Assembly (NCBI GenBank): GCA_963971425.1
Contig: OZ020518.1
Location: 1,872,263 to 1,936,262, forward strand
From: Bryoerythrophyllum caledonicum
Taxonomy: Eukaryota; Streptophyta; Bryopsida; Pottiales; Pottiaceae
Length of the DNA stretch: 64,000 nucleotides
Direction of reading: 5' to 3'
Part shown: piece by piece, positions 1 to 64,000 of the stretch
Layout: each line of letters begins with the position of its first letter
Numbering within the stretch: position 1 is the first letter of the stretch
Position numbers and translations under genes: made by a program
The notes under the pieces: model-generated
Databases searched by the model: none
Told to the model about the DNA's origin: nothing
What the model saw: the letters and a program-made list of their open reading frames with translations, nothing else

Positions 1-664
1 CTGTGAGTGTGTGTGAGTTTCTATGAGCACGTAGAGTCTGAAACGGCCGTGCGCGGAGGATTGACGTGAACAAGGAACAAGACTTGCAGCTATTTCAGTT
101 GGATTTCTCAGTTTTAAAGGTAAGTGCACTCATTCAGTCTTGCATTTCTTTCGATATTTGTGTAGTTTTGCTTTAGATCTGATGTCTTGAAACATTATGA
201 TAGCATTGCTTTTGATGTATGTGTGAGAAAATAGATGAGATTGTGTATTCAATGTGCTGGTTTGAATGTGGTGGTTTGAATGTGGTGGTTTGTGGTGGTT
301 TGTGGTTATTCGTCGTAGTTTGTGCTAGTTTAAATGTGCTAGTTTGTGTTGGTTTGAATGTGGTGGTTTGTAGTGGTTTGTGGTTATTCGTCGTGGTTTG
401 TGCTAGTTTAAATGTGCTGGTTTGTGCTAGTTTAGATGTGCACGTTGAAGTCAATGTTGTGGTTTCAATTGCTAAATTCAATGTGCTGAATTCAATGTGT
501 TAATTTCATTGTGCTCATTTCAAAGTGCTGATTTCATTGTGAATGATTTCAATGTGTTGGTTTCCATGTGCTACTGTGATTGATATTGTGTGTGTGGGTT
601 TGTTATTGTTGTTGCAGGACGTCTAGTTCCAGCAGAATTTGTCTGGGATTAAGGTTCATAAACC
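1..664 (+). other. 5' leader exons and first intron of the ParB/methyltransferase/HAD gene
   Basis: A non-coding exon appears to run to about 119, where AAAG|GTAAGT is a near-consensus donor. The matching acceptor, TTGTTGCAG, ends near 617, and a short leader then runs to the ATG at 665. The intron between them (about 119-617) holds a GT-rich minisatellite. The transcription start is not visible. This is inferred from splice consensus and from the downstream coding exons. Confidence 0.45.
250..440 (+). repeat. GT-rich minisatellite in the first intron
   Basis: Irregular tandem units of the type TGGTTTGAATGTGGTGG and GTGCTAGTTTAAATGTGC repeat about a dozen times. A larger block containing GTGGTTATTCGTCGT occurs twice, near 300 and 380. 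Both strands are open by chance because the repeat lacks stops. The conceptual proteins are low-complexity and are not credible genes. Confidence 0.8.
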
Positions 665-3600
665 ATGGCTGAAAGGTAAAATCCATGCTCTCACCCAAGA
701 GCCCTAAACCCTACAGCTTCAATATCATAGCACTAAAGAAGAATCTGCACAAACTGCAATAAATATGCTCTTCAATGAACACAGTTTAGCTCGAGTCGAG
801 CTAAAGTGGAACATCGATATTGCACTAATGTCCACACTTTAGCTCAACTCGAGCTAAAGTGGGCCTCCACTAAGCACTATTGTCCACACTATAGCTCGAG
901 TCAAGCTAAAGTAGGCCTCCACTGTGCACATTTGGCCACACTTTAGCTCGAGTCGAGCTAAAGTGCGCTCTCCAGCATGCTCTTTTGGCTACACATTAAC
1001 TCGACTCGAGGTAAAGTGTGACCAACAAAGCACGCTTGAGAGCGCACTTTAGCTCGAATCGAGCTAAAGTGAGGACAATACTGCACAGTGGAGGCCCACT
1101 TACGCTCGAGTCAAGCTTAAATGTACGACTAAATACGTCTTTGGTTGCGTTAAAGCCGGCTCCATCCAAAGAAATTAAATAAATTTCCAAAAACTCTCGG
1201 TCAAAAATGACATGACCTTCCAGTAAAGCCAGCACACTTTACCTCGAATCGAGCTAAAGTGTGAGACAATAAACATAAACAACAACTCAAACACAACAAC
1301 ATTCGGACTTTAAACATTCCAAAAGTATAGTAAACCAATGATATCGACGACCCAACTCATGTCCACTTCTTGTTATATTTTCACATGTGTGCAAGAGCTT
1401 CAGTCTCGCTTCAACCACTTGAGAACCTCAAAGAGTGAGGTTCGTGAGTGATTAAAGCGTGAACTGAAGCTCTTTCACAGTTCTGAGAGTTAAACGAGAA
1501 GTAGCCATGATTTGAATAAAAATGTATAGGAAAGTCGTTTGAATGAATACTGTAAGTGTCAGAACTGTTTAGCTATGCATTCCATGCATGAGCACTTAGC
1601 TCGAGTCGAGCTAAAGATGAAGCTAAAACTTGAATACAACATTGATACATTGGTGTAATTGTTGTCTCCTAACTCAACTCACGTCTACTTTTCGTTCACC
1701 TCTCATAAATCGTGCAAGAGCTTCAGTCCCGCTTCAACTACTTGAGAACCTCTAAGAGTGAGGTTCGTGAGTGATTTAAGGGGAATTGAAGCTCTCCCAC
1801 AGTTCTGAGAGTTGAACGAGAAGTAGGCATGAGTTGATTGTAAGCGTCTAAGAGAACGTTCTAAATGACTAAATTTTGTTGCAGAGTATTACTCACATAC
1901 TTGAATAACGGTACACTTTAGCTCGAGTCGAGCTAATGTGTGACCTCGCCGTCCTAATCGGATGATCATTAGAGCAATCTAATATCTTTGCTCTGTTTCG
2001 TGTTTGTGCAGATTTGAGAGGGACAAGATGGTGTCGCAGCTGCAGCACTTCTTCCAGCCAAAGCCTGTCGACGTTGACGATGACGATGGAGACGACAACA
2101 ACCACTTGGATTGCTGGGAGTTGAAGGACCCATCGATGACACTGAAATGGACGCTTCTGTGGGCGACCTATACGGATCATTTAGTGTTTGGTCAGACCTT
2201 CGCTAGTGCTATCGTCGATCCCCAGCACATCGACTTCAAGACCAGAGTTACTGATGTAGTCCACGAAGATAACGATCACGTTAAGTTGTCGTGTGAGACG
2301 ACCACTGAGTCCTTAGATCCGTATTTCTTTACTATTATAGTAAACAATAGTTCATCTCCCTTCTGTATCCTCGATTTAGTCGATTCTCTTAGGTCTTCAA
2401 AATTTGAGGAAATAGTGACTCAGGTCGAGCATGAGATCTCTCTTAAGAAATGGGAGACTAGTAGCAGACAACCACTGAAAGCAAAGGCTGTAGCTAATAA
2501 ACTGCGTGTCATTCTATCTAGAATGAGTACCTTTGCCGCTCTAGATAAGGCCAAGAATATCGCGGCAAGACGCCCGACAGAACTTTCAACGGTTTCGGGG
2601 GCCGTGACCGGTAGCCAGGACATGAGTCAAGCGTCGGTACCGGTTAGAACTCCAGGAGCGAGAACAAGTCGAAGCACCCTGCGCAACACGATGTCTGCTT
2701 CCCCCGTCAAGAAGCGCTCAGCTGCCAAGAAGCCGGAGACCTCTTCAAGAAAGAAGTCGAAGCTCGTATCAGAGGAGGAGCTAGCCAATTCGATGGCCTC
2801 TGCACTCTCGGAGCTCCCTAAGGCGCTCGGATACGGAGAGACAATCGACTACAACAACGTCCAACAGATTTACCGGAAATTCTGGACGGAGTGTCAGAGC
2901 TGCTTTTTCAAAGGCGACAAAGAGATGAAGATCGAGCTTGACGTCATGAGGTTGCATAATGCTCCGCCGGAGTGGACGATCCGTGCGTTCGAACCTCGGG
3001 GCATGGAGGAGTTGAAGCATTACTACCTCCAAATGCCAGACAAGACGTAGAAGTAGACTCTCTGCGTCATGCCGAAGCTCGACGCTATGTCGACGACTGT
3101 TGAAGAGCTCAGCGACTGCGACTTCTACATCATCAACGGCCAGCACAGCGTTGCTGCCTCAAAGGAGATGATTAACGGCAATGTTCCGGAGGTGATGAGA
3201 AGGCACTTCCGAACATGGCAATGTTACATTGTCTGGACGCAGGATCCGGAGAAGTTGAGGAAGATTTCCGCGAATTATAATCGCGTGAATCATTTGGTCC
3301 AGTTCAAGCCGACGTGGGCAACAAATATCCTCGGCTCTCGTGTTTTGTGGATCCAAGCTGGGAGACCAATGCCAAAGCACTCCGCCACAGGTGTTCGCGG
3401 GTCTCACAAGTCAGGTCGGAGAAAGGTAGCGGAGATTGCAAATGACAAGAGATTTGAGGTAATATATCTTAACTAATGTCATGCACTTTAGCGCGATTCG
3501 AGCTAAAGTGCAAATTTGCTCTGTATCTGTACAGTCATATGTATAGATAAGAAATCGTCATTGTCTGCTCATGGGTTGCAAGTTAGCTCGACTCGAGCTA

Positions 3601-6600
3601 ACTTGCAGTATTTGGACCCTACTGCACATGTTTGTATTCCTGCTTTATTGTAAACTCAAACGACCCTTTTATGTTTTGCGTAGCCATTTCTTAACGCGGT
3701 TTGTGAGCGCTTCGCAATGATCGACGTTGCGAAGAGCCAGGCGGCGCTCAAGAAAGCCGGGAAGGCGAAGGAGCTTTCAATTACGAACGAGGTGAAGATC
3801 ATCACCGCGACAGATGAGACCTTCAAGCTCTGGTCCGATGTCATCTCTTCTACGGCGCATGGCGACCTCATCAACGTGGATTCGACTTCGACGCCCTTGG
3901 CAAAGTTCAAGGATGCGAAGTCTTGGGTACCTGAGAAGGATGGGGTCCAGACGCGCGAGTTTTTCAAGTTTCTCGGCAACATGACCGAAGCCGATCACGC
4001 GAAAATGTGCAAGCACATTCTCAATCATTCAGGGCCATCTCGGATACTGCCCTATCCTAAGGTGGTTATCAAGCTGCCGAATTTTGTGCTGGAGGATTGC
4101 TATACAGCCCGGGACTGGGTGGATCGGAAGAAGAGGAAGGAGGTCGCTCGGATGGAGCTTCAACTGATCAGGCCGGAGCTAGCCTTCTTCAACAGCACTG
4201 GAGCGTACAGACGTTCAAACTGGCGGACGTTCAAGAAGAACTACAACGTCAGCAAGGCCTCAAAGCGTGCCCTCTTGGATTGGGGTCCACCGGATTCATA
4301 CTACAAGGATTCGAGACAGACGCAGTTTCGCAACTGCAAATGTGAGTACAACGAGTTGGCGTACTCCATGAATTTGAACGAGCTCCGGATGGAGTTCTTC
4401 ATCAAGGTCCCGGAGCTGTTCTGCAAGAGGGGGGATTTTGTTGTCCAGCTGTTTGGCGGGACGAAATTACTGACTGCGAGTGTGGTGAGCATCCTTGCAG
4501 TTTAGTTCGAGTCGAGCTAAACTGTTTATTCCCTTTCTGACTCGTGCATGGTTTCAATGAGGTCATGCCTATGCTGTTGGGTGACACTTTAGCTTGACTC
4601 GAGCTAAAGTGTCGGCTTTTACTTGTATGATTTTATGGATGTCATTAACTTCGTTCGTATCTTTTGAAGTTATAATAGCTGAGTTTTCGTACCAGCAATT
4701 GTTTGTAGTGAGTTTAGCTCGACTCGACCTAAATTGAATCTTGTTCAATCCATTCGTGTGCAGATGCTGGACCTGGAGGCATTCTGCATTTCTCACGACG
4801 CCAACAAGCAGGACCTCGACGACGCCTTTGAGATCGCCTTAACGTTGGATCGGGCCGATTTCGATATTTCTGCATATCACGCCAACTCGGAGATCTTCCC
4901 CGAGCTTGGAGATGCCGTTGGAAAGGAGAAGGGGAAAGCCATTGACCTCGGCGATGAGGAGGAAGATGCGGAGCCGAGCGCTGTGGTTGCGTGCCCGATC
5001 TCGAGCACCGTCACTCCGGATAATGAGTTCCAGGACGATTTTGTTGACGCTACTCCGCCTGAGTTTCAGAGTGCCTCTCAATCTGAAGCAAGAGACACAA
5101 TTGCATCCTCGCGACAATGACTCGACTTCCCGGAGTTGGATTCGTTGGAGATTTCCAACAGGCCTCATTCAACTCCCACCTTGGGCGCTTCAACCGCTCG
5201 TCCCGCGGCCAAGAAGAGGAAGGTTGCTAGCGCGAGCGGATGCTCTCCATTGGCTATCGCGAACAGCGCTCAGGCTGACAGCAAGTTGATCTCCCTTGAG
5301 AAGAAGCTCGAAGAGGAGGCCACCCGGATGAGGTTGATGGAGCAGCGGCTGGCGGAGCGCGACGAGGAGCTCAAGGATCTGCAGCGGAGGCGTGACGATG
5401 AAATGAAGAGGGACCAAGATTAGACGCATGCCGAGATGATGCTCATGATGCAGAGATTCATGTCGGCTAATTTGCCTACTGCCGCCACAACACCACCCGT
5501 AGTTAATGCTGCGATCCCCCAGCCTCCCACCTCACCAGACGGCGGGTCTGCGAGTCCGTCTCGTGATTTGCAGCTACCATATCTGTCGTATACCTCCCCC
5601 GTCTCCAATGGGACTCAATTGCTTCCTGTTCTCCCTTCCGCGTCGGCCCGCCCCTCCTCCCCTCCGAAGTCGCCCGATCGGGACGAATCTATCGCAGATG
5701 TCCCCAGGTCATCGTCAGGTTAGTGTGCGTAGTTGCGAATGTATATAGGCAGAACATTTTGTAAATGTCCAATTTTGTACTCCAGTATTTTTTTTGTTAA
5801 TATTACAGTGCACGGCGAGCACTTCAGCTCGACTCGAGCCAAACTGCTTGACATCTAATCACTGTGACTTGTATCCGTGTCCTCTATGCGCATCCTCTGA
5901 TAGGGTGAAGTTGTTGAATTTTTTCAGATCTAAGTTTCGGTGATGACGCGATTGCTCAACCAATCATAGAAGAGGTCGTCCAAACTGCAGTCCCAGTCAT
6001 AGAAGAGGTCGTCCAAGTTTCAGCCGTGCTCGTAGACGAGATCAATCATGATTCTGCTGTCCTGGAGCCACCTCTTCTTGTCCCAGAACCGTGCCCCCAA
6101 ATGGATGTCGGGCACTCCGGGCCCCTTGACAGCATGCAGGGTTCGTTGGGATCGATGGGTGCCCGAGACAAAATGCTGCAGGACGATGAAGTTCTCGAGG
6201 TATTCTTCTAACTCTTTTCGAACTCCACTCATTCCCCCATCACTCCTCCCCCCATTTATCTCTTTCGTTCCACGTATTCTTGATTCGTCGTTGTTAATGA
6301 ATTTGTAGTAATATTGGTTGTTCTCCTAGCGTTTCCGAACCAGGTCGGCGAGGCATCAATAAGTGGTGCCAGTAATCTATAAGAAATACCTAGAGTCCAA
6401 TCAGATATCGAGGGCAGGTGGTTGAACATTGTGCTGGACCTCAATGGGATTCTATGCACGTATGAGCCGTCGTGGCAGGCCACAGGATCCAGGAACTCTA
6501 TCCCGTCCATTCACTCGGCTTCGCTGCCGGCCGAAGTAGGCCCTAAACTAGTTCGAGTGCGCCCTGGTTGTGCTGAATTCCTTACGAAGTTGTCTAAGAT

Positions 6601-8252
6601 TGCCACCATCACGATCTGGAGTTCGATGATGGAATCTACAACGCGTCAGATATGTAATTATCTTTTTCAGCATAGTTCTTCGTACCCTCTCAGGATCTTT
6701 GGTCAGGAGAGTTGCGATAGGGTTCCCGAGCGTAGAGTCGGTAGCAGAGCAATCTACATGAAGGAATCTGGCACTCAGAAGGACATCTTCTTGAAGACCT
6801 TATCGAGCCATCTCTTCAATAGGTTGGGTCGTGAGTATACTTCGGCAAATACGCTTGTCATTGACGACAACCCGATTAAGCACATGGTCAATTTGCCGGA
6901 GAACGTCCTTCTTCTTCCATCATGGTCGCACAAACATGTTGGCGCGAGAGACGATTCTGTATTGTTGGAGGAATTACTGCCATTTCTCTCTGACCTTCAT
7001 CAGTTTCCAGGTGGCCTAGTACAGTACCGGGCCGAACATCCCTCTGGCCGGGAGATGTTTTATAATGATCAGAAGACGTGTGGTCAGTCTACGAGTATCT
7101 GGAATGCAATCCAAGCGTCTCAGAATCTCCGCTCTTAATGCCGTTGGGAACGCTTAGATGCCTTTCACACTTTAGGTCGGATAGAGCTAAACTGTATCGA
7201 TTGACTGCAGCTCGATGTTGTAAATTTTGTTGGACCATTTTTTGTGTATATTTTTTTTATAAATGAAATTGAGATATTTCACCGCTTTGTTTGTTGTGGG
7301 AATTGGATATCTACTGCTGATGGAATGTCGTGCTATTTTGAATGATTGGAATTTTCATCTATTGTTCTAAGGTATGTGAGTGTCGCTGTGGTTGAAATTT
7401 CTACAGGACTCTGACTGTCGGGCGTCCGTGAATTCCTTGCTAGGGCCAGAGGAATTCGTCCTTTCTCTTCGGAGTAAAGGGCTTTTGTTGCACTCTGCTG
7501 CAACCGCGCAATCAACCATGGATTATTCGACCGTGGCAGTGGACGACGGAGTTGTTGAAAGCCCTATTGCGCGGGAGCCAATTCATGATAGGAACAACTC
7601 ACCTTCGCCGCAGTGGCCTCGTTTAGTTCCTGGGTCCCCGCCTTTAAATCCGGATAATTGTACTCCAGCAAAGCGTATTCTCTACGACGATTTAAGGGAT
7701 GGTACTCCCCAACGCTCGCTTGCGGTGCGTGTTATGATGACCTCCAATTTATTGCACTATTGAGATGTTTTGGCCTAGACAATTTTGATTTGTTGTTGAG
7801 CTACATTGCACTAATGTAGTTTTGGTTCATTTGAGCTTGTTTTTTTTGTTGGAGGTTAAATGTGCTCTGTGGATCTTTCCTTCTTCATTTTAGCTCCATT
7901 CGACTTAATGTGCGCTAGGATGGATCTCAATGATTAAATTTTCATGTGTGTTGTGTAGGAGTATTCGACCTAAAGTGTATTTCTTTGGATTGTGTGTGGC
8001 GCCTATTGTGCAGGAACCATCCGGTAATGTCTCCGTCTCCGAACTTTGTCAGGAGATGCTACTAGAGGCAAATGCTCTCCTTCCCCCACCCGCCGGCACT
8101 CGCTACCCAAATCAAACAGTGACGAGGTGCGTAGGCGGGGTTTGCAGCATCTTCTAGAGAGTCCATTAATGCAAGAGAATGGCGCAACATGGACAAGGCA
8201 ACGTCAGAGGGCTTTTTTGAAGACCTGTATAGAGGCTTATGGTGGAACTCCG
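665..8252 (+). CDS. Composite ParB-like / DNA-methyltransferase-like / HAD-phosphatase-like gene, multi-exon, interrupted copy
   Basis: The start codon lies in an 11-nt exon (665-675, ATGGCTGAAAG). This splices in phase onto 2012, giving MAERFERDKMVSQ. Further exons are about 2012-3458, 3684-4484, 4764-5718, 5928-6199 and 6413-7138, then a tail at 7407-7724 and from 8014. Phases agree at the junctions from 665 through 6413. The join from the HAD exon to 7407 is not resolved, so two adjacent genes remain possible. AATAAA at about 8337 could be the polyadenylation signal. Exons are clearly richer in G+C than the flanks. The copy holds about four in-frame stops plus a frame change near the tail, so it is probably a silenced or dead copy. 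No exact family name is recognised. Domain details are given in the entries below. Confidence 0.6.
782..1261. repeat. Cluster of eight intronic 27-bp palindromes
   Basis: Copies start at about 782, 835, 887, 939, 992, 1045, 1097 and 1235. The consensus is a 13-nt arm CACTTTAGCTCGA, one central base and the exact reverse complement of the arm, with an XhoI-like CTCGAG at or near the centre. Spacing in the first six is close to 52-53 bp, so that part is also a tandem array. All lie in the intron between the 11-nt start exon and 2012. Transcribed RNA could fold into a 13-bp hairpin. Confidence 0.9.
1353..1514. repeat. 162-bp fold-back element, copy 1
   Basis: The two ends are inverted repeats of about 22 bp: CAACTCATGTCCACTTCT at the left and AGAAGTAGCCATGATTTG at the right. 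Inside, AGAGCTTCAG pairs with CTGAAGCTCT, and AACCTC pairs with GAGGTT at the tip. The whole unit can therefore fold as one long imperfect hairpin. It may be a fold-back MITE or a small-RNA precursor. Confidence 0.7.
1593..1940. repeat. Two more intronic palindromes
   Basis: Copies at about 1593-1616 (shortened arms) and 1914-1940 (full length, one arm mismatch) have the same CTCGAGTCGAG core as the upstream cluster. The second sits about 70 bp before the acceptor at 2011. Confidence 0.85.
1675..1836. repeat. 162-bp fold-back element, copy 2
   Basis: It has the same length and organisation as the copy about 320 bp upstream. Ends are CAACTCACGTCTACTTTTCG and CGAGAAGTAGGCATGAGTTG. The two copies differ by scattered substitutions, but the arms remain complementary. 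It lies in the same intron as the first copy. Confidence 0.7.
2012..3458 (+). CDS. Exon with N-terminal region and ParB/Srx-like 'NGQHS' domain
   Basis: The N-terminal half has an acidic run (VDVDDDDGDD) and then a stretch of unknown fold. A basic, serine-rich linker follows (KKRSAAKKPETSSRKKSK, about 2707-2760), which looks like a nuclear signal. From about 2955 the order is W-T-I-R-x-F-E-P-R-G, then a VMP segment, then FYIINGQHSVAASKEM (about 3123-3170). This resembles the ParB N-terminal/sulfiredoxin-like fold, in which D/N-G-Q-H-R is the core motif. Next come RTWQCYIVW and NYNRVNHL. The exon ends at GAG|GTAATA in phase 0. The ParB assignment is by motif recognition only. Family members elsewhere act as nucleases, NTPase switches or specificity modules, and which applies here is unknown. 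Confidence 0.55.
3484..3607. repeat. Two palindromes in the 3459-3683 intron
   Basis: The copy at 3484-3510 is near consensus. The copy at 3577-3607 is a perfect 15-nt inverted repeat around one base. Its outer arm reads TGCAAGTTAGCTCGA instead of CACTTTAGCTCGA, and the partner arm has changed to match (TCGAGCTAACTTGCA). Both arms have thus diverged together. Confidence 0.9.
3684..4484 (+). CDS. Exon encoding DNA methyltransferase-like core (beta-class order)
   Basis: The exon opens after a TTTTGCGTAG acceptor and reads PFLNAVCERFAMIDVAKSQ in the same phase as the previous exon. Two motifs stand out: LLDWGPPDSYYKDS (about 4273-4314), like the DPPY catalytic motif IV, and further on KRGDFVVQLFGGTKLLTAS (about 4425-4481), like the S-adenosylmethionine-binding motif I (G-D-x-V-x-x-x-F-x-G-[ST]). 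Motif IV preceding motif I is the beta-class order of amino (N4-cytosine/N6-adenine) DNA methyltransferases. The exon ends at GTG|GTGAGC, splitting motif I from the next strand. The catalytic loop is DWGPPDSY rather than DPPY or SPPY, so activity is uncertain. Confidence 0.5.
4498..4735. repeat. Three palindromes in the 4485-4763 intron
   Basis: Copies lie at about 4498-4524, 4585-4611 and 4711-4735. The first has CAGTTTAG...CTAAACTG, a paired substitution relative to CACTTTAG...CTAAAGTG. It begins only about 14 bp after the 5' splice site. Confidence 0.85.
4764..5718 (+). CDS. Exon with end of methyltransferase fold, NLS and coiled coil
   Basis: After a GTGTGCAG acceptor the frame continues MLDLEAFCISHDANKQDLDDAF, which fits the strand and helix that follow motif I in amino methyltransferases. 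An acidic linker follows. Then comes ARPAAKKRKVASAS (about 5194-5235), a textbook monopartite nuclear signal. The next segment is charged and heptad-like (about 5281-5420, LEKKLEEEATRMRLMEQRL) and is a likely coiled coil. The exon ends in proline/serine-rich sequence at TCGTCAG|GTTAGT (phase 1). This suggests a nuclear, possibly oligomeric protein. Confidence 0.5.
5820..5846. repeat. Palindrome in the 5719-5927 intron
   Basis: CACTTCAGCTCGA with partner TCGAGCCAAACTG. It is recognisable, but the arms have drifted. It is the only copy in this intron. Confidence 0.75.
5928..6199 (+). CDS. Exon with repeated IEEVVQ segment
   Basis: The exon starts after TTTTTTCAG and keeps phase 1 (GAT-CTA-AGT). 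It contains a short internal duplication encoding VIEEVVQ twice (about 5965-6020), followed by acidic and proline-rich sequence. It ends at CTCGAG|GTATTC in phase 0. No domain is recognised. It links the methyltransferase part to the phosphatase part. Confidence 0.45.
6413..7138 (+). CDS. HAD-superfamily FCP1/NIF-type phosphatase-like domain
   Basis: The frame reads WLNIVLDLNGILC (about 6419-6457), then VRVRPGCAEFLTKL, then ITIWSSMM, and near the end NTLVIDDNPIKHM (about 6850-6888). These are the four HAD motifs in FCP1/SCP order. The nucleophile Asp is kept, but the second Asp of the usual DxDxT is Asn (DLNG), as in several plant 'DLNG' NIF proteins. Motif II is W-S-S and motif III is V-I-D-D-N-P. 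A phase-0 join to the previous exon is possible if the acceptor is ATATCGAG|GGC. FCP1-type domains dephosphorylate serine/threonine, classically on the RNA polymerase II tail. The target here is unknown. It could instead be the start of a separate gene. Confidence 0.6.
   Translation, partial: GRWLNIVLDLNGILCTYEPSWQATGSRNSIPSIHSASLPAEVGPKLVRVRPGCAEFLTKLSKIATITIWSSMMESTTRQICNYLFQHSSSYPLRIFGQESCDRVPERRVGSRAIYMKESGTQKDIFLKTLSSHLFNRLGREYTSANTLVIDDNPIKHMVNLPENVLLLPSWSHKHVGARDDSVLLEELLPFLSDLHQFPGGLVQYRAEHPSGREMFYNDQKTCGQSTSIWNAIQASQNLRS
7168..7977. repeat. Degenerate palindrome copies near the 3' end of the gene
   Basis: Weak copies lie at 7168-7194 (CACTTTAGGTCGG...AGAGCTAAACTG) and 7886-7912. A half-copy lies at about 7955-7977 (TATTCGACCTAAAGTG). 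They fall in the gap after the HAD exon and in the 7725-8013 intron, so they too avoid coding sequence. Confidence 0.6.
7407..8252 (+). CDS. C-terminal tail exons of the composite gene
   Basis: Exon 7407-7724 follows a TTTCTACAG acceptor and reads DSDCRASVNSLLGPEEF onward. It ends at CTTGCG|GTGCGT in phase 0. The next exon begins about 8014 after ATTGTGCAG with EPSGNVSVSELCQEM. The tail is readable in two overlapping frames: one stops at 8157, the other ends EAYGGTP at 8252, so one small indel is likely. Composition is serine/proline-rich with no recognised domain. Confidence 0.35.
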
Positions 8253-8379
8253 TAGACCATTTGATTAGTGATAGGACGATTGTGTTTTGCCTCGGGGTGA
8301 ATGAGTGTTGTTTGTGATTTTTTTCATGAAGTTTTAAATAAAGCTTGGAATAATGGTACATGCTTCTTTTAGCGTTACC

Positions 8380-8871
8380 ATTGTTTGGGACATTCGGCTA
8401 ATTTGGTCCATCCATGTAATGAAATATAGTATTCTTGGTGCATTGTCGATATGCTTTGCACCTACAATTGTCTATATATATTGATACTTTAAAGATTATA
8501 TATCTTCAAAATCATGGAAATCTCCCATTATAACGAATATGGTGTTACAACCCTTCCCTGTGAAATTGTGATAGAAAGGTGGATACAATCATTTTGATTC
8601 TAGTTCAAAATTGGTTCTTGATTTAACATCTTTTCAATAAAGACATGTAATAATAGTAGAGAGCTTGAGTCTTGAGCAAGGGATAATAAAGGGAGTATCA
8701 AAGTAATCTTATTGTACAATAAAAGAATTTCAAATTTGTATTCAACTAACTCCCATACATTTCTTATTCCATTAACCTTGGTATAAATCTTTGAAGACAT
8801 TTTATTCTAAATGTATGAAATTGAGATTAATTTATAGGATGCCTTAAGTTACCACCATAAGCATGGTGAAA
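8380..8871. other. AT-rich intergenic stretch
   Basis: Nothing is recognised beyond AT-rich sequence downstream of the composite gene's likely polyadenylation site. Confidence 0.6.
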
Positions 8872-9688
8872 TTAACCCCTAAAGGACCAAGACATTATCC
8901 CCTCAGAAATCACTCCAAAACTGCCATTTTCATCGCATTCAACATGAAATAGTACAAAATGTTTTTCTTGAAAATTTAACCGTGAGATCTTGTACTAGAG
9001 TTGTATGAGAGTGTGTGGTGAAAATTTTGGTAAGTTTGACCGCACGGATTGAAAGATATCAACCTTTGAAGTGAGACATAATCTCTTTTTGAGGTCATAC
9101 TAAACACCTTCAACAAACTTCGACCACCTTCTATTGCAACTTTTTGCACTACGGGCTGTGAATTTATTATGTTAACTTGAAAAGGATCATGTTAGGCACA
9201 TGTGCACCAAATTTTAGAAGTAGAAGAGGTGTAGAAGATGTCCTAAAAAATCCTGCAATGCAACTATGTGCTGAGAATCAACAATACACTTTATATTTTT
9301 CATATATCATATCCTTCTCAGACTTTTGAAATTCACAAATCCGTACGGTAGATACAAAGATCTCAATTTCCTTTTCAAGAGGAAATTTTCTTTCTTTTAA
9401 ATGGACAAAAACTCGAATTTCTATTGAATTTAGAAGTTATTAAAGTTTAGTGACAATATTTGTGATATGTCACACTAAACTGCTGCACTATTTGTATATG
9501 TAAGCGAAAATAAATTGTAACTTTTGAACCGTAAGTCGGAATTCTACGAAATTTGTGTCTACGCAAAGCTAATCAAAAGTTGTCCATTAAATAAAAAATC
9601 TCAGAAAATAATGCCTAGAATTGAGAACGTGGTACCTTACCCAAACTCAAAATGTCCCCGGAGGGGACATTGGTCCTTTAAGAGTTAA
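8872..9688. mobile_element. TTAA-flanked non-autonomous DNA transposon (piggyBac-like), copy A
   Basis: The element is bounded by TTAA on both sides. Inverted ends are CCCCTAAAGGACCAA at the left and the reverse complement of CTCTTAAAGGACCAA at the right. TTAA target duplication with a terminal CCCY is the piggyBac hallmark. It is about 817 bp with no coding capacity. A reverse-oriented relative lies at 53447-54190, matching over most of its length. Confidence 0.75.
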
Positions 9689-9779
9689 AGCTCAGTTTTT
9701 AGGAATTCTAGGATTTTTCTAAAATCTAAAAAATACTTATCAATTTGTCACAGGACGTGGCATCGAGGGCCTCTCCGCA

Positions 9780-10110
9780 TCGTAGTGGTTTAGCATAGAT
9801 TAGTTTTGTTACTAATCTACTAACAGTGGCGCAACAAACTCAACTCTGGATGTTTTCCATCTACTTAGGGTTGTGTGTGTGTGCATGTAGCAGCACACAC
9901 GTCTTTGTCAAATCAAGCTTTGTGAATGAGTTAGAGACTCTTTAATAATTACCTATGTTTGTAAATGATTGTTTATCATTAGTAAAGGCATTCTCTTATT
10001 CTACTTACACTCGTTGATTCTCCCTTTGTGGAGTGCGACTTGACTATCATAGTGATTCACTAGTTATTCACCTGACAAAGATCCTTCCATGTTCCACTCT
10101 TTATTTCTAA
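9780..10110 (+). mobile_element. LTR-like remnant
   Basis: The stretch containing GTCAAATCAAGCTTTGTGAATGAG, AGTAAAGGCATTC and ACTCGTTGATTCTCC closely resembles 32490-32630. A repeated segment of this kind, with an AATAAA-poor 3' end and no coding potential, suggests solo-LTR debris. The family is undetermined. It is a broken, old fossil. Confidence 0.4.
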
Positions 10111-10899
10111 AATTTGAGCTTGGGTGAGTTAAAAAGAAATTTGGGTGCCTAGATTGTTGTTGTAGAGCGTGTCAAGATGGAGCCAACGCAACAAACAGTG
10201 CCCAAATCGGACAATTTTTGAGCAAGATGTGAGCGGCGCAAGAATTGGAAAAAGAACAACTGTTGACCTTGATATGCAATTTTCATCCATTTACACGAAT
10301 TCATCCGTTGCAAATCATTTTCATCCACTGTGGATGAAACTATAATTTGGGTGGAATTCATTAACTATGAGTTAATATCTTCCAAACTGTTCATTTTTTT
10401 TTGAATTCTGACTTTGGATTTGAGCTACCCATAGGGGTTTCTACCTAGGGGGAAGGAAAAAATTTAGTGGAATTTTTTTTTTCCAAAATGACATTTTTGT
10501 GGATTGTTAAAAACAATTTAAAAAAATAGCGTTTAAACTCTGGAGGTATATATCTAGGACAATTTAACTCGGTTTTGAGTGAAATTTGTGCCTATAAATA
10601 GGACATTTCACTGTTAATCCAATTTTGATATCGGATTGGTGTTGAGCGCATTTTTCACCCAATGTGTGATTTTCATTGGAGGGACTTGTGTTTGTAAACA
10701 TCACAACCGCATTAGCTCGCTACCTCCTTAGTTTTAGACTTTGGGAAAGACACCTTTGGGTGTACCGTGTTTCCCTTGTGTTGTTGCAGGTTTTGCGGCT
10801 AGTGACCATCCACTATAGGTGTGTGCCTGCGGCTCTTGTCATTTTCATTTACCGCTTTTATGTTGTTGCGGGAGAGGATCCGGCAACCTGCACCTACCT
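10111..10899. other. Non-coding stretch before the retroelement fossil
   Basis: AT-rich sequence with a TATAAATA box at about 10593. This could belong to the 5' LTR of the downstream Ty3 element, but matching long repeats could not be established by eye. Confidence 0.35.
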
Positions 10900-13800
10900 A
10901 ATCGACCTCGTTGGATTTGCCCGATTGGCCGATTGATATGCCAAGGATCAGACAACCTGCACCTACAAAACCATCGAACTTTGTAGTCCATCGGTCATCA
11001 CCTCCGACTAGCACAGATCCAACCACAACCGCCCACATAAAAAGGCGTCGCCGATGTCAACATCGCATCATCAACGACACTCTAACATGTCATCATTGGC
11101 TAGCACAGGTCCAACCACAACCCCCCACAACTTGTTCGATCCTCGGCATACCAGTTGCTAAACGACGACGTCCGCTGTCGCTTCTCCTTTGTCTAGGTCT
11201 GGAATCGGAACCGCCAATTGGGCAGGGAAATGCACCTAGCCCGTCGTAAAAACCTGTTTCGCGCGACATGATGGAGATTGTCCTCGATGTCGTCAAACGT
11301 GCCCACATCCCAAACTCAAAGCCTACGATCAGAATCCAATGCCAAAATAGGCTCAGAAGCATCGTCAATATCCAACCGTGGCCCAAAGTCTGTGGTGGAA
11401 GCACTCTCCGGGTTTGAGGCCAATGCCACGTCCACACCTTTGGAGCAGTCCCCCGGAGATCAATCGTTGATCTCTGGAGTGGCTTATTTGTCTAACGTTG
11501 CAGCATGGTTGGTACGGGAGCGACGCAATGTGCATCGTAGGGTGGTACGTTTGGTGAATGACGATGGAGTCATCATGGTTGGTCGTACAAACGGCAACCC
11601 CACTCGAGCTACCCCCCTACATGTTATATTGGACTTCGGATGTCAACCAGTGATGATTGGCAAGCAGCTGGTCCACGATTTGAGTCTAGGTGCTTCGGAC
11701 CTCGAGCCTTGCCCATTTACGATTGTTACATCGGTGGGGGGCACGGAGAAGGCCATGGGCTACACCTGACTACCGTTATAGTTGATGATCGGCGTGGGAT
11801 ATGGTCCTCTGTTCTCCCACCTATCTCTCTAGTGCGTTGTGATTGGTGCCACCAACTACGACATTCTGGTGGGTGAGCAGGCACTTTATCCACTCGGTTT
11901 TGGGGTAGATATCTGGACGGTGGAGGCTTGGATTAGGCCTGGGTGTTGTGCCGGTAATGGCAGAAAAGAGCTCATTCTGGTTGTCTACGCAACTAGCGCA
12001 GTAACGTTTACGGCGGATGCTATGTTTGGGCACGGTGCCTTGGCATCCAGTTTACCGTGTGCTTCTACGCTTTGGATGAGACATATGCTTTTATGTTGAG
12101 GGTAGCGGAATCACATGAGCGCATATCAATGGAAATCCCTGCATGTCATTGCAAGGATCCACTTCTTCCATGGGGGATTCTGTTGGAGCTCACTCGTCGC
12201 AGTCGAGAGATTGTGGACGCTATTGATGCTTCACAGCTTTCAGTGGATTCTTCCACTCCATTGTTGGCTCGCACTATCCAATGGCGGCCACCGAATGAGG
12301 ATATTACCCTCGTGGAGCTCCACGAGGGTAGTATTGATACGGAGCTCGCGGTTGTATTAGAGGTTGGGCTCAAGGTACGGCAATACATTGACGTGGATAG
12401 TGGCTTTGCAGCCAACCGCGCCGCTCACCATCACATTCAGCGTCTTTTGGCATTGTATTTGGAGCAACTACCACTTTTTTCCATTCTAGGTGTTTTGGCA
12501 AGTTGACACGTGATGTGACGTTGATCTGTGAGGATGATCTGCGCCGATTAGGTCACGTGGACTTGGTGATTGCCGGATGGCCTTGCCAAGGCCAATTACG
12601 GGTGGGGAGTGGACATGGCTTGGATGATCAACGATTGGATGTCTTTGCAAATTTGCTCAGGCTCATCCGATGGTGGACTACCCACCTATCCACGCCACCG
12701 GGGTACATTTTTGAGAATATATCTCCATTGAGAAATACACGGACAAAGGTGCGTGAGGATGGGGCATACATCCATCACCTTCTTGGTCCCCTTACGTTTG
12801 TAGATGTCGAGGCGTTGGGCTCTTACGCCCATCGCCGATGTTGGATTTGGACCAACATGGCATCATCAGCAACGCTCACCTCTTAAGCATTTTCTACAAT
12901 GCTCTTGCTCAAGTGCAGCGGCGCGTGCGTAGTGTTGACCTCAACACTCTTGTTTGATATTGTGGCCTCTGTTTTGCCATTCAACGCCGTTTTGTTGACC
13001 ATCCACGCGCGCTGGGGACAGACTCTGATGGTCAAGGGGCAGCAGTGCCTCATCTCACAGAGATCAAGGAAGCGGAGTTGTTTTTTCATTTAAAGAGGCA
13101 CGGAGCTGAGGAGCTTTATGCTCAGTGTATCTTTGCAGCTTTGGCCTACGACTTTGGTTGAGAGGATGCCGAGATATCTTTTCCCGGTTCTATCATCAAA
13201 ACACGGGATTTTCTGTGGATTCCCTGAGTGAGGAGTCAGGAGGCATGAATGACTTCTCTGCTACTAAGTAGCAATCACCAGCCGTGCTGATACGCGGTGA
13301 GTCTTCTATGGTGGAGAAGGAGACCACGGAGTTTCATGATTGGCCTTTGGATTTGGGGCCATATCTTACCGGTACTGAGGTACGAAGGGTTCGAGCGTTC
13401 ATACGTTCATATCGTAGTTGTTTTGCCTTTAGTCTCTATGATTTGGAGGGCTACAGATGCAAATTGATAGACATCTAATTGGAAGACGACCACCCAATCT
13501 TCCAACGACCGTACAAGCTTAGTCTTTGAGAGAAAGTTGGGGTTTAGACTCGTTGTCAGCAGTTGGTGGCTGACACTTTGATTGAGCTCTCCAACGGCAA
13601 ATACTCTTGTGCCACAGTTATGCCATTGAAGAAGAATATCTTTGGCAACTGGACGGGGAAACGGATGTGTAGGTACTAGGGATTATAGGCCAATCAATCG
13701 CAAGACTAAGTCGGACCGATATTCCATGCCCATGATGGAGGAATTGTTTGATGCAGTGGGCCACGCTAGAGTATTTAGTACTCTAGATTTGCGGTCTGGT

Positions 13801-16760
13801 TACCACCAGTTAGTAGTTACCATTGATGGTGGATGACCGAGTGAAGACTGCATTTTGAGGATTTGATTAGGATGGGAGAGATCAGCTCTATCATTGAAAG
13901 TTTCTCCCATTTGGCCTCAAGAACGCACCCACTGAGTTTCAGAGGGTGATGGACCAGGTGTTGACCGGTTTACCGTTTGTCTGATGCTACATTGATGATG
14001 TTATCATTTTTAGTAGCCCACAGGAACATGTGAGGCATCTTCAGGCGATGTTCGAGAAATTATGGTAGTAGTGATTGCGTTTGCACCATGGCAAGTGCAA
14101 GTTCTTCCACAACCGATTGCCATATTTTAGACATATGATTGTTCCAAGGGGTCTTGGCGTGTAGTAGGCCAAGGTGGATGCGTTGCAGAAGATTCCTGCC
14201 TCAACCGATGTGTTATGGCTTTGAGCTTTCCTTGGCTTGGCGAATTACCATCGCCAATTTGTCAAGAACTTCACACCACTGGTTTGGCAAGAGCTGAGCT
14301 GTTGACAATTCTCACGGGAAAGATCAACCATGGACTTAGGGACGAGAGCAACAGTAAGCTTCTGCTACTTTGAAGCTGAAGCTCAGTTCAACACCTGTGC
14401 TGCAACGTCCGGATGCTACACGACCCTTTCAGTTGCACAGAGATTAGAGTGCTCTAGGATTGGAGGTTGTGTTGACTTAGAAGGATGACAAGGGACGGGA
14501 GTACGTTGTGGCGTTCATTTCTTGGAGCAACAACAATGTGGAGTCCAACTATTCGTCCTATGAGACGGAGGCCTTGGCTGCAGTTTGGTCTTTGGGCCAT
14601 AGCCCATTTTAGGCCCTATTTGTATGGGCAATGTTTTACATTGGTGACCGACCATCAGCCTTTGAAGTGGCTCATGGAGTCTGACAAACTTACTTGCAAG
14701 TTTGTCAGGTGGGCTTTGTTGCTTCAAAAGTATGACTTTGAGGTTGTACATCGGACCGGCATCACAAACTTGGATGCGGATGGTCTATCTCGCAATCCAA
14801 GTCCCTTGGAAGAGGATTTGATTGGTGCCAAGTGGCAATGGGACTGTGACAGGGAGTTAGTCCTAGGGTGGCATGCAACGGCTTACCTCACAACGATGTC
14901 TGGCTACGCATCGACGTTGCCTGATTTGATAATGGATGAGGAACCAAATAGGGCCCTAGTTGTTAGCAATGTGTGGGAAGACGGTCCAGTCTTGCATAAG
15001 CTACAACACAAGACACTTCCCCCACCTCTTTCTAGTATGGAGCGTGATAGAGTTGGGCACCGATTAACAAGGTTCTGTTGGAAGAACAACCTTCTATTTT
15101 GGGTGTGGCCGGATTCGACTAGGCGCATAGTTTTGAGGCCAAATCAGAGGTCTTTGTTGGTACGACAAGTACACGAAGACCTACGACATTTTGGTGTGCG
15201 ACAGATTAATTCCATGTTGTGCAGCCAATACTGGTGGACCGACATATAGTAGCAAGTCGCCTCGTATGTTTCTTGGTGTGAAGTAGGTAAATGGGTTAGA
15301 TCCAGCTTTAACACCTTGTCACCACAGTTGAAGCTTTTGCCCATTATGAAGCTAGGATATCGGTGGTCTTTGGACTTTATTAGTCCATTTGCCGTGACTC
15401 CACGCGGAGCCAAGTATGTCTTGTTGATGGTGGAGCATTTCAACAAGTAGATTGAGCTCATCGCTCTTCCGCACAACTCTTCAAAGTTGGTGGCCATGGC
15501 ATTCCTCGACCGGGTGTTGGCTTGTTTTAAAGCCCCAGCTGAGGTTTGGACGGTCAACGGGCGTGTGTTCCTTGGGGCTTTCAAAGCTTTGTATACCAAG
15601 GCTTTGATTGACCATTGTACGACTTCTCGGGATCACCCAGAAGCGAACGGTTTGGCAGAGCGTGTGGTTCAGACCGTGAGGCGGGGCCTACAAAAGTGTG
15701 GAATACTTCAAGGTAGCCACCGTGATTGGGATTTGATGATACCATGGATCGCCTTGGAGTACCGGTTTAGTCGGCAGGCTTCACTAGCTGCTTTCAGTCT
15801 GTATCAATTGTTATACGGGCGGAAGCCAATTTTACCGAGTTCCGATCGGAAAAAGATGGCTCCGGTTGTGGATTTGGACAATCCGGAGGTGTGGGCCTAT
15901 TGTCTATGGGATTGAGCGGAGTTCTTCAAGCGGGCCATGCCCATGGCTATGGAGAACTTGTCCATCGCTCAATACTGTGACACCTTACGATACGCTCATA
16001 TTTGTAGCGGTGCCTACCGACCTCATCTACGACGTTTTTCCTTTGGAGATTACGTTTATTTGCAGTGTGAGGCGCCCACGACATTCGACGTCAAGGTTGG
16101 GCGCACCATTCTTTGCGTGAAGGATGTGTTGTCTAGTGGCATCTTGTTGCTGGAAGGCAAGGATGGCCGAGAGTGTCGAGAGCACTCTAAGAATTGTGCT
16201 CCCTGCCATTTTCTCACTAATGGCCCCCCATTCATCCGGAGTTGGCGGTTTGTGCCGTACGGTCTTCCGTGTTTTGTGTGTGGTAAGAAGAAGGGCGCCG
16301 CTATCATGTTGCTTTGTGACCATTGCTAGCGTGGTTGGCATATGGTTGGCTTGACGCCGCCTCTTTCTACTCTACCGCCCAGGGATTAGACTTGCCCTTG
16401 TTGTCAGAGGTCTTCGAGCCACGTTTCATCCAATGAAACAACTTGAATTCCTCGTGGACTTGTCTATGTGTGGTACGTTGCCATCCAGTTGGAGTTTCTG
16501 GATTTGATTTAGGGATAGGGAACGTGGAGATTGACCAAGGGTTTAGCAACAAAGTTGCTAAAGGCGATTAAAGATGGGCTCACATTGCACCCGACCTACC
16601 CTCTCTTTGTTACTTCTTCATATGCTTATTGATTCGGCGGCACACAACATCTTCGACTTCATGCGTACCGTTGTTGCAGCAACATCACCGTGGCGTTAAG
16701 TCTTGTTAGTGTTGTATGGTCCTAACGGGATAGAGGGTCTCTTTATCTGCTAGGGGGGGC
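10900..16760 (+). mobile_element. Broken Ty3/gypsy LTR retrotransposon fossil with DNA methyltransferase and PHD-like domains
   Basis: Parts in order: a gag-like region with little similarity left (about 10910-11500); aspartic protease-like sequence (about 11600-11760); a C5-cytosine methyltransferase domain (about 12290-13000); reverse transcriptase (about 13640-14100), with the LDLRSGYHQ signature; RNase H (about 14500-14800), with TDHQPLKWL; integrase (about 15130-15910); and a C-terminal Cys/His-rich PHD-like finger (about 16260-16410). A purine-rich tract at about 16755 could mark the start of the 3' LTR. The element is heavily broken, with well over ten interruptions, and its LTR pair is no longer recognisable, so it is old. 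A methyltransferase inside a Ty3 polyprotein is known from charophyte retroelements. Confidence 0.85.
12290..13000 (+). mobile_element. C5-cytosine DNA methyltransferase domain inside the Ty3 fossil
   Basis: A motif I-like segment with VTLVEL-type spacing and a following 'Y-x-D-V-D' strand is seen at about 12300-12410. Motif IV is unmistakable: LVIAGWPCQGQ at about 12560-12592 carries the PCQ catalytic cysteine. A motif VI-like PPGYIFENI lies at about 12697-12723. It sits between protease and reverse transcriptase. It is part of the broken element and cannot be read as a host gene. Confidence 0.75.
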
Positions 16761-17290
16761 ACTTGAGGGTATACTATGTATGCTTGTTTTAGTGTATTTT
16801 TTTTGCTTATTTGATGTTGGTTAGGACTCTCGATTTGTTGTGGTTATCGATGTTTCTTTACACAACAAATTACTTAAGAATCTAAAGAATACTTCATAAA
16901 TGGATGTCCAAATAGAAAAAATGGCCAAATTGAATTATTTCAAACAATTGGGTGTCAAACCTAACATCCTTTTATATCATTTATGGTGGCCACCTACGCA
17001 ATGCATCTCTTAAGATCCAAGAAAATAAATACTTCATCATTTCTATGATAAAAGACAAGTGTTGTCCACTTCTAATATTGGAAGGTGTAGGAGTCTTGAC
17101 ACTTTAAGAGACATGAAGTCGTGCCAAGGGGAGGACAAACAAATTGAAATTCCAGTGTTTGGTAACAATACAACATCATACCATAAAAAACAAACATATA
17201 TATATCACAAATAGTAATATATCACAATAGATAGCAAGCATAAGATCATATATTCTTATCTTTAATGGTGACAATGATGGTAGGCTTGAG
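16761..17290. other. AT-rich non-coding stretch, possible 3' LTR remnant
   Basis: It follows the purine tract of the Ty3 fossil. No open frame of interest is seen. A simple TATATATATC tract lies near 17200. Confidence 0.35.
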
Positions 17291-17357
17291 AGCCTTCTTT
17301 CTGAAAATAATTATCACGTGAGCATAGTACACAAATAAATACTCACTGTAAGTTGGA

Positions 17358-18581
17358 CTATGTGGCCAAGATCTTTTGTAGGCTATTTACAATGGCATCA
17401 AATGTAGGTCTCTCTACAGGCTCTTTGTGCCAACACCTCTCTACTAATTCTCCTAGTTCATGATCTACATAATCAGGCAAGTGAGGCCTCTCACCTTCTA
17501 TAACCCTGTGCCAATCACTCTTCACATATCCATAAAAAGGTACGTGACCTATCATAACCTCATAACAGGTCATTGCATAGCTGTACACATCCACTTTCTC
17601 TGTCCAAATCTCTTTGTTTCTCTCACATGGCTTCTTCAAAAGGTCCTCCAACACCTCAGGAGCCCTCCAAAATCCAGTTCCTTGTACCAGCATGGAACTC
17701 TCATTATCAGCCACCACACAGTAAAACTCATCTAGAGACGATAATTCTTGAAATAGGACATTTGCAACCTTCAAATCTCTATGCAAAACCCCTCTCACGT
17801 GCAAGCTTCTCATACCAGTCGCAATATGATACATGGTATTTAACACCTCCTTATAAGAAAAAGGTGGTCCTTGGTCGTTGTCCCTCAATCTTAAATTGAT
17901 CATTGTTCGCAAATCACCTGCATATTTCTTACTCAAGAAAGCAAATCTTCCATCACTCAAGAAAAAACCATACCATACACTAGTACAAAAAGTTGTACCC
18001 ACACAACCACGTCCCGGAGTGGACTTGTCCTCAAAAATAAATTCACCCAAAGTAGTTGCAGAGAGAGATCTCAAACCACTGATGCCTTCACTTCCAGTGC
18101 AAGGCCTCTTTGCTCGAGGCCATTGACGTTGGAGATCCACCAACGAAAAACCCTCCATTTTGAAAACTTTCGCCACCATGGGTGGACAACCACCCAACAA
18201 GGTCACATCATAAATGTGGGCTTGGCCTCCTTCAGCTATCAACCGTCCCAACTTCAATCCTTTGATCCTATCCACAAATGTTTTAGGAGCCTCTTCCTTG
18301 AGCTTTTTCCAAAGGAGTTGGTCCTCCACGCTAAGCCCCCATGACGATGTGCCTGCCGCACGCTCTCGCACGTGGTCGGCCACTTCCGACCACCCTTGCT
18401 CTCTCGACTTCTCAATCGCAGCCAAGATCTGCACCTCATCCATGCTCGCAGTCACATACTGGCTCGCCTCATGAGAGCTAGGTGACGACGAGGACGCCAC
18501 TAATGTGACATACTCATCCCCTCCATCTTGACTACCGTTGCTCTCGGATCCTGGTGCCGCCATCGGCAAAGTTCTTACCAA
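17358..18581 (-). CDS. Intronless protein kinase, TKL-like, with DNE in place of DFG
   Basis: A single 407-residue frame. The first 110 residues are serine-rich and have no known domain. The kinase domain runs from about 110 to the end: the nucleotide loop is L-G-R-L-I-A-E-G-G-Q-A-H-I-Y (111-124), the lysine is in VAKVF (K138), and the catalytic loop is HRDLKVANVL (267-276). The metal-binding motif is ADNE (291-294), keeping the Asp of DFG but not the Phe-Gly. The APE motif is FWRAPEVL (304-311), followed by SYAMTCYEV (334-342) and a CWHKEPVERPTF ending. Mosses and other early plants have large families with very similar VADxE...GTGFWRAPE signatures. Substrates are unknown, and whether it is catalytic or a pseudokinase is open. 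A second ATG six codons later (18563) is an alternative start. It may be retro-copied, since it lacks introns. Confidence 0.9.
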   Translation of the reverse strand: MVRTLPMAAPGSESNGSQDGGDEYVTLVASSSSPSSHEASQYVTASMDEVQILAAIEKSREQGWSEVADHVRERAAGTSSWGLSVEDQLLWKKLKEEAPKTFVDRIKGLKLGRLIAEGGQAHIYDVTLLGGCPPMVAKVFKMEGFSLVDLQRQWPRAKRPCTGSEGISGLRSLSATTLGEFIFEDKSTPGRGCVGTTFCTSVWYGFFLSDGRFAFLSKKYAGDLRTMINLRLRDNDQGPPFSYKEVLNTMYHIATGMRSLHVRGVLHRDLKVANVLFQELSSLDEFYCVVADNESSMLVQGTGFWRAPEVLEDLLKKPCERNKEIWTEKVDVYSYAMTCYEVMIGHVPFYGYVKSDWHRVIEGERPHLPDYVDHELGELVERCWHKEPVERPTFDAIVNSLQKILAT

Positions 18582-18686
18582 GTTCTCAGATCTCCCAGCA
18601 CTCTGACCGCAACCTTCCTATCTCACTCCAAGAGCCCAAAACTTGCTGCAAAGGTACAATCAACGTGATTGCCACCTGCCAAAATA

Positions 18687-18762
18687 CAACGGTCGGTACT
18701 CCGAAAGCCAAGCCAGAGGAGAAACAACGGTCGGTACTCCGAAAGCCAAGCCAGAGGAGAAA
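18687..18762. repeat. 38-bp tandem duplication upstream of the kinase
   Basis: The unit beginning CAACGGTCGGTACTCCGAAA is present twice, perfectly, at 18687-18724 and 18725-18762, about 105 bp upstream of the kinase start. It may duplicate a promoter or 5' UTR segment. Confidence 0.85.
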
Positions 18763-19099
18763 CTCACCAACGAGAACGTCCACGACGCACTCTCTGCTGG
18801 CTAGCAACCCTGTCTCCCCTCACTAACTATTTCAAGTATTTTAGAAGTTGGTGAGTTAGTCAGGTCACAAAAAAACTAGAAAAAACACCCTTTTCTACAT
18901 TCTAAGTAAGTAAGGGCGACACTTTTTGAGTGAGGAGCGAATCCAGGCGCAAGCGCACAGACCGTTGCTTCCGCTTCCGCTGCCGAAAACAAAACTAAGA
19001 GCTCACTCTTCGAAAAATAAGCCTCTCAAGCGAGGCTAAAACGGCAAACCTAGAAGGACACTGGTACAGTGCACTCTTGCGTGTTACGGTGCATATTTA

Positions 19100-19555
19100 C
19101 CTGCGAATATACCTACAGACAATACGCGAATATAGCACCGGCCAAGTGCATTGTATGGTTCGCCTCCTCGTGTGGTGGATGATGAGATTCCCGAGGTGGA
19201 GGTGAAGACGGAGCTTGTGTCAGAGGTGGAAGGTGGAGGCTTTTTTTTGGAGGAGTCGGTCGCACGCGGGCCGGGTGGATGAGTGGGGGATTTGAGGGCG
19301 TCAACTGATGGTATCACGGTGCAAGAACCATTGAGGATTCGTGGAAGGAGACGGTCATTTGATAATGACCTGATGCCCGAAGGCGTTTCCTTGAACGATG
19401 AGGGCTTGGATGCCGATGTGGGAATGTCGATTGCCGCTGATGAATAGTGAAGATCAGGATGGGAATTTGCAGACACAACCCGATTTGAATTATGCATCTG
19501 GTGCTTCGGAATTTCCTGCGTACTTTTGGCCAGAACCCACACTTAACCTAACCCA
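19100..19555 (+). pseudogene. Exon-like fragment of an unidentified acidic protein
   Basis: Codon-like sequence reads YGSPPRVVDDEIPEVEVKTE, then after one frame change LQTQPDLNYASGASEFPAYF, ending at CCCAG|GTCATT, a plausible donor. G+C is higher than in the flanks. No domain is recognised. It could be an exon of a lost gene or a captured gene fragment. The overlapping reverse-strand frame is serine/proline-rich and less convincing. Confidence 0.3.
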
Positions 19556-19822
19556 GGTCATTCTCTCTATGTGTTCCGGGTTTACTCACATGAGATCATA
19601 ATATGCAACTCACCTTCAGGAAAACACCAATAAGACATCAACTGAAGGAGATAATCAGATGATCAATTAATATGCAATCGACTGGATACATTACATGATT
19701 ATTAGCTGCTGTATTCTACAAAGTCACATGTAGTCCGAATTCCATTCTCTAGTCCCTGTGCAAGTGAGCATCTTCCACTCGATCAGTGCAAATTTCTACA
19801 CCTCTTGAAAGGATATCCAACA

Positions 19823-19858
19823 GCCCTAAACCCTGAACCCTAAACCCTGCTTTAGGAG
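19823..19858. repeat. Short interstitial telomere-like motif
   Basis: GCCCTAAACCCTGAACCCTAAACCCTG holds three to four CCCTAAA-type units, the plant telomere sequence. It lies just downstream of the SLC4-like gene. It is too short for a telomere and fits a telo-box or a repair scar. Confidence 0.7.
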
Positions 19859-19956
19859 ATCACTGTTGAGCATTTTTTCTTCAGCAACCAACCTCTAACT
19901 ATGAATGGATAAACTGAATCTAAGCACACTTACCATCACGACAATGAATCTGTTTG

Positions 19957-22900
19957 TCACTTGGGATCTAGGATGGCTAAATGTTGAGGTTGAAACACCC
20001 GAGTGGCCAACATATTTCGGATTGGAATCAAAGCCAATATAACCACAGGGAATGCAATTCCTGCAAAAAACATGAAGATTTAGCAACTAAGGTAGATGGA
20101 AGTAACGAGGGATCTAAAAACATGAAGAGCTACAGAGTTATTTGTCAAGTGAGGCAAAGATACCATGTGTTTTGACCTCTTCTCTCATTCTAAATTATTA
20201 AATCAGTAGTATTGAGAAGAAAAAGAGGGGGTATCTTATTGAAACTTTGGGTGACTTTACAAATAACCCAAATTTGGAAATAGGAACTTACCCCATTTGC
20301 TTTCTTTCAGGTTCCACAGAGCCCAAAGACAAGCCAGTTGCAGGGCAGTGAACTTGTGAACCTCATGCTTGGGGACTTGCTTGGTGAATTCATGCTCCGG
20401 AGTGACTTCCGGATGGTACAACCAAAGCTTCACCCTGAAAACAAACAGATGCTATCAGTTGGAAACTCAATCTATGTATAGACTCGCGAAAATACACGAA
20501 GTGATGCGGAGGAGCCTTGCCTTTCTACAAACTGACTCCCGTTGATGATGCCCAATGACATGAACACAAAGAGACCGCTTGTAACCTGGTTTCACATCCC
20601 TGCACAAAATTAGAAAAAAAAATTGTGCATTCTAAGAAGGATCTCCAGCCACAGATATCGTTCAATGTCTTACCGGAAGTGGAACACGTCTCAGAAGTGG
20701 CCAAAATGCTAATGATGCGCCCACACCCATCTGCCAAAGTACGTTCACCCTTTAGACGAGTATGTATACCTCAAAACACCACTAAAAGGTTAAGTGTGAC
20801 TAGGTATTACATTCAGATGGCTAATGTGTGCAGCAAATAGGAGAATTTTCACTCTAAACTTAGATAAAGAAAACTAGGAACAAGAGCATTACAGAGATCA
20901 TGATGCCTGTGAGACGATTTTCCAGCACACGAGGTCTACTTTCTTCCTTCTTTCTGTCTTCACCGTCACTGATGCACAAAAAATGGAACTCAGATATAAA
21001 AGACCATTTGTTTGCAGAGAAAAACTGCAATTATTTGTTGAAAAATTAAAATTCGTCGCTGCCTTGGCTATACCTTGAAGATGTAGCAGTAGTCTTCGCT
21101 GGAACAATTAGACTCCGAACGTGGTTCAAAGATGGCACTGCTGATGCCACCATCCAAGGCAATCCAAATAAAGATGCGAGTGCCGTGGTCACTGCAAAAG
21201 CACAAGCGTAATGATCAATAAGGTCGTCCAGGTAATCAAATTTGCAGCTTCCACCAAATATCTATCTCAAAGGCGAAAATACTATGTGTTTACCTCCAAC
21301 CACAGCCAGATCGAGGTTATATCCTTCGCCCTTCTGAAGCTTAGGAGACTGAAACTTGTTCACAAGTCGGCTGGTCATCGTCTGAAAAGGACACCATCAA
21401 CATTGAAGATCATTGATCACAAGTGTGAATAAACCACAAACAACGAACAAGAATAGAATAAGAGGATACCTGGTCAAGGAAAATCAGCAGGCTGACAAAG
21501 ATTGCAGGAAAAGCCGAGGCAGCAATGACGGAAGGGGGTACACTAAAGAGGGGCACAAGCCAGGGGCGGCCTGCGGTGGCTGCTACTTTTGAGGCTGCTG
21601 GGAGAGAAGGAAGTGCTACTGTTGGGAAGAACCGAACTGGCACCATTGACATGAGCATGATTGCCAAAGGAGGGCCGAAGTCTGCAATCACTCCAGCAAA
21701 TGGACGGAGGAGCAAGCGTGAAGAACGTAGCTGCAGTTGGTTCCGAACACCGAATCAGTCACTGAAATCTCTACTAGAGCCTTCATAAATCCGGGGTTGT
21801 GTGAGGTTAAGAACCTGAGTTAGGACTTTGGCGGTGGCATAGGTTCCAGCAGCCAGAACGAATGATAACAAGGCAGTCTCAAGAGGATAAGGACTGGCAG
21901 GGCTGTACAAACTTGAAACTCCCTGCAAAAAACAACATGATAAATTACATCAAACCGTGTATAAGACTGAGGAACACAGAAATTCTCAACCAAAGTTGGG
22001 GCACAAACCTTGTATGCTTCACACATGAAGCCAATTGAGATGAACGTCGAGAAAGTCTCGTCCACGAATCTCGTCAAGTACTTGGCTAACTGATCACATG
22101 ATGCACAAAAGCCAATTTCATCAATAAATCATTATTAAGTTAAAAATTTAAATTTAATTTTTTTTAAAAAGCACTTAAAAAATGATCATTACCTCAGAGC
22201 TGGCCTCCAGGGCTCCCAGAGCGATAAGAAACACACACGACCAGATGCCAACCCAGCCATACACAGGAAGAAATGGCACCATCGCTTGCTTTGTCAACTG
22301 CAAAGAAGGAGAAAATATATAAAAACTTAAATATCAAAACCAACATATTCAAAAACAGAGAAATGACTTACCCTGTACAAAGCTCCTGTGATCACAACCA
22401 TGAAGCCGGTGGGGCCAAGTAGAGTGAGAGGTTGCGCTGCCAAAGATGTGTAGATAAGCCCTGACACTGCAAATAATAGAGAAAACGAAATGTTACCAAA
22501 AAGATGGAGACAAAAAGAATGTAAGGAGAATATGATTTTCACCTGCACAGCTTATTATGGTCTCCAGAAGGCCCATCTGGGATGCTGTGACGCGCGAAAC
22601 CATCCTGAAATTAGTATCACAAGATGGAAAATGAGTCAACTGCAAGTACGTGAAAAAACAACAGGAAAATTGAAAAAAACGTGATGAACTTTCCATCATG
22701 GAGAAAAAATTAACCAAAAAGAAATATCATAGGTTTCAACATGGCTAGGGTTTGCACGATGACTGACCCGCCGAAGGCGAAGCACGGAGCGAGGGAGGCG
22801 AAGATCATGTAAGCGATGGTGCTGATGGCCTTGGGGTGGAGTCCATCCTTGAAGTCGCTCCAGTAATGCGGCACAAACCTGCGCTCCATGTCCTTGGCAA

Positions 22901-23911
22901 TGCCACCTCCGAATTCTGGAACTTCACCTTCCAATGATCCGAATGCATCAGTGGCCGCCTGGATGGATTTCCTGCTTCGCAACCCTAATGTACGTCTCTT
23001 GGAGCTCCATGAGCCGTCGTAGGATAAGCACTGAACTCGTGTGGAGTGCTGCACACATCCTGCCTGGTTTCGGTGAAGCACTGGGGCGGCTTTCACAGCT
23101 TGGAAGGAAGAGAACGCCCGACGTTGTGAAAGAGACCCATTCCCCAATAGCCTCTGTCCACATCAACCAACAAACAATCCACTAAAAAAAATATTAAAAA
23201 TGTTAAGAAATCAATTTCTAACAGGAAAAGAGGCGTGTGTGTTTTCCTTCGCTCATCTCCTCAAGAGAGTAAACAATTTGACACTGTCTCACTTGAATTT
23301 GCAACTAACGTAGATCTCATTTCTGAAAACCATTTGCTACAGAGCTGGCTCTAAATTCTCGGAAAGAAGGTGCCACTGACTTGGCTCTAACAATTCACTC
23401 GCCTGCGCTCAACAGAGCCCCAATTTGGGTTCTTCCACGACACTCCCAAAGACAAACACGTACCTCCATAGCGTGCGAATTCATGGCGAAAATCGAAATA
23501 AGAGTCGGCGAATCTCACAGTTCCAATCCTCAGACACCTGATCACATCATCCAAGGCGGACTCGCGTGTCCAAAACTCTCTTCCAGTACCGGAATTCAAC
23601 CAAGACAGTTACACCCCCAAAGCACCAGCTCGTCCTCGCCACCGACTGCGAAAGTGGCGTACATTCCGATTCCAGTGCTGCCTTGTTGGTGGAACCAACG
23701 GTGCTTCCTGTCCAGTCCGGGAGGAGATTTTATGTTTGCGATGGAGATGGCGGGGGCGCGCCCCCGCAACCGCAACCAGGGGCGTCGCGTCGCAACGTCT
23801 GCTCGAGGTCGCTGCTTCTGCTTTTGTAGGGCTCCTCTGCGCGGAATCAGGGCTCCCCACCTTCAACAAAGCTCCCACCTTCAATCCTTTGGCTCCCGGA
23901 TCTAGGGACAC
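19957..23911 (-). CDS. SLC4-like bicarbonate/anion transporter, about 15 exons
   Basis: Coding exons on the minus strand: 22768-23153, 22543-22604, 22372-22466, 22193-22297, 22009-22089, 21815-21922, 21470-21730, 21294-21381, 21074-21191, 20893-20968, 20674-20730, 20521-20585, 20292-20434 and 19957-20060 (TGA). All phases agree, giving about 580 residues. A leader exon at 23615-23911 (99 residues, Arg/Ser-rich, possible organelle transit) joins in phase 0 but is less certain. Diagnostic segments: HYWSDFKDGLHPKAIST, LAPCFAFGG, AAQPLTLLGPTGFMV, PFAGVIADFGPPLAI, ASLFGLPWMVASAVPSLNH, GLFVFMSLGIINGSQF and HKFTALQLACLWAL. This is the order of SLC4 proteins, with many membrane spans. SLC4 members move bicarbonate, borate or other anions. 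The LLGPTG loop differs from plant BOR borate exporters and looks more like algal bicarbonate-type members. Intron 20435-20520 has a GC donor (AAAG|GCAAGG). Confidence 0.88.
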
Positions 23912-23989
23912 GAGTAGATTGTGCTACCAGAACAGCTATCTGATGCCAGATTCTGATACCCTGCAAGTTCTGATAGCCCTGGTGAAGCG

Positions 23990-25170
23990 ATAAATACGAA
24001 CCCATACACGAGTTATAAAGTTTACAATTACAGCTCTGGAGTGATAAAACTATACACTAAATGTCGACTACTACATTAAATGTTGATTCTAGTAAATAGT
24101 GGAACATAAGGTTTTTTACTTGTGGATATTTAGTGTATGAAACCTAGGAAATGATTATGTGTACATTTTGAGCATCAAAGCAAAGAAGATTTTGAGCATC
24201 AAAGCAAAGAAGATTTTGAGTGCATGTAGAAAAAGAAGAATTTGCAAGAGGAATATTGGGAAAAATAGAACGTAGATGTGGAACAAAAGGTAAATCCCAA
24301 GAATTGGAAAAAGAAGAATGTACATGTGGAGGGAAAATGAAACTCTAAGTACAAGATTGGAAAAATAAGAACTTGGAAAGTGAGAAAAGAAAGGAATATT
24401 GGAAAAGGAAAAAAAACATAAATATACAATAAATACACAATAATTATGCAAAAAATATACAATAAATATGGAAATGTACATCAAATACTCATTAGATATT
24501 CATTAAATATGCATTAAATATTCGTTAAATATTCATTAAATATTCATATACACACTGAAATACATTAGAAATTTATTAAATATTCATTAAATAATTTAAC
24601 TACACTAAGAATGGTATTTAGCGTTATGGAATGAATAGTGAAATTACCCATACTACTTCAATTTCATTGAATGTCAATTTATCAACAATTAGTATTAAGA
24701 TTTATATTTTGATGTTTTGAAATATCAAATATTTGTATTAAATATGTATATTTCACATATTAATATAAAATCTTCTTATTTCATTTAAATACTTATTATG
24801 AAGTTTAATAATTTATTTAATATATAAATATTCATATACTTGAATTTTAAAAATTGAATATTAATTAAAATTTAATATCACGTATTATAAATATAAATAT
24901 ATTTCATATATATCATATAATTTTAAATCCTAAATATCAAATATGTATAAAATCCAAAATTTGATATATCTTCTGTGTTTTGTTTTCTGAAATATTTTAT
25001 TTTGAAACACAGTGCTTGTTTCTTCATTATCTTTTTAAGATCACAATTCATTGTATTAAATGTATTGTTATTTAACCAACACTAAATGTATACATGTTCA
25101 ATTTTAAATAACGGTCAAATATTACAGTTATTAACAATTAGTGTTTAAATTGACATTTGATGTTGTTTGA
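23990..25170. mobile_element. Remnant of the CACTAAA-type DNA element
   Basis: AAATACGAACCCATACAC, AAAACTATACACTAAATGTC and TTTAGTGTATGAAAC recur in the same order at about 55020-55170. Shared A-rich sequence follows (24150-24480 versus 55190-55500). The rest is very AT-rich and non-coding. It is a decayed copy of the element whose better copy begins at 54992. Confidence 0.55.
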
Positions 25171-25676
25171 GATTGGTTAGTTTGTTCCATATTGTTTTGC
25201 TCCATGGAGTCACGGTTGTAGGATTCCTCCTCGTTTGGGTGTGTATCTTATGATTGATTGGGGAATTGCGGCATTCATTTTTCTGGTGGTTGTGAGTTTG
25301 ATGAGAGAGGTTTTGCATCTTTGATGTTAGTTTTTGGATGAATTTAGGTCAGCTTGAAGGGAAATCTTGATTTATACTTTTAAGAGTGGTTGAGGTGATC
25401 TATTTAGGTCATAAGCTTCTTTTTTACTACTTGCATCATGAACATGTGTTGTGGAATTTAGTGGTGATTTTTGTTGGAAGAGGGGTGGAACGAACAGACA
25501 CTTTATTCATGCCGGCCTCCTTCGGAGACCGGCGTTCTTCTTCTTCTTTTTCTTCTTGGAAGAGAGGGTTCCAAAGAGATTTTGGGTAATCCCAGAGACA
25601 ATTTTTCATTAGTATGTAATATTGTATTTTTCTTGATGAAATTTTTTCTTGTAAGATGTAAAATCGATGAGGGATA
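25171..25676. other. Intergenic stretch with a small GC-rich hairpin
   Basis: GCCGGCCTCC TTC GGAGACCGGC at about 25511-25533 folds into a 9-bp stem with one mismatch. It is followed by a TTCTTCTTCTTT tract. No gene is recognised around it. Confidence 0.5.
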
Positions 25677-26185
25677 TTAACCCCTAAATTACCAAGCCAT
25701 TTTCAAACCCAAAAATACTTCAAAAATGATGTTTTCAGTGCAATGAGTACAAAAGAAAACCAAAACTTTTATTTCAACTTTTAACCGTAGGATCTCAATA
25801 AAGGCGTATCAAGTAACGTACCTACAAATTTCGTACACTTTGACCGCACGGATTGAAAGATTATAGTGTTTGAAGTACAAAAAGAGGTTCATTTTCTTCC
25901 TTGTGTTTAGTGGATCAACAGACATTGACATCACTTGGTGTCCAATTTTTGCACTACACAAGGTCTAAATTCATTACCACCATTTTAAGCATGATATTAG
26001 TTCCTTGTACACCAATTTTTAGAGGTAAAGAAAGGGTGTAGCATATAAAAAAAATTGTGCAAGGAGTGGAGTTTGCTTATGCTTGCATGGATTGGAGATA
26101 ACAATGGCTAATTATGGAAAGAGTTAGACAAGCAAAAGCACAAAAAACAACCCTGCTAAGGGCCTCACAAGCATTAGAGGGTTAA
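25677..26185. mobile_element. TTAA-flanked piggyBac-like element, short copy
   Basis: It starts TTAACCCCTAAATTACCAAG and ends near CATTAGAGGGTTAA. Internal sequence (TTTGACCGCACGGATTGAAAG, AGGATCTCAATAAAGGC) is shared with the 40679-41620 copy. It is about 509 bp and non-coding. The right end is weak. Confidence 0.55.
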
Positions 26186-26306
26186 TATGATGAAGAATAA
26201 TAGAGTTAATACATGGTTACACGCAAGTGGTTAAATTTTTAGTAGTTAGATTTTTTTCTTGCTTCTTATTACAATTGTCGTAGTTGGCCAATATAAATAA
26301 TTCACA

Positions 26307-26536
26307 TTAACCCTTACACGTCAGAAGGTGCCAGTGGTGGCCACAATATTGTACATGTATGGTGTCATATTTGAGCATGATAAGATTCAGATATTGAAAT
26401 GACCTCAAAAGAAAGATGTCAGTTGAATCTTCAATCCAAAAGTGTAAGTCTTGCTAAAATTCAATAAAAATTTATATTCTAAAAAGTAAAATTCATGCGT
26501 GCAAAGTACAGTTCACGACTGACGGGTAAGGGTTAA
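26307..26536. mobile_element. Second TTAA-flanked family, 'CCCTTACACGTCAG' MITE
   Basis: The left end is TTAACCCTTACACGTCAG and the right end is CTGACGGGTAAGGGTTAA, near-perfect inverted repeats with TTAA on both sides. The core contains GGTGCCAGTGGTGGCCACAATATT. It is about 230 bp and non-coding. Related copies lie at about 42150-42330, 52315-52538 and 52545-52760. Confidence 0.75.
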
Positions 26537-26537
26537 G

Positions 26538-26817
26538 GGCCAGGGAGAATTGACCCCCTCACTCGTCCTTACCCGAGGTGGGGCCCCGTCTTAATTACAT
26601 GGGGTCATTTTTCTGGCCTTCTTGTTTTGGGAGGTCCAAAGGCTTTTTTTGGAATTTTTTTTGACAAATTTGGGGCCTACGGCTATTGTTTACCCCTCAA
26701 GTTCTTCTCTAGCTATTAATAGGGCCCCATCCAAAAACAAATTAGGGGCCAGGTTTGACCCCACCACCTCATGCCCCCACGGTTAAGGACGAGCAAGGGG
26801 GTCAATTCTCCCTGGCC
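26538..26817. mobile_element. Mutator-like MITE with 9-bp target duplication
   Basis: The inverted ends of about 34 bp start GGCCAGGGAGAATTGACCCC and match the right end with about two mismatches. The element is flanked on both sides by AGGGTTAAG (26529-26537 and 26818-26826), a perfect 9-bp duplication typical of Mutator-like elements. It is 280 bp and non-coding. It landed exactly in the right end of the adjacent TTAA element. Confidence 0.88.
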
Positions 26818-26826
26818 AGGGTTAAG

Positions 26827-27179
26827 GAACTTTGAAATCTCATATAATACTCTCCATTCATCCATAAAATATGATTTCAGTACCATAATATTCTTCATGA
26901 TAAGACCATTCAACATTCATCAAAAGAACATTCTATGTGGAATATTTTAGATACATGGCATATTCGAGATTCACATACGATTTTATTTTTATTTTTTCAA
27001 AAAAGAATCTTTAGAAGTTTGATATACAATATCTATCCTACTTTAGGCACTTACAAGCTAACACCGAATAGCAATCATGCTCTTGCATCAATACAAATCT
27101 ACCAAATACAATGTGAACAACTTTTTCATCCTCGACACATTGGCGATGAATTAACACTAGAATATCGAAACCCAAACCG
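26827..27179. other. Intergenic stretch downstream of the thioesterase gene
   Basis: The sequence just left of 27180 is the likely 3' UTR of the minus-strand thioesterase. Nothing else is recognised. Confidence 0.5.
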
Positions 27180-30113
27180 TCAAGAGCTTAAAACTCTAAG
27201 CACACCAGAAGGTGTGCTCTTAAGATAAGGAACAACGAAATCTCTAATCTCCAGTTCATTTATACTCAAATGATCACCAGGAAAGGCAATGTACGTCACA
27301 CGGCCACTTTCGTCCAAGGCTCTGAGACCAATCCAATCCTCCTTGTACAAATCCGTCTGAACAAAAACAAAATGTCAATTAGCATTCAAAAGATGCCATG
27401 ACAAGATATCCAAAGACCTTTAAGAAATGACCTGGCACACTTGCCTCTTCAGGAGCTTGCACAGTGGTAAAGTCGTTCTCAGCATAATAACCGAACCAAG
27501 CTGTTTGAGGAGGAATCAAAATAGCATCCTGCTGAAACTGCAAAATCATTGACTTGATAAATCAGCAAAGAAAAGACCAAGTTGTGGTATAATATGTAAA
27601 TCACATGACATGAAGAAGAGTCTCACCATAATCAGCACTAGGTGATTGAGACTTTCCAGTCTCTTTTTGTATGTTTCGTTGCGGTTGGAAGCAATCTCGT
27701 TGTTGAGCTTTGGTAGAAACAAAGAGCCCTTGAGATAAGCATCCATATCCTACGCAATCCACAGCCAAGATTCAGTCTAGAGTATAAAAGATTTCAGCAA
27801 TACAACTCGACTGGATTAAATCGGATGTCGCACAGCAAAGCAACTCAGTTGACAGACTAAATTAGTTGTTGGCTTATCATTCAAACAGTGTGAATCAAGA
27901 CCTTCATGAACATGGACACTGTACCAGACTCTCAAAAGCGAAGTCCAATCTCAACAGGAAATCTTTGCGGCACTTATACTCACAGTTGGGATTTTTACAT
28001 AGCCGCTTGGAGCAAGATGGTTCTGCAGGCGTGGAACGAACACTGTAAGCTTGTCAATTCAAAACCACAACACTCCGGAAGAATCACTCTCTACCTCTGT
28101 AAATGAAGTGAAACGTGCATGCCATATGAAGGTGGAAAATACTGAACCTGTACAAAAGGCGAATATACACCGAGTCGAATGAGTGCGTTGGCTAATTTAC
28201 AGAGAGACAGGTACTGCATATTCCCAATGACCTCTTTGTTAGACTTCAGTCAAGATGATTACTCAAAAATGCACATATCAAGTACCACATCCACCTCATG
28301 GTGGTGTAGAAAAATAGATTACCGTACACCCAGGTATTGAGGCTGTTCCTGCATGAGGTCCTCCTAAGGACACAAAATTGTGGACCTGTAACCATTTGAG
28401 AGGGTCAGTACAACTTAAAAGAACTTTCCAATGGAACTTAATCAGACACTGACCTGAATCATAAACTCATCAATAAGAAGAGAGCCTCAAAATCATAGTG
28501 GAGAAACATTCAGATCTTCACCAATAGATGAATTACATCGATATCCTCCTTTTGAAAAAATAAGAAAATTAACAGAACGCCTTAAGGATGAGGGTGAGAC
28601 ACTCAGGTGAAAAGTAAAAAAAATACTCACAGGTGGTCCGCCGTCACAAAATTCAATCACAGCTCGAGCTACCACATTTCCCTGCAAGCATGTGATGGAT
28701 TGTTACAAAAAGATCTCAACAGAAAGGGTAATATCAGCTGCAGTGGTTCCATTGCAAAATTACCTGGGATAGGCCAACCATGTTGTAACCGTCTTTGAGC
28801 GTTGAAATGCTCTTCACCTGCCAAAACAAGTAAGAAATGCTTTCACACAATAACTGAAGCAATTTCATCTCTTACTGAAAAGCTGAAGTTAAAACGACTG
28901 GAAGAAACCCCGAGATGTCAGTCACATTCACACAAATGTGAAGAATGCCACTCAAAAGAGAAGAAATCTGGAGTGTACCTGCTCACAGACCAGATCCGCC
29001 TGTTCCCCACCAAAACACCACGTGAATCAGTACCAGCCCCTTGCAAATGCTACTGCATAACAGCCGTGCAGGTTTTGGCAACATACTGACATAAACAATA
29101 ACTTCACGTAACTAGGTTATCACCTGATGGTCAAGGCGCATAAAAAAGGAGTCACTGGCTCCATTGCCTATCTCTCTGCAAAAGAAAACACATTAACCTC
29201 ACATACAAGAGACGTTGACACCATCTTCTAGTCCCATACTATCCACATAGAATTAAAAATAGAAATAGTTAGCCATAGAATGAGAATAAATCTAGCATGA
29301 GCATGAGCATCAGAACTAGCTATTAAGTGAATGAAAAAAATGCTCCGAAGCACAAAGACAAACATACTCCATATCATCAATATCATATCATATCCGTAGC
29401 TGGAACGCACTCCCCCATATCTACATCTTAAAAGTGTCACAAATCAACATGCCATTGACAATTAGGTTAACCACAACCATATCTTACATGCAGAATCCGT
29501 CGGCTCCAGACATGTTCATGAGAGTTTTCGTGAACTCATAAAGCCCATGATTCTTGCACTCGTCTCCAATCCCTGATCCAAAAAGGCAACATCCGCCAAT
29601 TCAACGCACACTCAAAAACCAAAACCACCACAAAATACATCCAAAACAGACAAATCAATAAAGAGCCATTCTGACACAAAAACAAATTAAAAACTAAAAC
29701 CCCTTCACCCAATTTAATTTCGAAATCATGGAATCTCCACATCATTAGGACACCATGTCAATCTAGACCAATCGAGCCTGATAAAGATTCAACATCTTCA
29801 AAAACGCTTCATCAAAACGCCCAAAATCCTAAACCCTAATAAGAATACTCCTGAACTCTCAAAGTAACAGCCTGATAGTTCCTCAATGCAACTAATCACA
29901 CAAACGAGCACCGACATACGGCCAAATCTCCAAGCCAGATTACAATTCCAGCCAAACAGAAAACACAGAACGTGCATCTCACTCAACCAAAGCCTCACCG
30001 TGGAGAACGATGAACGGCAACGGCTTCTCCTCGTCAGAACCAGCAACACTGCGACCGCAGAGCGCGACGAGGATCATAACGAGCACCGCAGCTGCGCGCT
30101 TGAATTCCGCCAT
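27180..30113 (-). CDS. PPT1: Palmitoyl-protein thioesterase, 12 exons
   Basis: Minus-strand exons: 29999-30113, 29488-29572, 29124-29175, 28979-28999, 28764-28817, 28631-28681, 28323-28385, 28148-28213, 27984-28022, 27627-27749, 27445-27537 and 27180-27356. All phases agree, giving 312 residues, the usual size. The start MAEFKRAAAVLVMILVALCG is a clear signal peptide. PFIVLHGIGDECKN holds the oxyanion region. NMVGLSQGN holds the nucleophile serine, QDAILIPPQTAWFGYY fits the plant position of the catalytic Asp, and AFPGDHLS holds the catalytic His. The enzyme removes thioester-linked fatty acids from cysteines of proteins in the lysosome or vacuole. Exon 4 is only 21 nt (ADLVCEQ). The intron after 27445 uses a GC donor (GAG|GCAAGT). 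Confidence 0.95.
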
Positions 30114-30419
30114 CGCTGATCCAGCTCCTACTTCCGATGCGGCAGTCGGCCTCAGTCTAATCGTGATCTTGACGCTGCAACGACGACGACGACGAAACGT
30201 CGGGCTCCACCACAAATTGCAAACCACAGGATCCGTCGGAGAGATTGTGTTGACACTCTGGTGATAGCTAGGTGATATTGGTGTGATACCTGCCCTGAGT
30301 CCGGTGTATACTTCGGCGTGAGGTGCCTGGTGCGTCGATGAGTGTGTGCTGCGAAGCTCGTCTCGAGCTTCGATTTTTAGTTTCAAAGGAGGTGGAAAGC
30401 GCTCTGACAGCACCCAATG

Positions 30420-30491
30420 GGATTCGTGGCGCAATGGTAGCGCGTCTGACTCCAGATCAGAAGGTTGCGTGTTCGATTCACGTCGAGTTCA
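30420..30491 (+). tRNA. trnW-CCA: tRNA-Trp (anticodon CCA)
   Basis: A 72-nt cloverleaf with no intron. The acceptor GGATTCG pairs with CGAGTTC (two G-U pairs), the anticodon arm is TCTGA-CTCCAGA-TCAGA, and the T arm is GCGTG-TTCGATT-CACGT. The discriminator base is A. The sequence is nearly identical to remembered plant nuclear tRNA-Trp. Promoter A and B boxes are intact (TGGCGCAATGG, GTTCGATTC). A short T-run (TTTTTCTTTTC) about 30 bp downstream can serve as the RNA polymerase III terminator. Confidence 0.97.
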
Positions 30492-30618
30492 AAACCTCGA
30501 AAACAATAGCGGTCCTGTCTTTTTCTTTTCTTCGGCTTTTTCTACTTAACGTGTCACTTTCTGTATTACAAATCCTTATAGCACCACCACCAGATGGCGT
30601 GGAGGGCAGTGGCCGCTA

Positions 30619-30873
30619 CACTAAACACTGAATATAGTGTAGAGGGATTACTGATGTAGATCACTCACACTAATTTCCATCAAAGCATGTGCATGCCAAG
30701 TTCTGATTGGGTATTTGTTCTTAAGCAAGTATGTGTCAGTCAACAATTGCATGTAAATTTTCAACTATTAGTCTACACTATATTCACGGAACGGTGTAGT
30801 TACCCTACTGGCATGTAAATTTTCAACTATTAGTCTACACTATATTCACGGAACGGTGTAGTTACCCTACTGG
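30619..30873. mobile_element. TA-flanked MITE with a 62-bp tandem duplication at one end
   Basis: The left end is CACTAAACACTGAATATAGTG after TA. The right end TACACTATATTCACGGAACGG is present twice because a 62-bp unit is repeated (30750-30811 and 30812-30873). A reverse-oriented, non-duplicated copy lies at 38893-39091. It is non-coding. Confidence 0.75.
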
Positions 30874-31850
30874 CGCGCTTGGTGTATTACCCCGAGCAAC
30901 TTATTTGCAATTTGACTCTAGGTACGGCTCGCTGCTTGGAGGATCACCTATAGGAGGAGATCAACAAGCTCCTTCGCCTTGCGGGACAAGTGCCCTTGAC
31001 CGCAGTGGAAATTGCTGATGTTCAGGCCAAAAGACTCATCTTCAACCGTGTCCCGGTTTCGTGCAAAGAACTACCTTTTGAGGTTGAAGTCGCTTGCTGA
31101 ATGCACTCTTTTAATAGCCTCAGTGCCCTCGAGCTTTATATGCCTCCGTGGCCGTTTAACGTGAAGATCACTGCTACACTTGGTGGATGGCGGACGACCA
31201 CAAGTACTTCAACTTGGGCCCTAGGCATCCACTTGGGTGGCTAGCTTGTGATGGCCTTTGGGTTTTTTTTTATACTCCGGCCCTGGCCGCGGTGGCCTTT
31301 GTTCACGCCTACCGCTTGTTACTCGTTTTTACTTTTAAGCGCGTTGCCCCTTTTTATTACCCCACCTATGTTGCAGAAGGTGCAGGCAAGATCACTAAGC
31401 GGGGCTTTGGCCTTCGTCAACGTGCCCCGCTGCCAGGTAGACAGCGGGCCGGGGTTGGTCGCCCCGTATTCCATGATTGGTGCTTTTGTTTAGAAAGCTA
31501 CCCTTGTTTATATGACGTATGCTACAAAGTAAGTAACGCAACATTCATGGGTGGGCGATGGGGATTGGAATGGAGGATGGAGGATGGGTGGGGGACGTAA
31601 AGGGTCCAAGCCAAAAGGGCCGGACTTTCAACTAGGTCGTTGGTTGTTGGGTTGGAGAATTGATGGCCATGCTTTTAAAGCAGCTCCACTGGTTCTCCAA
31701 CCCAATGGCGCCTTACCGAGGGGCTTTTCGTGGCTCGAGATGACCAACAAGGACCTTGCCCTACCGGCGCTTGGAAGAGACCAGCCGGAAGACAAAGTTC
31801 TCTTTGTCTTCCTGCTCACCACATAGTTCATCAACAAGTTCATCAACACC
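30874..31850 (+). other. Decayed coding-like debris, family unknown
   Basis: Pieces with protein-like composition are visible: EEINKLLRLAGQVPLTAVEI near 30960, MPPWPFNVKITATLGGW near 31140 and LALPALGRDQPEDKVLFVF near 31755. No domain is recognised. The block is G+C-richer than its surroundings and precedes LTR-like sequence, so an old retroelement interior is possible. Confidence 0.3.
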
Positions 31851-32329
31851 TGATCAAAGTAAGTATCTAGATCCTAGTGGCTTGTCTTCTAGCACTAGCT
31901 CTAGATTCACACAATTGTTCCAATCACAAATTTATCAACATCTGGTCCAAAACACTCTCTAGATCAAATTCCATCAATGCAGCTATTTAAAATCTTTCTC
32001 CAATCCAGGCTCTGTGAATCCACCTTCAAGGCTTGGAGAGGAGTTCGGAATCTCCACAACTGTGAAGCAAACCACACAAATTAGATTGGTGTATTAATTT
32101 AGAATCTCTAAGCAAGGGATCAACAAACAAATTGTTGTGCTTCATTCAAATGCCAGGCTTTGTCTTCTTACACACAATATGGTAAATGAGTTTCAAATGC
32201 AACACCTTAGGCTGCAAGTACAATTCCAGAGCAAATCTACCTTCAAAGGCATCCATTTTTTAAAATAATGAGAAGAAAAACTTGTACAAACCAAATACTT
32301 GGATCAATTCTATCACAATGTCACTAGAT
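31851..32329. other. Non-coding stretch
   Basis: No open frame, repeat pair or RNA gene is recognised. Confidence 0.4.
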
Positions 32330-32640
32330 GTGGCGTAGGGGCGATACCACATCTTGTGTTTTCTTTGCGTGGATTAGTTGTATCTTATCTACATCTCTGT
32401 TGGACATATGGCCGATGCATTGCATTCATCTAATAGATGGATTTCCATCCGTTAGGATTTTGTGCATAAGCGTATGGCGGCGCGCACGTCCTTGACTTGA
32501 CATTTTGTCAACTCAAGCTTTGTGAGTGAGTTTAGAGAGTGATAGTGATTGTATTTGCTTGTAAATGTTGTTATTTCAGTAGTAAAGACATTGTACATCC
32601 TAATCTACACTTGCACTCGTTGATTTTCTCCACTAGGTTA
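32330..32640 (+). mobile_element. LTR-like remnant, related to 9780-10110
   Basis: It shares the ordered strings CAACTCAAGCTTTGTGAGTGAG, GTAAAGACATT and CACTCGTTGATTTTCTCC with the earlier copy. This is a fossil, family undetermined. Confidence 0.4.
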
Positions 32641-34320
32641 GAGAACTGGTGGGGATGGTCTCATGGTGCAAGACAACTTGGCTCGGATGGAGGAGTTGGA
32701 AGAAATGCCTACAGAACTAAAGAAGGCGGAAATAGTAGGGAATTTTTTCTTATGATCCTTGAAAATAGAAAGGTATACCTCCATAAATTCATAGGGAAAA
32801 ACGGGCTAAGACTTCAATGAAAAAAATAGCGTGTCAAATAGTTTGATGGAAAATATTGGGAGTTTTAGAATTTGTTTGGAGAATCTAGTGAATTTCTTGG
32901 GGATTTATTTCATCTTGTATTTTGAAGGAAAATGAGGGAAATTTGGTTAAAGGCAATGCGTTAAGAAAAAATTACTTAATGTATAGAAGATGAGGGATTA
33001 GACCAAAAATTTTACATGTTTGACATTTTGAGATAATGAAGTATTGGTTTTTCCGTAATCCTTTAATAGACGTTATAAAGAAATTGAAAAGCGGTAGCTT
33101 GGAGAGACATTTTTTGGAACTTATGTTGCTTCTATCATGTTCAAAACATGGCAAAACCTTGGAGTCTCATTCTAACCCCCTCCAACCAAATATATAGTTT
33201 TTGTAAATAATCAAATCAAAATAAAAGAGGGAAATTCTAAGTATATTTTTTGGGCAATCTTCACATTATTAAGCTTGGAAAAGATTTTTTCGAAAATAGA
33301 TGGCTGTCAATTATCTTCATGCTAAAATTGGCAAAAAGACATAGTCAAACACGTAATTTGACCACATTAACATTAAAATTAATAAAAATTGGATGAAAGT
33401 TTCTAAAATGAAAAATAGAACTATCAATAGAACCAACACAATTTTAAAAAGTAAAGAGACTCAAAATTTGCTTAAAAGTATTTTAATTTTTTGATAAATT
33501 CATTATATGCTCCGAAGACACTTGAAGACACACGGTTTTCAAAAACGCATTGACCACGCCAGATTATTTGCAACATGGCTCTATTGACCACGCCAGATTA
33601 TTTTCAATTATTGACCATGCCATATTATTTGCAATTATGTCTGACCTAGCCGATGATCGCACACTACGGTTGCCCCCCTGGCCGCTGTACAAATTGTACG
33701 ACAAGTACAATTTGTACAAAATATGGAATCTCCAAATTTATAGCGGGTTTATGGGTATCTTTCCTATTGTGCACATGGTGGATTTGTGGTATCTATTGAC
33801 ATCCAATTACAATGCACACATTGAGGATTTTAAAAAAACTAGAGCAAAATGGGTAGTACAATCTTCAATGCAAGAAATGAGGAGAAAGAGTTTGTTTTTG
33901 TCAAAATTGAATTGTTGGCCCATCTGCACCAATAGTCCTTGTATCTAGTTCCAAATTATTTTTTTGAAATAATAACTTTAAACTCATGTTTTGGAACTTT
34001 TCAAAAAAATCACATTCGTTTCATTTTTGGTCGATTGGCTATCAATTAACATATTTAAATAGTGGAATCTAGTAGCCAAAGAGTAGAAGATAGTATATAG
34101 TTCTTTAAAATATAAAATTGCTATCAATAAGTTCAAATAATGAATACAAACATGTGAATCTACATTAGGACACTATAAACATTTGATGTTTGTACTCATT
34201 ATAAGTTTTTTTTTAATGCAATAAATATTTTGAATCTTAATCTTCAATATATGCAAGATTTATGGCTACACCTACTAATTTTTCCTCCAAAATATATAAT
34301 AATCTAGTCTAAAATTGAGT
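32641..34320. other. AT-rich stretch with short repeats
   Basis: It includes three imperfect copies of TTGACCACGCCAGATTATTT (about 33549-33640). A 33-bp inverted repeat, TGTACAAATTGTAC-GACAA-GTACAATTTGTACA, lies at 33686-33718. A 132-codon frame over 33550-33948 starts inside these repeats and shows no recognisable domain, so it is not called as a gene. Confidence 0.5.
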
Positions 34321-34329
34321 CCAAACTTG

Positions 34330-36360
34330 AACCCTGCCTTGAATTATGTCCAGGATAGAAAATCGTACAAGCGTAGTGTGCTTTCACCCTAGGATGTAGG
34401 TCCTACAGACGCAGCTGCACTAGTTGGAAACATATTCTTCCACTCCTCCACCTCATACCTTGGAGAGTATTTTGGAACAATTCGATCCATCTCCATACAA
34501 CATGGAACTATACAAGGTGACACCTTAAGCCCTTATCTATTCATTATCTTCTTAGAACCACTATTAAGATGGATGCAAAGGGGTAATAACGGCTACACCT
34601 TTGGAACATCACAAGTCACTATAAACTCGGTTGCTTACGCAAACAACCTTGCAGCTAAAACAGGAAAACTACAATAAATGCAAATCCAACATATTGAATC
34701 AAATTTTTTTGCGAATGGTTCGATGTTGATGTCGGCACCCAAAAATGTGCCGCCACGGGATGTCCAAACAAATCCAAAATGAACCTCACCACATTCAAAG
34801 CACTTATGCAAACCGCTAACATAAAATATTGTAACCAATCCATTCCCATACTACATCAAAACAAACCATATGTGTATCTAGGCACACATCTTGTCCCCTC
34901 ACTAAAGTAGAAGATACAAGTTCACACCACTACCACAAAACTCACTTAATAATGCAAAGAACTAATAACATGCATGCCCACTATAAAACAAAAGATAACA
35001 ATGGTAGACATAGTAATGAGATCCAGAGTAGCATATAGTTTTAATGCAGTACCATGTTCCATGCCCACCATCAAAAAACAAGACAAAAAAATCATAGCCA
35101 TTTATAAATCAATTTGTAGCCTCCCCAAATGTACGTCAAATGTCATAATCCAACTCCTAAAAAAAAATTGGATAAGAAGCTTTCTCCTTTAAAAATGCTT
35201 ACTTCCTATGTATAGGCGAGCAACTTCAAAACACATTCAACGACAAAAGTTAGACTTGGAAAGATTTGTAAAGGGCTCATCCATTATATCCTTGCCAAAT
35301 ATGATGGTGCTAAAAACAGTCCTAGGATAATCAAAGCTGATTGCATTAAATCATCAATCACTCGAATATTTTCTCTACTAAAAAACAAAGCATAAATTTA
35401 CCTTAAAAGCACACTAACAGGTTTTCCTTTAGAACCTTTACCTTTGGAGCAAATGTGGCTATAAGAAACCTACAATGACACAAGAATTAACCAACGACTC
35501 TCCCAAAAACTCTTACAAATACCATTCTTGATAAACATTACCGACTTAAAACAAATTACACTACCAAATGGAACACATATTATGAACCACAATGACTTCA
35601 AAACATTCCATGCTACACCATCCAAACTTGTAAAAAGCGCTCTTAATATTGCCCAACAATTATTTTGCTATCCCCCATGCCCTAATACATGCGCATCACC
35701 ATGCTCGACACACCCAAACCCCTACACACTTAGAGACACATATTAAGTCACCACCAACAATAACATCCATCCTAGAAACAACCCCCCATTATTTCATCCC
35801 CCCACCCACTGCACCCATCCCTTCCCCCCCACCAACACACATCCTTAGAAACCCGCCCACATATCCTATAAACCTCATTATTGACCATAATTATAGAAAA
35901 CATATCGACTCAAACAAAATTATGAGAATTGATACCAAATATTTATGCCAATAGCAATGCAATAATAATACCTACAACAAATGGTTACCCCAAAGGAACC
36001 TCTTCCCATGGCATGATCAAAACACCTCCACACATAACTCCGCAGAGTCAACACAATATTATCAATACACCCAAAATAAACTCTGTTTAGAAAGCATTCA
36101 AGCACACCACCGCGAAGAACAATCTCATGACCCAAGGTATGTCATTCCACTTATAATTATCCCTCTTCTCAATATCCACACAACCAAATGCAACCTTGAA
36201 AAAGACATTTTCACATCAAACAATACAATTAGATTATTGATGATCACACATACATATATGAAGATAATGGGAGACATCTTATCTCCATCCTTAAAGCTTC
36301 CCCATAAGTGTATGTAGGGAAAAAAAGCGAGGTCACTTCCATGTGATTGGCCCAAACGCT
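34330..36360 (+). mobile_element. LINE (non-LTR retrotransposon) remnant, copy 1
   Basis: A reverse transcriptase core is clear near 34510-34660: QGDTLSPYLFIIFLEPLLRW, then INSVAYANN, where the catalytic YADD has become YANN. Downstream come a Pro/Thr/Asn-rich region (about 35700-36130) and NKWLPQRNLFPWHDQNTSTH, which match the copy at the right end of the window (NKWLPQRVLFPRHNTNTSTH). Many frame breaks and stops run throughout, so it is dead. No target duplication or poly-A tail is seen. Confidence 0.8.
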
Positions 36361-36399
36361 AATTATATCATTGATGCTTATTGAAGATCCTAACATAAC

Positions 36400-36690
36400 C
36401 TAATTGAAAGGAAATAACATGCTGGGATCCAAATAAAGATATTGGGCATGCCAAGGCGCCCTGACATCCCAAAAAATAGAGAGAACATCCTTCACATCTA
36501 ATCTAGGTCCACTTTTTCGTAGCAACATAAAGCAGCCGCACATGGCAGCCATACGGCTGCCATGCGGCCCCCATATGGTCTCGGGTTTCCCAGGTTGGAG
36601 CCTAGCTGACGAGATGGGCGAGCCCTTCAAACCACGGAGGAACCCTGGCTTAGGCCTTCGGCGAAGGTAAGGTTTTTCACTTTTTTGCAC
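36400..36690. other. G+C-rich insert of unknown origin
   Basis: GGCAGCCATACGGCTGCC-type short inverted repeats and CGGAGGAACCCTGGC stand out from the AT-rich flanks. There is no credible gene. It could be a MITE fragment. Confidence 0.35.
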
Positions 36691-38522
36691 TTTTGGTTTT
36701 TTTTACCTACTCTACTTGACTTTGATGTTGCTTTTATCTTCTTAGCTATTCCTCTTAATAAAATTCAAATACCAAATAATCAACCATATTTACTCATTCA
36801 CATATCAACTTAATGAAAAATACTTAGTGAATGGATTAATATTTGTATAATTCAATTATTAAAAAGTCACTAATTAAAATTGATATAACTTTATATTTAA
36901 GTAAAAAGTAGGCTATTTAAAAAATGGTTCGATTATTAATTACTCACTCTATATATCTCAATATTGAAAACATGTTGGAATTAAGTTCGGTGATGATCAA
37001 ATTGTGATGGACAAAGCAAGTACACCAAAATTGTTTCGCTCAAGAGCAATAGCAATTGGAAATTGTAATGTACGTCATGCAAACATGAACATGAACAACT
37101 ATTGCTGATGGATTTTCACAAGAATACAACCTTGACATTGATTAAGGATTGTGAACACTTGAAACAATATAGGAAAGATGTCCTTCAAATTTTTTAATGG
37201 TTGTGTTTAACATATAACAAAACCCTCAACTCACAAGCACTCCTGAACGTTAGCCGCCGCAAAATCGCTATGGTGATCGAGATGGAGACAGGGATTGAGG
37301 TGGTATGGGTGATAGTTGTGGTATTGGAACCCTATTCAACATTGCGTTAGTAATAACATTAACTAGATTATTAAATAATATAGAATTCCAAAATAGAAAA
37401 AAATAGAAAAAAAAAACGAAGAAAAAAAAAAAATCCTAATTATGATGGCCACTACAATCAACAGGGGCGGGGTCACCTAGAAGGGGCTGGAAGTAGTAGT
37501 AAATCTACGAGAAAGGTGATCGGGATGGGGAAATTTTTTGTAACCAACCTTAAGGGCATGTGCGTGCACATGTTCACGATCAAGGCCCTGTTGGGTGGAT
37601 CCCGCAGCAGGTTGCCACAACCTGACCGGCACCCTGATCTTAACCATGTACGCCTGCTTATAGAAGTGGCCCAACCCTGCCAAATACGATGAGTCAAGTT
37701 CCACATCGAACTGAATTTCTTTAACTCTTTAGCACCCAGGAAGCTCGAATTAGGACTCCGGAGGTGCTTAAACTCAATTTGCATGAAATACATGAGGAAT
37801 TAGGCTTCAAGATTCGAGGTTCAGATTTGTGCACACATTACATGAACACTATCCAACAATCAGATCATGATTTGGATTTATAGAACTCTTGATAAAGCTA
37901 GGAATACAACACACAATATATCAAATACACTAAAATACAGTGGATACAATGAATGCCATGCCACATACTATGTTGTATTTCACACACATGCACATTGACT
38001 TTGGTTTTAAATTTTGATTGAACTTCGTCTTTAAAACATTCTTCATTGTTTTGTGATTGTTGATCTCTCTCTTCACATACAAAACTTCCGTTTTGATTCG
38101 TATAATGGTTGGAACATTTTTGTATACAATCAAGTAGAAAAAAAAAAAATCACCAATAATTGTGTAAAAATATTTTCTTCAAATATGATATGTCAATGCG
38201 AAGCTATCAACCTAGTGCATATGTGAACTGCTCTGATTCAAAGTCAAAAAATTATTGCAAGAATCTATTGATGGTTCAAGTAGTACACCCTCCAAAATCC
38301 ACAGTTTTCACTACCAATATATAGTAGCTGTAAACACTTTGATCTATTCCATCAACCGTTGGATGTTGTGCAAAATTTCCCCTAAGTTTAGGTCATGAAT
38401 TAAGTTCAATTTTGTATCGTAAGATGTTAATATTAGGCATTGTATTTCCATAAAATCCGGTTCAAAGAAAAAAATCAGCAGAAATCTTGGTTTTTCCAAA
38501 AACATCCCTAGGTGGTAAAGGG
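36691..38522. other. AT-rich intergenic stretch
   Basis: It contains an A-rich tract at about 37390-37430 and a small G+C-richer patch at 37460-37700. No gene is recognised. Confidence 0.45.
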
Positions 38523-39649
38523 TTAACCTCTAAGAGCCCAATTGACCCTGGAAGGACGTTCTTTTTTATTTTGGGCACGTTCCTAAATTTTTTTAAAAAA
38601 AATTCCTTTCAAAATTTGAAAATTTGAATGACCTTAATATGATCTTTGTGAAAATATTTATAATTTTTTTTAACTCATTATATAAAGGTAATAAGCCTTC
38701 AAAGTCAAATTGGGAATTTTGGATAGCTCCAAAAGTTTTGCTACAATTTTTGATTGACACGGAGATTTTTCATACATGTAGATAATAATACCTTCTTTGA
38801 AAAAGTCAAAAAAAATTCTTGCCTTTAGTGTAAAAAAACATTTTACAAGTCAAACATTTTCACACATTGTTGGGCAAGGCACCAAAACACTACACCGTTC
38901 CCTGAATATAGTGTAGACCAGACTATTTGAAATTTCCTACACTAATTGAAAATTTACATGCAATTGTTGGCTGACACACACTTGCTTGAGAACAAATACC
39001 CAATTAGAACTTGGCATGCACATGCTTTGATGAAAATTAGTGTGAGTGATCTACATCAATAATCCCTCTACACTATATTCAGTGTTTAGTGTACTTTTAA
39101 GTTTTTTTCTTCATAAAACCTAGAGATCTTCATATTTTTCACTTTTTATTTTTTTGACAACAACACGTGGTGAAAACTTTCTTTTTGACCGTTTGGATTA
39201 TCATTTTAAACATATTAAGTTCACAATAAAATAAAATGTGAGTTGGCAGTTCTTGAACTTCCACGTCTTGCACGCTTGATTTTAATATTCTACACCCCTT
39301 TTCTAGCCCTAAAAATTGGTGTATAAGGAACTAACATCATGCTTATCACAATGGTAAAGGATTTGACCTTGAGTAGTGCCAATATGACAGCAAGTGAAGT
39401 CAAAGTCTGCCAATTTACTCAACGCAGGGAAGAAATTGAACCTTTTTCTTGACTTCAAATACAATAATCTTCATATTACTGCAATGAATTGTAGCAAAAA
39501 AATGCTAAGTTTATATAAAAGTATATTTTAAGATCATACGGTTAAAAATCCAAAATATTTCTTCAAAATTGGATTTTCTTGCCACCTATTTAGAGTGGCA
39601 GTTTTGGAGTGCTTCTTGAAGGAAAATGCCTTGGGTTCTTAGGGTTTAA
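38523..39649. mobile_element. TTAA-flanked piggyBac-like element with a nested MITE
   Basis: The left end is TTAACCTCTAAGAGCCCAATTG and the right end is CTTGGGTTCTTAGGGTTTAA. Internal sequence AAGTCAAACATTTTCACACATTG is shared with the 40679-41620 and 56455-57384 copies. It carries the MITE at 38893-39091. It abuts the next TTAA element and appears to share its TTAA. Confidence 0.65.
38893..39091. mobile_element. TA-flanked MITE, single-copy-end form
   Basis: It runs from CACCGTTCCCTGAATATAGTG to CACTATATTCAGTGTTTAGTG, with TA on both sides. It is the reverse complement of the copy at 30619 but lacks that copy's 62-bp duplication. 199 bp. Confidence 0.75.
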
Positions 39650-40539
39650 TCCCTAAAGGATTGGGCCTTATGCTTCACCAAAACCACCCTAAAACTGCCA
39701 CTTTGACGTGAGATATTTCTAGACTAATTAAAACATCCGTTTACTATTTTCAACCATAGGATCTTCAAGCTAACTTTTACAATAAGACACCAATTTTTCT
39801 TGGTAAAATTTGACAATGCGGATTGTAAGATACATGCATTTGAAGAGTGCAAAATTGTTTTTTCCCATTGTGCCCAGTCAAGGCCAACGTACTTTGACTC
39901 AAGACTATGGCATATTTTTCCATTACACATTGCATAAATGATAAACTCAATGGATCTACGTTCTACCTTGTGTTAAGTCATTGCACGCCAAAAATCAAAA
40001 GTAACAGATGTGTTTACAATAAGAAAAATGGACCTGCAATAATTAGAGGTATATTAAGTGGCCCTTTACTTAAGAAAGCAATTTTATTTATTAAAAAGAA
40101 AAATAATTGTTGGATTAGAAATCCAAACCCTAGATAGAATCATCATGACTTGATCTGACAACAGAAAAAGAATAATTTAAAAAAGTAAGATCCTTAATTT
40201 CTATTCGTTTTAAAGTGAATTATTGTGGGTTGCCAAGAGCTTTCCTTCACCGCTACCCGCCTCAAAAAAGTGCACTTGTCAACTCTACAGTAGCACTATT
40301 CATCTCTATAGCACCCTACCAGCTGCCAAAAGGAACATGCTTCTTATGTTTGGAGCACTATAACTTTTTCCTTTAAGTCCAAAAAAAGATTAAAAAAAAT
40401 TCCCCGCGAAGATAACGCATATTTCTATTCTTGCTAAAAATTCCAAGAAGTTATCTTCAGAAATGGATTTTTAGGAACATGCCCAAAATTGATCTATAAT
40501 TTTGTACCCCGCATGCACAAATGGTCCTTTAGGGGTTAA
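39646..40539. mobile_element. TTAA-flanked piggyBac-like element
   Basis: It starts TTAATCCCTAAAGGATTGGG and ends AATGGTCCTTTAGGGGTTAA. The left part, from ATGCTTCACCAAAACCACCC, recurs at about 54270-54960. It is about 894 bp and non-coding. A 76-codon frame inside is not credible. Confidence 0.7.
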
Positions 40540-40678
40540 ACCATGTAGACGGATGCTACGAGAAGGGAGGTGTGGACAAAACCTAGCCCCTATTTTTCTA
40601 TTGGAGGGGGGCCCTACTTAGACCAAGGTGGGGCCTCCAAAAAAAAACTTCTAGACCCCAATTTTTTTTTAACCCCTA

Positions 40679-41620
40679 AGGTATCGTGACAGTTTTACAC
40701 CAAAAACACTTCAAACTAAATGGATTCTAGTGCAACGAATAAAGAAGGTAACCAAAACTTTGATTTTTAGTTCTGACCGTAGGATCTCAATAAAGGCTTA
40801 TTAAGTAATACATGTACAAAATTTCATAAACTTTGACCGCACGGATTAAAAGATTATAGTGTTTGAAGTCAAGCAAATGGTTCATTTTCTTCCCTGCGTT
40901 TAGTGGATCAGCAGACTCTGACTTCAGTTGGTGTAAAAAATTTTCACTACAAAAGGTCTAAATCTATTACCATCTTGTTAAGCATGATGTTAGCTCTTTA
41001 CACACCAATTTTTAGAGGTAGAGACCGGGTGTAGCATATTCAAAACAAGTGTGCAAGGAGTGGAGGCTCGAAATTTGTTAATTCACACTTTATTTTTTTG
41101 TGAACTTAATATGTTTTCGATTGATAATCCGAATGGTTAATATGAAGTTTTACATTACATATTGATGTGGAAAAAATAAAAAGTGAAAAATATGAAGATC
41201 TCTAGATTTTATGTGGAAAAGAAGAAGTTTTTTGGTACCTTGCCCGACAATGAGTGACAATGTGTGAAAATGTTTGACTTGGGTTGGTATGCTATTTTTC
41301 ACTAAAGACAAGAACTTTTTTATGACAATATGAAGGGAAATAACATTACTTGCAGGTACTGAAAATCTCACTTTCAATAGAGTGTCCTATCAAAAGTTTT
41401 TGGAGGTGCCCGAGGTGCCCGCCCTCCCCATTTAAAATTAAAAACCCTATAACTTTTTCATCGAATGTCCAATTTAGGAAAAAACTGTTTTCCCACTAAG
41501 GTCTTGGTGATGTCTTTGTATAGTAAAAATTTCAAAGAAGAATGTTGGAAACTGACACCATAGGAACCTGACCGAACTTTCAAAAAGCCCTTTTTGGACA
41601 CTTGGTACCTTAGGGGTTAA
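40679..41620. mobile_element. TTAA-flanked piggyBac-like element, long copy
   Basis: The left end is TTAACCCCTAAGGTATCG and the right end is CTTGGTACCTTAGGGGTTAA, good inverted repeats with TTAA. It is 942 bp and non-coding. Subterminal homology to the 56455-57384 copy is clear in opposite orientation. Confidence 0.75.
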
Positions 41621-43321
41621 AGTCCAAAAAAGAAGCCAATCCTGACCCACCCTCCCGTGACATCCGTCTACATGAAAAAAAGAACCCATGGAACCAGGCA
41701 CCCGGGGCATCAAAACACAAGATGTCCGCTGGTCGCCTCCAAGGGCTGTCTGCCGTATTCACCTGACTGGCACCTGACGGGCACTTGGCAAAAGAACCTT
41801 TTCCATTATTAGATGCTCCATTCGACGCAAACCCGTGAAATTGATGCTTGGGCGTGAAGGCAAAGATATGGCATCTTCAATGCACTCCAGCAGCGCTCAC
41901 AATCATTGACCACCATTCACCGGTCACAATGGATCCAAACTGTGGAGAATATCCAAGTGCGCGTGTGGTGTGACCCTCGAATTAGACGCTTTCTCTGCAT
42001 TGGATTGCAATGGGCAACCCACCCATCTCTCTCACGAGCGAACAAGCTACCAATTCTCCATCCGAAAACGGGAAATCAACCCGGACCAACTGCTGCAAGT
42101 TGCACCGCCTTACGACCGTCGCTCCTCAGCCAACCCCGTTGCTCTTAACCCTCCAACATCAGTTGTTGCTATTGGTGGCCACAGTATTCTACTTGTATCA
42201 TTGGTGTCCTATTTGAACATCATGAGGTGGAGAAATTGAAATGGCCTCCAAATGAAAGATGCTGGTTGAACAATCTTCAATCTAAAGGTGTAAGTCTTGT
42301 TATACTCTGAAGGGTGTAGTTAGTTTTAAGTGAGGCGTACATCATCAATTGTAGAATAATAAATTGGCAAATTTGTTCTTTTTACATATCTCACTTATGT
42401 TTGTTTCCTACTGAATGTTGATGCTGACTTTTACAACTGTATCATACACCAAGCTCAGGCACATGTGTGCGGATGAGCCTGCATTGGGGCCCCAACGATT
42501 GGAGGTGGGCCCCACTAATCAAAAGGTAAATATGGATAGAATTTTAAAATTATAAATTGGTTCCCAGTGTAAACGTGCTGGGAACACTTTGGAAATGGGG
42601 GAACAACATAGGAACTCATCGGGAATGCAATGGGAACGTAGTGGTAACAATATGGTTAAGAAGGTAAATCAGAAGAGGGTAACTTAATGGTTTGGTTAGG
42701 AATCACATCAGATTTTACCATGAAACTGGTGTGGGCATGAGGAGCCCAACCCGGACTTTTGGGGACCATATGATGAAGCCCCATATGATCGTCATGTGCT
42801 TCTACTTACCAACTGTTCACATACAAACCAACCGTACTAAAGGGCAGATGCGCAGCCGATGTCTTGGCTTTCCGAGCCGCACTTCCAGGAACCTCGAATC
42901 TAAAAGTAGAAATGGCCACGGTAAATTGCAACAGAGGCAACCACCGCAACTTGGCGATGATTCCCGGGCGCTGCATAATTGTTATAAATGCCGTCATAAA
43001 GCTGGGAAGCTGGCTGCTTGTCGCGCTTCTTCGCTGATAACTGGGTGATATTCTTGTGATAACCGTTATGATAGCTTCGTGATGCCTGGGAGATACCCAG
43101 GTGATAATTACAAGCAAAGTTGTCCTCACTTCACATCGGAGTGACTTTCCGAATTGGGACGAATGGTGATGGCTCGTTTCATGCACTTGAAGTAGCGATG
43201 GTGGCTTCGAGAGGTGGATTCTGCTCGAGAGTTCGTTCGGTGATGAGAGTCGTAGGGACCGTGGTTCCGGAGAGTAGTTTGTGTGTATAGTTTGCTGTTG
43301 AGGTCACGTCTCGACGTCGTG
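41621..43321. other. Region upstream of the PIN gene
   Basis: It contains a decayed relative of the CCCTTACACGTCAG family (about 42150-42330: GGTGGCCACAGTATTCTAC, GAAATGGCCTCCAAATGAAAG). Past 43000, G+C rises toward the PIN start, so promoter and 5' UTR probably lie there. No TATA box is convincing. Confidence 0.45.
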
Positions 43322-46300
43322 ATGTTGTCCGGGGCGCAGTTCTACGATGTGCTGTGCGCGGTGGTGCCGCTGTACGTGGCGCTGTTCCTCGGGTACGGCA
43401 GCCTGAGGTGGTGGGGGGTGGTGACGCCGGAGCAGAGCGCAGGCGTGAGCCGCTTCAACGCGCTGGTGGCGATGCCGACGCTCATCTTCCAGATCATTGC
43501 GTTCAACGACCCCTACACCATGGACAACAGCCTCATCGCCGCCTACTGCCTCTCCAACGCCGTCATCCTCGGTAGTTACTGGTGCACTACTGGACCGCTC
43601 TGAGACTGCACTTTAGGTTTACTAATTCTGGAACAGTTTGCTTTTTGCAGTTGGCTTGTTTGCATGGGCGTGGGGCACGAAGCGCGGCGACGGGCTGGAC
43701 TGGGTGATCACGCTGTTCCAGTGCGCGGTGATGCCCAACACCATCATCGTGGGGATTCCGGTGCTGTCGCCGCTGTATGCCATCACGGGCCCTGGGATCG
43801 CCGCCATCTTCATTGGTCAGGTGCTGTGGATATACCCGGTTTTGTTCCTGTATGAGCTTCGGGCCGCGAAGAAGCTCGGCCAAGGAGTTCTGTCCGCTGC
43901 GCAGAATGCCGTGGCGGCGCCTGTAATCGGTCATCCTCATGGCCAGAACGGTGTCCCAGGTAAACAACTTCCTCATACTCAATCATGCAACTTAGCAACC
44001 CCTCGAGTCCAGGCTGTGATCCCAATAACCCTGCTTAGTCAGGAGACAGATTATGGACCATATCAAGCGCTGCTTGCATAGCCAGGAGAGAGATCCTGGA
44101 CCATAATCAGGGGCTGGTTGCACAGTGAGACTGATTATGGACCCTTACTCCAAAGCAGGCGTTTGATTCAGGACTCATCTTGCCTGCCACCTCGACCCCG
44201 ATTATGGACCATAATCAGGGGCTGCTTGCATAGTCAGGAGACAGATTATGGACCATATCAAGCGCTGCTTGTATAGTCAGGAGACAGATTATGGACTATA
44301 ATCAGGGGCTGGTTGCACAGATTATGGACCCTTACTCCAAAGCAGGCGTTTGATTTAGGACACTTATCTTGCCTGCCACCTCGACCCCTATTATGGACCA
44401 TAATCTTCCTGCCACCTAGTTACAGCCATGTCTTGCATGGCTGTTATTTTGCTTGTAGGTCATTCATGACGTGCGCTTACGGTGAACGAATTATTCAAGG
44501 GTCATGGAAGAAAGGTAGCATACCCTGGAAACATGTGTTTTTTATGGAATATGATGTAGTCTGGCATTTCTGCAGTTATGGGACACTCCCTGGCAAGAAA
44601 CCTCGCCCTCGCATTTAAAAGGGGCGGGCCCTCTGAGCCCTGCGGGCCGGATCTCTTTATTGACCCTGCTCGAGCATTGCACCAAACCTCAGCCTCGGGT
44701 GGGTCCACTTTTCTGGCCCTGCCCGTTTTAGGGTCCTAGAGGCTTTTTTTGGCTTTTTTTTCAAAATTGGAGCTGCGGCTTCAAATTACCTTCAGCTGCC
44801 TCCTCTTGGATCAAATAGGGCCCCCCTCCAACATAAGTATAGGGGCCGGTTTTGTCCCTACCCTCCCCCACCCTTCCAAGCCTGAGGCTTGCTGCAACGC
44901 TCGACCGGGGTATTTAGGCAAATATGTGTGGGCCCTCCTCCAGCCCTGTTTCTTAATTTAGGGGCCCTCAACAATTTTTTTGTAACCAGAGACCCCTAAA
45001 CAACATGTAAAGTTTTTAATTTTTTAATTTTTATCAACAATCTAAAAATAGGGGTATATTTGCCCCACCCTTATGTGAAGGTTTGTGTGCGCTGGAATAC
45101 AGCGTTGGTGGCAGAAGTGGAGCATGAGGATTGCCGTGTAAAAATTGGGGATGCAAGAGTGGCGACAGGAAGCAATGGCATTGCAGATTTGGCCTCCGAG
45201 GCTGACGTAGCGCCGTTGCCAGTGAAGAGGAAAGAGATGGCAATTAGAGTGGGCAAGCAAATGGTGTGCCTGCCGATCACTTACTCCACTTTTCTGGGCA
45301 TCATTTACTCGCTAATTGCCGGCAGGTAATATACTTCCTATCCCCTACTATCTTACAGTTGCAAGAAATTTCCTAGTTTTCATGATTTAGTTCTATCAAA
45401 CACGTTGGGAATTTTGGCGGCTTATATGCACTTTAGCATTCAGAAAAAGCCAAAAGTTTAGAAGTTTGTGAAAGTTGGCCCTGTTTTGATGAGGTTGCTA
45501 TCCAAAAAAAAGGTGGTGCAAGTTGGGAAGGATTTAATTATAATAAATAATATTTTTTTTAGGTGGAGAGGGCTGGTAATTTCTTGGATACTTCTATAGT
45601 TGACTCATGTAAAGATGGGCCTTGGTTTCAGGTGGGAGTTTGGACCTCCTCGAATTTTGCAGAATTCCCTGGACATCATTGGCAGAATTACACTTGGCCT
45701 TACCATGTACACTATTGGTGAGAACATACTTTCCACTTTGTTTCAATTTTGGAGCACCAGTTTCATCTAATATGTACTAGGGTTGGATATTTATTTATAC
45801 GCCGGGGATTGCTTTTCTTTACATGAGACATGATTATTTATTTTAAATGAATTTCCTTCGTGAAGTTATTTTTGAGAGAAGTAAATATCATAGCTTTTTT
45901 AGATATTATTGGTTGATGTTTAAACCCACTAATATGCTAGTGCTCATTTATGGGATGTTTGGCTGCTCAGGGCTTTTCATGGCAGGCCAAAAGAAGTTGA
46001 TAACGTCATGGTGGGCTGCATTTTATGGAGCACTTTGCCGTTTTATTCTGGGCCCCGGTGCAATGGGTCTTGCATCCTATTTACTAGGACTACGTGGTGA
46101 TACCTTGCGATTTGCAATCTTGCAGGTTCGTGGTTATTTAATTGTACCATGTAATGAAATAAAATTTGAAAAATCATTTAAAACGAAATGAAATTATATC
46201 ACAAATAGAGTTAATACTAGAGTTTTCCTGAAAGTCACCAAAATACACTGGATAGGTACCCCAAATCTTAAGGTCTTATGTTAGTAACCGGGACCACATG

Positions 46301-47109
46301 CACATGGTGTTTTGGCTTGGGAAAGGTTTGGGGGAACTATTGGTCAACCCTTTGAGAACTCAGGGTACTATGGGGAAACTTTAGCATGCATGGGGTAGGG
46401 CCCAAGAACATTAATTGCAAAGCATTTCATTGGAGTAGAAAAAGGAGATATGAAATTTCCTCATGCTCTTTTTTTTGCCGTTTATACATATTCCTCCTGA
46501 CTTGCCCCCTCAGGATGACTTGCCCCCTCAGGATGACTTGCCCCCTCAGGATGACTTGCCCCCTCAGGAAGCACTTTCAGGAAAACTCTACTGTGTTTTC
46601 AACTTTTCATGAGCAATCATGCATTGACTTCAATGACATGATATCGCATGGTATTGGGAGATGACAAAGTGAGTTGTTGTTTGCCAGGCAGCATTGCCCC
46701 AAGCTGTTATAAGCTTCGTTTTTGCCAGGGATTATGACCTACATACGGATGTTTTTACCACTGCGTAAGTTTCTTACAATTTCTTTATTATTTCAATCAC
46801 GATATTGGTATCTTTGGCAGCATTTCACAAACTTTGGCATCTGGAAATCTGTGTAAGGCATTGTTCTCCACCAAAGTTTGCAAAATGCTGCCATAATTCC
46901 CATATCTCAATATTCATATCACATCTTATTCATATCAATAAATAAGGGTAATCAGTCTAAGAAAATTCCATTGTTAAAGTTACCAATTAAGCGCCTTGTA
47001 TCAACACTTACTGATATTTCAAATGCTCTTTGTAATTTGCAGGGTGTCGCTTCAAACAATAATCTTCATGCCCATTGTGCTGGCATACTACACACTACTT
47101 GAACTTTGA
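43322..47109 (+). CDS. PIN: PIN-type auxin efflux carrier with a short central loop, 7 exons
   Basis: Exons: 43322-43571, 43651-43959, 45103-45325, 45632-45717, 45971-46125, 46688-46764 and 47043-47109. All phases agree, giving 388 residues. The start MLSGAQFYDVLCAVVPLYVA and then GYGSLRWWGVVTPEQ and FQIIAFNDPYTMD is the PIN N-terminus. QCAVMPNTIIVGIPVLSPLY is the family's N-P-N/N-T-I-V-G motif region. ALPQAVISFVFARDYDLHTD and the ending IVLAYYTLLEL match the last membrane spans. The central hydrophilic loop is only about 85 residues (about 175-260), against 300 or more in canonical plasma-membrane PINs. PINs export auxin, and short-loop members of land plants often sit in the ER. Here the short loop may instead reflect an early-branching PIN. 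Introns are long and repeat-laden. Confidence 0.93.
44030..44410. repeat. Satellite-like repeats in PIN intron 2
   Basis: AGGAGACAGATTATGGACCA, CCATAATCAGGGGCTG and CCTTACTCCAAAGCAGGCG recur two to four times in irregular order over about 380 bp. TATGGACCATA-type inverted pieces are included. It is entirely intronic. Confidence 0.8.
44590..44960. mobile_element. Possible relative of the Mutator-like MITE, in PIN intron 2
   Basis: TTTCTGGCCCTGCCCGTTTTAGGGTCC, GAGGCTTTTTTTGG and ATAGGGCCCCCCTCCAA parallel TTTCTGGCCTTCTTGTTTTGGGAGG and ATAGGGCCCCATCCAA at 26610-26740. Clear ends and target duplication are lacking. A weaker relative lies near 40560-40670. Confidence 0.45.
46503..46570. repeat. 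Four tandem copies of an 18-bp unit in a PIN intron
   Basis: CTTGCCCCCTCAGGATGA is repeated about four times head to tail between the exons at 45971 and 46688. It is likely length-polymorphic. Confidence 0.9.
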
Positions 47110-50100
47110 GCAGCTACACAAATAACATGCGAAACTTGGTAGATAGCAACATCATCAAGTAATGACACAATCCACACAACTAACTACTTGTGCTCCGATG
47201 CCGCATTCAGTTCCAGGTAACAAACAAATTTTTGGCAATAATTCTTGGATGAGTAGTTCACTCACAAAGGAATAATTGTGATCATGTTTACAGAACTAAA
47301 CCATTTGAAGGTGCCTATTTCCTTCTCCATATTGAGGATAGTATAGTTTCAAAGGCTTATCCAAGCTTAGCAGCATGATATATCATGTGCGAGCTAACAG
47401 TTGAGATAGCATAAAGTTTTCACTGGCCAAGTGACCAGACGGAGAGATTCTAGTACATGTTGGAGGCAGAATACCGTACATAAATTGAGTTTTGTTCTCA
47501 ACTGTGTCTTGCTCTATCGCCATATTGGTTCAACTGGCCAGACTTCCTGATTTGTAAAGAAGTTACCCTAACTAGCTGAATGCTAAAGCTACAAGGAATG
47601 GAAATGTGTTATACGTAAGACTATTTTCAGTGGCCAAAGTACAGGGACCGGCTAACACTGATTAATATTCTGCGATGGGTCGGCGTGCACCTCGTTCGCT
47701 GTTGTGTGAATCAGTACAACGGCCGAATTCGATGGTCACTGTATTCCAGAGCGCCACTTCACTTCTTCCTTGTCTCGTATGTTAAGACCATGGTACAAAA
47801 CATGATGGTGGTGATATTATGCACTCCTGATCATACCACAAGTTACTGTTTGTATATTCATCTCAAGTTCAGTGTCCACAAACAATAGAGTCATATTAGT
47901 TACCATACTGTACATGACATGTAAACGGTGCATATTAGTCTCGGAAGCAGGGAAATAATCAATACAGCTTCTAATGGTGTGGAGAGCTAAGAGGCCAGCG
48001 GATAAGAAATATTTTACTGGCACCAACAATACTGTTATCTATCAATACAAATTGCAGGATTGCACTAGACACGGCACTCAGATATAACCTTTATTAATGA
48101 CCAGATACATGTAGTTTCTAATATCTATGCAGCAGAGTCTTCACCAGGCACCTGAAAGAGAATATGTCTGAATTCCACAAGAGGATCGAGTTTCAGTTAG
48201 ATCATATCTCTACAAACAATATTTAACGAGCATAACGTTGTGATCCTGAAACATGAGCCAGGATTCAATAATTCGCCATACAAAGCACAAACACTGGTTC
48301 GAAGCTCTAGATCAGGAGCTTACCATCATTTCTTCATGACCTCAATGATAAACTCAATTAGCAAGGGAAACAAAAAATTGCACTGACCTGGTGAATTTTG
48401 AAGTCGGTGAAGTACAACACTTGAGTTGCTTGTTGATTGTAGACTAGGAATTATGACCTGCACTATAGCTTCCGCTGCAAATGTCATGGCGTCTGAAAAG
48501 CAACTGCTCTTTGATAGATGCTCAATCAAAACGTTACTTCATGAAATGCAAGATGAATCTCGTGATTAATCTATTAATTCAACAAAAGTAGCTATTCTAA
48601 CAAACTCATAATTCAACAAACTAGTATCACGTATATCTATGCATGCATTGCTTACAATATATATTATGAGTAGTGGAAACCTTAAACGTTTCTACTTCTC
48701 TGATCATGCACTCCTGAGTATACATGCACGACCAGAGTTACTCCGAAACCATCCTCAGATATTAATCTCCGAACCATCGACTTCGCTCACGGTGCATTAA
48801 ACCAGTCACGTGATTATTTCCTCATGACCTTCGTTTAAACCACGGCAAAATGAATCACGACGTCGAAAACAATTAACACAACAGTCTACTGGTTGAATTC
48901 AGACCAAACACACACAATAATTATGACATGCAGATGCTTGACAGAGCTCTACTCAAAGAGCCAGTCGCTCCCCAGACGCCTCGCCACTTGCAGCAAAATC
49001 CATAGCAGCAGGTCATGTGAAGTCGATCAGGATCCATCCATCTTGGAGAAGATAAGGTATCGAGTCCTGATTGATGTGGGAGTTTGTGTGCAGCGGCGTT
49101 GACATTTATACTGGTGTGGACGACGAAGCTGGGACTCTAGGCTAGCAACAGGCCGCCCGCAATGCAAAGCAAAAAGGTGTTTCGAATGCCGGCTAATGCA
49201 TGAGACCTGCTTTTCGTTAGCCGTATAATGCTAATGCTCGTGGCGTCTCCGCAGATCAGATTTCCGAGCGTGGATTATGGTGTAACCACTTTGATGTTGC
49301 TAGTTGCTTTCATTAGATGATCAGGTCTTGGATCACACTCGCAGGGAAATATTGACGGAATTAAACGTAGGAGGTGAAAAAGTTTATGAGCCAATGATTA
49401 GCACCAAAAGCGAAGGTAGGTATATTTGGCACTTGCCGGTGGAGGCTGCCATTTTCCAATGAACCTTTTCATCTCATGCACATATTCGCTCATTTGTGTT
49501 TGGTGGAAGCTTCCCCAATCAAATCAGTACATGACTGCAAATATTATGGCGTTTGCTGCATGAAATTTACGACTTACCCAAGCTATTTATGTGAAGCATT
49601 CATAGAATTTAGCAAAGCACATAGTTTTACTTACACCGCCATATTTTTGCTACTGTTAATAGAAAGACTTGGTGACTACTTTTCACGTCTTTTGGCTTAT
49701 GCATCTAATTAGTACAGCTCTTTCACCTTTTGTCCGGAAGTTCAGTAATATTGGAAGCTTGAATAGGATTTGATTTGATTTCTGCATGTGTGCAGTTTTG
49801 TTTTATTGATTGTAATGTCCGCTTCTTTTACGTGCGGGAATTAACCGGTGATATCCATGAGTAACGTTTTGTAATATAATTCCTCAGCTTGACCGGAGAA
49901 ATATCCATTCACACATGAGAATATTTTGGTGAGTCTACTTGTGATTGATATGCAACTTAGCTGAGTGAAATTAGTCTAGTTCGGCTCCAAGGCACCTACG
50001 CCTGCAGGAATCCTTGAGAAAAGAAGTTGTAGTACAAATGGGGCTGTTTTCAACGCTCCAATTCTACACTTTTTGGCGAAATATCGAAGACAGTGTCGAA

Positions 50101-50173
50101 GAAAGTGGGGAGAACTTGTGTACAGTGTAAAGGTGGAGTGTCGAAATTGTAGAGTCCCCATTTATACTACGTA
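47110..50173. other. Intergenic region downstream of PIN
   Basis: It starts with the PIN 3' UTR. A possible spliced segment on the minus strand at about 48386-48494 is bounded by TTTTCAG and CACCAG|GTCAGT. Its longest frame (ACGCC...; MTFAAEAIVQVIIPSL) shows no known domain. No other gene is recognised. Confidence 0.4.
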
Positions 50174-50389
50174 CACTAAAGATGATATTTAGTGTAACCA
50201 TACTAATGTTTTTGGTAATGCAATAACTTTTTACTTTCGAAGAAGATTTTTACCGAGGGCACAACTATCAATACTATCTAAAGAGAGTGATCATTGTCAA
50301 CATAGTTGGTAAAAACATTCATCAAGGGTAAAAACTTATAGCACTTTTAAACAAATTAGTGTGGCTAGCACTAAATATCATCTTTAGTG
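50174..50389. mobile_element. TA-flanked MITE with hairpin ends, copy a
   Basis: It begins CACTAAAGATGATATTTAGTG and ends with the reverse complement, with TA on both sides. Each 21-bp end is itself a hairpin (CACTAAA-GATGATA-TTTAGTG). 216 bp. Confidence 0.85.
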
Positions 50390-50819
50390 TAACTTCTAAG
50401 AGTAACAACATGCGCCAACACATGAGCCAACAGGTTTTATGTTGTAAGTTACGTGACAATATCACAGAAAAGGGTGGTGCCATGTATAGTACAGTGGCAA
50501 GCAGAAATAGTCGTAGAAGAGGAGGTTTTTTGGAAAATCAGCTACCAAATCTACACAAACTCTCATAAAATAGCAAGAATACAACCACAAGCGCATATAG
50601 TTGCAACAAGCATGAAGAACAAGGTTTTCAGTGAAAATATGAATTAGAATAATACATAATAATTCATATGTGCAACAAGCTTGTACAATTGCTTGTACAG
50701 TCCCTATTTATGCTCAAATTGATTTTTATTGCACATCAAGTTATCAACCATAGAAAACAACACTATAGAGTACTAAATACCTTTACAACTCAATGATTCA
50801 ACTCATGAGTCATAAGCAC

Positions 50820-51297
50820 TCACAAACACTACCACCCTTTGTAGCCATCTTTTGCTTGGTATACATCAAGAGCTCTTTGAGGCATAGAGCGTATCAACTT
50901 CTTAATAACATTAGGCTCTATATTGTACCAAATTTCTTGGATCTTCTCCCATAAGTCAATTTTACCGGTGGGTTTTCTCTTAGACCTTCTCAAACAATGA
51001 TCTACTTCATTCCAAAGATCTTCTATTGGATTGAGGGCGGGTGATTGTGGAGGGTGTCCAACAAGCTAAACTTTTTGAGCACGCAATTAACTAATATACA
51101 ACATAATGTGGAATATGCTTTGGATCATTGTCATGTTGGAAAATAACCTCAACCTCTTCTAAACCTTGCATCTGTATGTAGTATAGTGCCCATAAGTTCC
51201 GCCTCGAAAATGTTGCAATGTACATATTTATCCATCTTCTCTTTGATTGGATGAAGCTTGCCAACTCCTTCCCAACGCATACAACCCCAAACCATTA
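50820..51297 (-). pseudogene. Tc1/mariner transposase remnant
   Basis: The minus strand reads VMVWGCMRWEGVGKLHPI near 51200-51290, and further on FQHDNDPKHIPHYV near 51120. These are the MVWGC and DNDPKH signatures of the DDE transposase. A SPALNPIEDLW-like segment follows near 51010. The remnant contains stops and frame breaks, and the N-terminal half is missing. MITE copy b begins immediately upstream of the VMVWG codons (51300), so the gene was cut or captured there. Confidence 0.75.
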
Positions 51298-51299
51298 CA

Positions 51300-51513
51300 C
51301 TAAAGATGATATTTAGTGTAACCACACTAATGTATTTGGACATGTAATAACTTTTTACTTTTGAAGAAGATTTTTACCGAGGGCACAACTATCAATACTA
51401 TCTAAAGAGAGTTATCATTGTTAACATAGTTGGTAAAAATATTCATCAAAAGTAAAAATTTACAGCACTTTTAAACAAATTAGTGTGGTTAACACTAAAT
51501 ATCATCTTTAGTG
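51300..51513. mobile_element. TA-flanked MITE with hairpin ends, copy b
   Basis: Same orientation and about 95% alike to the copy at 50174. 214 bp, with TA on both sides. The transposase remnant lies between the two copies. Confidence 0.85.
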
Positions 51514-51523
51514 TAGTGTTAAT

Positions 51524-51664
51524 CACCAAACATTGAAAACAAATAGTCAACTGCCAATCACCAAACATTGAATTATTTGTATTTGATTGACTATTTGTTT
51601 TCAGTGTTTGGTGTTAGCACAATTGGCATTGAAAACTGATTGGCTATTTGTTTTCAGTGTTTGG
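51524..51664. repeat. 27-bp inverted repeat plus extra direct copy
   Basis: CACCAAACATTGAAAACAAATAGTCAA (51524-51550) is complementary to 51587-51613 with one mismatch, leaving a loop of about 36 nt. A further direct copy of the right arm lies at about 51638-51664. It lies right beside MITE copy b. Confidence 0.85.
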
Positions 51665-51756
51665 TGTAGCACAACTGCGGCTGTATTGAACTCGGCACGT
51701 GCACGTCAAGCACAAGTTTTCCAGCACTTCACCATAAACGTGTCAAAGTTACAGCG

Positions 51757-51851
51757 TCGAAAATGGCCACAAACTTATCAAGGACCACATTCTCACGCTC
51801 ATGGTTGTGGACGCCGCCAAGTTAATCGGAGACCAGGACATGCCTTGTGAG
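51757..51851 (+). other. Exon-like fragment
   Basis: CACAAACTT onward reads HKLIKDHILTLMVVDAAK then LIGDQDMPCE and ends at GAG|GTAACT, a plausible donor. The protein-like string is not matched to any family from memory. It could be one exon of a lost gene. Confidence 0.25.
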
Positions 51852-52314
51852 GTAACTTCACTGCTGCCACTGAGCTTAACTAAACTGGGCACACACTCCA
51901 TTCCACCCCTCGATCTGGAACGGACGTTCAGATGCGCCGGAAGGTTTGTCTTGCAACCTTGGAGCTATTCTATATATACATAGGTGATCCTTGTTGACAT
52001 GTTCATGCAAGTTCAGAACCGCAAACTAGCAACTGTAGGACCGCCTCTAGCCTGACCGAAAGATGCCTTCTTCCTGGGAACTAGACTGGTACAGTCACCT
52101 ATGAACTCCCACTTTTGAGGACAGCTTTCACCTGTCGTTTGTGATTCGCAGATGCTCGTGTGTGCGCGCTCTTGACTCTTTGGTGTAAAAAGAGACTGAC
52201 GTAAAGCATGGCGAGAAGAGGAAAGAATTTGTAGTTTTCTCACGCTTGGTGTTTTGTTACTTATACCCTAAAATAATACAGGGAGCTTCCCCATATATAG
52301 ACAAGTTGCATAGT

Positions 52315-52760
52315 TTAACCCTTAAACGACAGAAGGTGACCACAGTATTCTTCTATATGTATAGTGTTGTATTCGAACATGATGAGGTTCAGATATTGAA
52401 ATGGCCGCCATTGGAAGATGTTAGTTGAAGAATCTTCGTTCCAAAGGTGTAAGTCTTGCATTTATATTTTATGTATTCTACAGAGTAAGATACTTGCCTG
52501 TATGTTTGGTTTCTGAGTGACGTTAGTAAGGGTTGATCCCAAAACGTCAGTTGGGAACCATATATATAGGCGTGGATTTTATTCTGTTAAAATACCAAAA
52601 AAATTGTATTAAAGTTTAGCAAGATTTATACGTTTGGATTGAAGATTCTTCAACTAACATCTTTCATTTTGGAGGTCATTTCAATATCATGTTCGAATAC
52701 GACACCATACATGTAGAATATTGTGGCCACTAGTGGTACCTTCTCACGTTCATGATATTA
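52315..52760. mobile_element. Two facing copies of the CCCTTA(A/C)ACG(T/A)CAG family
   Basis: The first copy (52315-about 52538) starts TTAACCCTTAAACGACAGAAGG. The second (about 52545-52760) is the reverse complement, with GAGGTCATTTCAATATCATG and GTGGCCACTAGTGG. The two together form a large inverted repeat. Both are non-coding. Confidence 0.65.
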
Positions 52761-53104
52761 AGTAGATGGAAGATGTCCGTCCTTTGTCTAAAGGAATATT
52801 CAAAAGCCAATTTGGCGAATGATTCTTCACCTATGAAGAGTAGAGGTTGGCTCATTAAAGAAATTGAGAGGAAAAGACAAGACGACGTTGGTGAAAAGTC
52901 GGGAGGAAATCATAAAAGCAACCTACATTGATGGCACATGTTTTATTTAGAAGATTTGCTATTAGATTTGACCTCATATTTCCACATCAATCATTGTAAC
53001 AATATATCTTATCATCTTCTTTCTTTTATATTAGTTTCTTTTGAGATTTCTTTTAGACTCTCTTCCAATATGAAATAGGTGAGTCTCAACACTACTACTT
53101 TGTG

Positions 53105-53345
53105 TTATGTTTAAGGCCAATGACAAGGTTTGGTAGAATCTACAAGTGTATCAGATTATACAAAACAACATCTACACTTAGAGTATATTTTGTTGCAACC
53201 CCACTTCACAAAAATCATTGTAGCTTGCCAATGTTTGCATTGATTTTGGTGGCGCTAGTCCCGGTAGATGTTCATCAAGCTATGCCTCTAAATTTTCTTC
53301 AAATTATCGTCGGAGGTGGCCTGCAGTGCTTGCTATAGAGGTAAA
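53105..53345. mobile_element. Remnant shared with 61690-61962
   Basis: CATTGTAGCTTGCCAATGTTTGC followed by GATTTTGGTGGCGCTAGTC matches CGTTGTAGCTCGCCCATGTTTGC and GATTGTGGTGGCGATGGTC in the other copy. The two are dispersed repeats of a third TTAA-type or unknown family. Confidence 0.5.
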
Positions 53346-53446
53346 CATGCCCAAGTATATGCAAAAATGTGTTAATGGTCATTGTAAACAATATAATATT
53401 AAACTAATTAATTTATGTTATAACATATATAAATGGACATTAGGCC

Positions 53447-54190
53447 TTAACCCCTAAATGACCAAAGTCCCCTTGGGGGACATTTTGAGTTTGGGTAACG
53501 TACCACGTTCTCAATTCTAGGTATTGAATGGACAACTTTTGATAAGTTTTGCGTAGACACAAATTTCGTAGAATTCCAACTTACGGTTCAAAAGTTACAA
53601 TTTATTTTCACTTACATATACAAATAGTACAGTAGTTTAGTGTGACATATCACAAATAATGTCACTAAACTTTAATAACTTCTAAATTCAATAGAAATTC
53701 GAGTTTTTGTCCATTTAAAAGAAAGAAAATGTCCTCTTGGAAAAGAAATTGAGATCTGTGCATCTACCGTACGGATTTGTGAATTTCAATAATTTGAGAA
53801 GGATATGATATATGCAAAATATAAAGTGTATTGTTGATTCTCAGCACATAGTTGCATTGCAAGATTTTTTAGGACATCTTCTAGACCTCTTCTACTTCTA
53901 AAATTTGGTGCACATGTGCCTAACATGATCCTTTTCAAGTTGACATAATAAATTCACTGCCCGTAGTGCAAAAATTTGTCATAGAAGGTGGTCAAAGTTT
54001 GTTGAAGGTGTTTAGTATGACCTCAAAAAGAGATTATGTCTCACTTCAAAGGCTTATATCTTTCAATTCGTGCAGTCAAACTTACCAGAATTTTCAGCAC
54101 ACACTCTCATACAACTCTAGTACAAGATCCTACGGTTAAAATTTCAGAATTTTTTTTGTATCATTTTGTGCTGAATGCGCTAAAAATGAT
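53447..54190. mobile_element. TTAA piggyBac-like element, inverted copy of 8872-9688
   Basis: It starts TTAACCCCTAAATGACCAAAG and then follows the reverse complement of the earlier copy through AGTGTGACATATCACAAAT and TCTTCTACTTCTAAAATTTGGTGC. The far end is missing and unrelated sequence follows. About 740 bp, non-coding. Confidence 0.75.
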
Positions 54191-54254
54191 AGTATTCTCT
54201 ATCGCTCATATTTGAAGTTAGAGTCCTCTACCTTACACACTTGTTTCTAGATAT

Positions 54255-54960
54255 TAACCAAAAAAGGACGAAGACTATGCTTCACCAAAACCACCCCAAA
54301 ATTGTCTCTCTAAGATGAGACATTGTAACACTAATTGGAACAACTTTTACTATTTTCAATTGTAAGATCTTCAAGAATACTATCATAAGACGACACTCAA
54401 AGTGTTTTGTAAACTTTGACCTCACGGTTTGTAAAGGCTGCTTCATACCAAGACCAAGGTCGAGAGGCCATCCATTTCCAACCAATGAGATTGCGAGAAT
54501 GGCCAAAGTTTGGCCTCTTGGCTTTCACACCAAAGGCCATCTCCTCCCATTGTGCCTCCATGATGACACTTTTAGAGAGTTTTGGCACCAAAGTGACGGC
54601 ATTTCAAGTGCAAACTTGGATTGTTGTTTATAGCCAATCCAAACTTCCTTCAATTTATATTATTTATTGAATTTTTTTAGCCCAAGAATTTGGCCTCTCG
54701 TCATTGTTTGAGCTGAAATTTTGACCGTTGGCATTCCGACTTGGCCCGAGGTAAAGCGGCCCAAAGATACATGCATTCGAAGAGTGCAATATGGTTTTTT
54801 TTGTCTCTGTATGGATTTGAATGGTGAGCATATTTCGACTCAAGATAATGGCATATTTTTCCACTACACATTGAATGAATTTTACAAATCTATATTCTAC
54901 TTTGTGTCAGGTCATTTCATTTGCATGCCAAAAATCACAAGTAATCAACTTGAAGGTGTT
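54255..54960. mobile_element. Partial relative of the 39646-40539 element
   Basis: ATGCTTCACCAAAACCACCC, GATACATGCATT and ACTCAAGA.AATGGCATATTTTTCCA recur in the same order as at 39672-39920. The left end is TTAACCAAAAAAGGACG. It is interrupted by about 300 bp of foreign sequence (54430-54760). Confidence 0.55.
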
Positions 54961-55638
54961 TAGGATATGAAAATTGGACTTGCAATGACTACACTAAAGA
55001 TGGCATTTAGTGTAGTGGACACTAAATACGAACCCATACACTACTACTCAACTTGACAATTAGTGTAGTGACAAAACTATACACTCAATGTCAACTACTA
55101 CACTAAATGTCAATTCTAGTAAATAGTGGAACTTAGGTTTTTTTACATGTGGACATTTAGTGTATGAAACATAGAAAATGATTACGTGCACATTTCGAGC
55201 ATCAAAGTAAAGAAAGTTACGAGTGCATTGAAAAAAGAAACAATTTGCAAAAAAAAGATTGGAAAAAATATATTGTGGATATGGAACAAAAAAATAATCC
55301 CAAAAGTAGAAAAAAATAGAATGTGATTACGGAAGGAAATGAATTTGTAAATATAAGATTGGAAAAATAAGAAATTGGAATTCACAGGAAAGTGAGAGAA
55401 GAAACATGTATTGGAAAATTCAAAAAACATAGATAAAAAATAAAGAAAAAATAAAGAAATATTAAATAAACAAACGTACAATAAATGTTCATCAAGTATA
55501 ATATTAATTTAATATTATTTTAATTATTTTAATCTTATTTTAACATCATTTTAATATTATTTGAATATTATTTTGGAAATAGGATATTATTTTAATATTA
55601 TTTTAGAAATAGGGTACTATTCCCTATGTGGGTTAGTA

Positions 55639-56364
55639 CACTAAAGATGATATTTAGTGTTTAGGGACCAATAGTGTAACTACCCCTATGACCTGACTTT
55701 CACTAAATGTCAATTTGTTTACATTTAGTGTTTAATGTCAAAAAATCAGTCTAACAAAATTGCTCATAACTTTTGCATCACGACGAATTAGAAGATGTAC
55801 CGTACACCGATGGAATCTCCTTGAAAAAACACATAAGCTGGTCACCTCACTCGATAGAATTGGTGCGAAATTGATAAAGATATGCCTCCTCAAACTTTCA
55901 ACCAAAACTCAAGAAATCTGCCCAAAAATATTCACTATAACTTTTTATTTAAGACGAATTTGAAGATGGGTAAGATGCCATTGGAAGCGTCTTTTCAAAT
56001 CAGTTTAGATAGGCACCAAAAACTCTCAAATTGGACAAAAACTGCCCCCGAAATCATCATTTGAAAATCCAACCTTAAAAAAGTCAGCCCAACATGGAAG
56101 GTTTGCTTTTGACATGTGGCGAGATTTGGGTGACTTGCAATGAAATGTGGCGAGATTTGGGTGACTTGCAATGAAATGTGGCATATGACATTGTTACATA
56201 ACCAACACTAAATGTCAATATGTTAAAATGTAATAAGGGCAAAGTTACAGAAATTGACAATTACCTTTAAATTGACATTTAATGTTGTTACATAAGTAGG
56301 GTAATTGACATTTAGCGTTCAGGTTCGTAATTAGTGTTGCGAACACTAAATATCATCTTTAGTG
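55639..56364. mobile_element. TA-flanked hairpin-ended element, 726 bp
   Basis: The left end is CACTAAAGATGATATTTAGTG and the right end is CACTAAATATCATCTTTAGTG, flanked by TA. A 44-bp tandem duplication (ATGTGGCGAGATTTGGGTGACTTGCAATGAA-type unit) lies near 56110-56180. No coding sequence is seen. Confidence 0.65.
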
Positions 56365-56454
56365 TACTGATTTAATATTTTAATATTATTTTGATATTAT
56401 TTTAATATTGTTTAGAAATAGGGTACTAAGGTAGGTGGATGATTGGAGGTTATT

Positions 56455-57384
56455 TTAACCCCTAAAGGACCAAACGTCCCCCCGGGGTCATTTTGGATTT
56501 TGGGCATGTACCTACAATTCAAAAAAAAGTCCTTTTTAATTGAATTTTTTTTAAGATAGGATCTGATAAGAGCTTCATGGAGATTTTTTTTTTTTTTTTT
56601 TGGATTTGTGGTTTGAAAGTTAGTACCACTTAAAGCCAAAAGTGGGGACTCCGGGCACCTCCAAAATTTTTGGCAAAAGTTTCTATTGACATTGAGATTT
56701 TTCACACATATAAAGAATATTTCCTTCTTTGGAAATTTTCAAAAAAAATTCTTGTCTTTAGTGTAAAAAGGCATTTTATTCCAAGTCAAACATTTTCACA
56801 CATTGTCGGGCAACGAGGGAAAAAAATTTCATTTTTTTATATAAAACCTAGAGATCTTCATATTTTTCATTTTTTATTTTCTCAACATCAATATGTGGTG
56901 AAAACCTTCTTATTGACCGTTTGGATTATCATTTGAATACATACGTAGTTCACAAAAAAATAAAACGTGAAATGGCAATTTTTGAACCTCCACTCCTTGC
57001 ACACTTGTTTTGAATATGCTACACCCCTTTTTTACCTCTAAAAATTGGTGTGTTGGGAAATAACATCATGCTTAAGACAATGGTAAAAGATTTAGACCTT
57101 GTACAATGCAAAAATTTGATACAAAATGAAGTCAAAGTCAGCTGATATACTCAACGCAGGGATGAAAATGAACCATTGTTTTGACTTTAAACACTAAAAT
57201 CTATCAATCCGTGCGGTGGATTGCAACCAAAATTTAACGGCATGTTTATATGGAAGTCTCTTTTAAGATCTTACGGTTGAAAATCCAAAATTCACTTTAA
57301 AATGTGATTTTCATGTCTCTTTTTGACAGTGGCAGTTTTGGACTGGTTTTAGAGCGAAATAGGTCGTGGTCCTTTAGGGGTTAA
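56455..57384. mobile_element. TTAA-flanked piggyBac-like element, best-preserved ends
   Basis: TTAACCCCTAAAGGACCAAACG at the left and GTGGTCCTTTAGGGGTTAA at the right give a perfect 14-bp inverted core. It is 930 bp and non-coding. Its internal sequence is shared with the 40679 and 38523 copies. Confidence 0.8.
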
Positions 57385-57491
57385 ATTTCAATGGCGGCTA
57401 ACACTAATTGCCAACTTGTTCACGAATAGTGTACTAGGGTAATTACACTATTTGTACCGTTACACAAAATGCCATCTTTAGTGTACTACTA

Positions 57492-57708
57492 CACTAAAGA
57501 TCACATTTAGTGTAGTGCTCAGTAAATGACTTGTAAATGTGATAAGTTTTTATTCTTGATGCCAATTTTTACCAAGAGCACAATCCTCTATAGTATTCAA
57601 ATAAGAGGATAATTATAAACATAGGTGGTAAAAATATTCACTTAAAGTAAAAACTTATAGCATGTACAAATCATTTACTGGGCGCTACACTAAATGTGAT
57701 CTTTAGTG
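57492..57708. mobile_element. TA-flanked MITE with hairpin ends, copy c
   Basis: Ends CACTAAAGATCACATTTAGTG and its reverse complement, TA on both sides, 217 bp. The arms differ from copies a and b but remain self-complementary. Confidence 0.85.
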
Positions 57709-57990
57709 TAGTATAGAAAGTAGCCGTTTAGTATAGGAAAGTAATTTTTTTTATAAAATAAATACTGTTGAATCTAAAATCTAGACAGTAGATACTTCAA
57801 TTATTATGCCTTCTTTTCCAAAAAAAAATCTCTTAATAGAAGAAGTGAAATTCTCTATGCATTTTAAAGTAATAACAATGAGGGTTGCCAGGAACTTTCT
57901 TTCACGCTACCTGCCTCAAAAAAGTATACTATTCAACTCTACAGATGTACCATTCGAGTTCTTTAGTAGTCCACAACATCTACCATACTA

Positions 57991-58207
57991 CACTAATTTT
58001 GATGTTTAATGTCATGGGCAACAAATGACTTGTAAATGCTCTAAGTTTTCACTCTTGATGAATATTTTTACCAACCATGTCCACTATGATCCCCCTCTTT
58101 GAGTAGTATAGATTGTTGTACTCTTAGTAAAAATTTATATCAAAAGTAAAAACTTACAGCATTTACAAGTCATGTACTGGCCATGACACTAAACATCAAA
58201 ATCAGTG
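57991..58207. mobile_element. TA-flanked MITE with hairpin ends, copy d
   Basis: It starts CACTAATTTTGATGTTTAATG and ends with the near-reverse complement ACATCAAAATCAGTG, TA on both sides, 217 bp. Inner sequence (ACAAATGACTTGTAAATG) is shared with copy c. Confidence 0.8.
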
Positions 58208-58723
58208 TAGTCCATCCAGGGCAGATATTTGCACTGGGCCATCGGCTGTTGTCTGTGCAATGTGTGGTGTGAAACACACCAACAAATAACAACATAACAG
58301 GTATTGAAACCTACATGAAAAGCAAGGAAGGTTTCTTGACTATACAGAGAACACGCACAAGTTCACTTTTTCTGCGGAACTGGCTCATTTGATAGCAGAT
58401 CTGTAACCCTATCAAATCAAAGCTTCAGCTACGATTGAAGTATTTCTTATGGTACAAGAAAAATCACACCACAAACGATGTATAGAAAACTGAACGTGAG
58501 CAAAAGAAGATAATCTAGAAAAAACCACCAAAAATTCCTCCGGATTACACTGCTTCAAGACCATCAACCCAACCTACTTTTGTGACATTGCATTGACTAT
58601 TTCTAAGCTGTGACACATCGAATAAGTACATGCATTTTGACCTATGACATCAGCCTCCAAATTTGAATACCAAACGTGTAAAGTGCTGCACTCCGAACCT
58701 TGGTTTAATGTGAACCCTGTAAA

Positions 58724-61366
58724 TCAAGAGGCCCAGGGCTTCTGGCAGTTGCCAGCGCATTTCCACCAGCATTTTAAGAACGCAACAAGGCCAGTGTCAG
58801 TTAGATCGGCAAGATCCCTCTCTCGCCGCTGTAGCACGCCAAGAAACTCCTCCATGCTCAGCACGCCATCCGCATCGTTGTCGAAGATGTGAAATATTAT
58901 GTCCACGACAGCATTCGAAATCGGGGCATGACAAATCTGCAATTCATGCAATCACGATGAGTTTGACGACCACCAAGCTCTTCCATACGTGATTGAAGGA
59001 TTCTAGTTGCAAGACAACCAAGCTCTTCCGTTGATCTAATCGCTATAAGGAGTGAGAAAAGAGTATTATTATAAATAAAGGGAGGGGGTGTCTTATTCAA
59101 ACTTTGGGTGACTTTTACAATTATAACTCAATTATCTTATTCCAAATACTCGTATGCCACAAACCTTATCGGCAGCACGCTGCACATCCTCCTTTGATAA
59201 TTTTCCCTGAATCTTGCCAAAGCTGGAGATTGCCATTGCCATGACTGGTATCTTCTTCCGCAGCTCTGCAAATTGTTGAAATTCCTACAATAGCATAGAC
59301 CAACTTATAACAAATGAAACGGAGCGTTTTCTGAGAATTCCATACCACTCAATCTAGCGCCAGAGTCGAAATAAATGCAAACAGGTGGGGTTGTGAAAAC
59401 TGATGTTACAAAGATCATGCTGTTACATTATTTGATTTCTCCTCCATGGGCTTACCTCCAAAGATATTCGCATTGGGGCATAATGAGGATCATTGGCGAG
59501 ATCCTCCACACGGTCCAAGTAGTGATTCATCATTGATATGTCCGCCGAGGCTGCCATTGACAAGCCAAAATCAGTGGCTGAGATGCTCCCTCGATTCTCA
59601 AAGTCGTAGTGAGCAAACTCGAGACGAGAAATCTGTTGCATGAATCCAAAAATACATCACAAACTTGATTGAAAAATGAACATTCTTTCAAGGAAGAAGA
59701 GAGACATGACTCTCAAAGTACCTCGTCGTGAAGATCCCTCAAGAATTTCTCAAATTGTGCCCTCGGGAGTTCGCGCTTCCCATCGGCTCCAAAAAAGAGT
59801 TCCACCAAACCAGCATCTTCAACGCCTCCAGATACTTGCATTCCCGTGCGGAGACCATGCGTGTGTGACTTCCCTGCACGAGTTTGCTCACGCATCCAAG
59901 TCATGACCTTCTTGAATTCCTCCCTGTCAATCATCCTGTGACCCATCCAGAGATTCGGTTCATAAGAAGATGACAACAGCAACGAAGGAGTTAGACACAA
60001 GGCAATAGTATGCTTTACTTTACCACACAGATAAAAAGCTTACCCATTTCCATCCTGATCAAACATCCGAAACGTTGCACTGAAGTTCTTCTCCGGTATA
60101 CTCAGAAGTGTGATGAAGAAGATGTACCTGTAAGAGAAAATGCAAAAATTTACATGAGATGTTGATCCATATTCTCCTCAAATAAACATGATGATAGTGA
60201 GGAAACTTACTCTGGAAACGAAATCAGCCCGTCCCCATTGGTGTCAAACAGCATGAAGAACTTGGAGGGCGGACACTTCAAGTCTCCCGGGGACCTCTCA
60301 CCCCCCAGATGCCCCTCCCGCACCAGATGTGAACCTGACGGTGGGAAAACCGGAACTATGGCTCGCATCAAATCAGCTGCTGTCATGAAAGTTTGGGCGT
60401 CTTCTCGTCTCACCGATGAGAAGTACTCGAACACCTGAACATAACTTGTAATCAGTAAATGCCAAATTGGGAAGTGTTCTGCAGCAATGTGACAAGAAAG
60501 AAACCATTTGCTAAAAAGGGAGAATCAATCATTTCCACCTTCTCTGGAGGGCTGCGCAAACGAAGTCGCCTTTCGTAATTGAAGAAGATTCGCCGTCTGT
60601 AAGCCTCTGCATCCAAAGTGCAAACCCCAAGAAGAAGCCAATATATTAAATTTGGCAAAAAGTAGCTAAAAAACTTGAAAATGGTATGTGATCTAAAATT
60701 ATGTGAAAATTTTAGAGGAATTTTAGACCAACTTGAATGAAACCTTTGTGTTAATAGGGTACTGAAGAGAGTGAAACATCTACAAATAAAAATTCGAATA
60801 AGCTAGATTCTTGTTGCTGAATGGAAAACTTCGCTTGATCCTGGCATCAAAGTGTTGAATCTCAAAAAGGAAAAGCACCAATCCAGAACATCGCTTTTCC
60901 GAAGATTCGAAGAAACCAGAAAACCACTCATTCCTGGAGAAAAACCCTAAAAGCAGGAAAACCATCTAGAAAGCCAGAAGCTCCGCAAATCACCAACACG
61001 GAGATCAGATTCGAGCACAAGCAAGCCAAGAAAGTTGCAGCATTCCGCACCGCTGAGGAAGAAGGTGGGATTCGCGAGCTTGGACGCTGGCGCTCTCCCC
61101 ATGGGCGACGCCAACGGCCGCGTCGTCGTCGCCTCCGCGCTGCTTCCAGCTTCACACCGAGCGGCCTCCATCGCCACCGCGCCTGCTAGAACTCCAGCGC
61201 CCAAGAGCGCCATCACACCACCCCCGGAGCTCCCCCCCTCGTCGCCGCGCCCAATCGCAGCAGCGCCCAAACCCGGCAGCCATCGCACCGATCCCCCTGC
61301 GCTGCTCTCACAAGCCCGCTCCAAACCCCGGATCAATCCCCTCACAACCTTCCCCGAGCTCATCAT
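58724..61366 (-). CDS. MICU: MICU-type mitochondrial calcium uptake regulator, 8 exons
   Basis: Minus-strand exons: 61051-61366, 60539-60606, 60211-60434, 60044-60127, 59722-59935, 59456-59632, 59165-59284 and 58724-58936. All phases agree, giving 471 residues. The N-terminus is Arg/Ser/Gly-rich with a short hydrophobic stretch (GVMALLGAGVLAGAVAMEA), fitting mitochondrial import and membrane association. AYRRRIFFNYERRLRLRSPPEK is the MICU hallmark. Three good EF-hands follow: FDTNGDGLISFPE and FDQDGNGMIDREE, close together, and FDNDADGVLSMEE near the C-terminus. A fourth, YDFENRGSISATD, is degenerate. The plant family (one MICU, often with an extra EF-hand) gates the calcium uniporter MCU from the intermembrane space. 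Confidence 0.95.
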
Positions 61367-61689
61367 TCCTCGCTTCCTCTCTCTAGATCTTCTGCATTCA
61401 CCGTTCCATGATTAAAGCTCCGGAGATGTGATTACCACGATGATTATTCTCGGAGTGGATCCGTAGCGTGAGAATTTCGGCATCGATGTCATGCACGACG
61501 ATGATCTTGAGAGATGATTTCGCATCGGAGGATTAGGGCTCTGCTACGGAAGCATGTCCTCTGGCGCTCGGAAGCATATGCTGCCTGACGCGCGGGTTTG
61601 GGGGCTGGAGGACCTACGACCGAGGTTACCGACCTGGATTGGTTGGGCTCATTGTTGGTATAAATTCTTACTTTTTTAGATTTAGCCCT
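61367..61689. other. Upstream region of the MICU gene
   Basis: Moderate G+C and no frame of interest. It likely holds the MICU promoter and 5' UTR on the minus strand. Confidence 0.5.
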
Positions 61690-61962
61690 CTGACCCTTTA
61701 AGGCCGATGAGCTTCTTCAGGTCTATGAGTGTTCTAGATCATGCAGGATGGTACATTTCAGCGCAAAAATCTACGAACTCCTTTCATGGACACCGTTGTA
61801 GCTCGCCCATGTTTGCCCCGATTGTGGTGGCGATGGTCTCCCATCTTCTTTCATCTCTTAGTCATGGTCTATTTTTTCCTTCAAGGTGGCATGTAGCGCA
61901 TTCTCTGAAGATTTTTGTCCAGAATCGACCCATGTATGGTCGATCGGCTTTAAAGAGTTAAG
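61690..61962. mobile_element. MITE-like repeat with CCCTTTAAGGCCGAT ends
   Basis: The left part CCCTTTAAGGCCGATGAG and the right part GATCGGCTTTAAAGAGTTAA are imperfect inverted repeats. The core is shared with 53105-53345. About 270 bp, non-coding. Confidence 0.5.
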
Positions 61963-62159
61963 GTTGGGTTGGCTATGGTTGATGGAAAATCTACAAGCGG
62001 AATAGATGATATTCTTCACAATCTATTACGTTTGTAGATTTGACCATCGCCCATGGCCAGGCAAGGGTTCAATCCAAGTGAAATTTGAGATATATGGATC
62101 TTATCTAGATGATACTTGTTTTGGTTCCAGACACGTTCCCGTTATGTTGGGAAATATGA

Positions 62160-64000
62160 TTTGTAAACTTTGTACTATGTGTGTTTGGGTAATATACTTC
62201 AAGATTCATTCATCACCATCAACAATAGCATCACCCCAAGAAATATCCCCCCACCAATCAATCCCCTTAACCCCCCACATCCATACCACCCCCGTCCCCC
62301 AACATACATCCCCAAAAACCCTACCACATATCCCATTAATAACATCATACATCATAAACATATCCAACACACAAACACAAATAATATACAAAATACCTAC
62401 ACAAAATATCTATGCCAATGGCAACACAATGATAGTACATACAACAAATGGCTCCCCCAAAGAGTCCTTTTTCCACGACACAACACCAATACCTCCACAC
62501 ACAACATCAAAAAATTAAAACAATACTACCAAAAAATTCAAAACAAAATTTACTCGAATATCATCCTAGCCCACCACCTCCAAGAACAATTCTCAGACTC
62601 AAGATCCGTAACACCACCCATAATTATTCCACTTTTAAACATCCATACAACAGAATGCAACCCCAAAAAGGAAATCCTTACATTCTCAAACGCAATTCAA
62701 ATGGATAACAATCAAGCACATCTACATGAAGAAAATGGCCGACATTTGTACACTATCCCCGTTACTGGACTCCAATGGCTATGGAATCAATACAATACAA
62801 AACTACAAACTCCTACGAACATTGAACCAACGACCCAACCCTTTGAAACTGAATTAATTTGGCTATACCAAAGGTATAAATACCGAATACCAACTATTGA
62901 CCCCCTCAAAAATGCGCAATATACAATACCCACACCCATTTTAGATTCACTAATCTCATCCTTTAACATCGAACAATGATATTTTTTCTTCCCCGGTCAT
63001 GTGTTCTACCAAACTAAAAAAATTCTACTCACCTTATGAAAGAGACAAAATATTTGGATCCCTGGAAAAGGCCTTTGACTACAAATGGATCGGTAATGGT
63101 ATAGCTCACCCCCACAACGAGAAGAAAATGGAACAAACAATACACTAAGCTCGACTTGCCGCCAAACATGATCCAAACAACACAAATACAATCATCATCA
63201 CACCGAACAACAATTGGACCAAAACAACAACCAACACTCAAACCCATTTCCAGAGTCCCATATCATTGCATTATTTGAGGCAGACTCAATACCATACGAA
63301 GAACCTACTATTCCACTCGAGCTACGAAAACCCCAAATCGAGCCATCTACATTACAAATACTATGTGTCCATCACCAAAAACAAACCTTTGGCACCCTAG
63401 AACAACTAGCCAAACTTACCTCCATAACAAACAATTTAAACATACACCGATTATACACAAAACTGGCCCCACCGACACCTACACAAACCCCCGTAAACCG
63501 AAGTAAAACTGGTCAAAACTAAACTATGTCAACAATACAATAAACTACTTTATCACATCGCCCCCTCTCCCAAACTATCCAACTCATACCACACCAAAAT
63601 TTAATCCTGCACATAGTTATTACACCGATGGCTCCTTTAAACCACCAGAACAAATTAGCCGGAGAACTTGGTGCAGAGTAAAAGCTGGATATGGCATTTA
63701 TAATTCTACCAAGGAAATTAAGCTAGCCAAAAGACTTCATGGACTACAGAAAATACTTAGAGCAGAACTCATGGCCATTCACAAAACACTACAAATCATC
63801 ACAACAAAATACAATAATGAACCCGCACATATTGGACCTCCTTATTGTTATCACATTTGGCGCTCGTGCCACCACCTTTATCCCTTCTATGAAAACTCTT
63901 GAAGATACCTTCAAAATACCCATTGAAACAATTAAAACCACCTTTAAAAACATTAACACCATCGCTATTCAATATGCCATGTCCATTCTACTACATAAAC
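62160..64000 (+). mobile_element. LINE remnant, copy 2, running off the window
   Basis: A frame of about 269 residues (62170-62979) carries NKWLPQRVLFPRHNTNTSTH and a Pro/Thr/Asn-rich stretch that match copy 1. Near 63615-63800 an RNase H domain is visible: YYTDGSFKPPEQ, then GYGIYNSTKEIKLAKRL, then LRAELMAIHKTL. An RNase H after the RT places it in an I/Tad/R1-like clade of LINEs. It has fewer breaks than copy 1 but still several stops and frame changes. The reverse transcriptase itself is not within this window portion. Confidence 0.8.

Follow-up and report, generated by a model that had tools for sequence, protein, structure and literature searches.

The closest described counterparts of the locus studied here are the VANDAL21 and VANDAL6 elements of Arabidopsis with their VANC proteins; the VANDAL transposase is of the Mutator type. 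In En/Spm (CACTA) elements, TNPA binds subterminal repeats; these elements have CACTA ends and 3-bp target-site duplications (TSDs), and their sites are subterminal. ParB-parS is a bacterial partition system with palindromic sites. For VANDAL21, the accessible part of the literature reports that VANC21 binds a short motif in introns and in intergenic and terminal non-coding parts, not in exons, and that the motifs have grown by tandem repeat formation (PMC5735166). The motif is described there as non-palindromic, 9 bases long and repeated in a single orientation, with rapidly diverging target regions (PMC5735166; PMC10398659).

We analysed a 64-kb stretch of DNA from the moss Bryoerythrophyllum caledonicum (the window) that holds an array of palindromes in the introns of one gene. 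Judged by the accessible parts of the VANDAL/VANC papers, the two systems share a family-specific short motif in non-coding DNA, including introns, with exons spared, a transposase (presumed here) accompanied by an accessory gene, and motif growth by tandem repeats. Here, in contrast, the motif is a 27-bp palindrome that is one and the same even in strongly diverged relatives, and the element carries a DUF7869 gene and no Mutator-type transposase; no VANC homology was seen. If our inference is right, the locus works like VANDAL/VANC, but it is not a member of that group. Among the matches listed in a literature search on palindromic motifs in transposon non-coding DNA, VANC is the sole comparable case in the accessible portions of those papers.

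A giant transposon with two genes

The accessory gene and the palindromes belong to a DNA transposon with terminal inverted repeats (TIRs) and 4-bp TSDs. The element is 18,047 bp long and runs from -9500 to 8546 in window numbering (G000:C6:1862762-1880808); its right part, delimited by comparison of extended copies, occupies positions 1 to 8546 of the window. The left end, AACACCATATTCGTTATAT.GGGAGATT, lies outside the window at about -9500 (read in L030), and its complement forms the right TIR at 8519 to 8546 on the minus strand. In two copies the TIRs are 28 to 29 bp long with one or two mismatches. TSDs of 4 bp, ACAA and ATAT, are present in both copies read at both ends; one end or none was reached in the remaining copies, and the TSD count rests on these two. 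Two features of a cut-and-paste DNA transposon, TIRs and a TSD, are thereby found. Many element-specific motif copies and two genes are shared with En/Spm, whereas here the ends read AACACC..GGTGTT, the TSDs have 4 bp and the sites extend through introns and the centre of the element.

Genome-wide, the end pattern (≤3 mismatches) occurs at 1,311 and 1,299 places, 2,610 together, against 0 for the control, and at least seven pairs of opposite ends lie 16.1 to 18.4 kb apart among the roughly 100 exact places listed. These 2,610 end places correspond to approximately 1,300 element equivalents. The family may thus make up about 5% of the genome if most copies are full length, and how it is controlled would then be of consequence to the host. 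Twenty palindrome-bearing stretches were examined; two of them (L005 and L006) lie around the window itself, and each of the remaining 18 can be aligned, fully or partly, to the gene with its flanking DNA at 67 to 96%. A short run of the telomere-type repeat TTTAGGG is located inside the central part of the element (L005, 3737 to 3813); like a PIN-type open frame elsewhere in the window, it would suit a plant host.

The first gene lies left of the window, at about -8510 to -5746 on the minus strand, and matches DUF7869 (E = 3.3e-43). From its place and copy number, we presume it to be the transposase. Nothing besides DUF7869 scores above the Pfam cut-off in this gene, with weak helix-turn-helix matches falling below it (E = 0.14 to 0.18). 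The domain is hugely amplified: there are 3,611 candidate places in the genome, and many of the 150 that were scored hold open frames of approximately 1,066 to 1,092 residues. None of the 14 control genomes gives a signal for DUF7869, and the papers searched for DUF7869 contain no mention of the domain. Similarly, the accessible parts of the Sola/Academ and moss transposon literature gave no name for a superfamily placement among the matches listed.

The second, accessory gene was read from its splice signals on the plus strand, at 665 to 7138, as six exons and five GT-AG introns (676 to 2011, 3459 to 3683, 4485 to 4763, 5719 to 5927, and 6200 to 6343). Exon 1 (665 to 675) provides the start codon and exon 2 (2012 to 3458) contains an NGQHS stretch; they are followed by exon 3 (3684 to 4484), exon 4 (4764 to 5718), exon 5 (5928 to 6199), and exon 6 (6344 to 7138). 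The window copy has stop codons in exon 2 (3048 and 3054) and in exon 4, and about 567 bp are absent from its exon 3 at 4345 relative to relatives; since 567 bp is a multiple of three, the reading frame is kept across 4345. Exon 2 is free of stop codons in 3 of 18 copies (L008, L018, and L021). Among these three its dN/dS is 0.16 to 0.20, a value that picking stop-free copies favours being low, and exon 2 is under purifying selection in intact copies. Genome-wide, there are 1,660 candidate places for the exon 2 piece (150 scored) and 564 for the exon 3 piece (40 scored).

The exons sum to a protein of about 1,600 residues with a CTD-phosphatase-like domain at its C terminus. This NLI-interacting-factor (NIF) domain is encoded in exon 6, at 6386 to 7135 (Pfam PF03031, E = 2e-18), where it carries the motif DLNG. 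HAD phosphatases carry DxDx(T/V). In all 11 rows that cover the motif, of 14 rows, it reads DLNG or DLNE, with N replacing the second Asp; because DLNG/DLNE stands in place of DxDx(T/V), the domain may be inactive. No phage relative of the phosphatase part was found at E = 1e-3, and no PDB chain matches it at 1e-3. Only NIF scores above the Pfam cut-off in the accessory pieces, and no DNA-binding domain does; exon 2 has helix-turn-helix matches below the cut-off (E = 0.025 to 0.14).

Placement of the palindromes

A scan of the window at ≤6 mismatches identifies 18 matches to the 27-bp palindrome CACTTTAGCTCGA-N-TCGAGCTAAAGTG, all within 782 to 7912, with no further match in the rest of the 64 kb. 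A half-site on the plus strand at 7967 to 7977 belongs to a degraded 19th palindrome. These results bear out a sequence-only reading of this DNA, which had counted about 19 copies at 782 to 7977 and none elsewhere in the window. The first seven palindromes (782, 835, 887, 939, 992, 1045, and 1097) form one tandem array in intron 1, at 782 to 1123, with a step of 52 or 53 bp; their number varies between relatives, and the array probably originated by tandem duplication. Intron 1 contains three more, at 1235 to 1261, 1592 to 1618 (with a right end, AAAGAT, found in relatives too), and 1914 to 1940. In intron 2 are those at 3484 to 3510 and 3579 to 3605, the latter with the matched variant arms CAAGTTAG/CTAACTTG. 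Intron 3 holds palindromes at 4498 to 4524 (matched variant arms CAGTTTAG/CTAAACTG), 4585 to 4611, and 4710 to 4736 (two forms among relatives), and intron 4 holds one at 5820 to 5846. Two weaker palindromes lie directly 3' of the stop codon (7168 to 7194) and in the 3' non-coding part (7886 to 7912). The arms are fully complementary in three of the 18 (939, 1045, and 3579), and 8 to 12 of the 13 arm positions pair in the other 15. Two copies of a foldback unit, each about 160 bp long and 322 bp apart, also lie in intron 1, at 1353 to 1871.

No palindrome overlaps an exon of the predicted gene model (0 of 18), and 16 are located in introns 1 to 4 (10, 2, 3, and 1, respectively), with none in intron 5. 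The avoidance of exons noted earlier is thus confirmed. The palindromes at 7168 and 7886 lie downstream of the stop codon at 7136 to 7138. Start positions wholly outside exons make up 32% of 665 to 7138; with the tandem array counted once there are 10 independent placements, giving p of about 1e-5 for exon avoidance. Half-sites (≤1 mismatch) number 42 in the window copy of the element, and just two of them fall outside palindromes, suggesting that half-sites are retained in pairs.

Beyond the left edge of the window, the element contains 11 more sites at ≤6 mismatches: three about 500 to 650 bp from the left end (-9003, -8931, and -8859), four upstream of the DUF7869 gene (-5505, -5303, -5256, and -5210), and four in the central non-coding DNA (-3034, -2965, -1293, and -1224). 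Sites are therefore present on both sides of the opposite-strand DUF7869 gene and in central intergenic DNA. A second element copy has a similar layout, and a solitary half-site lies 62 bp inside the left end, at -9438. The sites near the left end (-9003 to -8859) and this half-site would suit a role in transposition, in which the DUF7869 protein (the presumed transposase) or a TNPA-like helper assembles a transposition complex on the palindromes and chromatin control plays no part; the weak helix-turn-helix matches in the DUF7869 gene fit as well. However, most sites are intronic and several kilobases away from either end. The listing includes four DUF7869 places on C1 at positions below 28.95 Mb, and it shows no perfect palindrome within 20 kb of any of them; at one of the four (L043), the palindrome is also missing from the 1.9 kb upstream of the DUF7869 gene. 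Families could differ in motif, though. We consider such a transposition complex unlikely.

A genome-wide search of 437 Mb in 894 contigs with the 23-bp core (≤3 mismatches) found the palindrome at 11,463 places, against 1 for the reversed control pattern. Ten perfect-core places listed singly or in small clusters were examined with 2 kb each. All ten are embedded in, or flanked on both sides by, sequence related to the element at 64 to 79% DNA identity. One site at each of these loci is biased because the loci were chosen for a perfect core; further sites there are unbiased. Across 11 loci (those ten and L013), seven hold exon-matching stretches, with no listed palindrome inside them. At L037, L038, and L042, protein identity is 52 to 62% and a palindrome of the same sequence is still present. 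Within related copies, palindromes occur at the same positions. Since they sit at the same places in copies and all ten tested places outside the full copies are in relatives of the transposon, the palindromes have spread with the transposon, contrary to the earlier suggestion of a miniature mobile palindrome.

Alternatively, the transposon might carry many sites of a host-encoded factor, such as a plant transcription or silencing factor, consistent with element proteins that have no DNA-binding domain above cut-off. Such a factor would be expected to have sites in host genes, though possibly weaker ones, whereas all ten tested places belong to the transposon family, and we regard this explanation as extremely improbable.

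Conservation and symmetry of the sites

To compare copies, a change was scored wherever a cell differs from the site majority, with 30 + 30 bp around the arms as flanks. The fuller count, in which diverged rows are kept, covers 18 sites with 4 to 18 rows each, window included. The seven tandem-array sites were left out of this and of the count without diverged rows because their correspondence between copies is unclear. In the fuller count, the arms changed in 201 of 5,563 cells (3.6%) and the flanks in 1,648 of 12,721 (13.0%); without diverged rows, the values are 171 of 5,302 and 1,237 of 11,880. Half-site positions 4 to 10 change in at most 3.3% of cells. The sites at -3034 and -2965 (4 rows each) are less conserved than their flanks in the fuller count, as are those at -8931 and -3034 in the count without diverged rows. 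Of the cells with a majority CpG, 39 of 325 changed inside palindromes, compared with 71 of 197 in the flanks (26 of 275 and 83 of 234 in an earlier row set). Pairwise comparison of L008 with L021, in the rows without diverged copies, gives 16 changes in 260 arm cells and 107 in 569 flank cells, at an exon 2 dS of 0.57. The copies are related, and the cells are accordingly not independent. The palindromes are conserved above their surroundings and, as judged from these alignments, their sequence is kept under selection.

The arms also remain alike. The arms of the palindrome at 3579 are unchanged in 13 of 16 rows, and in 12 of 12 in the alignment without diverged rows. At four sites with matched arm deviations from the consensus, these deviations changed in 5 of 140 cells; consensus positions changed in 126 of 4,865 and unmatched deviations in 56 of 343 (3 of 138, 91 of 4,600, and 59 of 340, respectively, in another count). 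Paired changes in both arms had been claimed previously. Between sites they are clear, the matched variants at 3579 and 4498 being kept in relatives; within orthologous sites, we count six compensatory double changes in 2,781 cells, along with 179 one-sided and five double non-compensatory changes. Shuffles give a mean of 2.0 compensatory doubles and a maximum of 5, and none of 500 reaches 6. A single event probably underlies two of the six compensatory doubles (3484 in L012 and L024), and the rows are related, so that the figure is a weak excess above shuffles and not a probability; without diverged rows, there are two compensatory doubles against a shuffle mean of 1.4. Changes of the centre base go to the complement in 22 of 42 cases.

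Our interpretation is that the DNA itself forms hairpins in which one arm serves to correct its partner, and that this acts in addition to selection on the DNA site; were the site bound by a symmetric dimer, the arms would be held alike all the more. The earlier proposal of selection for the fold, or of a process that copies hairpins, is in this respect upheld in part, at the DNA level. Carried to its limit, hairpin-templated correction would make the palindrome a functionless mutational relic that travels with the transposon copies and owes its lasting symmetry to correction. The centre-base changes, the compensatory doubles above shuffles, the stability of matched deviations, and tandem growth at 52 to 53 bp are all compatible with a relic. 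Correction keeps arms alike, however, and not the base sequence, and the TTTAGCTC core recurs at unlinked sites and in relatives at 52 to 62% protein identity; exclusion from exons likewise argues against a relic, which we judge quite unlikely.

One-sided changes in the transcribed gene bear on whether the palindromes act as RNA. On the sense RNA, 24 of them give G.U and 24 give A.C (19 and 12 without diverged rows); an RNA stem should show a preference, and the equal numbers in the fuller set indicate no preference for the RNA strand. Hairpins in intron RNA, serving splicing, nuclear retention, or as small-RNA precursors, would agree with the location of 16 of the 18 sites in the introns of one gene and with the stability of matched deviations, and they are kept as a rival on account of the weak compensatory excess. 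The lack of strand bias lowers them as the main reading, as do the sites that lie next to the opposite-strand gene or in the intergenic centre of the element, and the conservation of the bases themselves, beyond pairing. We therefore find little support for the splicing or RNA-structure signal suggested earlier and hold RNA hairpins to be very unlikely. Taken together, the conserved arms, the absence of strand bias, and the flanking of an opposite-strand gene speak more for a DNA site with symmetric arms, one that probably serves a dimeric protein, than for an RNA signal in the introns.

A possible platform for an element protein

Our preferred explanation, held tentatively and at close to an even chance, is that the palindromes make up a set of internal DNA sites, specific to this family, arrayed across the non-coding DNA of a giant two-gene transposon and used for self-recognition or regulation through a dimeric element protein. 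Each palindrome would be bound as double-stranded DNA by a two-fold symmetric, presumably dimeric, protein encoded by the element. The likeliest binder may be the accessory protein, although the sub-threshold helix-turn-helix matches in both proteins do not discriminate between them. Dense binding over the non-coding DNA could mark copies of the family and keep them transcribable or regulate them, amounting to self-recognition and possibly anti-silencing, by analogy with VANC proteins on VANDAL elements, while hairpin-templated correction would probably help to hold the arms alike. The reading of the array as a landing platform rests on sites that are conserved, exon-free, symmetric, and kept in relatives at 52 to 62% protein identity. 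Against a protein, the matched deviations, centre-base flips, and compensatory doubles also fit protein-free hairpin-templated correction.

A more specific version is possible but doubtful: independently evolved self-recognition and anti-silencing, in which the accessory protein with its CTD-phosphatase-like tail binds the element's roughly 30 palindromes, over half of which lie in the introns of its own gene, so that the protein would both shield and fine-tune its transcription. Should the array prove to be a binding platform, the VANDAL way of working would have arisen twice, from unrelated sources: through motifs kept in introns and spacers, a transposon would recognise and regulate itself and leave other parts of the genome alone.

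Of the three options offered in the sequence-only reading, a binding site for the encoded factor fares best, with indirect support from selection on the sequence, but its ParB label does not stand. The palindromic sites resemble parS, and the NGQHS stretch had prompted the comparison; here, though, thousands of sites occur in a eukaryotic genome, and neither family matches nor folds support ParB. No ParB family was found in Pfam at E ≤ 10, no informative PHROG was recovered, and no ParB structure appeared in a PDB profile search, whose match to a peptidase over 48 positions (E = 0.012) is probably due to chance. A single-sequence fold (pLDDT 36) is too poor to inform. Of 30 pattern matches in viral contigs, none was confirmed as a relative.

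Elsewhere in the window, a second palindrome type, CTACACTAAA-N7-TTTAGTGTAG and variants, occurs several times at 50171 to 57711, often 195 to 196 bp apart. With ≤3 mismatches allowed, the genome contains 10,499 such places, whereas the control gives 26; the copies are possibly parts of another transposon group. Open frames resembling those of LTR retrotransposons occupy 11000 to 16400 on the plus strand; within them, the stretch at 12401 to 12883 resembles a cytosine-5 DNA methyltransferase. An open frame at 43256 to 43600, also on the plus strand, resembles a PIN auxin carrier.
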